Of a stretch of DNA of 45,440 nt, positions 1-45,440 are shown in pieces. The stretch lies in assembly GCA_017525035.1 (NCBI GenBank), contig JAFXTH010000010.1:1-45440 (forward strand), in the 5' to 3' direction. Made by a program: the position numbers and the translations under genes. The notes under the pieces are model-generated. The model saw only the letters and a program-made list of their open reading frames with translations. It was not told the DNA's origin and did not search any database. This DNA is from Bacilli bacterium. GTDB taxonomy: Bacteria; Bacillota_I; Bacilli_A; RF39; UBA660. Position 1 is the first letter of the stretch; every line of letters begins with the position of its first letter.

Positions 1-1
1 A

Positions 2-1009
2 GAAAAGAAAAAAGAAGTTAAGGAAGAACCTAAAAAAGAAAGCAATGTAGAAAAGAAGGCTGAGGAAAAACAAGAAGTTAAAGAATCAGTTAAAGTATAT
101 GAAAAAGGTTTAACCAAAACTAGAGAAAATTTTGTTTCAAAATTAATTAATTTAACTAACAGACATAGTAAGGTAGATGAAGAGTATTTTGATGAATTAG
201 AAGAAATACTTATAATGGCAGATATCGGTGTTGATACTGTTATGAGCTTTATGGATAGACTAAGAAAAAGAGTTAGAAGTGAAAATATTGAAGACTTAGA
301 ATACTTGAAAGAAGTTATAGTCGATGAATTATTTATTATCTATGTTAGTGATGAAGTAATAGTTAATAAAATTAATTTTGCCGAAAAAGGACCAACAGTA
401 ATTTTATTTGTAGGAGTTAACGGAGTAGGTAAGACTACTACTATTGCCAAAATAGCAGCTAAGCTTCATGATGAAGGTAAAAAAGTAATGATGGTTGCAG
501 GAGATACCTTTAGAGCAGGAGCAACAGAACAACTTGAAGAATGGGCTAAAAGAACTGATTCAATTTTTGTTGGAAAAGAAGAAGGTGCAGATCCATCAAG
601 TGTAATATATGATGGCCTTGAAAAAGCAGTTAAAGATAACATTGATGTTGTATTAATTGACACTGCAGGAAGACTTCAAAATAAAGTTAACTTAATGAAA
701 GAATTAGAAAAGATTAACAAAGTTATTGGTAAAGTTGTTGAAGGTGGACCTCATGAAACATTATTGGTAATTGATGCAACAACAGGACAAAACGGAATAA
801 GTCAAGCAAAGGCATTCAAAGAAATCACTAATATAACAGGTATAGTACTTACAAAACTAGACGGAACAGCAAAAGGTGGAATAGTACTTGCTATAAAAGA
901 AAGCGTAGGTATTCCAGTTAAATATATTGGGCTAGGAGAAAGAAAAGAAGACTTGCAAGTATTCGACATAGAAAAATATATTTATGGATTATTTAAAGAT
1001 ATGATGTAG
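2..1009 (+). CDS. ftsY: FtsY, SRP receptor GTPase (5' end outside window)
   Basis: FtsY is the membrane-associated GTPase receptor that docks ribosome-nascent chain-SRP complexes at the Sec translocon. The reading frame is open from the first bases of the window, so the gene is cut at its 5' end. The visible 335 residues start in a charged Lys/Glu-rich linker typical of the FtsY A domain, pass through the helical N domain, then show the G domain: P-loop GVNGVGKTTT (about residues 138-147 of the fragment), DTAGR (about 220-224) and TKLDG (about 284-288). The closing GLGE..DLQVFD pattern is typical of FtsY. An internal ATG at 215 is not the start, because coding sequence with FtsY-like N-domain helices continues upstream of it. 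ylxM follows after 7 bases, so the two are surely co-transcribed. Confidence 0.97.
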   Translation, partial: EKKKEVKEEPKKESNVEKKAEEKQEVKESVKVYEKGLTKTRENFVSKLINLTNRHSKVDEEYFDELEEILIMADIGVDTVMSFMDRLRKRVRSENIEDLEYLKEVIVDELFIIYVSDEVIVNKINFAEKGPTVILFVGVNGVGKTTTIAKIAAKLHDEGKKVMMVAGDTFRAGATEQLEEWAKRTDSIFVGKEEGADPSSVIYDGLEKAVKDNIDVVLIDTAGRLQNKVNLMKELEKINKVIGKVVEGGPHETLLVIDATTGQNGISQAKAFKEITNITGIVLTKLDGTAKGGIVLAIKESVGIPVKYIGLGERKEDLQVFDIEKYIYGLFKDMM

Positions 1010-1016
1010 GTGACTT

Positions 1017-1310
1017 ATGGATAGAGTTGTATATTTAAATTTACTGTATGACCTATACAAAGAATTGTTTACAGAAAAGCAACAAATGTACTTTGAGTCA
1101 TATTACTTTGAAAACTTATCATTGAGTGAAATAGCAGAGAATAACGATGTCTCAAGAAATGCTGTTCATAATCAAATAAAGATTATGGAAGAAAAGCTTA
1201 TTGAACTAGAAGATAAGTTGAAACTTAATGAAAAAAAAGATAAAATAATTAATAAGTTAGAAAATAAGATTGATAAGGATCTATTAGAAGAAATAAAAGG
1301 AATATTATAG
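1017..1310 (+). CDS. ylxM: YlxM family (UPF0122) helix-turn-helix protein
   Basis: A 97-aa protein of the YlxM/p13 family, a small DNA-binding-like protein encoded beside ffh and ftsY in many Gram-positive bacteria and reported to interact with SRP in streptococci. The central segment (about residues 25-55) has the sigma-70 region 4-like helix-turn-helix pattern: QMYFESYYFENLSLSEIAE, then a recognition helix containing SRNAVHNQI. A Lys/Glu-rich coiled tail follows. The start is fixed by AGGTGA a few bases upstream of the ATG. It sits between ftsY and the HerA-like gene, with 7- and 9-base gaps, in one operon. Confidence 0.9.
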   Translation: MDRVVYLNLLYDLYKELFTEKQQMYFESYYFENLSLSEIAENNDVSRNAVHNQIKIMEEKLIELEDKLKLNEKKDKIINKLENKIDKDLLEEIKGIL

Positions 1311-1319
1311 AGGTGGAAT

Positions 1320-3074
1320 ATGTTTGATAAGATATCATATATTAATGAAACTAGCGTATACGTTGATTTAATGCCAGGTGTAGAAATTAAAAATAATATA
1401 CTAAGTTCACACGTTGTTATTGAAGATGCGGAAAAACAATTACTTGGAGAAATAGCAGAAGTAAATCAAACTCAAGTAAGTATTAAATTATTGGGTGAAT
1501 TTACTAATGGTAAACTATTTGGTGGTATCATAAGAAAACCATTAATGGATGCAAAAGTAAGATCAGTTAATGAACAAGAAATTGCAATTATCCTAGGGCA
1601 AACAAATGAAGGCGCAATGTATTTAGGAAGAAGTCCTTTCTATAATGGTGCTCCAGTATGCCTAAGTGTTAATAATTTCTTTGGAAACCATTTTGCTATA
1701 TTTGGTAACTCTGGAAGTGGTAAATCATGCGGTACTGCAAGAGTTATTCAAAACGTATTTATGAACAAAGAAACTCCACCATTAAATGCTAATATAATTA
1801 TCTTTGATGTTTCTGGAGAATATCCAAATGCATTCTCTAGATTATCAGAAATAGATCCAAGATATGATTATAGAGTATTAACAACTAGCCAAACTAATAA
1901 AGAATATGAACAACTAAGAATTCCACTATGGCTATTGAATGCTAATGATTTGGCACTATTATTAATGTCTAGCGCACATTCACAATTACCAATTGTAGAA
2001 AGAATGTTAAAACTAGCTAGAATATTTGCTGAATCAACAGCAATGAGTGAAATGTACAAAGATCACTTAATTGCAAAAGCTATAATTTCTATTTTATTCA
2101 GTGATTCAACACCAGTTAAGAAAAAGAACGACATTTTTGCAATAGTAGAAACATGTCCAACACCAAACTTTAACATGGAGGCAACAATAACTGGTATTGG
2201 TTACACAAGAAAATTAAGAGAATGTTTTAACATAGATAAGACTGGAACATTTACAGAAAGTATTTTGTTCACAGAATATGTAACATCATTTGTTAAAGAA
2301 GAATTAGATAGTTATGAACCAACTGGATTAACATATTACAATTTGCAAGATTTAGAGAAAGCATTAGACTTTACTTTAATATCTGAAGGTTGGTATAATA
2401 ATCCAAACACATATGCAGATGCTGCAAGTGTTAGAGTAAGATTACACTCATTAATAACTAGTGAACAAGCTAAGATCTTTGATTATCCAGACCATGTAGA
2501 TGTTCAACAATTCTTGAGTGCAACAATGTTTAAAGATAATAAGAAACGTCAAATCGTTATTATTAACCCAGAAGATATGGATGACTCTTTAGCAGCAGTT
2601 ATTACAAAGATATTTACAAGAATTATCTTTGATTTTGCTAAGACAGTTCCTAATAAGGGAGCAATTCCATTCCATATTATTGTAGAAGAAGCACACAGAT
2701 ACATTAAAAACGATAATGACCATTATTTAATTGGTTACAATATATTTGAACGTGTTGCAAAAGAGGGAAGAAAATATGGAGTTATCTTAGGTGTAATTTC
2801 ACAAAGACCTGTTGAATTATCTGATACAGTTATTTCACAGTGTTCTAACTTCTTAATATTTAAAACAAACCATCCAGTGGATGAAGAATATATAAGAAAA
2901 ATGATTCCAAATATCAATAGTGATATTGTGGATAAACAAAAAGGATTGCAGTCAGGTACATGTCTAGGATTTGGAACAGCATTCAAAATCCCAGTAATTG
3001 TACATCTTGATATGCCAGATCCAGCACCACTATCATCAAATAGTGATATCGTAGTAAATTGGAAAAACATATAG
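1320..3074 (+). CDS. HerA-like DUF87 ATPase
   Basis: A 584-aa ATPase of the HerA/FtsK superfamily (HerA, DUF87 type). The N-terminal 100 residues form a small beta-rich HAS-barrel-like domain, followed by the ATPase core: Walker A GNSGSGKS at residues 129-136, a conserved IIIFDVSGEY strand, and Walker B IIVEEAHRYI with the EEAH signature at 456-459. After it comes the sensor-like strand VILGVISQRPVELSDTVISQ. HerA proteins are hexameric DNA translocases; archaeal ones work with NurA in end resection, while bacterial ones occur in many defence and housekeeping contexts. No nuclease gene adjoins it. The start is supported by GAGGTG ahead of the ATG. Its place between ylxM and ffh (9 and 10 bases away) is unusual. 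The family is clear; the cellular role is unknown. Confidence 0.85.
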   Translation: MFDKISYINETSVYVDLMPGVEIKNNILSSHVVIEDAEKQLLGEIAEVNQTQVSIKLLGEFTNGKLFGGIIRKPLMDAKVRSVNEQEIAIILGQTNEGAMYLGRSPFYNGAPVCLSVNNFFGNHFAIFGNSGSGKSCGTARVIQNVFMNKETPPLNANIIIFDVSGEYPNAFSRLSEIDPRYDYRVLTTSQTNKEYEQLRIPLWLLNANDLALLLMSSAHSQLPIVERMLKLARIFAESTAMSEMYKDHLIAKAIISILFSDSTPVKKKNDIFAIVETCPTPNFNMEATITGIGYTRKLRECFNIDKTGTFTESILFTEYVTSFVKEELDSYEPTGLTYYNLQDLEKALDFTLISEGWYNNPNTYADAASVRVRLHSLITSEQAKIFDYPDHVDVQQFLSATMFKDNKKRQIVIINPEDMDDSLAAVITKIFTRIIFDFAKTVPNKGAIPFHIIVEEAHRYIKNDNDHYLIGYNIFERVAKEGRKYGVILGVISQRPVELSDTVISQCSNFLIFKTNHPVDEEYIRKMIPNINSDIVDKQKGLQSGTCLGFGTAFKIPVIVHLDMPDPAPLSSNSDIVVNWKNI

Positions 3075-3084
3075 AGGTGATAAA

Positions 3085-4392
3085 ATGTTTGAGAGCTTGG
3101 GGGAAAGATTACAAAGTGCTCTTTCAAAAATTAAAGGAACAGGTAAGATTACCGAAAATAACATAAGTGATATGATGCGTGAGATTCGTCTTGCGCTTTT
3201 GGAAGCTGATGTTAACTATACTGTAGTAAAGGAATTTACAAACAAAGTTAAAGAAAAAGCTTTAGGTGAAGAAGTACAAAGAAGCTTAAAACCTGGAGAA
3301 GTATTTGTTAAGATTGTTAAAGATGAATTAACAGAACTTTTAGGTGGAGAGCAAAAACCATTAAACCTTAATGGTAATCCAGCAATACTTATGTTGGTTG
3401 GTCTTCAAGGTAGTGGTAAAACTACACATATTGGTAAATTATCTTTAATGTTAAGAAAAAAACATGCCAAAAAGCCACTTCTTGTTGCGTGCGATGTATA
3501 TCGTCCAGCTGCAATAGACCAATTAAAACAAATTGGAAAACAATTAAACATCGAAGTATATGAAGAAGGTAAGAAAGACCCAGTAGAAATTGCTGAAAAT
3601 GCTATTAAATATGCTAAAGAAAACAAATACGATTATGTTTTAATAGATACAGCAGGTCGTTTACATATTGATGAAGACTTGATGGAAGAGCTAGAAAACA
3701 TAAGAAAGAAAGTTAATCCACAAGAAATACTACTTGTAATTGACTCTATGATGGGGCAAGATGCTATTAATGTTATTGAAGGATTTAATAGTAAATTACC
3801 ACTTACAGGAGTTATATTAACTAAGTTGGATGGTGATACACGTGGTGGTGTAGCATTATCAGTAAGACATTTAACTAATGTTCCAATTAAATTCATTGGT
3901 ATTAGTGAAAAAATGGATGGACTAGATGTATTTGATCCAGAAAGAATGGCTGGAAGAATATTGGGAATGGGAGATATTATATCTCTTGTTGAAAAAGTTC
4001 AATCAGAAATAGATGAAAAAGAGGCAGAGAAAGCTGCTAAGAAAATGCAAAATGGTAAGTTTGACTTAGAAGACTTCCTATCTAGCATGAAACAAGTTAA
4101 AAAGCTTGGTCCTCTTGAGAACCTTCTTAAACTAGTTCCAGGAGCATCTAAGATGGGACTTAATAAAGTTCAAATAGATCCAAAACAACTTGCACACATT
4201 GAGGCTATTGTTCTTTCGATGACACCAAAAGAAAGAAAAAATCCAGACATTATTAAAGCAAGTAGAAAAACAAGAATAGCAAAAGGCTCTGGAAGATCTG
4301 TTCAAGAAGTAAATCAATTACTTCAACAATTTGAGCAAATGAAAAAGATGATGAAACAAATGTCTAATGGTAACATGAAAATGCCATTTTAA
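3085..4392 (+). CDS. ffh: Ffh, SRP54 signal recognition particle GTPase
   Basis: Ffh binds 4.5S/SRP RNA and the signal peptides of nascent chains and delivers them to FtsY. The 435-aa protein has the usual length. The N domain starts MFESLGERLQSAL; the G domain carries the P-loop GLQGSGKTT (106-114), DTAGR (188-192) and TKLDGDTRGG. The Met-rich M domain follows: LGMGDIISLVEK, then a C terminus with repeated methionines (MKKMMKQMSNGNMKMPF) that would line the signal-peptide groove. AGAGGTGAT precedes the ATG. It is the last gene of the ftsY-ylxM-herA-ffh operon; a terminator starts immediately after the stop. No SRP RNA gene was recognised in this window. Confidence 0.98.
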   Translation: MFESLGERLQSALSKIKGTGKITENNISDMMREIRLALLEADVNYTVVKEFTNKVKEKALGEEVQRSLKPGEVFVKIVKDELTELLGGEQKPLNLNGNPAILMLVGLQGSGKTTHIGKLSLMLRKKHAKKPLLVACDVYRPAAIDQLKQIGKQLNIEVYEEGKKDPVEIAENAIKYAKENKYDYVLIDTAGRLHIDEDLMEELENIRKKVNPQEILLVIDSMMGQDAINVIEGFNSKLPLTGVILTKLDGDTRGGVALSVRHLTNVPIKFIGISEKMDGLDVFDPERMAGRILGMGDIISLVEKVQSEIDEKEAEKAAKKMQNGKFDLEDFLSSMKQVKKLGPLENLLKLVPGASKMGLNKVQIDPKQLAHIEAIVLSMTPKERKNPDIIKASRKTRIAKGSGRSVQEVNQLLQQFEQMKKMMKQMSNGNMKMPF

Positions 4393-4420
4393 AACTTCAC
4401 GCTGGTGAAGTTTTTTATTT
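4393..4420 (+). terminator. Rho-independent terminator after ffh
   Basis: AACTTCAC (4393-4400), loop GCTG, GTGAAGTT (4405-4412): a perfect 8-bp stem running into a T tract. It ends the ftsY-ffh operon. The next promoter begins inside the T tract. Confidence 0.9.
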
Positions 4421-4447
4421 ACATAAATACACAAAATATGATATATT
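4418..4447 (+). promoter_or_regulatory. Promoter for the 4480-6733 operon
   Basis: TTTACA (4418-4423), an 18-base spacer and TATATT (4442-4447), preceded by TGA so that it resembles an extended -10. The CAAAATATG(A/G)TA context recurs before the genes at 8001, 14652 and 27737, suggesting a shared vegetative promoter style. Confidence 0.55.
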
Positions 4448-4479
4448 TATATATATAGTAACAATAGAAGAGGTATATT

Positions 4480-5001
4480 ATGAAAAAAGCATTAAAAATT
4501 GTTTTAAGTATAGTTATTTCAGTATATTTAATACTAATCGTATTCACAACAGCATTCCTACTAAATAGAAATGATTATGGAGTTTCTTCTTTTGCAGGAA
4601 GATATCTAGTACTTGTTGAAGATGAGGGAATAGAAGACTACAGTAACAACACACTTTTATTTATCAGTAAAGTAGATAATAAAAATATCGAAATTGGACA
4701 AAAGGCATTTTTCTATGATACTTATTCAACAGATCATAAAATAAAATATGCTGAAGTTGTAAGAAAAGAAGAAATTAATGAAAAAGAAACAACATATGTA
4801 TTAAAAGATAACTCTTCTGTATCTAGTGAATATGTATTAGGTACAAAAGAATCAACATCAGCACATCACTTCTTAGGACAATTACTTTATGTATTACAAT
4901 CTAAATGGGGATTCCTATTCTTAGTTGTATTTCCATTATTCTTGGCTTTCATATACGAAATATACGCAATCTATAAAGAAATTAAAAATAATAAACAATG
5001 A
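4480..5001 (+). CDS. Signal-peptidase-I-like membrane protein, probably inactive
   Basis: A 173-aa protein with an N-terminal membrane helix (about 6-28), a short extracellular beta-rich body and a C-terminal membrane helix (about 143-165). This layout, and alignment by eye with the two other SipW-type peptidases at 5606 and 12676, suggest the same fold: the segment ending VLGTKESTS matches the place where active enzymes read GRV followed by the pre-helix linker. The catalytic motifs are absent: the SGSM.P box is replaced by a VLVEDEG-like stretch and the THR(I/V) histidine box by a KYAEVV-like stretch. It is therefore probably a pseudopeptidase, perhaps a chaperone or binding partner for substrates. 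Its stop overlaps the next start as ATGA, implying translational coupling. The assignment rests on visual alignment only. Confidence 0.55.
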   Translation: MKKALKIVLSIVISVYLILIVFTTAFLLNRNDYGVSSFAGRYLVLVEDEGIEDYSNNTLLFISKVDNKNIEIGQKAFFYDTYSTDHKIKYAEVVRKEEINEKETTYVLKDNSSVSSEYVLGTKESTSAHHFLGQLLYVLQSKWGFLFLVVFPLFLAFIYEIYAIYKEIKNNKQ

Positions 5002-5609
5002 AAAAACATATAATGGTCTTAGCACCATTCTTTTTCTTAATTGGAATATATCTTTTAATAGGATCGTATGGATTGTTTGAGAGTGAAAGAACTAATACTA
5101 GCCAAATAGATATAGCTAAGTGGCAGGTAAAAGTTAATAATGATAGTATAGATGGAAGTACATCAACATTTACAGTTGATAATATAAACTGGAACTCATC
5201 ACCAAATGTAAAAGAGGGTAAGATAGCTCCAGGAGGAAGCGGTTACTTTGATATAGTAATTGATCCAAATGATACAGATGTATCAATAATATATAATATT
5301 ACATTTGATTTTTCTAACTTAGATGAAGATCAATTTCAAATTGATGAAATAATAGAACTAGACAATAAACCAATTGTACATACAGACACATACACATATA
5401 GTAATATAATGACATTAGATGATATTAATAATAATGAAACTAATACTATAAGAGTATACTTAAGCTGGGTAAATGATGAGAATAACAATGAAAAAGATTC
5501 TGATTTAGGCAAAGTATATAACAATAGTATTGAGATACCAATAACAGTTGAAATTTTGCAATATATGGATGGTGATACTTTGACTAGTATAGAGGAGAAT
5601 ACACCATGA
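4998..5609 (+). CDS. TasA/camelysin-like exported protein
   Basis: A 203-aa small exported protein. An N-terminal hydrophobic segment (about 5-24) ends in a GSYGLF sequence resembling the G(T)YA.F cleavage region of SipW-dependent proteins. It is followed by IAKWQVKVN, a pattern shared with the minus-strand protein at 13948 (IARWKILVN). Further shared features are a KEGKIAPGGSGYFDI-like loop, matching NEGVIAPNAEGYFDL in that protein, and a conserved VYLSWVND strand near the C terminus. The fold is expected to be the TasA/CalY jelly roll, and the role a fibre or matrix subunit processed by a SipW-type peptidase. Its start and stop both overlap its neighbours as ATGA, so it is tightly coupled to the two peptidase-like genes. 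Confidence 0.75.
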   Translation: MKKHIMVLAPFFFLIGIYLLIGSYGLFESERTNTSQIDIAKWQVKVNNDSIDGSTSTFTVDNINWNSSPNVKEGKIAPGGSGYFDIVIDPNDTDVSIIYNITFDFSNLDEDQFQIDEIIELDNKPIVHTDTYTYSNIMTLDDINNNETNTIRVYLSWVNDENNNEKDSDLGKVYNNSIEIPITVEILQYMDGDTLTSIEENTP

Positions 5610-6733
5610 AAAATAAAATATTGAAGATAACAAGAAAAGTTATTACAACAATACTTAGCATTATAATGATATTACCTATGTTGCTTGCTGTATATAACTT
5701 TTTTTCAGTTAAAATATTAAATCAACCATATTCTAATGTTTTTGGATATACTGTATTTGAAGTTATAAGTGGAAGTATGTCCCCAACAATAGATAAATAT
5801 GACGTAATACTTGTAAAAATTAATGACGACTACGATGTAGGGGATGTAGTATCGTTTGAAAGTAACGGGGCAATAATAACTCACAGAATTACAGAAATAA
5901 GAGATGATACATGCATAACAAGAGGAGATGCTAACAACACAATAGACAAACCAATAAAAAAAGATAAGATTATTGGAAGAGTTGTTAAAACATTTTCAAA
6001 AGTAGGAGTATGGACTAAAGTCCTTACAACTCCTAAAGTAATGGTTGCATGTCTTGCTACCATTGCCATAATGATATATACAATAAAACTTTTAAAGAAA
6101 AAAGAAAAAGTACAAATCGAGAATATAAAAGAAGATAATAGTGAAAGAAGAAGAGAGATTATGGAGAAGTTAAAGCATAATAATAGACTTAAAATTGAAA
6201 TATGTATATTCTTTATATTGCTAGCATTATTACTATTCTTGGTACCATATACTTTTTCAAGATTAAGAACAGAAACAAGAGCAAATCCGACTGTGGATAT
6301 TGCCTTCTTCCTTGCAAAAGACACATATACGCATGAAGAAATAAATTTAACTGATTTAAAACCAGGAGATAGCAGTTCATATACCTTTAGTGTATCTAAC
6401 ACTGATGGAACAAATAGATCAGAAGTAAATATGGACTATTTTGTTGAAGTAAAAGCTACAACTAATTTACCGCTTAGATATGATCTTTACTTAATAAACA
6501 GTGGAATAGATGTTCCTTTTATAAGTGATGAAGAAATAATAAGCGATGAAGATGGAACATATTTCAAAACATTAAAAACGTCAAGTAGGACACTTGACTT
6601 TGAAAATGACACGACAGATTATTACAAGTTGACTATAAGCTTTGATAGCGAATATAGCACTCATAAATATCAAGATGTTGCAGAAAACATAGAAATAACA
6701 GTAAATGCTAAACAAAAACTAGATACAGATTAA
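5606..6733 (+). CDS. SipW-type signal peptidase I fused to a TasA-like exported domain
   Basis: A 375-aa fusion. Residues 1-160 form a complete SipW/ER-type signal peptidase I: membrane helix at about 9-31, catalytic serine S57 in SGSMSPT (55-61), histidine H93 in the ITHRI box (His replaces the bacterial Lys in this subfamily), a RGDANN segment, a GRVV strand, and a second membrane helix at about 145-160. A charged linker leads to M186 and a third membrane segment (LKIEICIFFILLALLLFLVP). A TasA-like domain then follows, with LKPGDSSSYTFSVSN and a beta-rich end. The frame is unbroken, so this is a real fusion, although ATG 6161 (M186) has a purine-rich stretch before it and could give an independent second product. 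It is the last gene of the 4480 operon; no terminator hairpin is visible after it. Confidence 0.85.
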   Translation: MKNKILKITRKVITTILSIIMILPMLLAVYNFFSVKILNQPYSNVFGYTVFEVISGSMSPTIDKYDVILVKINDDYDVGDVVSFESNGAIITHRITEIRDDTCITRGDANNTIDKPIKKDKIIGRVVKTFSKVGVWTKVLTTPKVMVACLATIAIMIYTIKLLKKKEKVQIENIKEDNSERRREIMEKLKHNNRLKIEICIFFILLALLLFLVPYTFSRLRTETRANPTVDIAFFLAKDTYTHEEINLTDLKPGDSSSYTFSVSNTDGTNRSEVNMDYFVEVKATTNLPLRYDLYLINSGIDVPFISDEEIISDEDGTYFKTLKTSSRTLDFENDTTDYYKLTISFDSEYSTHKYQDVAENIEITVNAKQKLDTD

Positions 6734-6734
6734 T

Positions 6735-6810
6735 AGTTGACAAGTTTACATAAAAAGTGACAACTTTGCACAAAAGTTGACAAAAGATATTGCGAAAGGC
6801 AGTGTCAACT
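6735..6810 (+). repeat. Operator-like repeat array upstream of the 6872 gene
   Basis: AGTTGACA occurs at 6735-6742 and again exactly 40 bases later at 6775-6782. A related copy AGTGACA lies between them at 6756-6762, giving a step of 19-21 bases (two helical turns). The first two copies extend into similar 20-base units (AGTTGACAAGTTTACATAAA and AGTGACAACTTTGCACAAAA). A perfect inverted copy TGTCAACT lies at 6803-6810, inside the promoter spacer. The regular phasing suggests binding sites for one regulator; the identity of the regulator is unknown. Confidence 0.6.
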
Positions 6811-6818
6811 GATATACT
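6790..6818 (+). promoter_or_regulatory. Promoter of the 6872 gene
   Basis: TTGCGA (6790-6795), a 17-base spacer and TATACT (6813-6818). The spacer carries the inverted TGTCAACT repeat, so a bound protein could block or recruit polymerase here. The predicted transcript starts near 6825 and has about 45 bases of leader. Confidence 0.6.
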
Positions 6819-6835
6819 ACAATTATCTTAGACGA

Positions 6836-6853
6836 AAATATCAGTCGATATTT
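6836..6853 (+). promoter_or_regulatory. 5' UTR hairpin just before the ribosome binding site
   Basis: AAATATC (6836-6842), loop AGTC, GATATTT (6847-6853): a perfect 7-bp stem near the expected 5' end of the transcript and 4-5 bases ahead of the GGAGGG site. It may stabilise the mRNA or affect translation of the gene at 6872. No T tract follows, so it is not a terminator. Confidence 0.45.
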
Positions 6854-6871
6854 GTATTGGAGGGAATAAAA

Positions 6872-7903
6872 ATGGAGAATAAGAAGAGAAGAAGCAAGAA
6901 GAGAAGATTATTATTACTTTTAATAGCATTATTTTTTACAACTGTAATGTTTACTACAACAACTTATGCATGGTTTACTGCAAACCAAACTGTTAAAGTT
7001 AATTCATTAACTGTTAATGTAGAAGCTAAAAACGGTATCCAAATTTCTGTTGATGGTACTAACTGGAAGTCAATTATCCAAACAGAAGATATAACTGGAG
7101 CAGCTACTTCATATAGTGCTAGTGTTAACCAATTGCCTACAACTATGGAACCAGTATCTACAGTTGGTGAAATAGACACTACTGGTAAAATGAAGATGTA
7201 CTATGGTACTATCACAAGTAATGCTGGCGGAAGTTATATTCTAACTGCACAAAAAGATACTGAGGTTAGTGGAACAAGTGGTAAGTTTATCGCATTCGAT
7301 TTATTCTTTAAAGTTACTTCACAAACACAAATATATATATCAAAAGCATCTGGAGTACAAGTTGCTGATGCAGATGACACAGGTATCAAAAATGCTTCAA
7401 GAGTAGGATTTGTTGTTCTTGGTAATGCTGATGCCGGAGATTCTGTTGCAAATATCCAAGCACTAGGATTAAACTTATCTGCTGAACAAGCAGCAGCAAT
7501 CCCTAAATATATTTGGGAACCAAACTATGACGTTCATACAGCAGCAGCTGTAGCACATGCACGTGATACATACGGTGTAACAACTACTCAAACAGCTGGA
7601 AGTCAAATTTCATATGTAGGAGTTAAAAATGATATTGCAGCTACTGACAACGTATTAGTTCAAGTAACTGATCCAACAAGTTACGCAACAACATATTCAT
7701 CATTATTTGGTGCTGTTAACGTAACACATGCTACTAAAGCAGGAGCTGGATTTGATGCAAACTTAGGATTATTTACTCTACAAGCTGGTATTACTAAAGT
7801 AAGAATTTACATGTGGGTTGAAGGACAAGATGTTGATTGCGAAAACAATGCATCTGGTGGATCAATTAAATATGATTTAGTAATTACTACACTAAGCGAA
7901 TAA
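6872..7903 (+). CDS. Exported TYAWFT-signal protein, candidate major fibre/matrix subunit
   Basis: A 343-aa exported protein. I chose ATG 6872, placed after GGAGGG; an in-frame TTG at 6857 lies upstream of that site and is unlikely. A basic start (MENKKRRSKKRR) leads into a hydrophobic helix ending TTTTYAWFT, the form of signal seen in many SipW-type substrates. The mature part is Thr/Ala/Val-rich and beta-rich, and ends with VRIYMWVEGQDVDCEN, shared almost exactly with the paralogue at 15436. Other shared blocks are SVDGTNWKSI, GKFIAFDLFFKV and WEPNYDVHT. It is monocistronic, with its own promoter, operator-like repeats, UTR hairpin and terminator, which points to separate and probably strong, regulated expression. 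The biochemical function is not known. Confidence 0.8.
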   Translation: MENKKRRSKKRRLLLLLIALFFTTVMFTTTTYAWFTANQTVKVNSLTVNVEAKNGIQISVDGTNWKSIIQTEDITGAATSYSASVNQLPTTMEPVSTVGEIDTTGKMKMYYGTITSNAGGSYILTAQKDTEVSGTSGKFIAFDLFFKVTSQTQIYISKASGVQVADADDTGIKNASRVGFVVLGNADAGDSVANIQALGLNLSAEQAAAIPKYIWEPNYDVHTAAAVAHARDTYGVTTTQTAGSQISYVGVKNDIAATDNVLVQVTDPTSYATTYSSLFGAVNVTHATKAGAGFDANLGLFTLQAGITKVRIYMWVEGQDVDCENNASGGSIKYDLVITTLSE

Positions 7904-7913
7904 TAAATAATAA

Positions 7914-7942
7914 ATACATCCAAAAAAGGATGTATTTTTTTT
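7914..7942 (+). terminator. Rho-independent terminator after the 6872 gene
   Basis: ATACATCC (7914-7921), loop AAAAAA, GGATGTAT (7928-7935), then an uninterrupted run of eight T. It isolates the 6872 gene from the downstream operon. Confidence 0.9.
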
Positions 7943-7950
7943 GTCTTTAA

Positions 7951-7979
7951 TTGTAAATACTTTCAAAATATGATATTCT
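7951..7979 (+). promoter_or_regulatory. Promoter of the 8001-13922 operon
   Basis: TTGTAA (7951-7956), a 17-base spacer ending TGA, and TATTCT (7974-7979). The same TTGTAA -35 and AAAATATGATA context occurs before the 14652 operon, so the two may be expressed alike. Confidence 0.6.
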
Positions 7980-8000
7980 ATATAGTATAGTGGAGAGTAT

Positions 8001-8927
8001 ATGAAAAAGAGTAAAAAAAAGAAGATTAATAACAAAAAAATAATTATAATTGTAGCTCTTTTAACTGGACTATTCCTAATTGGTACATATGGTAGATACA
8101 TATATAGAGGTATTAGAAACTATTATTTAAGTACTAAGAATTTCTATTTCAATAGTGATAAGCTAACTGAAGATGAATCATATTATCAGCTTGACAACTG
8201 GTCAGGTGTTGAACCTGTTACTATTACATTCAACATGAATAGTAAAAAAAATAATATAGTATCATCAAGTGATAACATTACTTATGATATAAGTTTTGAG
8301 TGTTCAACTAACGTTGATTGTGTTGCATCTAAAAACAGCGGATTAATAATGAATGGTACGAATACTGATTCTTTTACCATAACGATGACACCAAATACCC
8401 AACTAGGAGATGGTGATTCTGTGTGGCTAGAAGTAGAAACAAGCGCCACTAGTCCATATACTAAGACACTTAGTGGGAAGTTCACAATTAATGTTGGAGA
8501 AATAGGACTTTCTTACGAAATAGTGGATTCAAGAGGAAGCCCTTATTTGGATTTTAATATTACTAATACTCTTGATTATTATGAAGTTATTGAAGCTTTC
8601 GGCACATATAGTGTTGGAGATAGAATGGAAATAAGAGAATATCTTGCTTTGAGCCATGCAAACAAAGCCCATTGTACATCAGCATTAATAACATTAACGT
8701 TCGATCCAAACTTGTTTAGACTTGATATGACTAATGAAGCTTATTTACAAGCAAAAAGGACAACGACAACAACAATGAGTGATGGATTTGATTATATTAA
8801 CAGTGTAACATTTGGTACAGATGCCTTATCTAGTACATCTGTAAGGTTTTACAAATTAAATACAAATAATAATTATACATACCCGTTTGTAACTAGTACG
8901 CCAATTATTACATTCTCTAGTGAATAG
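8001..8927 (+). CDS. Membrane-anchored exported protein of unknown function
   Basis: A 308-aa protein with a strongly basic start (MKKSKKKKINNKK), a single hydrophobic helix (about 14-32) ending GTYGRYIYRG, and a long extracellular beta-rich region. GTYGRY resembles the signal region of SipW-type substrates, so it may be cleaved; otherwise it stays anchored by the N-terminal helix. The ectodomain contains a short Cys pair (FECSTNVDCVAS) and an acid-rich FYFNSDKLTEDESYYQLDNW segment. I recognise no enzyme motif. It is the first gene of a transcription unit that continues through the AAA+ cassette and a signal peptidase, with 11 bases to the next gene. GGAGAG lies before the ATG. Confidence 0.7.
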   Translation: MKKSKKKKINNKKIIIIVALLTGLFLIGTYGRYIYRGIRNYYLSTKNFYFNSDKLTEDESYYQLDNWSGVEPVTITFNMNSKKNNIVSSSDNITYDISFECSTNVDCVASKNSGLIMNGTNTDSFTITMTPNTQLGDGDSVWLEVETSATSPYTKTLSGKFTINVGEIGLSYEIVDSRGSPYLDFNITNTLDYYEVIEAFGTYSVGDRMEIREYLALSHANKAHCTSALITLTFDPNLFRLDMTNEAYLQAKRTTTTTMSDGFDYINSVTFGTDALSSTSVRFYKLNTNNNYTYPFVTSTPIITFSSE

Positions 8928-8938
8928 GAAGTGGTTTT

Positions 8939-9913
8939 ATGAATATGCTAAAGGAGTATATAAACTTTGAGAAGAATAATATTACATTATTTGCAAAACA
9001 AGTTTTATCTACTGATTATTATGAAGAAGAAACCTTTAGTAAATTATTAGACATTTATATGGAAAATAGATATTACAACTTTTATAGTGATGAAGCTACT
9101 CCTTTTGAAGAGAGAATATTCAATCACTTAAGGAAAGCTGTAATGAAGCTAAGTGAAGGTCAAGATGATAATACAAAAGCTAGACTAGCTGAAATGTTTA
9201 CTGTATTCAACTATGTATTATGTCTTGACGGAGTTAAAACTATAACATATAAAACACTTGTGAGATTAGTATCAGAGTATCATAGAAATCTATATAGTCT
9301 TGAAGATGTAACACTATTTAGAGAAGAGATGACTAAATTACTAAAAGGAATTGAAGATAAAAGAAAAAAATTCTTTGATTACTTTAAAACAAGTGATTTT
9401 GAGATAAAAAACTATACAACATCAAAAGACAATTTGATTGATGTTGAACTAAAATATAATATTAAATTTCCTAAGTTATATAGCGAATTTGCAATAGATA
9501 GAGTATTTAATGAAGGAGTTGTTAAAGAAGATAAATTGTTAGTAGAATACTATTTACTAACCAGCGTGATTATAAAAGATATACGTGGATGTGTGTTTGA
9601 TAGATTTTATTTAATCGATTTTTCAACTTCTTTATTTGAAGATAAAGAAAGGCTAGCCAATTTATTAGAAATAGCTAGTGATGACTGCTTTAAAGGGCAA
9701 ACAATATTTAAAATAACATATGAAGACTACACAAAGTATGGTAATGATATTAAGAATATGATTAGAGATGGATATATGTTTGCAATAAAAATAAAAGATG
9801 ATATAGAAAAGAATGATTTTATTCTATTTGAGATGTTTAATTACATTATTGTTGATAATAATTCAAAATATCTAAAGAGCAAGAATGATAAAATCATTGT
9901 AATAAATGATTAA
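8939..9913 (+). CDS. Cytoplasmic protein of unknown function in AAA+ cassette
   Basis: A 324-aa protein without a signal peptide or obvious membrane helix. It is rich in Lys, Glu, Asp, Tyr and Phe; the first half is mainly helical with charged repeats, the second half mixed alpha/beta. No catalytic motif was recognised. It lies 11 bases after the exported protein and 13 bases before the AAA+ ATPase gene, so the three genes 8939, 9927 and 11490 form a compact cassette inside the surface-protein operon. An adaptor or regulatory subunit of the AAA+ protein is a reasonable guess from position only. TAGGAAGTGG upstream of the ATG can serve as ribosome binding site. Confidence 0.6.
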   Translation: MNMLKEYINFEKNNITLFAKQVLSTDYYEEETFSKLLDIYMENRYYNFYSDEATPFEERIFNHLRKAVMKLSEGQDDNTKARLAEMFTVFNYVLCLDGVKTITYKTLVRLVSEYHRNLYSLEDVTLFREEMTKLLKGIEDKRKKFFDYFKTSDFEIKNYTTSKDNLIDVELKYNIKFPKLYSEFAIDRVFNEGVVKEDKLLVEYYLLTSVIIKDIRGCVFDRFYLIDFSTSLFEDKERLANLLEIASDDCFKGQTIFKITYEDYTKYGNDIKNMIRDGYMFAIKIKDDIEKNDFILFEMFNYIIVDNNSKYLKSKNDKIIVIND

Positions 9914-9926
9914 TAGGTGGTGAAGT

Positions 9927-11450
9927 ATGGATACATTTTTGAAGTTTTTGTTTGAATTTCTTTCACAATTCTTCTCTGGACTTATAGAAATAGGTTTGGG
10001 AATAGTTAATGGAGTTGCAAAGATATTTAATGTCAAAGAGTACATTGCTATTATTAATGACTATAAAAGCGATTTTACAGTAGTAGAATGGATATTTGTA
10101 GTACTAGCGATAATCGTAGTATTAGCACTTATCTTTGCATTAGGATTACTTGTATACTTTGCTGCAAGAAGATTATTAAGATTTAGGAAGACTTTAGTAG
10201 ATCAAGAATCACTTCTTGAAGAAGTAGGAGAACTTAATAATAAAGTTGCAACGCTTGTTAAAGAACGTGAAGAAATACTTGCGATGAAGGTGTCACACTT
10301 AGGAATTAAACCTAATGAATCAGATACTGAAGAGGTTAGTGAAAACCCTGAAGATAATGGACCTACAGAAGCTCCAAGATTCTCTAAATTATTTGATATT
10401 GACCAAGAGTATGCTAACTATAAGATTCAAAATTATGGTAACTCATTTACTTTGGAGGAATTGTGTAGTAACTTTAGAAACTTTGCTGCATCGCAGTTAA
10501 AACTATATTATAAGCCACAGATGATAAGATTATTTATATCTGCGCTTGCATCAACAAAACTAGTAATATTACAAGGTATTTCAGGAACAGGTAAAACTTC
10601 CCTTGCTTATGCTTGGGGAAAATTCTTGAAGCACGACTCATGTATTGCATCTGTACAACCATCATGGCGTGATAGAACAGAGTTATTTGGATACTTCAAT
10701 GAATTTACTAAGAAGTTTAATGAAACAGAAGTATTAAAAGAATTATATGTTGCTGGATATACTGATGATGTTTATACAGTAATCCTAGACGAGATGAACA
10801 TTTCACGTGTTGAGTATTACTTTGCTGAAATGCTATCTATTCTAGAAATGCCTAACCATGACGAGTGGATAGTAGAGCTAGTTGCATCATCATGGAAAAA
10901 CGATCCAAAGCACGTTGTTGGTGGAAAACTTAAAATACCAGAGAATGTTTGGTACATAGGTACAATCAATAACGACGACTCAACATTCATGGTTACAGAT
11001 AAAGTATACGACCGTGCTATGCCTATAGATATTAACGAAAAAGGTGAGGTATTTACACCAGAAGAAATACCTGCACAAGATATTAACTTTAGTTATCTAA
11101 ATAGCTTATTCAAAGATGCTATAGAAAAGAATCCAGTATCAGAAGATACACTAAATAAAATTGAAGAAATGGATAACTACGTAATACAACATTTCCGTAT
11201 CGCGTTTGGTAACCGTATTGTTTCTCACTTAAAGAAATTTGTACCAGTTTATGTTGCGTGTGGTGGAGATGAAATTGAAGGTGTAGATTACTTCATTGCT
11301 AAAAAGATTTTAAGAAAATTTGAACAATTAAATATTTCATACATAAGAGATGAAATTGATGGATTTGTTGAGTTCTTAGATAACACATTTGGAACAGGTA
11401 AGATGAAAGAATGTGAAGAATACGTTCTAAGACTTAAGAAACTTACTTAA
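9927..11450 (+). CDS. Membrane-anchored McrB-like AAA+ ATPase
   Basis: A 507-aa AAA+ protein. The N terminus (1-90) has an amphipathic/hydrophobic stretch and a clear membrane helix (about 52-78), followed by a coiled segment. The AAA+ module has Walker A GISGTGKT (217-224), Walker B VILDEMN (285-291), and sensor-1 GTINNDD (345-351) followed by VYDRAMPIDI. The LDEMN and GT(I/M)N..D pattern is that of the McrB/AAA_5 group rather than of proteases. McrB relatives drive nucleic-acid or protein remodelling, often with a DUF2357 or McrC partner; here the membrane anchor and the surface-protein neighbourhood point to a role at the membrane. The next gene is a DUF2357-like partner 39 bases on. The substrate is unknown. 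Confidence 0.85.
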   Translation: MDTFLKFLFEFLSQFFSGLIEIGLGIVNGVAKIFNVKEYIAIINDYKSDFTVVEWIFVVLAIIVVLALIFALGLLVYFAARRLLRFRKTLVDQESLLEEVGELNNKVATLVKEREEILAMKVSHLGIKPNESDTEEVSENPEDNGPTEAPRFSKLFDIDQEYANYKIQNYGNSFTLEELCSNFRNFAASQLKLYYKPQMIRLFISALASTKLVILQGISGTGKTSLAYAWGKFLKHDSCIASVQPSWRDRTELFGYFNEFTKKFNETEVLKELYVAGYTDDVYTVILDEMNISRVEYYFAEMLSILEMPNHDEWIVELVASSWKNDPKHVVGGKLKIPENVWYIGTINNDDSTFMVTDKVYDRAMPIDINEKGEVFTPEEIPAQDINFSYLNSLFKDAIEKNPVSEDTLNKIEEMDNYVIQHFRIAFGNRIVSHLKKFVPVYVACGGDEIEGVDYFIAKKILRKFEQLNISYIRDEIDGFVEFLDNTFGTGKMKECEEYVLRLKKLT

Positions 11451-11489
11451 TAAAGAATTAAAAAGAATAAAAAGAATTGGGGTGATATT

Positions 11490-12668
11490 ATGGATGAAGT
11501 TGTTGAAAATGATGAGAGCATTGCTGTTGAAACAGATGACACTAACGTCGGAGAACTTCAAATAACTGATTTGTATAATGAACATTCAAATGAAATAATC
11601 GAAGAATTCAATAATGGTATCGTATCTAGTTTAGATGTAGATGTAGACTATGATAAAACTGAGTTTTCAACTGAATGGTTAACAATAATGGAAGATACTA
11701 TTAGATACATCGATAATATCTTAAGAAACCCTAATAGATTCATAATAAATGAAGAAGACATTGTTAAAGTAGAACTTGCAAGGCGTGTTACTGTAGAAAG
11801 TATTAAACACCTTTCAAGAAATACTAACTTAATTCAAAAATTTGACAAGAAAACAGGAGAAGTTAAACCTTCTAAAATACTTAATATAAACAAAGAAGAA
11901 AGCTATGATACTTATGAAAATAGGTTTATTTATAGTTTGATTCAAAATATGAGAGCCTATATTAACTTCAAAAAGAAGGCTTTAGAGGGAGTTACATGCG
12001 CAAAAGACAACAAGAAATTAAAATATAATGCTTCATCTAAAATAGGTAATACAAATTATAATATGACTGTTATATTGGACAGTACTTTAGAAGCTGATTC
12101 TCAAGATGAAAATAGTATTGATAATGTGCTAGAACGTATAGAAAAACTTGAAAATAAAGTAACTGATTTAACAGGATCAGAAACTTATAAAACAATTCAT
12201 AAGTTACATATAACACTAGTTACATCACCAATAAAGAAGACAAATGTAATACTTAAAAATACTAACTTCCAATATGCTTTAAAACTTTGGAATTATATGC
12301 AAGAGCATATGAATACTGAGACAAAGAATGTTAAAGAAAATAAGACTGAAAAAGTAGAAGGAAAGACAAAAGATTATCAAGATGAAATATTCTTACTTAA
12401 CTATTTAGTATTAAATTTATATGCTAATGGCCCAGCAAGAAAGACTGATGCTAGAAAGAAAGAAGTATCTAAAAAAATTGTTAATGGAATGCTTCAAAAG
12501 TTAATGGAAATGAATGCTATTGATAAGAAGGAAATACTTGATTTAATTGATAAGTATTACACTGTTGTAAAATATAAAAACGTTGTTAATGATAAAGAAA
12601 TACATGATAAGTTTAAAGCAGCAATTAAAGAGTATGTTGATAGATTCAACAGTTTAAACTTGGAATAG
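11490..12668 (+). CDS. DUF2357-like partner of the AAA+ ATPase
   Basis: A 392-aa cytoplasmic protein. An acidic N terminus is followed by helices and the motif ESYDTYENRFIYSLIQNM (about residues 131-148), which resembles the ENRF signature of DUF2357-type proteins commonly encoded next to McrB-like ATPases. Full-length members of that group often end in a PD-(D/E)XK nuclease; I see no such motif here, so a nuclease role is not supported. Helical, Lys-rich sequence fills the rest. Its position directly after the McrB-like gene and 7 bases before a signal peptidase gene supports a functional pair with the ATPase. GGGGTGAT is a good ribosome binding site before the ATG. The family call is tentative. 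Confidence 0.55.
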   Translation: MDEVVENDESIAVETDDTNVGELQITDLYNEHSNEIIEEFNNGIVSSLDVDVDYDKTEFSTEWLTIMEDTIRYIDNILRNPNRFIINEEDIVKVELARRVTVESIKHLSRNTNLIQKFDKKTGEVKPSKILNINKEESYDTYENRFIYSLIQNMRAYINFKKKALEGVTCAKDNKKLKYNASSKIGNTNYNMTVILDSTLEADSQDENSIDNVLERIEKLENKVTDLTGSETYKTIHKLHITLVTSPIKKTNVILKNTNFQYALKLWNYMQEHMNTETKNVKENKTEKVEGKTKDYQDEIFLLNYLVLNLYANGPARKTDARKKEVSKKIVNGMLQKLMEMNAIDKKEILDLIDKYYTVVKYKNVVNDKEIHDKFKAAIKEYVDRFNSLNLE

Positions 12669-12675
12669 AGGTAAC

Positions 12676-13299
12676 ATGAAAGCATTAAAAATTGGTTTAA
12701 AATTATTAAAAGCATTGTTAACTATTTTAGTAATATTAGTGCTAATAATAGTTATTGTACAAAAAGTATCTGGAAACAAAGTTAGAATGTTTGGATATGG
12801 TGTATATACTGTATTAACAGGATCAATGGAACCAGAATACGAAGTAGGTGATATGCTTCTTGCAAAAGAAGTAGCAAAAGACGATATTAAAGTAGGAAAT
12901 GACTTAGTATATCAAGGTGAAGTAGGAGACTTTTCAGGAAAAATAGTAACTCACAGAGTTATTGCAATTGATTCGAAGATACACACAAAAGGTATTGCTA
13001 ATGACTTTGAAGACCCTGAAATTGAATATTCACAAGTTCAAGGTAGAGTAATATCTAAATTAACAGTATTAAGTGCTTTTAGTAAACTAATGAATAATAC
13101 TGTAATGTTCTATATAATGGTTTTTGTACCATTCTCAATATTAATATTCTTAGATATTAGAGATATAGTTTTGGAAACTCAAGAAAAGAAAGCTGAAAAG
13201 AATAAAGAAGCTGAAGTAATTGAAGAAACAAAAACAGAGATAGTAGAAGAGAAGACTACTGAAATAATAGAAGAGGTAAAAGAAGAAAACAAGGAGTAA
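12676..13299 (+). CDS. SipW-type signal peptidase I with acidic C-terminal tail
   Basis: A 207-aa integral membrane peptidase that would remove signal peptides from TasA-like and TYAWFT proteins. It has a membrane helix at about 9-30, the catalytic serine S50 in TGSMEPE, the ER/SipW-type histidine H93 in VTHRVI, a QGRVISK strand and a C-terminal membrane helix (about 140-158). After this helix comes a cytoplasmic-side tail of about 45 residues made largely of Lys, Glu, Thr and Ile in short repeats (IEETKTEIVEEKTTEIIEE), unusual for SipW and possibly a docking coiled coil. It is 7 bases after the DUF2357-like gene and 2 bases before a TasA-like gene, a typical enzyme-substrate pairing. Confidence 0.9.
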   Translation: MKALKIGLKLLKALLTILVILVLIIVIVQKVSGNKVRMFGYGVYTVLTGSMEPEYEVGDMLLAKEVAKDDIKVGNDLVYQGEVGDFSGKIVTHRVIAIDSKIHTKGIANDFEDPEIEYSQVQGRVISKLTVLSAFSKLMNNTVMFYIMVFVPFSILIFLDIRDIVLETQEKKAEKNKEAEVIEETKTEIVEEKTTEIIEEVKEENKE

Positions 13300-13301
13300 T
13301 T

Positions 13302-13922
13302 ATGAGCTCTAAAAAGAAGTTAACAATATTTGAAATATTAAAGATTGTTTTCAAAAGAGTACGTCTTAGTACTCTTATTTTGCTCGTGATTACACTTTCA
13401 TCTACAACATTCGCATGGTTTATATATGCTACAAAAGTATCAACAGGTATTACAGCACATATTGATGCATGGGATATAATGTTTACCCAAGCTAATACGC
13501 CTGTTGAAGAGTATATTAGCTTTAATATTCCTAGTATAAGACCAGGAATGCCTAATTATACCGATAGTGTTACTGCATACAATCGTGGTGAAAGAGATGC
13601 AGAAATATCATATGAAATAGTAAGCGTTAAAATACTTGGAACTTTATACACAACTGATGATGTGTTAACAAGTACTCAAATGATTAATAATCTTGCTCAT
13701 AATTATCCGTTTAAGATTACTTTTGATTTAACAAACGAAGATATAGATGCTACAACAGGATCATCAACGTTTACAATATATGCCGAATGGCCTTTTGAAT
13801 CAGGAAATGATGAACTAGATACTTATTGGGGAAATAAGTCATATCAGTATCATGCTGATTATCCTGATGAACCAAGTATAGAAATGACAATAAAGATTTC
13901 AGCTATACAAATAAACAATTAA
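13302..13922 (+). CDS. TasA-like exported protein with TFAWF signal
   Basis: A 206-aa exported protein. The basic N terminus and hydrophobic helix (about 19-40) end in SSTTFAWFIYATKV, close to the TTYAWFT signal of the larger exported proteins. The mature part contains ITAHIDAWDIMF, corresponding to the AKW/ARW strand of TasA-like proteins, RPGMPNYTDSVTAYNRGERDAEISYEI, which looks like the jelly-roll core, and a conserved aromatic IYAEWPFESGNDELDTYWG near the end. This last block resembles the large-residue W-x-E strand of other SipW substrates. It closes the 8001 operon and is followed by a bidirectional terminator. Confidence 0.75.
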   Translation: MSSKKKLTIFEILKIVFKRVRLSTLILLVITLSSTTFAWFIYATKVSTGITAHIDAWDIMFTQANTPVEEYISFNIPSIRPGMPNYTDSVTAYNRGERDAEISYEIVSVKILGTLYTTDDVLTSTQMINNLAHNYPFKITFDLTNEDIDATTGSSTFTIYAEWPFESGNDELDTYWGNKSYQYHADYPDEPSIEMTIKISAIQINN

Positions 13923-13924
13923 AA

Positions 13925-13949
13925 AAAGATACACATTTGTGTATCTTTT
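13925..13949. terminator. Bidirectional terminator between convergent genes
   Basis: AAAGATACACA (13925-13935), TT, TGTGTATCTTT (13938-13948): an 11-bp inverted repeat with A and T runs on either side. It can stop the plus-strand operon ending at 13922 and the minus-strand gene ending at 13948. Confidence 0.85.
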
Positions 13950-14526
13950 ATATTTGTACAACTCTTATTGATACATCGAGCATTCCTTTTTGGTTGCCAA
14001 CAGTTGTATCAGTATCTTGTGAATTTGTCATTAGATTTAATGAGTCATCCCATTTAACAAAAACTCTTATATTAATCGGATCATCTCTATCTGCTAATCT
14101 AACAATTCCTTCGACCTTTTTATCATTTCCAAATTCTACTTCGTTGCCACCATTTATTATATATTTCGTTGCCACTAATTCTGTAACAGGACTATTTGGA
14201 TTTGGACCAATAGTAATTTCGTATTCGAATGAAACATCTACATTACTTGCATCAAGCACTAAATCGAAATATCCTTCAGCATTAGGAGCAATAACACCTT
14301 CATTAATATCACTTGAGCCAGGAAATACTGGTGTGATAAGTGATGACGAAGTTGAACCTAAAGTAATATCATCATTATTAACTAAAATCTTCCATCTTGC
14401 AATAGAAGATGATGTAGTAGATGTTGCAACAGTAACATATTTAGCATATGTTTCGCCAATCATGCACATTGTTATAAAAAGGCAGCTTAGTGATAGCGCA
14501 ACCATGAGAAATTTTTTCTCTAACAA
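13948..14526 (-). CDS. TasA/camelysin-like exported protein on the minus strand
   Basis: A 192-aa exported protein, the only minus-strand gene of the surface locus. I use the TTG start at 14526 because AGGAGGT lies 6 bases before it (14533-14539); no ATG has such a site. The signal helix (about 5-24) ends GETYAKYV, followed by SIARWKILVN, INEGVIAPNAEGYFDLVLD and RVFVKWDDS. These blocks match the protein at 4998 (IAKWQVKVN, KEGKIAPGGSGYFDI, RVYLSWVND), so the two are paralogues and likely SipW substrates forming or modifying the fibre. The antisense reading frame on the plus strand over the same region has no ribosome site or family features. Confidence 0.8.
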   Translation of the reverse strand: MLEKKFLMVALSLSCLFITMCMIGETYAKYVTVATSTTSSSIARWKILVNNDDITLGSTSSSLITPVFPGSSDINEGVIAPNAEGYFDLVLDASNVDVSFEYEITIGPNPNSPVTELVATKYIINGGNEVEFGNDKKVEGIVRLADRDDPINIRVFVKWDDSLNLMTNSQDTDTTVGNQKGMLDVSIRVVQI

Positions 14527-14586
14527 ACAAACACCTCCTACTTTAAATTAAGTATATCATAAAGATTATTTTTAATGCCTATTATG

Positions 14587-14615
14587 TTGTAAAAATGGAC
14601 AAAATATGATAAAAT
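14587..14615 (+). promoter_or_regulatory. Promoter of the 14652-24395 operon
   Basis: TTGTAA (14587-14592), a 17-base spacer ending TGA, and TAAAAT (14610-14615), matching the layout before the 8001 operon. GGAGA lies upstream of ATG 14652. Confidence 0.6.
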
Positions 14616-14651
14616 TTTACGTATATAGGATAAGAAAACAGGAGACTAAAT

Positions 14652-15452
14652 ATGGCTAAAGAAGTATTATTAACTGCCGATAAATTACATAGAAGAAAAA
14701 AGACAGCTAAAGTAGCAAAAATAACTAGCTTAGTCATTTTAGCTGTCCTAACAGTTATATTTGTTATTTTAACGTTGATTTTTAAAGGTGGTAAATTTGT
14801 CATTCAACTTGATAAGGGCGCAAATCGTGATAGTAATTTGGCGATTTATGACTTTAAAGACGATAGAGATATGAAAAGAAAATTATATGCTGATGAAATG
14901 CCATATATGGATAATATTTCCATTAAATGGATTCCTAAGGATATAGATACTGAAAAAGAAGGATCACATAATGGAAATAACTATATTGCGTATACATTCT
15001 ATGTAGAAAACATAGGAGACGTTGCAGTTAATTATTGGTATGAAATAGTTATTGATGATGTTATCAAAAGAGTAGATGAGGGAATCAGAATAATGATTTA
15101 CCTAAATGGTGAACCAACAGTGTATGCTAAAAAGAATGCTGATACTAATGAAGCAGAACCTGACACAACAGCATTCTACGAAGGTGTTACTAATGATGAT
15201 GAGTATATCGCTGTACTTGAACAAAGAAAAGCGCTTATGCCAGGAGAGCCAGATAGAATTACTGTAGTTGTATGGATTGAAGGGGATGACCCTGATACAG
15301 TAAATACACTAATTGGTGGCGATATCAAGATGCATATGAATATACGTGAAGAAAGAATCAACCAAAATGAACTTGAAAAGTTAGATGAAGATAACGTAGA
15401 AGAACCAGAGGAAGAGGAAAACAAGGAGGAAGAAGATGAACAGAACGAGTAG
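14652..15452 (+). CDS. Membrane-anchored TasA-like-looking protein with acidic tail
   Basis: A 266-aa protein with a basic start and one hydrophobic helix (about 25-45), then an extracellular domain containing YTFYVENIGDVAVNYWYEI, MIYLNGEPTVYAK and ITVVVWIEGDDPDT. The first block looks like the core strands of a TasA-type jelly roll, and V(V/Y)(V/M)W(I/V)EG is shared with the ends of the 6872 and 15436 proteins (YMW(V/I)EGQD). The C terminus is a run of Glu/Asp with Asn and Lys (about 25 residues). Its last 17 bases overlap the start of the next gene, so the two are translationally coupled. Without a clear cleavage motif it may stay anchored and act as a base or nucleator for the fibre. Confidence 0.65.
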   Translation: MAKEVLLTADKLHRRKKTAKVAKITSLVILAVLTVIFVILTLIFKGGKFVIQLDKGANRDSNLAIYDFKDDRDMKRKLYADEMPYMDNISIKWIPKDIDTEKEGSHNGNNYIAYTFYVENIGDVAVNYWYEIVIDDVIKRVDEGIRIMIYLNGEPTVYAKKNADTNEAEPDTTAFYEGVTNDDEYIAVLEQRKALMPGEPDRITVVVWIEGDDPDTVNTLIGGDIKMHMNIREERINQNELEKLDEDNVEEPEEEENKEEEDEQNE

Positions 15453-16443
15453 AAGACTAAAACGTGTTTACTTATTAATTCTCTTTTTGTTTACCTTAGC
15501 AATGCTTTCAACAACAACTTATGCATGGTTCACATCAAATAGAATAGTAACAGTAAATACAATTAACGTACACGTTGCAGCAAGTGGTGGAATTGAAATA
15601 TCTGCAGATGGTACTAATTGGAAATCAATTATTACACCAGAAGATATTACAAGCGTTCATGCTACTACATATCCAACAAGCGTCAACCAAATACCATATT
15701 CACTTGAACCAGTTTCATCAGGATTAGAAGTTGACCCTGCAACTGGACTATTGAAAATATACTATGGATTAACAGATAACAACACTTTAGGTGATTACAT
15801 AATAACAAGTACAAGAAGTGTAGAAACTGAAGGTAATGGAGCAACAAACAATGGTAAATTTATTGTTTTCGATTTGTTTTTCAAAGTAAGCAGTGATACA
15901 CAACTTTACCTAACAAGTAATTCCAAAGTAACATATTTAAATACTGAACAAGGAAAAGGTATTGCTAATGCAACAAGAATTGTATTTGTAAACGAAGGAA
16001 CAGTACCAACAGGTAGTGATCTTGCAACAATACAAGGGCTTAGAAATGCTAATAACAATACAGTTTATTCTTGGGAACCAAATTATGATATACATACACA
16101 AGCAGCAGTAAATCATGCATATAACTTGTATGGAATTATCACACAAACAGAAAATGGTAACAGAATAATTTATGATGGAATTACAAACGATATTGCTAAA
16201 ACAGACAATGTTTTACTAAGAAATGCTAAAGCAACATATTTTCCAACAAAGTTTAAAACAGTAATGATAGATTATTACACGAAAAATGATTTCACAGCAA
16301 ACGTTCCTGTATTTACTTTAGAAAGTGGAATAACAAAAATGAGAATATACATGTGGATTGAAGGACAAGATGTAGATTGTGAAAATGATGCCTCATATGA
16401 TGATATTCAATTTGATTTACAACTAACAGTTAATCCATCATAG
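15436..16443 (+). CDS. Exported TYAWFT-signal protein, paralogue of the 6872 product
   Basis: A 335-aa exported protein. A basic N terminus and hydrophobic helix (about 9-29) end STTTYAWFTSN. It is clearly homologous over its full length to the 6872 product: SADGTNWKSIITPEDIT, NGKFIVFDLFFKVS, YSWEPNYDIHTQAAVNHAY, DIAKTDNVLL and the C-terminal MRIYMWIEGQDVDCEND are all retained, while the sequence between these blocks diverges. It sits in an operon with an anchored TasA-like protein (17-base overlap upstream) and the giant repeat protein (14 bases downstream). A minor subunit or an anchor-side adaptor of the same fibre is plausible. Confidence 0.8.
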   Translation: MNRTSRRLKRVYLLILFLFTLAMLSTTTYAWFTSNRIVTVNTINVHVAASGGIEISADGTNWKSIITPEDITSVHATTYPTSVNQIPYSLEPVSSGLEVDPATGLLKIYYGLTDNNTLGDYIITSTRSVETEGNGATNNGKFIVFDLFFKVSSDTQLYLTSNSKVTYLNTEQGKGIANATRIVFVNEGTVPTGSDLATIQGLRNANNNTVYSWEPNYDIHTQAAVNHAYNLYGIITQTENGNRIIYDGITNDIAKTDNVLLRNAKATYFPTKFKTVMIDYYTKNDFTANVPVFTLESGITKMRIYMWIEGQDVDCENDASYDDIQFDLQLTVNPS

Positions 16444-16457
16444 AAAGGATAAAAATT

Positions 16458-19400
16458 ATGAAAAAGAAGAAAAAGAAGATCATAAAAATTAAAACAAAAA
16501 GAATAATTTTTGCAGCTCTTTCTTTTCTTCTTTTTTGTTTTGGATTAACTACTTTCTTCACTTATGGAGAATTTGTATCAACTTTTAATGCACCAGTAAC
16601 TGGAAAAGTTGATGAAACAATGCACATAAATGATTTATCCAGTGATTATAACTATTTTAAAGGACTTAACTATACAAAAATATTTAATCAAAATGTAATT
16701 CCAAGTGAAACAAGTACAGGATATTACAATGATGATTATCTAGTTAAAGTTAAGATTATATATGATGGTAAAGATATAAATGATTCATCTCTTGTTGGTT
16801 ATGTTTCTCCATTAAGTAGCGAGGATGTTAATAAATATATTTATTATAAATATTATGCATTAGAAAGAAATTCCAATGGAACACTTGCAACTGATAGTAA
16901 TGGACGTAATTATATAAGAGTAGAATTACCTGATAATCTATTTAGTAAAAGACCATATGTAGATGGAGTAGAATATGGATTTAATGGATGGGTATGTAAT
17001 TCTAGTGAAGATACTACATCAGGTGTATGTAACAACACTAAGATGTATTTTACAAAAGCTAATTATACAAGATATATGGACATAGCTTGTGATGGAAGAG
17101 ATGAATTTACAATTCATTTAAATGCCAGTTGGTATAGAGCAGATGTTGTTACATCATATTCTAATATTACAACATTCAATAGCATGTCAATGCAACAATT
17201 ACAACGTACTATAATCACATATGAAAACCATCCAGCTAAAGCTGTTTGGAACCGAAATTATACAACTATGGAATTTTTGCGTACTTATGTGCGTGGTGAT
17301 GATGAAGACGGTTATATGCCAGCATATACTTGGTATAAAACTGATCCAAATAGTAATTCATATACATATAATAGCTATAGTAGAAGGTGTAGAAGAAATG
17401 CAACATGTTACACATATACTGAAAATACTTCAGGCATAGTTAATGGAACTGAGTATACTGGTGGAACATTTGAATTTGTACCAAATTTCAATTCATGGGG
17501 AAATAATACTAGTACAACAATTAATACTTATAATGCTACTTATATGAATCTAGTTGAAGATCCTAATGGGTCTTATCAGATAACTGTTCCAATTACAAAT
17601 TATGTCTTTGATTTAGAAGCTGGCGATAGTGCGGCAGGATTTTTCTACAAAGTACAAAATCCAACAACTGCAATGGTTAACACAAGAGAATACTATAGTA
17701 GTGATGGATCAGTTTGTACTAATGCCAATAGTTGTCAAACAGCTTACAAATTAATTGAATATCAAGATAGTGTTAATAAATCTAATGGTCATTCAATAGC
17801 TACAATTGAAGAAAATGACGGAAATATAGTAGACAGAGATAATTACTATTATTTAGTAACAAGAGATTTAAATATATTTAGGTATACTAGTACAACTAAT
17901 TTAACAGCATCTAACTTAGCTCAAAACAGACCATTTACAGTAACTGGTGTTTCTGCAACTGGGTCTAATATTACTGGATCAATTAGTATTACTGGTAACT
18001 TAACTCTTCAAAACGATTTGGTAATAGAAAATATTCATTTCACAGGGGCTAATGCTGGAACAAGTAATAACGACTTTGGACAAATAGGTCAAACACCTTA
18101 TATTTACGCAAATTCACATAATTTAAAAATCGGAAGAAATGTAACAAATGGATCAAATAGTGCTAACATGGTAGCACATACTATTTATGGCGGATTAAAT
18201 GGACACTTTAGAGTAATCGTTGAAAGTGGTTTCTATAATGGTTACTATGGTACTTACAGTAGTGGTACTGCAACTGTTAATGAAACAGTAATCTTAGGTA
18301 GTGACTATGACCGTGCTTTAAATGATAATTCTAAAATAAAAATGTTTCTTGGATACTTAACTGGTAGAAATGGTGCAATTAATGCAGGTAATGCAGACAT
18401 TTATGGAGTTTTTGTAACATTTAAATGCGGGATGTATGGATATAATCCTAATGGAACACCAAGCAATGACGCTGATGGTGCAGGAGCTTACATAAGCGGA
18501 AGAGGTACTTCAGTTACTACACATGCAACTAATGGTATAAAAATTGAAGGTGGTTCAATTAATATAATCCTAGGTGGTTCTGGTTATAAATACAATAACA
18601 ATAATGGAGCAAATGCTGTTTATGTTGGTATGAGCGGTGGAGATGTAAGACAAATATATGGTGGAGCAACACAAAATACTACATATGGAAATAGAATTAT
18701 TAACATTACTGGTGGATTAATTCATTTTAGCGTTCTAGGTGGTTCTAATAGTAATGGTGGAACAGGAAGTAATATAGGTATTATTGATGGAGACACTATT
18801 GTATATGTTGGTGGCACTGCAGTTGTTGGTGATGAAACAGGTACATTAAATGACGTTGAAGCTGGTTCTGTATTTGGAGCTGGTGGAGGAGCTGAAGGAT
18901 ATCCAACTAGAGGTTCTGTTAAAAATTCACACGTTATCATTAATGGAGCAACTATTAATAATGGTGTATATGGAGGAGGAAACTTCGGTAGTACAGGAAC
19001 ACAAACAACATCTGCATCTAAAGCTAAAATAGAAATTTTAAGCGGTACAATTGAAAACGTTTATGGTGGATCTAAATCAGCTGGATTTAGTAAGAATGAT
19101 TATAAAGCAAACAGTGTAATTGATATAGATATAAGCGGTGGTACAATCGGAAATGTCTATGGTGGATCAAATACAACAGGTGATGTATATGGTTCAGTTG
19201 ATATGGATATTACTGGAGGTACAATTACTGGAAATGTTTATGGTGGAGGAAAAGGTGCTCCAACATTTGTATCTAATAACATCGATATAACTATAGGTAG
19301 ACAAGGAGTTGCTAATACTCCAACTATTCAAGGAAATATCTATGGAGGAAGTGCCCTAGGTATTGTTAACAGTAATTCAGCAAACGGTACTGCTAGTGGA

Positions 19401-22400
19401 AATACTTCTGTAACAATTAATAATGGTAATATAACTGGATCTGTTTTTGGAGGAGGACAGGGAGATGATACAACAACTCCATATGTTAGAGGAAACGTAA
19501 CAGTAACAGTTAATAATGGAACTCTTAATAACGTATTTGGTGGAAATGATATTAAAGGAACTCCTAATGGAACTATAAGAGTTTACATTGCAGGAGGTAA
19601 TTCAACAAACGTATATGGTGGAGGTAACTTAGCACCAATTAATACAAGTTATGTATATCTAAATGGTGGAACAGCAACCAATGTTTATGGTGGAGGTAAC
19701 CTTGCTAATGCAACTACTACAAACGTATATTTACAAGGCGGAAATGCTACAAATATTTATGGTGGTTCAAATCAAAGTGGTACAGTTACAACATCTAACG
19801 TAACTGCAACAAGCGGAACAACTTCAGCAATATATGGTGGAAATAATTTAGGTGGAACTACGACAACAAGTAACGTAACAATTAATGGTTCTACAATGGA
19901 TGTTGTATATGGCGGAGGAAATGAAGCAGCAACAGGAACAACTAATTTATATTTAAATGGTGGAACAATACCTAGTGCATATGCAGGAGGAAATAAAGCC
20001 GGAGTTACGACAAGAACTAACACTTCATTAAATGGTGCAACTGTTACAAATCTATATGGTGGAAGTAACACATCAGGTGATGTTACACAATCAAATATTT
20101 CAACATCAAGTGGAACAGCAACAAATATTTATGGTGGTAACAATATAGGTGGTAAAACACTTGCCTCAAATCTAAATATAAATGGTGGAAATATAAATAC
20201 TGTTTATGGTGGTGGAAACATTGCTATGACAGATGTAACAACAATTAACTTAAATGGTGGAACAATTATTAATGCCTTTGGTGGAGGAAACGAAGCAGGT
20301 ATTACTGATTCCACAACGGTAAAATTACAAGGAGCTACTGTATCAACAATATATGGTGGATCAAATCAAAGTGGTACAGTACCTGTTTCAAATATAACTG
20401 CAACAAGCGGAACAGCAACAACAATCTATGGTGGTAATAACTTAGGTGGTAAAACTAATACAGCCAATGTTACTGCAGGTGGAGCAAGCGTTAACACTGT
20501 TTATGGTGGAGGTAACGTTGCTGAAACAGATACAACAGTTGTTACTTTAAGTGGTGGAAACTTGACTAATGTCTATGGTGGAGGAAACCAAGCAGGTATA
20601 ACTGTTAGCACAACAGTTAATCAAACAGGTGCAACAGTAAATTCTATTTATGGTGGATCAAATCAAAGTGGAACAGTAGTAGCATCTAACATCAATCTTA
20701 CTGGTGGAAATTCAACTAACGTTTATGGTGGTAACAATCAAGGTGGTACAACAACTACTACTAATGTAAACGTAAATAATGGTTCAGTAACTAGCATATA
20801 CGGTGGTGGAAACTATGCTGATTCAACAACAAGTAACATAACAATTAATAATACATCTGGTGCAATTACTAATATCTATGGTGGAGGAAACCAAGCATCA
20901 GTTAATACATCAACTGTTACAGTAAAAGGAATTAGCCGTGTAACAAACTTATATGGTGGATCAAATCAAAGTGGAACAGTTAATACAAGTCATATAAGTG
21001 TTCCAACAGGAAATAATAATGTAGTAATAAACAATGCCTTTGGTGGTAATAACCGAGGTGGAAGAACAGTAAATGCTAATGTAGATATTAAATCAGGACA
21101 AATTACTTACCTATATGGAGGAGGAAACTACGCCGATACAGGATCAACAAATACAATTATCAACAATGCAACAATACAAGGGCATGTCTATGGTGGAGGA
21201 AACCAAGCATCAGTAGAAAATGATTCTATATTAAGAATAGAAAACGCTACAGTAATAGGAAATGTATTTGGTGGAGGAAACCTAGGAACAGTAGGAAATG
21301 ATACTAATGTATTTGTACAAAATAGTAATTTAGGTGCTAACTTGTTTGCAGGAGGTAATGGAACTACTGCAATTGTACATGGTAATACAGTTTTAAATAT
21401 AGGAGGAACAACAACAGTAGCAAATCACGTATTTGGTGGAGGAAATGCTGCTGCAACAGGAACTCAAGAAGCCAACAACTCAACAAGTTTAGTTAATATT
21501 GCTGGATTAACTTGTGGAGGAAATGTCTATGGTGGAGCTAATACTTCAGTATTATATGGAACAGTAAATGTTAATATTGGTAAAAATGTTGTAACAGAAA
21601 ATACACTTACAAAAGGCAATATAAATATTGCAGGTACTGTCTTTGGTGGAGGAGAAGCCAATGCATCAGGATCAGAAGTGTATGACTTCTCATTCATAAG
21701 TGTTACAACAGGAATAACAATTAATATAGACGCAGCTAGTCACAACACATTTGACATAGATGGTTCTATATTTGGAAGTGGTAATGCTTCAAGTACAAGT
21801 GGATATAGTAATATCCTAATCAAAAACTATGGAACTGAATCTAATTACAAAACAAACGTATCTATTCAAAGAGCATCATCTGTTACTCTTGAAAACTCAG
21901 TAATTGAACTTATCGGTGCAACAGATAGAACTAATGAATATTCTGATGTATTGTTCTCATTAAGTAGATTGGATGAAATAAATTTATTAAATAATTCGGT
22001 TTTATACTTAAAAAACGGTACTAACTTGGTTAAGAAATTCACAAGTGGATTAAAAGTAGGAGACACAATAACAAAAGAGACAGTTGAAATAGATGAAGAT
22101 GGATTAGATTCAAGAAATGTTAATAATAAATTATTCATTTATGAGGGTAAAAATATTAACATAGCAACAAACGAAAACATAACAGCATACGGAGAAGTAA
22201 GTGGAATGACATTCTTTGGAATGTTCTCATATGATAGAAATGGTAAAGTTTATACAGCACTTTATAATACAAACTATAACAATGATTCAACTGTACCATC
22301 ATCAGAAATCGTATACTTCACAAAAGGTAGTTATGTTTTAGGTCAACATAAAACAAATCACAATTATGAACAAGATGGATTCTATACTAACTATCCAAAG

Positions 22401-24395
22401 AGTGGTGAAACAGACAAAATAAAAGTTGATTATATTACACCAACTCCAGATGATTCTAACTATTATATGTGGGTAGTAGGAGACCAAGTAACATCAATTG
22501 AAATTAACTTAACAGCATCTAAATATTCAACATTAGGAACTTATGAGTTACCACTTATCAACTTCTACGAAGCTAATACAACATTCTCAGTTTTAGGATT
22601 TAACTATAATGAATTAGATAGTGATGTAGAGTTAGTTGATAAAGATGATATCCCAAGAATTGCAGCAACTCATGAACTTGCTGATAATCGTATGGCACTT
22701 GTTATGAAGACTAGTGATAACGGATGGTTAACAATAGGTAAGACAACATTCTTAACAAATGAATCATACTTTGATGGAACAGTTAATTATGTTACTGAAA
22801 ACTCTAATACAGTTCCAACATTATTGTTCTATTTATATCACTCTAAGAACTTAGAAACATCAGGTGATATGGGAACTGCTACAATATCAATGGTAGCAAT
22901 TGTTCCGATTGACGATTTAAATAATGAAGTAAAAAGAATAAATATTAATGTTAATTTATCAAGAGCATTATATACAACTGATGATTATGAAGGTACTATT
23001 ACAACAGGTAAAGTATATGAAATGTTTGCACCAGGTGTAGTTAATATAACTTCAAAGAGTGCCTTTACTACATACTATTCATTGTTTGTAGAAAAAGATG
23101 AGACAATCTACAGGGAAGGATACCACAGAGTATTATCATCAACATATAACTTCCCAGAAAATACAAAAATTACAATGATTGACTTATTAAGTGGTACAAC
23201 ACCAGAATATTACTACTATGTAGTAACTGCTAATGACTATAGAACAAAACAAGCAGAACTTGCATCCCATGGAGATGTTACATATCCACTTTCTAACTTT
23301 GTTAGAATGGGTAGTGATAATCCAAATAACCATTATAATGATGCGGCAAAGAACTTGTTGTATTATGACGATGACCTGGGTATTGCAGAAGAAGAGTTTA
23401 TCTTTATTGTAGACTTTAAGGAAGCGGGAATAGAAGAGGATGCTCTTGAAAAATATTTGTTATTAGAGCTTAGAAATAATGAAGATGAAATAATACTTTC
23501 AGTAATTGGTGTTCAACAGCAACAATTATTCTATAATTTATATGCAAATAAGGATTCAATCATTGATGTTAATGGAACACTATCTACAACGGAAGTATAT
23601 ATAGGTGAACAAGTAATGTTAAATGTAACAACAAACTTTGTTCAACAAAAAGTTAATAATACACCAATTATTGATACAAACTTCTATGATTATCGATCAG
23701 GTATAAAAATATCAATATTAGACGCAAATGATAATGTGGTTAATGGACCGAGTGTAATGGGATTATCCTATACGCTTGGTAACACAACATATTATCCAAG
23801 ATTTGATGGAACAGTAAGAATTAATGTAGCAGAACGTATAGCTAACGTATCTTCAAATATTACAATAAATACAGCAGGTAGTAACTTAGCATCCGGTAAC
23901 TACAAACTGTTAATCGAATCATTCGGATCTCCAGATGGTATTTATTATGGACTAACATCATCAGATAGTGTAACAATACCATTTACTGTTAAAAATACTA
24001 TTTATGGGTTAAAAACAGTAATTGATTCTGAACAGTTAATCGTGGATAAAACAACTGGAGAAACGCAAGGTGGTACAAATGCAATGGCATTTAACTTCCA
24101 ATATTCTAGTGGATTATTAAATCCAAATATTCGTGTATCACTATATAGAAGAGATTATGATGAAGTATATTCGAGTGTATATCACTTAGTTGATTTTAAA
24201 GATTTCTTTACAAATAACTTTAGTGATACAAATGTAGATAAGATGTACTTAGTATTCGATAATCCACAAAGTACAATGTCACAAGTTTTATACTTGAAAG
24301 AAAACTTAAAATCAGGAACATATAAGATTGTATTCTCTTTATATGACAACAACACGTATATTGGAGATGTTTACAAATATATTATTATTAAATAA
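16458..24395 (+). CDS. Giant YGG-repeat beta-helix surface protein
   Basis: A 2645-aa surface protein. A very basic start (MKKKKKKIIKIKTKR) and one membrane/signal helix (about 17-37) ending FTYGEFVST lead to a 450-residue region with an InlB-like YGFNGWVCN element and Cys pairs. From about residue 730 to 1730 there are roughly 39 short turns with (V/I)(Y/F)GG(G/S/N)N at each turn, rich in Asn, Gly, Thr and Ser, as in parallel beta-helix or beta-solenoid adhesins. Residues 1101-1600 form five higher-order units of about 99 residues. The last 880 residues are non-repetitive beta-rich domains, ending in YKYIIIK. No LPXTG motif or C-terminal membrane anchor is visible, so attachment would be through the N terminus or by association with other locus products. 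Likely role: adhesin or matrix scaffold. Confidence 0.85.
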   Translation: MKKKKKKIIKIKTKRIIFAALSFLLFCFGLTTFFTYGEFVSTFNAPVTGKVDETMHINDLSSDYNYFKGLNYTKIFNQNVIPSETSTGYYNDDYLVKVKIIYDGKDINDSSLVGYVSPLSSEDVNKYIYYKYYALERNSNGTLATDSNGRNYIRVELPDNLFSKRPYVDGVEYGFNGWVCNSSEDTTSGVCNNTKMYFTKANYTRYMDIACDGRDEFTIHLNASWYRADVVTSYSNITTFNSMSMQQLQRTIITYENHPAKAVWNRNYTTMEFLRTYVRGDDEDGYMPAYTWYKTDPNSNSYTYNSYSRRCRRNATCYTYTENTSGIVNGTEYTGGTFEFVPNFNSWGNNTSTTINTYNATYMNLVEDPNGSYQITVPITNYVFDLEAGDSAAGFFYKVQNPTTAMVNTREYYSSDGSVCTNANSCQTAYKLIEYQDSVNKSNGHSIATIEENDGNIVDRDNYYYLVTRDLNIFRYTSTTNLTASNLAQNRPFTVTGVSATGSNITGSISITGNLTLQNDLVIENIHFTGANAGTSNNDFGQIGQTPYIYANSHNLKIGRNVTNGSNSANMVAHTIYGGLNGHFRVIVESGFYNGYYGTYSSGTATVNETVILGSDYDRALNDNSKIKMFLGYLTGRNGAINAGNADIYGVFVTFKCGMYGYNPNGTPSNDADGAGAYISGRGTSVTTHATNGIKIEGGSINIILGGSGYKYNNNNGANAVYVGMSGGDVRQIYGGATQNTTYGNRIINITGGLIHFSVLGGSNSNGGTGSNIGIIDGDTIVYVGGTAVVGDETGTLNDVEAGSVFGAGGGAEGYPTRGSVKNSHVIINGATINNGVYGGGNFGSTGTQTTSASKAKIEILSGTIENVYGGSKSAGFSKNDYKANSVIDIDISGGTIGNVYGGSNTTGDVYGSVDMDITGGTITGNVYGGGKGAPTFVSNNIDITIGRQGVANTPTIQGNIYGGSALGIVNSNSANGTASGNTSVTINNGNITGSVFGGGQGDDTTTPYVRGNVTVTVNNGTLNNVFGGNDIKGTPNGTIRVYIAGGNSTNVYGGGNLAPINTSYVYLNGGTATNVYGGGNLANATTTNVYLQGGNATNIYGGSNQSGTVTTSNVTATSGTTSAIYGGNNLGGTTTTSNVTINGSTMDVVYGGGNEAATGTTNLYLNGGTIPSAYAGGNKAGVTTRTNTSLNGATVTNLYGGSNTSGDVTQSNISTSSGTATNIYGGNNIGGKTLASNLNINGGNINTVYGGGNIAMTDVTTINLNGGTIINAFGGGNEAGITDSTTVKLQGATVSTIYGGSNQSGTVPVSNITATSGTATTIYGGNNLGGKTNTANVTAGGASVNTVYGGGNVAETDTTVVTLSGGNLTNVYGGGNQAGITVSTTVNQTGATVNSIYGGSNQSGTVVASNINLTGGNSTNVYGGNNQGGTTTTTNVNVNNGSVTSIYGGGNYADSTTSNITINNTSGAITNIYGGGNQASVNTSTVTVKGISRVTNLYGGSNQSGTVNTSHISVPTGNNNVVINNAFGGNNRGGRTVNANVDIKSGQITYLYGGGNYADTGSTNTIINNATIQGHVYGGGNQASVENDSILRIENATVIGNVFGGGNLGTVGNDTNVFVQNSNLGANLFAGGNGTTAIVHGNTVLNIGGTTTVANHVFGGGNAAATGTQEANNSTSLVNIAGLTCGGNVYGGANTSVLYGTVNVNIGKNVVTENTLTKGNINIAGTVFGGGEANASGSEVYDFSFISVTTGITINIDAASHNTFDIDGSIFGSGNASSTSGYSNILIKNYGTESNYKTNVSIQRASSVTLENSVIELIGATDRTNEYSDVLFSLSRLDEINLLNNSVLYLKNGTNLVKKFTSGLKVGDTITKETVEIDEDGLDSRNVNNKLFIYEGKNINIATNENITAYGEVSGMTFFGMFSYDRNGKVYTALYNTNYNNDSTVPSSEIVYFTKGSYVLGQHKTNHNYEQDGFYTNYPKSGETDKIKVDYITPTPDDSNYYMWVVGDQVTSIEINLTASKYSTLGTYELPLINFYEANTTFSVLGFNYNELDSDVELVDKDDIPRIAATHELADNRMALVMKTSDNGWLTIGKTTFLTNESYFDGTVNYVTENSNTVPTLLFYLYHSKNLETSGDMGTATISMVAIVPIDDLNNEVKRININVNLSRALYTTDDYEGTITTGKVYEMFAPGVVNITSKSAFTTYYSLFVEKDETIYREGYHRVLSSTYNFPENTKITMIDLLSGTTPEYYYYVVTANDYRTKQAELASHGDVTYPLSNFVRMGSDNPNNHYNDAAKNLLYYDDDLGIAEEEFIFIVDFKEAGIEEDALEKYLLLELRNNEDEIILSVIGVQQQQLFYNLYANKDSIIDVNGTLSTTEVYIGEQVMLNVTTNFVQQKVNNTPIIDTNFYDYRSGIKISILDANDNVVNGPSVMGLSYTLGNTTYYPRFDGTVRINVAERIANVSSNITINTAGSNLASGNYKLLIESFGSPDGIYYGLTSSDSVTIPFTVKNTIYGLKTVIDSEQLIVDKTTGETQGGTNAMAFNFQYSSGLLNPNIRVSLYRRDYDEVYSSVYHLVDFKDFFTNNFSDTNVDKMYLVFDNPQSTMSQVLYLKENLKSGTYKIVFSLYDNNTYIGDVYKYIIIK
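18650..21660 (+). repeat. YGG-turn repeat region inside the giant gene
   Basis: About 39 coding repeats of 20-27 codons, each containing TATGGTGGA or a near variant (TTTGGTGGA), encode the beta-helix turns. Periodicity and reading frame are kept throughout. No spacer-repeat structure of CRISPR type is present. Confidence 0.85.
19758..21190 (+). repeat. Five-unit 297-base super-repeat
   Basis: The turn encoding YGGSN(Q/T)SG begins at 19758, 20055, 20352, 20649 and 20952, i.e. steps of 297, 297, 297 and 303 bases. Each unit has four turns in fixed order: YGGSN(Q/T)SG, YGGNN.GG, YGGGN.A and (Y/F/A)GGGN.A(G/S), allowing for small variants. This is a tandem duplication pattern one level above the single turn. 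Confidence 0.85.
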
Positions 24396-24405
24396 AAAAA
24401 ACTTA

Positions 24406-24414
24406 TGTTATAAT
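24406..24414 (+). promoter_or_regulatory. Extended -10 promoter for 24439
   Basis: TGTTATAAT with TATAAT at 24409-24414, lying just after the stop of the giant gene; the -35 region is weak. No hairpin terminator separates the giant gene from this promoter, so read-through is possible. Confidence 0.5.
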
Positions 24415-24438
24415 TATTATGATAGCGAGATGATAAAA

Positions 24439-24594
24439 ATGGATTTTGAAGAAGAAAAATTTGATGAAGATTTTATCTCACTTGATGCATTAAATGATCA
24501 AGAGATAATTGAACAATATCAAGAAACAGATGCTTTTTTGAAACTAGTAGAAGAAGAGATTAAAAAGACAGATGTAGGTGATTCAGTTGAATAA
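24439..24594 (+). CDS. Small acidic protein of unknown function
   Basis: A 51-aa acidic, helical protein (MDFEEEKFDEDFISLDALND at the start). I chose ATG 24439 because GAGATGAT (24427-24434), a near match to the anti-Shine-Dalgarno complement GAGGTGAT, lies 4 bases before it; the ATG at 24430 is inside that site, and longer frames start within the preceding gene. Its end overlaps the next gene by 8 bases, so it is translationally coupled to the coiled-coil protein. No family recognised. Confidence 0.6.
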   Translation: MDFEEEKFDEDFISLDALNDQEIIEQYQETDAFLKLVEEEIKKTDVGDSVE

Positions 24595-26116
24595 AGTTTT
24601 GGAACATTATAAAGAACTTTTAGAAGTATTACCAAGAAATAATGTTAAAAACTCAAGAATCTACATGAAAAAAGCATTAGTAATGAAACAAACCGCTGTC
24701 GAATTTAAAAAAGAATTAATAAGAGATATTAATAAAAGATATACAAATTTAGTTATAACAAAGAATAATGAAGATGTAACAATGTTAGAAAAAAATTTAG
24801 AAGATATAAAGCGCAATTTATATCTTCTAAATGATAACAATACTTCATATGAAAAAAGCAAATTAAATGAAGTATTATATGACTTAAAAAATTATTATGA
24901 TAATGATTTAATAAAAGTTAATAATGATATTAAAAAGAGCTTAGATATATTCAAAGAAGTAGGTGTAGTACTTACACCAGATGATTTTGATTATGGAATA
25001 GAGGTTAATTCCTATATGCAAGTATTCTTCAAAGAAAATAATCCAGAATCAAGTTTATTAAAAGAAGAATTTGATAAGCTATATTGGAAATGCCCGGATA
25101 TTATTAATTATATAAATCTAAATTTTAAACATTTATATTCAGAAAATCAAAAGAAATTTGAAAACTATTATATTAATAGATTAAATGATTTAAAGATAAC
25201 TAATAAAGAAGAATATTTAAATAATTATAAAAACGAATTATCAAAATATATGCTTATTAAGAATTCTAATATTAAAGATATACAAGATAAATTCTTAAGT
25301 GGTGAATTAGATGTTAAAGAATTTGAAGATTCAAAAATAGATAAGTTAAAAGAATCATTTTCTATTAATACAGCAGATGAAAAAGAACAAAATGAAAACA
25401 TCTTAAAACTTTCATTTACTTTGTATGAATACAAAAACTACTTGAAATTCAAACCTTTAATTGAAGAGATTAAAAAGATTTATCAAGATAAAAATAACAA
25501 AAGTATTACAAAGTCACTTCTTAAGAGTATTTCTAAATATGAAGGTAAAATTAATAAGCTTAATAAGAAAATTAAACGCAAGAAAAGATTCTTTGGTGGT
25601 AAGAAATTAGATAAATTCTATGAAGCGATTGACACTGAAATGAAAGAGTTAAGGCCTTTATATGAAGAACTTGAAAACTCTAAATTCAAAGAAGTTATTG
25701 TTAATAATTTGAATGATAATTCTACAATTTTAGATATGTTATTATTAATTGATGGTTATAAGATTAATTTAAGAAGATTATTAAAAGTTGATAACGAAGA
25801 TATATCTAATAATGAATTAGATAAAGAAATAGAATTATTAGAAGAATTTATTTATTATCCAAATAATACAATTATTAATAATATTACAATTAATGAAGAT
25901 AGAAACGTTGTGGAAATGATTTTAGATAAATATAAATTGATGAATGTTTCTATAACTGCTGAACAAATAGAAGAAACAAATTTAGAGATTATTATAGGTA
26001 CAGTTAATAAGTTATTAATAAGTAATTGTATTAATCAAAGTAATCTAAAATATGTTGATTTCAACAATATGGTTGAGATGAAAAAGATTTTAGAAAAAGA
26101 GAATATTAAAGTATAA
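24587..26116 (+). CDS. Coiled-coil cytoplasmic protein of unknown function
   Basis: A 509-aa protein rich in Lys, Glu, Asn, Ile and Leu, with long predicted helices and several coiled-coil stretches (for example around KEGKI..LNKKIKRKKRF, about residues 320-345) and no signal peptide or membrane helix. The TTG start at 24587 is preferred because AGGTGAT (24576-24582) lies 4 bases before it, the same spacing as in the upstream gene; GTG 24578 would fall inside that site. It could be a structural or scaffold protein; no enzymatic motif was seen. It is followed by a strong terminator and is coupled to the 51-aa protein upstream. Confidence 0.65.
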   Translation: MNKVLEHYKELLEVLPRNNVKNSRIYMKKALVMKQTAVEFKKELIRDINKRYTNLVITKNNEDVTMLEKNLEDIKRNLYLLNDNNTSYEKSKLNEVLYDLKNYYDNDLIKVNNDIKKSLDIFKEVGVVLTPDDFDYGIEVNSYMQVFFKENNPESSLLKEEFDKLYWKCPDIINYINLNFKHLYSENQKKFENYYINRLNDLKITNKEEYLNNYKNELSKYMLIKNSNIKDIQDKFLSGELDVKEFEDSKIDKLKESFSINTADEKEQNENILKLSFTLYEYKNYLKFKPLIEEIKKIYQDKNNKSITKSLLKSISKYEGKINKLNKKIKRKKRFFGGKKLDKFYEAIDTEMKELRPLYEELENSKFKEVIVNNLNDNSTILDMLLLIDGYKINLRRLLKVDNEDISNNELDKEIELLEEFIYYPNNTIINNITINEDRNVVEMILDKYKLMNVSITAEQIEETNLEIIIGTVNKLLISNCINQSNLKYVDFNNMVEMKKILEKENIKV

Positions 26117-26142
26117 AGAATGCCTACAAAGGCATTCTTTTT
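26115..26142 (+). terminator. Rho-independent terminator after the coiled-coil gene
   Basis: AAAGAATGCC (26115-26124) pairs with GGCATTCTTT (26131-26140), with one more T-A pair closing an ACAA loop; a T run follows. The stop codon forms the foot of the stem. Confidence 0.9.
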
Positions 26143-26143
26143 A

Positions 26144-26152
26144 TGTTATAAT
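26144..26152 (+). promoter_or_regulatory. Extended -10 promoter for the phosphoesterase gene
   Basis: TGTTATAAT with TATAAT at 26147-26152 lies only 15 bases before ATG 26168, so the transcript would have a leader of about 9 bases with just GGTGAT as ribosome site. Confidence 0.5.
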
Positions 26153-26167
26153 TGATATGGTGATAGT

Positions 26168-26875
26168 ATGAAAAAAATAGCAATATTTAGTGATATCCAT
26201 GGTAATTTACAAGCTTTAAACAGCATTTTAGAAGCAATAGATAAAGAGGATTTTGATGAAGTAATATGTCTTGGAGATGTTGTTGGAGTAGGCCCTGATT
26301 CTAAAGACTGTTTAGATGTAATCATGGATTCTAATATTAAGATGGTTAAAGGAAATCATGAAATATACCAAACCAATAAAGAATTAGCAAAAAAACTACT
26401 AAATGGTGTAGAATATGCACATAAAGAATGGGTAAGATTAACATTAAATGATAAAGAGATGGAATATCTTAAAAACTTACCTATAGAATATGAAGAATTG
26501 ATAAATGGACAATTATTCACATTCTCACATTTCTTTTTAGACGATACAAAAGAATACTACATAACACTAAATATTTTGGGTGGTAAAGAAGTGTTTGATG
26601 TAATGAATAATTATGAAACAGATTATATGTTTATGGGACATTCACATGAAGCTTTTACCTTGAAAAATAGAGGATTATTTACTTGTGTTGGTAGCAGTGG
26701 CTGTAGAAAAGATAATGTAACATTTTACACAAAAGTAACAATAGATGAAAAAAATGTTAGAATAGATAAAAAGGAAGTTTTATACGATAGAAAAGCCTTT
26801 GAAAGAGCAGTATTAAAACTTGATTATCCTGATAGAGAAAGGGCAGAAGACTTCTGTAATATTGTGACAAGATAA
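26168..26875 (+). CDS. Calcineurin-like metallophosphoesterase (YfcE/MJ0936 type)
   Basis: A 235-aa cytoplasmic phosphoesterase. The metal-binding motifs are in order: FSDIHGN (D-x-H, residues 8-14), LGDVVGVGP (GD), KGNHEIYQ (GNHE), FSHFFLDD and FMGHSHEAF (GHSH), which together build a dinuclear metal site. Length and motif layout fit the YfcE/MJ0936 group of phosphodiesterases/phosphatases; the natural substrate cannot be told from sequence. It is preceded by a terminator and its own -10 element and followed by a membrane-protein gene with a separate promoter, so it is probably monocistronic. Confidence 0.9.
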   Translation: MKKIAIFSDIHGNLQALNSILEAIDKEDFDEVICLGDVVGVGPDSKDCLDVIMDSNIKMVKGNHEIYQTNKELAKKLLNGVEYAHKEWVRLTLNDKEMEYLKNLPIEYEELINGQLFTFSHFFLDDTKEYYITLNILGGKEVFDVMNNYETDYMFMGHSHEAFTLKNRGLFTCVGSSGCRKDNVTFYTKVTIDEKNVRIDKKEVLYDRKAFERAVLKLDYPDRERAEDFCNIVTR

Positions 26876-26905
26876 CGTATTTTATATATCATTTGTCTAA
26901 TTTTA

Positions 26906-26914
26906 TGATAAAAT
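26906..26914 (+). promoter_or_regulatory. Extended -10 promoter for 26934
   Basis: TGATAAAAT with TAAAAT at 26909-26914, about 20 bases before ATG 26934, with AAGAGGTAG as the ribosome site. Confidence 0.4.
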
Positions 26915-26933
26915 AATTTTAAGAGGTAGTAGT

Positions 26934-27608
26934 ATGGCAAAAAAGATTAAATTATCGTTAATTTTGAATATCATAATTTTTATATTGGTTCTTATAGGAC
27001 TTGTGTTTATGATCACGGGTTTTAGATTTATGGGAGAAGATAAATTGCTAGTAGCTAAAAATATTGAAGCATTTAAATTTTTTACTGTAGATTCTAATCT
27101 ACTCATGGGACTTGCCGCACTTATATATGTTATTTATCAATTGCTAATCGAGAAAAAAAAGATAAAGGAAATGCCAAAAATCGTATCCATAATAAAATTT
27201 GTAGCAACAGTATCTGTCAGTTTGACATTTGCTATTGTATTATTCTATTTAGCACCATTTTCTGATTATGAATTCTTTGATTTTTATACGAATAGTAATT
27301 TATTCTTTCACTTATTTGTTCCTGTTTTAAGTATTATTACTTTTGCATGTTTTGAAAAAAAGTATGAAATAAATAACAAAGCTATTTTGTGGGGATTTGT
27401 TCCAATATTAATTTATTCAACGTATTATATGATTGGAGCTTATAGTCATGTGGCTGATGGTAAAGTTACAGAAGGATATGATTGGTATGGTTTTTTAAAA
27501 AACGGCGCTTCGTTCACGTCCGCTTTAGTGGTATTTGTTATCATGATTGTAACAACTTATCTGATAATATTTACTTTAAAAACCGCAAATTCTAAAATGA
27601 ATAAGTAA
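26934..27608 (+). CDS. Multi-pass membrane protein, Pr6Pr/FAR-17a-like
   Basis: A 224-aa integral membrane protein with about six hydrophobic helices. The motifs FFTVDSNLL (about residues 42-50) and FYTNSNLFFHLFVPVLS (second half of the protein), together with the closing DWYGFLKNG stretch, resemble bacterial Pr6Pr/FAR-17a/AIG1-like membrane proteins, whose functions are mostly unknown. The start is supported by AGAGGTAG upstream. It stands alone between the phosphoesterase gene and a weak terminator, and is not evidently linked to the neighbouring ligase. The family call is from motif memory and is moderate; the membrane topology is clear. Confidence 0.6.
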   Translation: MAKKIKLSLILNIIIFILVLIGLVFMITGFRFMGEDKLLVAKNIEAFKFFTVDSNLLMGLAALIYVIYQLLIEKKKIKEMPKIVSIIKFVATVSVSLTFAIVLFYLAPFSDYEFFDFYTNSNLFFHLFVPVLSIITFACFEKKYEINNKAILWGFVPILIYSTYYMIGAYSHVADGKVTEGYDWYGFLKNGASFTSALVVFVIMIVTTYLIIFTLKTANSKMNK

Positions 27609-27633
27609 CTATAATAATTATTTAGTAATAATG

Positions 27634-27660
27634 AAAAATGCTATTTACTAGTATTTTTTT
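27634..27660 (+). terminator. Terminator after 27608
   Basis: AAAAATGCTA, loop TTTAC, TAGTATTTTT with one G-U pair, then T run. The stem is AT-rich, hence weaker than others here. Confidence 0.6.
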
Positions 27661-27680
27661 AATGTATACATATACAAAAA

Positions 27681-27709
27681 TTGACAAAAATCCCAAAATA
27701 TGGTATAAT
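27681..27709 (+). promoter_or_regulatory. Consensus promoter for the adenylate-forming ligase gene
   Basis: TTGACA (27681-27686), exactly 17 bases, TATAAT (27704-27709): both boxes match the sigma-70/sigma-A consensus perfectly. It is the strongest promoter seen in the window. Confidence 0.9.
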
Positions 27710-27736
27710 GTATAGCAATTTAAGGGGGTAGGTATT

Positions 27737-29575
27737 ATGAGAGAGTATAGAGAAGGAAATGAAGCCGCAATTAGAGAGGCTTTAAAAGATGTTGATCGTT
27801 CAAAATTAACAGGATATCCACATATAGATAATATCCATAGATATTATTATCCTGAGACAAATATAAAGAATGATACTAATCAATCTATGTTCAGATACAT
27901 TCTTAATAAAACAAAAGGATTCAATGGTACTGCTATTACTACAGATGAAAATACTACAAGTTATGATGAGATGATAGTTAAAGTAATGAAGTATGCTAAA
28001 TCTTTTTATCATTTAGGAGTTAGACAAGGAGACACTGTTACTTTCTTGATGCCATCATGCCCTGATACATATATTATGTATTATGCGCTAGACATTCTTG
28101 GGGCAAAGAGAAATATGGTAGACTTAAGAACTTCTATAGAAGGAATAAGTAAATATATAAATGAGTCTGAATCACAATACTTCGTATGTTTAGAAAATTT
28201 CCCAATAAATGGTGTAAAAAAATTATTGGATAAAACAGCTACTAAAAAAGTTATAGTAGCTAAAATACCGTCATATAAATTTTTAGGCAATAAAATGGTA
28301 CAAACAATAGCAAAGGGTGCAATGAAATTTCAGGAATTAGGATATAGAAGATTAGGAAATGAGATATTGCAATTAGAAGAGTTTAAAGGCTTCCATAGTT
28401 ATGTTGATTCTGATACAAAAATTGAAAATTCATTATCTCCTACTGACCCATCGACATATGTCCATACATCAGGTACAGTAAGTTTCCCAAAAACAGTTAT
28501 GATATCTGATGAAAAACAAAATTTTGTAGCCGACCAATATGAAAGATCGTTAATGCCGTTTGAACCTCATGATCGATTCTTAGCAATAATGCCACCATGG
28601 ATTGTATATGGAATACTTGCTTTCCATACCTCTTTTGCAACAAAAATGAATGTATTCCCAGTGCTTGACCCATCTAAAGAAAAGTTTGATAAATTATTGT
28701 TGGATACAAGAGCAAACCATTCAGCTGGTGTACCAAACCATTACATAATGTTTAATAATAGTCCGTTAATAACTAAAGATACTGATTTATCTTTTGCTAA
28801 GACTTATTCATGCGGAGGAGCTGCAATAAACTCTGAAAAACAAGAAGAAACAGAAGACTTCCTTCATTCGCATGGATCAACTGGTACATTTAACCCAGGA
28901 TATTCATGTAGTGAAAATAATAGTATAGGAACTGTTAACCAAGAAAGATATAACAAACTTGGTAGCGTAGGTATATTACTTCCAGACCTTGAAGGAATGA
29001 TTATAGATGAAAAGACAGGAGAACCCTTAAAATACAATCAAGAAGGTATAGTATGTTTAAGAGGAGCTCTTATGAATGGATACTTGAATGATCCAGAAGA
29101 AACAAGTAAAGTAATCAAAACAATAGATGGAAAAGAATGGTGTGTTACTGGAGACATAGGATACTTCGATGAAGATGGATTCCTATTCTTATCAGGAAGA
29201 CAAAAAAATCTTATTATAGCACCAGATGGATTTAAGATAGCTCCAAATGAAATTGAATCTAAAGTATGTATGCACGAAGCAGTTAGTAACTGTATCGTAT
29301 TTGGAGTAAGAGATACGAATTATGAATTTGGAGATTACCCGGTTGCATGTGTAGAGTTGAAAAATGACAAAGCTTCTTACCAGGAAAAGAAAAGGATTAT
29401 TCAAGAAATTAAAACAATCTGTGAGAAAAACTTATCGTCTTATTATAGACCAAAGGCATACTATTGTGGAAAAATCTTATACACGCCGATGATGAAGGAT
29501 GATAAGGATGCAATGAGGGATAGATATAATGCAGAAAAAGGAAAATCCTTAGTGAAAAGAAAAAATATATTTTAA
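27737..29575 (+). CDS. Adenylate-forming ligase (acyl-CoA synthetase-like)
   Basis: A 612-aa class I adenylate-forming enzyme (ANL superfamily), which activates a carboxylic acid with ATP. It shows the Thr/Ser-rich phosphate loop TSGTVSFPK (244-252; usual form TSGTTGxPK), a GYSCSEN segment where the family has GYG.TE, and TGDIGYFDEDGFLFLSGRQKNLI, with the hinge Asp/Arg region before the C-terminal lid domain. The C terminus lacks the common PKTxSGK lysine motif in standard form (it reads YTPMMKDDKDAMRDR), so catalysis of the second half-reaction may differ. There is no carrier protein, thioesterase or fatty-acid gene beside it. It is monocistronic, with a perfect consensus promoter and its own terminator. 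Substrate unknown. Confidence 0.85.
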   Translation: MREYREGNEAAIREALKDVDRSKLTGYPHIDNIHRYYYPETNIKNDTNQSMFRYILNKTKGFNGTAITTDENTTSYDEMIVKVMKYAKSFYHLGVRQGDTVTFLMPSCPDTYIMYYALDILGAKRNMVDLRTSIEGISKYINESESQYFVCLENFPINGVKKLLDKTATKKVIVAKIPSYKFLGNKMVQTIAKGAMKFQELGYRRLGNEILQLEEFKGFHSYVDSDTKIENSLSPTDPSTYVHTSGTVSFPKTVMISDEKQNFVADQYERSLMPFEPHDRFLAIMPPWIVYGILAFHTSFATKMNVFPVLDPSKEKFDKLLLDTRANHSAGVPNHYIMFNNSPLITKDTDLSFAKTYSCGGAAINSEKQEETEDFLHSHGSTGTFNPGYSCSENNSIGTVNQERYNKLGSVGILLPDLEGMIIDEKTGEPLKYNQEGIVCLRGALMNGYLNDPEETSKVIKTIDGKEWCVTGDIGYFDEDGFLFLSGRQKNLIIAPDGFKIAPNEIESKVCMHEAVSNCIVFGVRDTNYEFGDYPVACVELKNDKASYQEKKRIIQEIKTICEKNLSSYYRPKAYYCGKILYTPMMKDDKDAMRDRYNAEKGKSLVKRKNIF

Positions 29576-29579
29576 TAAT

Positions 29580-29611
29580 AAAAAATAGAATAATTTTATT
29601 CTATTTTTTTT
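29580..29611 (+). terminator. Terminator after the ligase gene
   Basis: AAAAATAGAATAA (29581-29593), loop TT, TTATTCTATTTTT, then more T. The stem is AT-only apart from one G-C pair, but long. Confidence 0.75.
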
Positions 29612-29617
29612 GTTTTA

Positions 29618-29626
29618 TGATATAAT
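29618..29626 (+). promoter_or_regulatory. Extended -10 promoter for the histidine kinase operon
   Basis: TGATATAAT with TATAAT at 29621-29626 lies 25 bases before ATG 29652. Confidence 0.55.
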
Positions 29627-29651
29627 TTTTATAAGATAGGTGGGTGTTCCT

Positions 29652-31589
29652 ATGAGCGTTTTGTTTACAATCATGCTAGTTTCATTAATGTATTTAACTA
29701 TTTTAATGATTAACTATTTTGTTAAGAAAAAAGTAGAATCAGACGAAGTAAAATTATATGGAAGAATTATGATTACTACATTTATATCAGTCGTTACGGA
29801 AATTTTGAGCGTTATTTTTGTTTCTAGATACAAAGATTTTCCGATAACTGCATTAATAGTAAATAAAATATTTATTATTTCGATTATGACGTACGTTCTT
29901 TCTTTGTCGTTATATGCATGGACTATTTTTTATGACAAAGCAACTGAAAAACTAATGATTAAAAACAAAGTGAAAAAAACGTATTTTATTGTTTATGGTA
30001 TATTTTGTATAGGAATTATACTATTACCTTTAAATTTTTATTATGATGGAAGTTTGGTTTACTCTTATGGTGCATCGACTAATTGCTGCTTCTTAGGGGC
30101 AGGAATACTAATAACTTCTTGGTTTGTTTGCTTGATGCTAAATATCAAAAAAGCAGTAAAAAAGAAATTATATCCATTGTATGTTTTTGCTGTAATGGCG
30201 AGTATAATATTATTGCTTAGAGGCTCACATCCAGAGTTGACATTAATATCTTCTACTGAAGCATTAATAGTTTTCTTAATGTACTTTACTGTAGAGAATC
30301 CAGATGTAAAAATGATTCAACAATTGGAGATTGCAAAAGATCAAGCTGATAAAGCAAATAGGGCAAAGAGTGATTTCTTGTCATCTATGTCACATGAGAT
30401 TAGAACACCACTTAATGCTATAGTAGGTCTTTCTGAAGATATAGGTACATTTAAAGATCAGGTACCACCACAAGTAAAAGAAGATTCAGAAGATATTATT
30501 AATGCTTCTCAAACACTTCTTGAAATAGTAGGTAACATACTTGATATTAGTAAGATTGAATCTGATAAGATGGTTATTACAGAAGTTCCTTATGATTTTA
30601 AGAAAGAAGCAGAAACACTTGCTAAGATAAATGCAGTTAGAATTGGTGAAAAGCCAATTAACTTTAAATATCACATAGCAGATGATATTCCTTATGAACT
30701 TCTTGGAGACAAAACTCACATCAAGCAAGTAATTAATAACTTACTTTCTAATGCTATTAAATATACTAATGAAGGAGCAGTTAATTTTACTGTTAACTGT
30801 ATTAACCAAAACGGAACAAGTGATTTAGTTATTACTGTCCAAGATACTGGTATTGGTATAAAAGCAGAAATGATTAACAAGTTGTTTAATAAATTTGAAC
30901 GTCTTGACGTTGAAAGAAATACAACAGTAGAAGGAACAGGTCTTGGACTTGCAATTACTAAGAAATTAGTTGAGATGATGGGTGGAAAAATAAATGTACA
31001 ATCTCAATATGGAAAAGGATCATTATTCATGGTTACTATTCCACAAAAAATTAGTAAAATGACAGGACCAGAAAAAACGGAAGAATCAACCGGTGGATTT
31101 GAAAGAACAATGTCAATGCCTAAAGTTGATCCAAATAAAACAGCAGCAGAACAAATGCCTGCAACAACTCCAACAATTGCACCTCCACCAAAAGTTGAAG
31201 GAATACCAACAGTTGGTTCTTATGGTGCTAAGAAGATACTTCTTGCAGACGATAATAAATTAAATATTAAAGTTGCTCGTCGTGCTTTAAGTGATTTTAA
31301 CTTTGAAATTGATGAAGTATATGATGGTGAACAAGTGTTGCAAAAATTCAAAGAAGGCAATACTTATGATTTAATTCTTATGGATATAATGATGCCTAAT
31401 ATGAGTGGAGAAGAAGCTTTTAAGAAATTAAAAGAAGATCCAAATTTCAATATACCAACAATTGCTTTAACAGCAGATGCTATAGCAGGAGCTTTAGAGC
31501 ATTACAAGGAAGTAGGATTTAATGATTATCTTGCTAAACCATTTAATAGAGAACAAATAAAAGAAAAACTTGATGTTTTATTCAAGTAG
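29652..31589 (+). CDS. Hybrid sensor histidine kinase / response regulator
   Basis: A 645-aa hybrid kinase. ATG 29652 is chosen because AGGTGGGTG lies just before it; a GTG at 29640 is inside that site. Six to seven N-terminal membrane helices (about 1-220) form the sensor. Then come a dimerisation/phosphoacceptor domain with H248 in SHEIRTPLN, an HATPase domain with the N box [11 protein letters not shown] and the G boxes DTGIGI and GTGLGLAIT, a Pro/Thr-rich linker, and a receiver domain with the acidic pair ADDN and phospho-Asp D578 in LMDIMMP and the lysine in LAKPF. There is no DNA-binding output domain, so phosphate would pass to an unseen phosphotransfer protein. Two genes follow at 9 and about 1 base: a DUF1292 protein and a large repeat protein. 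Confidence 0.95.
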
Positions 31590-31598
31590 GAGAACTAT

Positions 31599-31832
31599 AT
31601 GGATAGTATTAAATTAATTGATGAAAACGGAATAGAAAAAGAATACAAAGTAGTATTCGCATATCAAGAACCAAATCAAGCAAAAGGATATTTGGTATAT
31701 GCTGATGGCGAGAAAAATTACTTAGCAAGTTATAATCCATTAAGTGATGATTTAAACTTAGCCAGTGTAACAGATCCTGCTGAAATACAAAGAGTTAAAG
31801 ATTTAATGGTCGAAGCAGGAGGTGTTGAGTAA
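31599..31832 (+). CDS. DUF1292 family protein
   Basis: A 77-aa protein of the DUF1292 family, small acidic Bacillota proteins usually beside RNA- or DNA-related genes and without known function. It starts IKLIDENGIEKEYKVVFAY, the typical opening ('..D.nG.e..y.v...'), followed by a YLVYADGEKNYLASYNP strand pair. It lies 9 bases after the hybrid kinase gene with a good AGGAGA site, and 1 base before the next start, so it is co-translated with both neighbours. Whether it interacts with the kinase is unknown. Confidence 0.85.
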   Translation: MDSIKLIDENGIEKEYKVVFAYQEPNQAKGYLVYADGEKNYLASYNPLSDDLNLASVTDPAEIQRVKDLMVEAGGVE

Positions 31833-31833
31833 T

Positions 31834-33555
31834 ATGTCATTTAAATTAGATGATCAGAAAGATTATAATCATAATGAAGCACCAACAGAGAGTGAAAAAA
31901 GCATTCAAGAAATGAAATTCGAAGATGGCGGAAATAAGAAGTTTGCAGATCCTTCAGTTAAAAGAACATTAAAAGCAATCGGTCTTGCTATATATCTATT
32001 GGTTACTGGATACTTTGCATATCGAACAGTTCAAGATGCAAAGAACTTTCTTGGTGGTAGTAAAGAGCCATCAATAACTGAATCTTGGAACGATTTAACA
32101 AATGAAATGAAGAAAGCTATTAGGGAAGGTAAAAGCCGCGAAGAAGTTAGAGAAATACCAATTAAACATGGTACATTACTTACTTACAATTATTCAAATG
32201 AATTAATTGATAAATTAATAGTAGAAATACAAGAAGAGGATAAGGCAAAAGGAAGAGCTAATGAAATAGCTATTCTAAAAGCTGAAGAAGCAACAAGAGT
32301 TATAAGAGAAGCTGCAGTGAATGGTGCTTCGCAAAAAGAACTAGAAAAGATTGCAGCAGAATATGGAATAACTCTTGATCCTAACTATAAAGCTAATTTT
32401 GATAATTATAGAGCTAATTTATCAGTACTTCGTGATGTTAAACAAAGCAAATCATTAAGCGAAATTTTAGAACAATTAAATGAAGCTGCACTAAATGGTG
32501 CATCACAAAGAGAACTTGAAGAAATGGCAAAAGAATCTGGAATTACACTGGATCCAAATTACGCAAGTAATATAAGAAGAGCAGCTAATGCAGAAGAACT
32601 AACAATATCACAAAATACATCAAATATTAAAAAATTAACGATGTTTACTACAATTAATGGTGTTGGAAGAGGATTCGGGATATTAGAAGACTATGATGTG
32701 CCATTATATAATAAACAAACCGGTCGAGTAATGGTGCTAAGACCTACTACTAATGAAGAAATAAAAGATTTAATCACTGGTGAAACAGTTGATAGAAAAG
32801 AATATATTGGTTCTAGTCCATTTAGCATCCGCAAATTAATTGCAGATGGTGCATTAAAGGGATATTGGTTAAGTGAAGGTAACTATAAATTTGATGCAAC
32901 AGATCTTGCTGAAACAGTTACATATTTACTTGGAAAGAATGAAACTAAAGAAGAAACACCAAAATATAATAATGTAGAGTGGATAAAATATAATGGCGTT
33001 GGTATTCATGATGCTCCATGGGACAATCGTGAGATAAATACAAGTCATTTTGCTCCCGATGAACGAGAAGAAATTGAACGACAAATGGAAGAAATGCACA
33101 AGCAAGAAGCCGAACGACAAATGGAAGAAATGCACAAGCAAGAAGCTGAACGACAAATGGAAGAAATGCAAAGACAAGAAACGATAAAAGATATGCCAGA
33201 AAGTTCACAACTACATGCATATGATTTAAGAATATTTGTTAACGATGGAGGTAGCTTAAAAACATATAAACTAGATGATGAATTAGATACTCCTCTATAC
33301 AATAAACAAACTGGTAGAGTAATGATTTTAAGGGCAATGCAAAAAGACTGTGTAAAAGATTTGCTTACTGGTGGATATGTTGAACAAAAAGATTATTATG
33401 GTTCTAGCCCAGTTAATATCTATAAGTTAGTAGATGATGGATCATTACCAGGAAGAATGCACACTGGAAACTGCTTTGAATTCCAAGCTGATGACTATAT
33501 AGAAACAGTTGTAAATTGTTTTAGACAAGAAGAACAAAAAGTACCGGGTGTGTAA
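31834..33555 (+). CDS. Membrane-anchored internal-repeat protein of unknown function
   Basis: A 573-aa protein; ATG 31834 is preferred because GGAGGTG (31818-31824) lies 9 bases before it. An acidic N terminus is followed by a membrane helix (about 48-66). Next come three related helical segments of about 45-60 residues: NDLTNEMKKAIREGKSREEV, then EAAVNGASQKELEKIAAEYG and EAALNGASQRELEEMAKESG, each followed by LDPNY-type endings or a variant. Then come two copies of a 100-residue domain, recognisable from DVPLYNKQTGRVMVLRP and DTPLYNKQTGRVMILRA, with (Y/S)GSSP and DGxL motifs. Between these copies is a MEEMHKQEAERQ triplicate. It lies directly after the hybrid kinase and DUF1292 genes, so it may be a signalling output or scaffold. 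No known family was recognised. Confidence 0.7.
   Translation: MSFKLDDQKDYNHNEAPTESEKSIQEMKFEDGGNKKFADPSVKRTLKAIGLAIYLLVTGYFAYRTVQDAKNFLGGSKEPSITESWNDLTNEMKKAIREGKSREEVREIPIKHGTLLTYNYSNELIDKLIVEIQEEDKAKGRANEIAILKAEEATRVIREAAVNGASQKELEKIAAEYGITLDPNYKANFDNYRANLSVLRDVKQSKSLSEILEQLNEAALNGASQRELEEMAKESGITLDPNYASNIRRAANAEELTISQNTSNIKKLTMFTTINGVGRGFGILEDYDVPLYNKQTGRVMVLRPTTNEEIKDLITGETVDRKEYIGSSPFSIRKLIADGALKGYWLSEGNYKFDATDLAETVTYLLGKNETKEETPKYNNVEWIKYNGVGIHDAPWDNREINTSHFAPDEREEIERQMEEMHKQEAERQMEEMHKQEAERQMEEMQRQETIKDMPESSQLHAYDLRIFVNDGGSLKTYKLDDELDTPLYNKQTGRVMILRAMQKDCVKDLLTGGYVEQKDYYGSSPVNIYKLVDDGSLPGRMHTGNCFEFQADDYIETVVNCFRQEEQKVPGV
33079..33180 (+). repeat. 36-base tandem repeat encoding a Glu/Gln/Met-rich helix
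   Basis: Three copies of a 36-base unit start near 33081, 33117 and 33153 and encode RQMEEMHKQEAE repeats, expected to form a charged single helix linking the two homologous domains of the protein. Confidence 0.85.
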
Positions 33556-33571
33556 GATTTTCTTAAGATAT

Positions 33572-33601
33572 AAAGAAAGAGTAAACTCTTTCTTTTTTTT
33601 G
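33572..33601 (+). terminator. Terminator after the histidine-kinase operon
   Basis: AAAGAAAGAGT (33572-33582), AA, ACTCTTTCTTT (33585-33595): a perfect 11-bp inverted repeat followed by T run. Confidence 0.9.
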
Positions 33602-33635
33602 TTTACACAACAATAGTCAAATTTACAAAAAGATT

Positions 33636-33662
33636 AACACTTTATGATGTAAATAAAGTGTT
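33636..33662 (+). repeat. 10-bp palindrome upstream of the 64-aa gene
   Basis: AACACTTTAT (33636-33645), 7-base spacer, ATAAAGTGTT (33653-33662), touching a possible -35 TTTACA. Such a dyad next to a -35 box is typical of a repressor site, but no regulator can be named. Confidence 0.55.
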
Positions 33663-33688
33663 TACATGATATATTATAAGTGTATAAA
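33661..33688 (+). promoter_or_regulatory. Possible promoter of the 64-aa gene
   Basis: TTTACA (33661-33666), 16 bases, TATAAA (33683-33688). GTTTACA also occurs at 33601-33607. The boxes are imperfect and alternative -10 placements exist (for example TATTAT at 33672). Confidence 0.4.
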
Positions 33689-33715
33689 AATATACTTTAG
33701 AAAAGGGGAATTATT

Positions 33716-33910
33716 ATGGAATATGATGAGGAAACTTTAAAAATAGTACAAGATGCACTAGCTAAAGGTAGAACAATTGGTGATTATGTGCGAGGAATAG
33801 AATTAGTATGGAATGAAGTAAATGGTGGAATCCAAACATTTATAGTATACAAAGATGATAATGATGTTATTTCAGGAATTGAAAAATTAAGTGATTTAAA
33901 AGCGATTTAA
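33716..33910 (+). CDS. Small protein of unknown function (64 aa)
   Basis: A 64-aa, mostly acidic protein with a helix (EETLKIVQDALAKGRTIGDY) followed by beta strands (GIELVWNEVNGGIQTFIVY). There is no signal peptide, membrane helix or cysteine. It has an AGGGGAATT ribosome site, its own terminator and a palindromic upstream region, so it looks like an independently regulated small gene. I recognise no family. Antitoxin-like or regulator folds cannot be excluded, but no partner gene is adjacent. Confidence 0.6.
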   Translation: MEYDEETLKIVQDALAKGRTIGDYVRGIELVWNEVNGGIQTFIVYKDDNDVISGIEKLSDLKAI

Positions 33911-33912
33911 AG

Positions 33913-33936
33913 AAGTCTCAAATGAGACTTTTTTTA
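33913..33936 (+). terminator. Terminator after the 64-aa gene
   Basis: AAGTCTCA (33913-33920), AA, TGAGACTT (33923-33930), then T run. Confidence 0.9.
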
Positions 33937-33959
33937 TTATGAAAAGTTTACTATATTTA

Positions 33960-33988
33960 TTGACTTTAAAATGTTGAAATAGTATTAT
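33960..33988 (+). promoter_or_regulatory. Promoter of the ABC exporter operon
   Basis: TTGACT (33960-33965), 17 bases, TATTAT (33983-33988), a near-consensus promoter 30 bases before ATG 34019. AGAGGGTGAT is the ribosome site. Confidence 0.75.
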
Positions 33989-34018
33989 TTTAATAGTTCA
34001 TTTTAAGAGGGTGATTAT

Positions 34019-35779
34019 ATGATTAAGGTTTTCAAAAACTTTAAAAAGAAAGATTACTTTATCATGCTTATTTGTGTAATTCTTATGGTTTCACAAGTAT
34101 GGCTTGAATTAAAAATACCAGAATTCATGAGCAAAGTTACAAGTTTAGTTCAAACTGGTTCTGGTGATATTGGAGAAATAATGGTTCAAGGTGGATTCAT
34201 GCTACTTTGTTCTTTTGCTAGTTTAATAACTGCTGTTATAATTGGTTATTTTGCAGCGTTATTATCAGCATCTCTATCATTAAAATTAAGAAGTAAAATC
34301 TTTAACAAGGTTGAAAGTTTTGGGATGCAAGAAATTAGAAAGTTTTCAACAAGTAGTTTGATAACTAGAACTACTAATGACGTTACGCAAATAGAAATGA
34401 CTGTAGCTATGGGACTTCAAATGATGATTAAAGCTCCTATAATGGCTGTTTGGGCAGTATCAAAAATACTTGATAAAAGCGTAGAATGGAGTGCCTTAAC
34501 AGGAATAGGAGTATTAATACTTTTGGCAACTATTTCTACAATTTTGATAATCGTTATTCCGAAATTTGAGCGTGTTCAAAAACTTACTGATAAAGTAAAT
34601 GGAGTAACAGGGGAACATCTAAATGGTATTAGAGTTATTCATGCATTCAATGCAGAAAAATATCAAGAAGATAGATTTGAAGAAGTTAATAATGATCTTA
34701 CAAAAACACAAATGTTTAATCAAAGAATGTTTTCAATAATGCAACCGGTTATGATGCTTGTTAACCACTCATTAACACTTGGTATATACTTTGTTGGGGC
34801 ACTTTTAATAAGCGAAGCAGGAATGCTTGATAAGATTACTTTATTTAGTAATATGGTAGTGTTCTCAAGTTACGGAATGCAAGTTATTATGTCATTCTTG
34901 ATGCTTGCTCTTATATTCATGATGGTACCAAGAGCACAAATATCTGCAAAACGTATTAACGAAGTATTAGAAGAAGAAAATACAATTAAAGAAGGAAAAT
35001 TTAATGGTAAAACAGATGTTGAAGGGGAAGTTGAATTTAAGAATGTAACATTTAGATATCCTGATGCTGATGAAAATATAATTGAAAATATTAGTTTTAA
35101 AGCTAACAAAGGAGAAACTGTTGCATTCATCGGATCGACTGGTTCTGGTAAATCAACACTTATAAATTTAATACCAAGATTTTATGATGTAACCGAAGGA
35201 GAAATACTAATAGATGGTGTTAACGTAAAACAATATAAAGAATCAGCACTTCACAATAAAATAGGTTATATTCCACAGAAAGCCGTAATGTTTACTGGAA
35301 CAGTAAAAGAAAATGTTACATATGGAGATAGTGGAAAAGGAAAAGTAAGCGAAGAGGCTGTAAAAGAAGCACTAAAAGTTGCACAAGCATATGACTTTGT
35401 TTCAAAAATGGAAGATGGAGTAAATTCTCATATTGCACGTGGTGGGACTAATGTATCAGGTGGACAAAAGCAAAGACTTTCTATTGCAAGAGCAGTAGCA
35501 AGAAAACCAGAAATCTATATATTTGATGATTCTTTCTCAGCACTTGACTATAAAACAGATTTGAATTTAAGAAAAGAACTAAAGAAATATACTAAGGATG
35601 CAACTAATTTAATTGTTGCACAAAGAATAGGAACAATTGTTAATGCAGATAAAATAGTTGTTTTAGATAAAGGAAAATGTGTTGGTATTGGAACTCATAA
35701 AGAACTTCTTGATACATGTGAAGTTTATAAAGAAATTGCACTATCACAATTGTCAAAGGAGGAGTTAGAAAATGCCTAG
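34019..35779 (+). CDS. ABC exporter half-transporter with degenerate ATP site
   Basis: A 586-aa half-transporter with six membrane helices and one nucleotide-binding domain. The membrane domain contains the ABC-exporter coupling-helix motif STSSLITRTTNDV. The NBD has Walker A GSTGSGKST (372-380), Q-loop, signature VSGGQKQR (479-486), Walker B IYIFDDSFSALD in which the catalytic Glu is Asp (D504), and AQR in place of the H-loop AHR (Q535). This is the pattern of the non-catalytic subunit of heterodimeric exporters such as BmrCD, LmrCD or TM287/288. The next gene, which overlaps by 8 bases, supplies the catalytic partner. The substrate is unknown; drugs, lipids or peptides are all possible. Confidence 0.9.
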   Translation: MIKVFKNFKKKDYFIMLICVILMVSQVWLELKIPEFMSKVTSLVQTGSGDIGEIMVQGGFMLLCSFASLITAVIIGYFAALLSASLSLKLRSKIFNKVESFGMQEIRKFSTSSLITRTTNDVTQIEMTVAMGLQMMIKAPIMAVWAVSKILDKSVEWSALTGIGVLILLATISTILIIVIPKFERVQKLTDKVNGVTGEHLNGIRVIHAFNAEKYQEDRFEEVNNDLTKTQMFNQRMFSIMQPVMMLVNHSLTLGIYFVGALLISEAGMLDKITLFSNMVVFSSYGMQVIMSFLMLALIFMMVPRAQISAKRINEVLEEENTIKEGKFNGKTDVEGEVEFKNVTFRYPDADENIIENISFKANKGETVAFIGSTGSGKSTLINLIPRFYDVTEGEILIDGVNVKQYKESALHNKIGYIPQKAVMFTGTVKENVTYGDSGKGKVSEEAVKEALKVAQAYDFVSKMEDGVNSHIARGGTNVSGGQKQRLSIARAVARKPEIYIFDDSFSALDYKTDLNLRKELKKYTKDATNLIVAQRIGTIVNADKIVVLDKGKCVGIGTHKELLDTCEVYKEIALSQLSKEELENA

Positions 35780-37733
35780 ACCAAATAGAGGAGTACCTGA
35801 AAAATCTAAAGACTTTAAAGGTGCAATGAAAAAATTATTTGCGAGTTTAAATAAATGGAAATATTTAGTAATCGTATCATTAGTGTTAGCACTTATTTCT
35901 GCAATACTAGCACTAATAACTCCAAATAAATTATCTAATTTAACAGATACAATAACAGAGGGAATAAGACCACAAATAAACGAAAATACAATAAGAGAAA
36001 TATTAGCTAGTGAAGATATTTCTGATCAAGATAAAAGTGCATTTATAGAAATGGCACATGAGATGGAAAAAGAAGGTAATAGTGATAATAATGGAATAGG
36101 TTCTTTAGCAAAACTTGATACACTTTCAGAGCCTGTTAAAGAAAAAATAAAGCCAATAATGGATCTAGATAAAATTAAAGGTATTGCTATTATTCTTTTA
36201 GCACTTCATGCTGTTAGCGCTATTTTAAACTTCATCCAAGCATTTACACTAACAACTGTATCTAATAGATACGCTAAGAATTTAAGAGCTAAAATAAGTA
36301 CCAAGATTAATAAACTACCACTTAGATACTTTGATAGTCATGAAACAGGAGATGTATTATCTCGTATTACAAATGATGTTGATATGGTAGCACAAAATAT
36401 GGATAATACAATGTCAACGCTTGTAACGAGTATAACTTTACTTCTTGGATCAACATTAATGATGTTTATAACAAACTGGGTAATGGCAATAACTGCAATA
36501 ATCGCAAGTATAATCGGATTTGCATTCTCAGCATTTATTTTAAAAAGAAGTCAAAAATACTTTACCGCAAGACAAAAAGAATTAGGTAAGATGAATGGAC
36601 ACATAGAAGAAGTTTACAGTGGTCATAATGTAATTAAAACTTGTAATGCAACTAAGCTTGTAACAGATGAATTTGATGAGTTAAATAAATCACTTTACGA
36701 TTGCAATAGAAAGAGTCAATTTTTATCTGGTTTAATGGGACCAACAATGGGATTTGTTGGGAACTTAGGTTATGTAGCAGTATGTATAGTAGGAGCAATC
36801 CTTACATCAAATAATATAATAACATTTGGTGTTATAGTGGCATTCATGATTTATGTAAGAATGTTCACAAATCCACTTTCACAAATTGCACAAGCATTAA
36901 CTGCACTTCAATCAATAGCAGCAGCATCAGAACGTGTATTTGAATTCCTAGAAGAAAACGAAATGGCTGAAGAAAAAACTGGATTCAAGAAATTAAAAAG
37001 AGAAGATGCTAAAGGGAAAATTGAATTTAAGAATGTTAAATTTGGCTATGATGAAGGAAAAACAATTATTAAAAACTTCAACTTAACTGCAACACCTGGA
37101 GAAAAAATTGCTATAGTTGGACCAACCGGAGCAGGTAAAACAACAATGGTTAATTTGCTTATGAAGTTCTATGAAATAAAAGATGGTGACATAATAATTG
37201 ATGGTATTTCTACAAAAGAATTAACAAGAGAAAATATCCATGATTTGTTTATAATGGTATTACAGGATACATGGTTATTTGACGGAACAGTAAGAGATAA
37301 CTTGAAGTTCAATAACGAAGTACGAGATGAAACAATTTGGGATGCTTGTTCAACTGTTGGAGTAGATCATTTCATAAGGACACTTCCTGGACAATTAGAC
37401 GCCGAAATTGATAATAGCGATTCAATAAGTCAAGGACAAAAACAATTATTAACAATTGCTCGTGGAATGATTAAAGATGCACCATTCTTAATACTTGATG
37501 AAGCAACTTCAAGCGTTGATACTAGAACCGAAGAAATAGTTCAAAGAGCAATGGACAAATTAACAATAGGAAGAACTTCATTTATAATTGCACATAGATT
37601 ATCTACAATTAAAAACGCTAACTTAATCCTTGTTATGAATGAAGGAAATATAGTAGAGCAAGGAACACATGAAGAATTAATGAAGAAAAATGGTTTCTAT
37701 GCAGACTTATATAATTCACAATTTAAAAAATAG
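35772..37733 (+). CDS. ABC exporter half-transporter, catalytic subunit
   Basis: A 653-aa half-transporter. Between the first and second membrane helices there is an extra extracellular loop of about 80 residues (Thr/Ile/Glu/Asp-rich, residues about 50-130). The membrane domain carries FDSHETGDVLSRITNDVD. The NBD has Walker A GPTGAGKTT, signature SISQGQKQLLTIARG, Walker B FLILDEATSSVD with the catalytic Glu, and the H-loop IIAHRLSTIK. These intact residues complement the degenerate ones of the upstream subunit, so the pair forms a single asymmetric heterodimer with one fully active site. Translational coupling is likely, since the start overlaps the upstream stop. Confidence 0.92.
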   Translation: MPRPNRGVPEKSKDFKGAMKKLFASLNKWKYLVIVSLVLALISAILALITPNKLSNLTDTITEGIRPQINENTIREILASEDISDQDKSAFIEMAHEMEKEGNSDNNGIGSLAKLDTLSEPVKEKIKPIMDLDKIKGIAIILLALHAVSAILNFIQAFTLTTVSNRYAKNLRAKISTKINKLPLRYFDSHETGDVLSRITNDVDMVAQNMDNTMSTLVTSITLLLGSTLMMFITNWVMAITAIIASIIGFAFSAFILKRSQKYFTARQKELGKMNGHIEEVYSGHNVIKTCNATKLVTDEFDELNKSLYDCNRKSQFLSGLMGPTMGFVGNLGYVAVCIVGAILTSNNIITFGVIVAFMIYVRMFTNPLSQIAQALTALQSIAAASERVFEFLEENEMAEEKTGFKKLKREDAKGKIEFKNVKFGYDEGKTIIKNFNLTATPGEKIAIVGPTGAGKTTMVNLLMKFYEIKDGDIIIDGISTKELTRENIHDLFIMVLQDTWLFDGTVRDNLKFNNEVRDETIWDACSTVGVDHFIRTLPGQLDAEIDNSDSISQGQKQLLTIARGMIKDAPFLILDEATSSVDTRTEEIVQRAMDKLTIGRTSFIIAHRLSTIKNANLILVMNEGNIVEQGTHEELMKKNGFYADLYNSQFKK

Positions 37734-37757
37734 GAAAGTAAAACTTTCCTTTTTTTA
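37732..37757 (+). terminator. Terminator after the ABC exporter operon
   Basis: AGGAAAGT (37732-37739), AAA, ACTTTCCT (37743-37750), then T run. Confidence 0.9.
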
Positions 37758-37763
37758 ATTTTT

Positions 37764-37772
37764 TGATATAAT
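37764..37772 (+). promoter_or_regulatory. Extended -10 promoter for the lipoprotein gene
   Basis: TGATATAAT with TATAAT at 37767-37772, just after the terminator. Confidence 0.5.
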
Positions 37773-37792
37773 CATATTATAGAGGTGAGAGA

Positions 37793-38242
37793 GTGAAAAA
37801 ATATTTATTATTGATACCGGTTTTCTTATTGTTATTAACTGGATGTGGTTCAAGCGGAAAGAAAACTGTATGTACTTTAACAAAAGATGTTGATGGAGTA
37901 AAAATATCTGTTGAATACACATTAAACCATGATGATAAGTACATTTCAAACGTAGTATTTGATGAAACATATGAAGCAAGTGACAAAGACACAGCAGATT
38001 ATTATGAAAACTATGTTAAAGAATTATATGAAGGTGCTAAAGAAAAATATGGTGGATATGAAGTAGATGTTCAAAGAGATAATTTGACTGTTAAAGCATT
38101 AGTAAAAATCAATTATGAAAAAGTTGATATGACAAAACTATTAGCAGATACACCAGAATTATCATCATTTGTTGAAGAGAATAAAATGCTTTATGATAAA
38201 ATGACAAGCTACTATAATTTAGCAGGGCTATCTTGTAAATAA
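37793..38242 (+). CDS. DUF1307-like lipoprotein (YehR type)
   Basis: A 149-aa lipoprotein starting at GTG 37793, with AGAGGTGAGA before it. The signal peptide ends in the lipobox LLTGC, so the mature Cys would be lipid-modified and anchored on the outer face of the membrane. The mature domain (CTLTKDVDGVKISVEYTLNH..., then YEKVDMTKLL near the end) resembles the YehR/DUF1307 family of small beta-rich lipoproteins of unknown function. It has two further Cys residues. It has its own -10 element and terminator. Confidence 0.8.
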   Translation: MKKYLLLIPVFLLLLTGCGSSGKKTVCTLTKDVDGVKISVEYTLNHDDKYISNVVFDETYEASDKDTADYYENYVKELYEGAKEKYGGYEVDVQRDNLTVKALVKINYEKVDMTKLLADTPELSSFVEENKMLYDKMTSYYNLAGLSCK

Positions 38243-38269
38243 AAAAGAACTAAAAAATAGTTCTTTTTC
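38243..38269 (+). terminator. Terminator after the lipoprotein gene
   Basis: AAAAGAACTA, loop AAAAA, TAGTTCTTTT, then T-rich sequence. Confidence 0.85.
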
Positions 38270-38291
38270 TCTTTATTTAATATTTTTTAAA

Positions 38292-38300
38292 TGATATAAT
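38292..38300 (+). promoter_or_regulatory. Extended -10 promoter for the Clp-like gene
   Basis: TGATATAAT with TATAAT at 38295-38300; AGGAGG follows at 38311-38316, 9 bases before ATG 38326. Confidence 0.55.
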
Positions 38301-38325
38301 ATTCTAAGATAGGAGGCTTGGCAGT

Positions 38326-41307
38326 ATGGATGAGAAAATGATGGAATTCGAAGCCAATTTTAGTGTACTAGATCGTTATGGAACTGACATTACTAAAGAT
38401 GAATACATCACAAACCCAGCTATAGGTCGTGATGAGCAAATTAGACAACTTATTCTTATACTTCTTACTCCAGAAAAATCAGCCATTTTAATTGGTAAGC
38501 CAGGTATAGGTAAAACTGCTATCGTTGAAGGGCTTGCATATCGTTTGCAAAATAATGATGTGCCTGACGCCTTAAAAGGATATACAATCATTAACATTAA
38601 AACAGCTTCTTTATTAGGTACAATGCCTAGTGGGGAAAGTAAAGTTCAAAAGATGATTGATGAACTTAAAACAAGAGAAAAATTAATTTTATTTATAGAC
38701 GAAATACATATGCTTATTGGAGCTACTGATTCTTCTTCATTAGACTTTGCCAATATCTTCAAAGAGGGATTAGGACGTGGAAGTATTAAAGTAATTGGTG
38801 CAACAACAACAGAAGAATATGAAAGATATATTCTTCGTGATAAAGCCTTTACAAGACGTTTCCAAAAAGTAGAAGTTCCTGAACCATCAAGAGATGAGAC
38901 AATAAAGATTATGATGGGAACACTTCCTAAATTTGAAAAACAAACAGGAAGAAAAATGAAATATACTCCATTTATTCAAGAAAGAATAATGAGTTTCTTA
39001 GTAGATATAACAAGCGAATACAAAAGAGTGTATGCACTTGGATCAAGATATCCAGATGTGTGTTTAACTTTACTAAAACAAGCTTTTTCTTACACAGTTT
39101 ATGATAACCGTCCATATATGGATATATTTGATGTTAGAAAAGCAATAGAAAATAGTAAAAATATATATCCTGATGTTATTAGAAAAGAATTGCCTAACTT
39201 CGATGAAATGTTTAATGACATAATGTTAGAAGAAAAAGGCGAAAAGCCAATAGAAGAGTGGCGAAAAGATAACACACTAACAAGAGCAGAACAAGAAGGA
39301 ATGGTTATAAACCCACAACAAGAAGAAGACGAAGATGGTGGCGAAAGTAATCTTGAAAAACTTGAAAATGCTCCAAGCATAATTGATAGAAATATAGAAA
39401 AATTAAATAGACCAGTTAAATCAATTATTTCAAACGGTAATAAAATAGTTGGATCAACTTCAGTATCTCAAGGATTGAAAGAAAAGATAAATAGATCACA
39501 AGATGCTAGCAAATTAGATGATTTGCTATTATCTGGTGAATTAGCGGTAATAAAAGAAAATGAACCAGAACAAGTAAAGATGCCAACTAAGTTCACTGTA
39601 ACAGATGAAATAAAACCTGGAGTTACTGATAATATACTTCTAGGGAAACCAATACAAAGTACATTAGAAGAAGAATTAAGTGAATTTAATGAAATAGGAG
39701 TTTATAATTCTTCAAATAAGAACAAAAAGGGAGGAAAGAATATGCATGATGATAGACAAAGACCTGTAAGACAAGATATTAGTGCACAAAATTTTGATAA
39801 ATATAGTAATTTCTTTTCACAGGGCGATGCTAGTCAAAGCAATAATCCTGCAAATGATTTTTTACCAAAAAATCAAATGGATAATAGAAACAACTTTATG
39901 GCACCACCACAAAATAACTATCAAAATATGCCACCACAAAACAATGGATATTATCCAAACAATCAAATGCCTCCACAACAACAATACAATAATATGCCAA
40001 ATAATGGGCAATACCAGAATGGTGGAATGATGCCACAAGGTAATTATCAAAACATGCCACCACAAAACAATGGATATTATCCAAACAACCAAACGCCTCC
40101 ACAACAACAATACAATAATATGCCAAATAATGGGCAATACCAAAATGGTGGAATGATGCCACAAGGAAATTATCAAAACATGCCACCACAAAACAATGGA
40201 TATATGCCAAATAATAGACCACAAAATCAAATGAGACCTTCTATGGGTCCAACAATGGGTCCAAATCAAATGAGACCAAATAATGGGGGACCACAACAAC
40301 AATACAACAATAGACCAAACAATGGGCAATATCAAAATGGTGGAATGATACCACAAGGAAATTATCAAAACATGTCACCACAAAACAATGGATATGCACC
40401 AAATAATAGACCGCAAAATTCTCAAGGTGGTAGATTCTTAAATGTAGAAGAACCAAAAGAGGAAGAACCAGTTGAAAAATTATTTGGAGCACCAATGTAT
40501 AGTGATGATACTAACAAAGAAAATCCATATGATAATATCCCAGACATTTATGGACCTATGGATACACCACCAAGAAGAGAACCAAGAAACAATAGTTTCT
40601 TAGATATTCAACAGAATAATCAAGAACCAGAATACACAGGTGAAACATTGTTTGGAGCACCAATGTATGCAAACGAAAACAATGCACCTCAAGAAACTTC
40701 AAACAAGGGTGTTGATATCTTTGGACAATTAATAACTGACAATATGAGAATTAAAAACGGAAAAATTGTTGATGAATTCCCAACATTCGATAAGTTGAAT
40801 AATTTATCAAATATAAAAACAGTAATTAGTGATGTAAGAGATTCTGGGAATAATAATAGTGGGTTCCAAGGAAATGTTTATGATCCAGCAAGAGATATGA
40901 ATGGTTATGGAAACGAAAGCCCATTTAATAACATGCAAGATCAAAATAACATGCCAAGTAGCAACAGCAGCAAGAATTGGACATTCATCGATGACAGTGC
41001 AGAAGAACAAGGACAACAAAGCGGTGGTGGATTCCAAAATGATATTCTTGAAGCAGCAAATAAAAAAGAAGAAAATACAATCGCACCTTCAACAAATAGT
41101 GCAATACCAACAAGTAATAAAGACTATTATGAGGATATGAAGAGTGGAGATTTTGTAAACTTAAATGATTTAAATAATGGAAAAATAAAAGAAGAGGATT
41201 CAAACAAATATATGGGAATTCCTGTGTCAGAGAACAAACCTCAATTTGATTTGAACTTAGAAGGAAATAAAGAAGAAGACGAGGGATTTGACGATTTTTA
41301 CGAATAG
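38326..41307 (+). CDS. Single-AAA+ Clp-like protein with Asn/Gln/Pro-rich tail
   Basis: A 993-aa protein. Residues about 25-310 form one AAA+ module of the ClpA/B/C D1 type: NPAIGRDEQI box, Walker A GKPGIGKT (57-64), Walker B LFIDEIH (D125 E126), sensor-1 VIGATTTEEYE and arginines in TRRFQKVE. There is no second AAA module, no Clp N domain and no ClpP loop motif, so it is not a standard unfoldase. Acidic linkers follow, then (about 500-700) a disordered region of 42-residue repeats such as NMPPQNNGYYPNN and MPPQQQYNNMPNNGQYQ. After that the motif LFGAPMY appears twice (about residues 720 and 780) in a long Asn/Glu/Asp-rich tail. The gene runs into a prepilin gene with no terminator, suggesting a joint role. 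Confidence 0.8.
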   Translation: MDEKMMEFEANFSVLDRYGTDITKDEYITNPAIGRDEQIRQLILILLTPEKSAILIGKPGIGKTAIVEGLAYRLQNNDVPDALKGYTIINIKTASLLGTMPSGESKVQKMIDELKTREKLILFIDEIHMLIGATDSSSLDFANIFKEGLGRGSIKVIGATTTEEYERYILRDKAFTRRFQKVEVPEPSRDETIKIMMGTLPKFEKQTGRKMKYTPFIQERIMSFLVDITSEYKRVYALGSRYPDVCLTLLKQAFSYTVYDNRPYMDIFDVRKAIENSKNIYPDVIRKELPNFDEMFNDIMLEEKGEKPIEEWRKDNTLTRAEQEGMVINPQQEEDEDGGESNLEKLENAPSIIDRNIEKLNRPVKSIISNGNKIVGSTSVSQGLKEKINRSQDASKLDDLLLSGELAVIKENEPEQVKMPTKFTVTDEIKPGVTDNILLGKPIQSTLEEELSEFNEIGVYNSSNKNKKGGKNMHDDRQRPVRQDISAQNFDKYSNFFSQGDASQSNNPANDFLPKNQMDNRNNFMAPPQNNYQNMPPQNNGYYPNNQMPPQQQYNNMPNNGQYQNGGMMPQGNYQNMPPQNNGYYPNNQTPPQQQYNNMPNNGQYQNGGMMPQGNYQNMPPQNNGYMPNNRPQNQMRPSMGPTMGPNQMRPNNGGPQQQYNNRPNNGQYQNGGMIPQGNYQNMSPQNNGYAPNNRPQNSQGGRFLNVEEPKEEEPVEKLFGAPMYSDDTNKENPYDNIPDIYGPMDTPPRREPRNNSFLDIQQNNQEPEYTGETLFGAPMYANENNAPQETSNKGVDIFGQLITDNMRIKNGKIVDEFPTFDKLNNLSNIKTVISDVRDSGNNNSGFQGNVYDPARDMNGYGNESPFNNMQDQNNMPSSNSSKNWTFIDDSAEEQGQQSGGGFQNDILEAANKKEENTIAPSTNSAIPTSNKDYYEDMKSGDFVNLNDLNNGKIKEEDSNKYMGIPVSENKPQFDLNLEGNKEEDEGFDDFYE
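39928..40410 (+). repeat. 126-base tandem repeat in the Clp-like gene
   Basis: Equivalent points (ATG of the MPPQNNGY segment) lie at 39928, 40054 and 40180, exactly 126 bases (42 codons) apart; a diverged fourth copy begins at 40372, after an extra 66 bases. The units encode the Pro/Asn/Gln-rich low-complexity tail. Confidence 0.85.
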
Positions 41308-41336
41308 TTAGTAATAAAACATAATTGAGGTGACTT

Positions 41337-44036
41337 ATGAAAAACAAGAAAGGTTTTACACTGATAGAAATTATTGCTGCCGTAATAATACTTGGTATTA
41401 TATCGATAGTAGCAGTAGTAACTTACACAAGTAGTATGAAGGAATTTAGAGATAATTATTATACTTCTCTAGAAAGAACACTAGTAGAATCAGGTAAAGA
41501 GTTTTTTGAAGACAATAGAAGCTATAGGCCAACTTCAATATTTACAGCACAAAAAGTACCAATATCAATATTAGAATCAAAAGCATATATTGATGATATA
41601 ACAGATTATAATGGTAATAAATGTGATAAAAGTAGTTATGTTATAGCAATTAAAGCAGCAAAAAATGATTACATATATCATGCGTGTTTAGCTTGTTCAG
41701 AAGACACATATTCAAACCTAGAAGATAAATATTGTGACAGTTCATGGGATGATCCAACAACAGTAAAACCAGACTTAGCAGCAATGGAAGATGCCTATGT
41801 TTATAAAAATACACCACAAGACAAGTTAAGAGAAAAATTAAGAACAGCAGTATCAATAACAAAATTTGATAGAGAAGGAAATGTAGTTGATAGTATCAAT
41901 GGAGATGGAGTAGATGGAATACCAGAAATACTTCCAGAAAACATTGATATAGTAGATACATCAAAAGTAGGAACATATACAGTAACATATAAATATAACA
42001 ATAAAAGTGTAGATAGAAGAGTACACGTTTATGAAAATGGAGCGCCTGAAGTAACAGTATACAAGACGAATGTATATGCAAAAAAGATTGTTGAAACAAC
42101 AGTAACTGAGGAAACAAAGCAAACTACTTATTCATCAGGACAATGGGCTCAAGAAATAAATATAGACTTTCAGCCTGGATCAACATTCTATTCAGAATCA
42201 GGAGAGAAAGTAACACAATACCAATGGAGCAAAGGCGGGCAATGGAAAAATATTTGTGATGACATTCAACCTGATGGGTCATGTCATATTGACTATAGAC
42301 AAGAAATGAATGAAGAAGTGGCATTTAGAGTAGTAGATAATGAAGGAAATATAAGTAAAGAAACAATACCATTAATTATAAGGGTAGATAAAACAGATCC
42401 GTCATGTTCATTAAAGGTGTTAGAAGGAACACCTGGTAAAAACGATTGGTATAATTCAAATATAAAAATTGGTTTTGATGTATTAAAAGACCAAACAAGT
42501 ACAGTAACAGAAGCAAAGAGTGGTATTGAGTTTAACTCAATAAGAAGAGGAACAACAGAGTATAACCAATCACCAAGAACAAGCAGTTTAGAAGCCGTTC
42601 ATTCAGATGAAAGTCAATATGTTTGGTATTATGGATTTGTTGAGGACAAAGCTCAAAACTATGCAAGATGTAGTATTAAAGTAAGAAAAGATTCAGTAGT
42701 ACCAAATTGTTCAATAACAAACCATGCGTCATTAAAATGCACTGATGCAACATCAAAATTAGTAAAAGTATATTTTGGTAAAACAGCAAATAGTGGTGAA
42801 GGTGATGGTTTAGATTATCTAAGTGAATGGACAAGCACAGGATCAGTACCTTCAACTGGAACATGGTACCTAAAGGCAACAGACCATTCAGGATTAACAT
42901 CTCAAATAAGTTCAAACTATTATTTAGTAACATATGATAAAAATGGTGGAAATAGCGGACCAACTAAGACAAGTGAAATAAAAAGAGAAACAGAGCTTGC
43001 AGACTTAACACCAACAGCAAGAAAAGTAGCACATAAGATGATTGGATGGAGTACAAGCAAGACTGCAACAAGTGCTATAACATCACATACAGTTACAAAA
43101 GATGTAACATTATACGCAGTATATCAAAAATGTGGAACAGGATATTATACAGATGCGGTAGGAACAACTTGTGTACAATGTCCAGCAGGATATAGAGATG
43201 GAGGACCAGTAGGAGCTATTGGTGACTGTCAAAAGAAAGTTACAGCAGGATACTTTGTTGATAAAGCAAACGATGCAAACGCAACAGTATGTGCAAAGGG
43301 ATACTATAATGGTGAACATTGGGTTAAATATGGACAAACAAGCGTATGTACACAATGTCCAGCAGGATATAGAGATGGTGCAGCAGCAGGATCTCAAGCT
43401 GGATGTGCAAAATCTGTAGCTGCAAATTATAAAGTTGAAACAGCATATGGTGATGCATCAGTATGTTCTACTGGATATCATTCTTCACCTCATACGGTAA
43501 CTTATGGAAATATAAGCAAATGTACAATAAATACTTATACATTAACATATAACAACAATAGCGGAAGTGGATGCACAAACAAGACAGCTACTCATGGAAG
43601 TGCTTGGGGAAAATTATGTACACCTACACGAGATGGATATGACTTTAAAGGCTGGTATACATCTGCATCAGGTGGAACTGCAGTAACTGCTAGCACAACT
43701 GCTTCTGGTAATATAACAGTTTATGCTCATTGGGAATCATCATGTACAAAAGTTTGGAAGTGTAACAGAGAGACTGGGGGACCAGGTACTTATGAATTGT
43801 GGCTTACATCTTGTAGTGGTGATTACAACTACACTGTTACTGGCTTTAAAGATAACGTTTCAGCTAGTAGTTTTGATACAGGAACAATAAAGACTTATCA
43901 CACTGGCAACCAATATTATAAATGTAAAAACGCAAGTGGAACTTGTGTACAATCATTCAAATACACATGCGAACATGGAAATTGTAGCTCAACATTGTAT
44001 TGTGCTCAAGGATCATGTAAAGTAGTTTGTGAATAA
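41337..44036 (+). CDS. Large prepilin-like surface protein with InlB and Cys-rich repeats
   Basis: An 899-aa protein that begins MKNKKGFTLIEIIAAVIIL: a class of type IV prepilin signal with cleavage after G6, mature F1 and E5, and a hydrophobic helix that would enter the pilus core. Pilins are usually 120-250 residues, so this is far longer. The rest has a PKN-Ig-like region (TVTYKYNNKSVDRRVHVYE), a WSTSKT-type InlB/Listeria-Bacteroides repeat (about 540-595), three Cys-rich 50-60-residue units with CPAGYRDG, a second InlB repeat ending in FKGWYTSASGG, and a Cys-rich C terminus with 14 or so cysteines. Likely role: an adhesive or tip pilin-like surface protein. It lies 29 bases after the Clp-like gene with no terminator between. 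Confidence 0.8.
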   Translation: MKNKKGFTLIEIIAAVIILGIISIVAVVTYTSSMKEFRDNYYTSLERTLVESGKEFFEDNRSYRPTSIFTAQKVPISILESKAYIDDITDYNGNKCDKSSYVIAIKAAKNDYIYHACLACSEDTYSNLEDKYCDSSWDDPTTVKPDLAAMEDAYVYKNTPQDKLREKLRTAVSITKFDREGNVVDSINGDGVDGIPEILPENIDIVDTSKVGTYTVTYKYNNKSVDRRVHVYENGAPEVTVYKTNVYAKKIVETTVTEETKQTTYSSGQWAQEINIDFQPGSTFYSESGEKVTQYQWSKGGQWKNICDDIQPDGSCHIDYRQEMNEEVAFRVVDNEGNISKETIPLIIRVDKTDPSCSLKVLEGTPGKNDWYNSNIKIGFDVLKDQTSTVTEAKSGIEFNSIRRGTTEYNQSPRTSSLEAVHSDESQYVWYYGFVEDKAQNYARCSIKVRKDSVVPNCSITNHASLKCTDATSKLVKVYFGKTANSGEGDGLDYLSEWTSTGSVPSTGTWYLKATDHSGLTSQISSNYYLVTYDKNGGNSGPTKTSEIKRETELADLTPTARKVAHKMIGWSTSKTATSAITSHTVTKDVTLYAVYQKCGTGYYTDAVGTTCVQCPAGYRDGGPVGAIGDCQKKVTAGYFVDKANDANATVCAKGYYNGEHWVKYGQTSVCTQCPAGYRDGAAAGSQAGCAKSVAANYKVETAYGDASVCSTGYHSSPHTVTYGNISKCTINTYTLTYNNNSGSGCTNKTATHGSAWGKLCTPTRDGYDFKGWYTSASGGTAVTASTTASGNITVYAHWESSCTKVWKCNRETGGPGTYELWLTSCSGDYNYTVTGFKDNVSASSFDTGTIKTYHTGNQYYKCKNASGTCVQSFKYTCEHGNCSSTLYCAQGSCKVVCE

Positions 44037-44070
44037 AAAAGAAAGTGGATTAATTTAATCCACTTTTTTC
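44035..44070. terminator. Bidirectional terminator between the pilin-like gene and cotJC
   Basis: AAAGTGGATTA (44042-44052), ATT, TAATCCACTTT (44056-44066), flanked by A run on the left and T run on the right. It serves both convergent transcripts; the end of cotJC lies within it. Confidence 0.9.
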
Positions 44071-44616
44071 TTTTTCATATATTTCTACAAGTTCTTTAAA
44101 TCTAGCAAAATGAACAACTTCTCTTTGCCTTAACCATAATAACGGTCCAATGATATCTGGGTCATCAGTCATATCAATAAGATTTTCATATGTAGCTCTA
44201 GCTTTTTGTTCTGCAGCCATGTCTTCATACAAGTCTGCTATAGGATCTCCTGTGGTAGCAAAATAAGTAACTGTAAAAGGAACACCATTTGAATCAGTAG
44301 GGTATAGTCCTTTGTTGTGCTCTGCATAATTACTTCCAAGACCAGCACGCTCTAATTCTTCAATTGAAGCATCTTTTGTAAGTTGATAAATCATTGTGGA
44401 AATCATTTCAATGTGGCCAAATTCTTCAGTTGCTATATCAGTAAGAAGAGCTTTACCTCTATTATCTGGCATTGAATATCTTTGATTCAAATAACGAAGC
44501 GCGGCACCTAATTCACCATTAGATCCACCATATTGAGTAACTAAGTATTTAGCCATTCTTAAATCTTTCTTTTTAATATTAATTGGATATTGTAATTTCT
44601 TTTGATATTGAAACAT
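44050..44616 (-). CDS. cotJC: CotJC manganese-catalase-like protein
   Basis: A 188-aa protein of the manganese catalase family, similar to CotJC of Bacillus spore coats. ATG 44616 is preferred over 44631 because GGGAGGT lies 6 bases before it; it overlaps the stop of the upstream gene as TAATG. The ferritin-like helices carry the metal ligands: the EEFGHIEM motif (first Glu and His) and a second EQKARATYENL plus REVVHFARF (Glu and His) in the last two helices. CotJC proteins are shorter than full catalases and are thought to be coat-associated; enzyme activity is not shown here. It ends at the shared terminator. Confidence 0.88.
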   Translation of the reverse strand: MFQYQKKLQYPINIKKKDLRMAKYLVTQYGGSNGELGAALRYLNQRYSMPDNRGKALLTDIATEEFGHIEMISTMIYQLTKDASIEELERAGLGSNYAEHNKGLYPTDSNGVPFTVTYFATTGDPIADLYEDMAAEQKARATYENLIDMTDDPDIIGPLLWLRQREVVHFARFKELVEIYEKEKSGLN

Positions 44617-45008
44617 TACATTACCTCCCATGGGAATTTTTCACTAACCCAGTTGAATGGAGTAGAGTTATTACTACCAGTAACATTAATTGGCCCATAT
44701 TTACTTTGATAATCTTCTAATAAATTATCGTAAGTGTTTTTGTAGCTATTAAATAAATTTAAAGCTTCTTTATTATTAGGATTAATATCTAATAAAAGAT
44801 TTAATTCGTGCATAGCAAATTGTGTTTGATCTAAATTAAATAAAAGTTCATCTTTCTCATTTCTTATGTTTACATTAGCAACTTTATAATTTTTATATGG
44901 TTCATATAAATTTCTAAACAAGTTTCCTTTTAAGTAACCTTCATAAGATCCATATAAATTATTATCTGTATTTAAAAATGTATTATTAAAATAATTATAA
45001 TTATTCAT
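44616..45008 (-). CDS. CotJA-CotJB fusion protein
   Basis: A 130-aa protein joining two small spore-coat proteins that are separate genes in Bacillus. The N-terminal part (about 1-50) has YEGYLKGNLFRNLYEPYKNY, the CotJA signature. The C-terminal part (LFNLDQTQFAMHELNLLLDI..., then YQSKYGPINVTG and FNWVSEKFPWEV) is CotJB. ATG 45008 has GGGAGGA just before it; an in-frame TTG at 45023 lies upstream of that site and is unlikely. Its stop overlaps the start of cotJC (TAATG), so the two are coupled, as in cotJABC operons. Confidence 0.8.
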   Translation of the reverse strand: MNNYNYFNNTFLNTDNNLYGSYEGYLKGNLFRNLYEPYKNYKVANVNIRNEKDELLFNLDQTQFAMHELNLLLDINPNNKEALNLFNSYKNTYDNLLEDYQSKYGPINVTGSNNSTPFNWVSEKFPWEVM

Positions 45009-45023
45009 AAATCCTCCCAACAA

Positions 45024-45053
45024 TAAAATATGTCATTTGTCTATCTTAGTTTG
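45024..45053 (-). promoter_or_regulatory. Possible sporulation-type promoter before the cotJ genes
   Basis: On the minus strand, CATATTTTA (complement of 45024-45032) lies just before the ribosome site, and an AC dinucleotide is located 16 bases further upstream. This fits the sigma-K form AC-N16-CATAnnnTA. In this AT-rich DNA a chance match is possible, and sigma-E or vegetative control is not excluded. Confidence 0.25.
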
Positions 45054-45080
45054 GGCATTAGACCAAAATACAAAAAATAC

Positions 45081-45109
45081 TTGATATTTTAACTAATTCT
45101 TGCTAAAAT
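45081..45109 (+). promoter_or_regulatory. Promoter of tRNA-His
   Basis: TTGATA (45081-45086), 17 bases ending TGC, TAAAAT (45104-45109). Confidence 0.75.
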
Positions 45110-45141
45110 AAAGTAGTCTTTTATGAGATATGTAAAAGATG

Positions 45142-45217
45142 GCGGAATTGGTGAAGTGGTTAACACGCCGGATTGTGGCTCCGGTATGCATGAGTTCGAT
45201 CCTCATATTTCGCCCCA
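45142..45217 (+). tRNA. tRNA-His (GTG anticodon)
   Basis: A full cloverleaf: acceptor stem GCGGAAT / ATTTCGC (one G-U), anticodon stem CCGGA/TCCGG with loop TTGTGGC carrying GTG, T stem ATGAG/CTCAT with TTCGATC loop, discriminator C and encoded CCA (45215-45217). The base before the stem (G45141) pairs with the discriminator C, the extra G-1 that identifies tRNA-His. Confidence 0.96.
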
Positions 45218-45229
45218 GTTTAAAATAAA

Positions 45230-45258
45230 AAGAGTCTATTTTATAGATTCTTTTTTTT
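45230..45258 (+). terminator. Terminator after tRNA-His
   Basis: AAGAGTCTA, 5-base loop, TAGATTCTT (one G-U pair), then a T run of more than six. Confidence 0.85.
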
Positions 45259-45266
45259 AAATAAAA

Positions 45267-45275
45267 TGTTATAAT
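45267..45275 (+). promoter_or_regulatory. Extended -10 promoter for the last gene
   Basis: TGTTATAAT with TATAAT at 45270-45275; AAGGAGAATT lies before ATG 45307. Confidence 0.5.
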
Positions 45276-45306
45276 AGTATATATTAATAAAAGTAAGGAG
45301 AATTAT

Positions 45307-45440
45307 ATGAATTATAAGAAAATAGTGGTTGCTGGTGGCGGTGTTTTAGGAAGTCAAATTGCTTTTCAATCAGCTTATTGTGGATACGATGTAACAATAT
45401 GGTTAAGAAGTGAAGATAGTAAAACAAGAACACAACCTAA
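45307..45440 (+). CDS. NAD-binding protein, 3-hydroxyacyl-CoA dehydrogenase-like (3' end outside window)
   Basis: Only the first 44 residues are present. MNYKKIVVAGGGVLGSQIAF shows the Rossmann fold dinucleotide motif GGGVLGS (usual GxGxxG), followed by a helix and the second strand GYDVTIWLR. This is the start of 3-hydroxyacyl-CoA dehydrogenase or a related NAD(P)-dependent dehydrogenase. The identity is a guess from 44 residues; 6-phosphogluconate or other Rossmann dehydrogenases are possible. It has its own promoter after the tRNA terminator. Confidence 0.6.
   Translation, partial: MNYKKIVVAGGGVLGSQIAFQSAYCGYDVTIWLRSEDSKTRTQP

Follow-up and report, generated by a model that had tools for sequence, protein, structure and literature searches.

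A three-gene set in a 45,440-nucleotide stretch of a Bacilli bacterium contig (JAFXTH010000010.1, assembly GCA_017525035.1; the whole stretch is called the window here) probably encodes a membrane motor of the McrB type, NxD clade, which together with a nuclease-less DUF2357 activator supplies energy to export or assemble surface proteins processed by SipW, under the control of an EAL-derived subunit. The new elements are the predicted EAL-like fold of the 324-aa protein of the set and the occurrence of genuine EAL proteins, many with intact active sites, in the corresponding slot of sister-lineage loci.

The trio consists of genes 8939 (324 aa), 9927 (507 aa), and 11490 (392 aa), named by their start positions (Table 1). 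The initial annotation described these open reading frames as tightly packed between an exported-protein gene and a SipW gene, and the exact coordinates and gaps agree with it: from 8001 to the SipW gene at 12676, successive genes are separated by 11, 13, 39, and 7 bases. It also described a run free of terminators, and from the start of 8001 to the end of the SipW gene only a weak 5-pair stem inside 8001 (at 8203) was found; a weaker stem-loop lies at 13355, within 13302. The trio, the SipW peptidase gene, and the exported-protein genes form one unit bounded by terminator-like sites, and chance is excluded as an explanation because the same arrangement is kept in dozens of genomes. Pfam searches gave no match for the 4480 protein or for the giant 16458 protein. 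Among the exported proteins of the operon, the sole TasA/camelysin-type match was that of 5606 to Peptidase_M73 (E 0.005, under the cut-off).

Table 1. Features of the surface-protein locus, with positions counted from the first nucleotide of the window
Position	Strand	Feature	Basis
4480..5001	+	Candidate pseudo-peptidase: SipW-like membrane protein lacking the catalytic Ser motif, kept across loci	Translation without SGSM/TGSM; SipW profile matches relatives
4998..5609	+	Exported surface protein, hydrophobic N-terminal segment	Translation; family conserved in loci
5606..6733	+	SipW-type signal peptidase, then extra TM segment and weakly camelysin-like exported domain	TIGR02228 E 1.8e-19, above cut-off
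6857..7903	+	Exported protein, SipW-type signal TTTYAWFT	Translation; family in relatives
7912..7937	+	Terminator-like stem-loop ahead of six-gene unit	
8001..8927	+	Exported protein, first gene of unit	Translation; conserved directly 5' of 324-aa gene
8939..9913	+	Predicted degenerate EAL-like protein: helical N-terminal half, EAL-fold C-terminal half	AF2 model; PDB fold matches; SipW fusions; slot common with EAL proteins
9927..11450	+	Membrane-anchored NxD-clade McrB-type AAA+ NTPase; TM ~54-80, coiled coil ~84-125, AAA+ ~198-505	
11490..12668	+	DUF2357 (McrC N-domain) protein without recognisable nuclease domain	PF09823; model; conservation
12676..13299	+	SipW-type signal peptidase	TIGR02228 E 3.4e-19, above cut-off
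13302..13922	+	Exported protein, STTFAWF, last gene of unit	Translation; conserved beside SipW
13924..13949	.	Two-way terminator-like stem-loop closing unit	
13948..14526	-	Divergent exported protein, GETYAKY, relative of 4998	Translation; loci of relatives
14652..15452	+	Exported/membrane surface protein	Sister-lineage homologues between EAL and SipW-ATPase
15436..16443	+	Exported protein, wider family shared with 6857	
16458..24395	+	Giant protein, 2645 aa	At locus end in several relatives

The 9927 protein contains the motifs GISGTGKT (residues 217 to 224), LDEMN (287 to 291), and GTINNDD (345 to 351), whose residues are nearly all invariant in an alignment of 15 sequences with 44 to 100% identity. 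It matched the McrB profile NF008457 (E 1.4e-5) and the PDB McrB structure 6hz4 (1.6e-4, and 1.1e-6 by profile). Its GTINNDDST segment aligns with GTANHDETT, GTANQDEST, and GTMNEDETT of CoCoNuT-type relatives, beside which the protein groups within the NxD clade. The single strong membrane helix, called like the heptad-like segment from sequence and alignment, is followed by the R/K-rich residues AARRLLRFRK and then by the short heptad-like coiled coil; given these residues after the helix, the AAA+ domain should be cytosolic. Family profile searches found no DNA-recognition domain on 9927, the N terminus being occupied by the TM helix and coiled coil, and no DNA-binding domain in any member of the trio.

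The neighbouring 11490 protein belongs to DUF2357 (PF09823, E 2.2e-13, above the cut-off). Across 70 relatives, E143 and N144 of its ENRF motif never vary and R145 hardly does. No nuclease family matched 11490 in profile searches. Its C-terminal part, which includes a 43-residue C-terminal helix, is predicted to be helical in a model of moderate quality (pLDDT 73, pTM 0.49); a fold search with this weak model gave no meaningful match, and none to McrC. Given the moderate model, 11490 might still hold an undetected domain. Long coiled-coil-like tails occur on the DUF2357 proteins of loci L053, L054, and L058. Retention of a nuclease by the distantly related 614-aa ATPases (L057, L220-L224) was considered and rejected, as the apparent D-x-K of L057 is unconserved across the six. 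The initial annotation had recognised 9927 as McrB-type with an N-terminal membrane helix, 11490 as a DUF2357-like ENRF protein, and the nuclease as missing; the motifs, profile matches, and helix described here uphold these assignments, with no PD-(D/E)XK family match in 11490.

Based on its predicted structure, the 8939 protein is an EAL-like pseudo-enzyme, with the fold of a c-di-GMP phosphodiesterase and without the catalytic residues; a PD-(D/E)xK nuclease identity was rejected on the basis of this fold. The AF2 model scored a pLDDT of 94.0 and a pTM of 0.90, and all 50 of the PDB matches listed in a fold search were EAL proteins (best E 2.6e-4, probability 1.00), with TM-scores of up to 0.46 by target among those listed and the FimX EAL domain among the top structural matches. 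Sequence kinship with EAL was not significant by Pfam EAL (best 0.011, 2 of 58 members), by hhalign (P 0.12), or against a wide EAL profile (E > 6), nor was it for the 324-type member of locus L134 (E 0.045). The EAL catalytic and metal residues are not conserved at the aligned positions of the 8939 family, in which only Y40, D97, F154, Y181, and Y224 are near-invariant. It is the predicted fold, the gene order, and these weak hints that suggest EAL kinship. The L134 protein, the first branch of the 324-type clade, matched a 324-type profile built without it at 1.2e-12, and searching 296 genomes with it for further basal relatives gave nothing useful. Furthermore, several loci (L045, L047, L048, L115, L123, L125-L128, L131, and L135) encode a SipW protein with an 8939-type domain fused to its C terminus.

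Gene order in sister loci shows an exchange between the two protein types. Of the 29 informative loci that lack the 324-aa protein, 18 have EAL proteins, and no locus has both types; with 3 to 8 EAL proteins per genome, about 0.07 would be expected in 24 kb. The exchange is visible when L134 is compared with L133 and L139, where a 324-type or EAL gene precedes the same series of 14652-like, 6857-like, SipW, ATPase, and DUF2357 genes. In sixteen EAL proteins from such loci, all catalytic positions checked are intact, and others, such as those of L054, L194, and L199, lack one aspartate. TM-bearing degenerate GGDEF-EAL proteins occur in L208-L216 and are encoded directly 5' of the ATPase in L208-L211, L213, and L214. 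Since EAL proteins, in part with full active sites, occupy this slot in sister lineages, the system was probably controlled by c-di-GMP ancestrally. Such control is uncertain in the window organism, because 8939 no longer has the catalytic residues and the sole GGDEF match of this organism carries an altered signature. Among relatives, the presence of GGDEF does not follow that of the trio (73 of 97 carry GGDEF and 24 of 97 the ATPase).

The ATPase/DUF2357 pair is widespread, with at least 569 relatives, mainly in gut Bacilli and Clostridia, and DUF2357 adjoins the ATPase in 121 of 131 cases. A SipW-profile match lies at most 4 genes away in 90 of 94 informative loci, in a setting where the whole 1.25-Mb genome has 4 SipW genes, and an independent count placed a TIGR02228 match within 5 kb of 22 of 26 ATPase genes; these locus counts are not phylogenetically independent. 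In the SipW-free variants L049-L052, the trio stands beside a protein with TM, calcium-repeat-like, and TasA/camelysin-like parts. The link to surface-protein genes drawn in the initial annotation is therefore real, and the surveyed trios are mostly found beside SipW or surface genes and not in surface-free defence islands.

We propose that the trio serves as the cytosolic drive unit of a CoCoPALM-type machine for surface-protein export or assembly. In the inferred mechanism, 9927 would form an McrB-like AAA+ ring, presumably a hexamer, in which a single TM helix tethers each subunit to the membrane, and 11490 would act like the McrC stalk, binding the ring and stimulating NTP hydrolysis. The movement coupled to hydrolysis would be spent at the membrane and not on DNA. 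Likely clients are the TM-anchored surface proteins of the same operon that are processed by SipW, which the motor might pull, remodel, or release in order for fibre assembly. The 8939 protein may serve as a control or adaptor subunit linking a signal, possibly c-di-GMP, to the motor and SipW, as FimX does for PilB in type IV pili.

A role in anti-phage defence, in which a surface operon houses a CoCoNuT/McrBC relative that guards the envelope or responds to phage adsorption, appears the least probable alternative. The AAA+ core is kin to plasmid-borne CoCoNuT/McrB proteins (25 to 40% identity) and matched the PADLOC candidate defence family PDC-M26A (E 9.5e-35), and the patchy distribution of the trio (24 of 97 relatives) is a pattern common to defence genes and accessory surface genes. 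However, neither family searches nor the model revealed a nuclease or other effector, phage, plasmid, and viral collections yielded no full-length relatives, the adjacent surface genes gave no PADLOC matches, and the 90 of 94 loci noted above pair the ATPase with SipW and exported proteins. The surface-gene context, the lack of a nuclease, and the lack of full-length copies on mobile elements together make restriction, already doubted in the initial annotation, unlikely, and restriction or defence was rejected as the main reading.

The trio might also relay signals that regulate how strongly the surface operon is expressed or how active it is, without mechanical work on proteins. Degenerate EAL and GGDEF-EAL proteins typically act as signalling adaptors, but the trio has no detected DNA-binding domain, and its invariant Walker A/B and sensor residues and membrane anchor favour a working motor at the membrane; we regard a pure relay as very improbable. 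Quality control, in which a membrane ring resembling the FtsH/Msp1 AAA+ proteins pulls out or disposes of SipW precursors that are wrongly inserted or uncleaved, is unlikely, although a membrane-anchored AAA+ protein adjoining SipW and TM-signal substrates would suit it, as would the catalytically altered SipW relative 4480 kept across loci. No protease domain is present, and an EAL-type regulator better suits a switchable assembly machine. In known structures the partner of McrB occupies the ring pore, an arrangement that would hinder threading.

Should the export-or-assembly reading hold, a family of motors familiar from the cleavage of foreign nucleic acid would also operate the assembly of surface proteins in hundreds of gut Bacilli and Clostridia. 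It would further couple this assembly to c-di-GMP signalling, a poorly understood process in these lineages. The briefly named CoCoPALM family would gain a testable job and a missing component, and catalogues of defence systems with McrB cores (e.g., PDC-M26A) may hold non-defence systems. A more tentative extension, possible but somewhat doubtful, is a novel type of engine for assembling surface filaments, in which a membrane-anchored McrB-type motor has DUF2357 as its stalk, is switched through EAL-family subunits by c-di-GMP, and powers export or polymerisation of SipW-processed proteins. Such an engine would add to the PilB-type, chaperone-usher, and sortase solutions and would show how a motor of defence origin came to build the cell surface.

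The initial annotation took the system to be undescribed, but such loci have already been named: Bell et al. 2024 (PMC11090510) introduced "CoCoPALM" for NxD McrB GTPases with FtsB-like TM and coiled-coil segments that are associated with signal peptidases, giving it one paragraph and deferring details. The locus shares with CoCoPALM the NxD McrB protein, the DUF2357 partner, which in CoCoPALM usually has a coiled coil, and adjoining signal peptidases (12676 and 5606, both above the TIGR02228 cut-off); the N-terminal TM and coiled-coil segment of 9927 may correspond to the FtsB-like one. The main text of that paper does not mention c-di-GMP, EAL, GGDEF, or TasA and describes no substrates; the present analysis adds the predicted degenerate EAL subunit, the SipW fusion in relatives, the likely surface clients, and the nuclease loss. 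With CoCoNuT and McrBC type IV restriction systems it shares the AAA+ core with the NxD[DE][ST]T motif and the DUF2357 partner. Unlike them, 9927 is membrane-anchored, the locus lacks a nuclease, RNase, or helicase partner and lies among surface genes, and no full-length form was found on plasmids or phages. A SipW-type peptidase with exported fibre-like proteins also occurs in the Bacillus SipW-TasA/CalY operons (PMC9674648, PMC13082335), which as described use the chaperone-like TapA and CapP and for which the abstracts name no ATPase or EAL subunit; the present locus has the AAA+ trio, and its exported proteins are far more numerous. Finally, the FimX-PilZ-PilB system of type IV pili (PMC8389850) likewise combines a degenerate EAL protein with a filament-assembly ATPase. 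In this comparison, which is one of analogy and implies no kinship between the motors, McrB/DUF2357 would take the place of PilB and SipW-processed exported proteins that of pilins, with no PilZ seen.

The genes for the 324-aa protein, the membrane-anchored McrB-type ATPase and the DUF2357 protein form a real, conserved system, and they map exactly where the initial annotation placed them, within a six-gene unit that also encodes a SipW-type peptidase and exported proteins. Family, PDB sequence and profile searches all give McrB as a match of the ATPase, whose Walker A, Walker B and GTINNDD motifs are nearly all invariant in relatives down to 44% identity. The ATPase is present in 24 of 97 relatives, mostly at full length with its membrane anchor, and in at least 569 stretches among 84,980 species genomes; the 80 loci kept represent Bacilli, Clostridia and 'Tenericutes' MAGs of largely animal-gut origin. 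In a set of 132 distinct ATPase genes, DUF2357 follows directly in 121/131. A SipW match lies within four genes of the ATPase in 90 of 94 informative loci, using a profile built and iterated in this analysis that also captures SipW-like proteins without the Ser motif. As an independent check, 22 of 26 ATPase genes have a TIGR02228 hit for SipW no more than 5 kb away. The window organism's whole genome carries four SipW genes.

Features of the trio operon and of other genes in the window
Position	Feature	Observation
2-4392	ftsY, ylxM-like, HerA/DUF87 ATPase, ffh (SRP54)	Just upstream of the surface locus; HerA/DUF87 gene within SRP gene group, PADLOC HerA model match E 2e-107
4480-5001	SipW-like membrane protein, no catalytic Ser motif	Candidate pseudo-peptidase, conserved at surface locus start
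5606	SipW-type peptidase	
7912-7937	Terminator-like site	Boundary of six-gene unit
8001 to 13922	Six-gene unit	Order: exported protein (8001), 8939, 9927, 11490, SipW, exported protein (13302)
8203	Weaker stem-loop	Inside 8001
8939-9913	324-aa protein	
9927-11450	507-aa ATPase	
11490-12668	392-aa DUF2357 protein	DUF2357 E 2.2e-13
12676	SipW-type peptidase	
13355	Weaker stem-loop	Inside 13302
13924-13949	Terminator-like site	Boundary of six-gene unit
16458-24395	2645-aa protein	No Pfam match; conserved at locus end in relatives
38326-41307	993-aa protein	AAA domain at N-terminus (PF00004 E 1.7e-12)
41337-44036	899-aa protein	N-terminal prepilin-type methylation motif, Ig-like (Big_3) domain, Listeria-Bacteroides repeats

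Restriction is probably not the function of the trio, in agreement with the doubt expressed in the initial annotation. Family searches of the DUF2357 protein returned no nuclease, and its predicted structure, of moderate confidence (pLDDT 73), has a helical end and no nuclease-like fold. No match covering 80% of the ATPase occurred in 50,697 phage or 72,556 plasmid records, where only the AAA+ core was matched, at 25-40% identity and in loci resembling CoCoNuT or McrBC systems, and none turned up when viral contigs were scanned. A distant ATPase type of 588-614 aa lies next to SipW in six loci (L057, L220-L224), with an McrC-like partner that ends in a zinc ribbon and in which the PD-(D/E)xK residues are not conserved.

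The 324-aa protein has no family match, and its AlphaFold2 model (58 homologues) is very confident (pLDDT 94.0, pTM 0.90). All 50 PDB matches listed for the model are EAL proteins, including FimX, LapD, MorA and RocR; the best E is 2.6e-4, the probability 1.00, and TM scores by target reach 0.46. The sequences themselves show no significant resemblance (best Pfam EAL value 0.011, hhalign P 0.12), a wide EAL profile found nothing, and the catalytic EAL residues are not conserved. Where the 324-aa protein is missing, EAL proteins occupy the same neighborhood in 18 of 29 informative loci, and the two never occur together in a locus. These genomes carry 3-8 EAL genes each, so about 0.07 would be expected per 24-kb stretch, an indication rather than a probability since the loci are related. 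Six of the 11 loci with neither protein have the distant 614-aa ATPase type; in another, L189, EAL genes lie at a distance of about 5 kb from the cluster's second ATPase copy. The first branch of the 324-aa-carrying clade, L134, has the order 324-type, 14652-like, 6857-like (both surface protein types of the window), SipW, ATPase, DUF2357; L133 and L139 have EAL at the front and then the same remaining order. The iterated profiles behind this exchange may contain the proteins of these three loci, making their E-values optimistic; with a profile excluding it, the L134 protein still belongs to the 324-aa family (1.2e-12), and its sole Pfam match is a weak one to EAL (0.045). Taken together, fold, slot and mutual exclusivity are best explained if the 324-aa protein descends from an EAL protein, a very likely reading.

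In sixteen EAL domains of these loci, all the catalytic positions that were checked are intact; a second paralogue retains most catalytic residues but has lost one of the two aspartates, and the clostridial proteins are degenerate. Directly upstream of the ATPase in six loci (L208-L211, L213, L214) is a membrane-anchored degenerate GGDEF-EAL protein, which in L210 exceeds the Pfam cut-offs for both domains. In these loci and L216, this type of protein, the ATPase and DUF2357 accompany a 2000-2650-aa one-TM protein, with SipW not directly adjoining. In L122 and L124, where both the 324-aa gene and SipW are absent, the ATPase-DUF2357 pair precedes a one-TM protein of 2761-2768 aa. In L217-L219, one DUF2357 gene is flanked by shorter McrB-like ATPases, two or three in number and 420-478 aa long, and the group adjoins large exported proteins.

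In several loci the 324-type domain forms the C-terminal part of a SipW protein, past its second TM segment, which under the usual SipW topology puts it on the cytosolic side. L049-L052 lack SipW; there, the 324-type protein, ATPase and DUF2357 precede a TM protein of about 430 aa, read by eye as a cytosolic part, TM helix, DxDxDG calcium-type repeats and a TasA/camelysin-like C-terminal domain.

The initial annotation put the system forward as a candidate for an undescribed one, yet its kind already has a name: CoCoPALM, which Bell et al. 2024 (PMC11090510) give in one paragraph, deferring details, to NxD McrB GTPases that carry a fused FtsB-like TM and coiled-coil segment and occur in association with signal peptidases. 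The N-N-D-D-S-T of the window ATPase corresponds in the alignment to N-x-D-[DE]-[ST]-T in CoCoNuT-type relatives. The terms c-di-GMP, EAL, GGDEF and TasA are absent from the main text of the Bell et al. paper, and we found no later CoCoPALM paper in the open literature searched; the composition of the system and its EAL/c-di-GMP link appear to be new.

McrB proteins form hexamers, and a DUF2357 stalk stimulates their hydrolysis. The ATPase ring may be located at the membrane, where its cycle could be used for export, release or ordering of SipW-processed proteins, with the EAL-derived subunit as its putative switch. Involvement of c-di-GMP in the window organism is doubtful, because its genome (88% complete) has no EAL family match and a single GGDEF protein, with an altered signature (RSDGNEF). 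That protein, encoded at L173 (contig C17), is a membrane protein with two substrate-binding-like regions. The closest working model, as an analogy only, is FimX-PilZ-PilB of type IV pili (PMC8389850).
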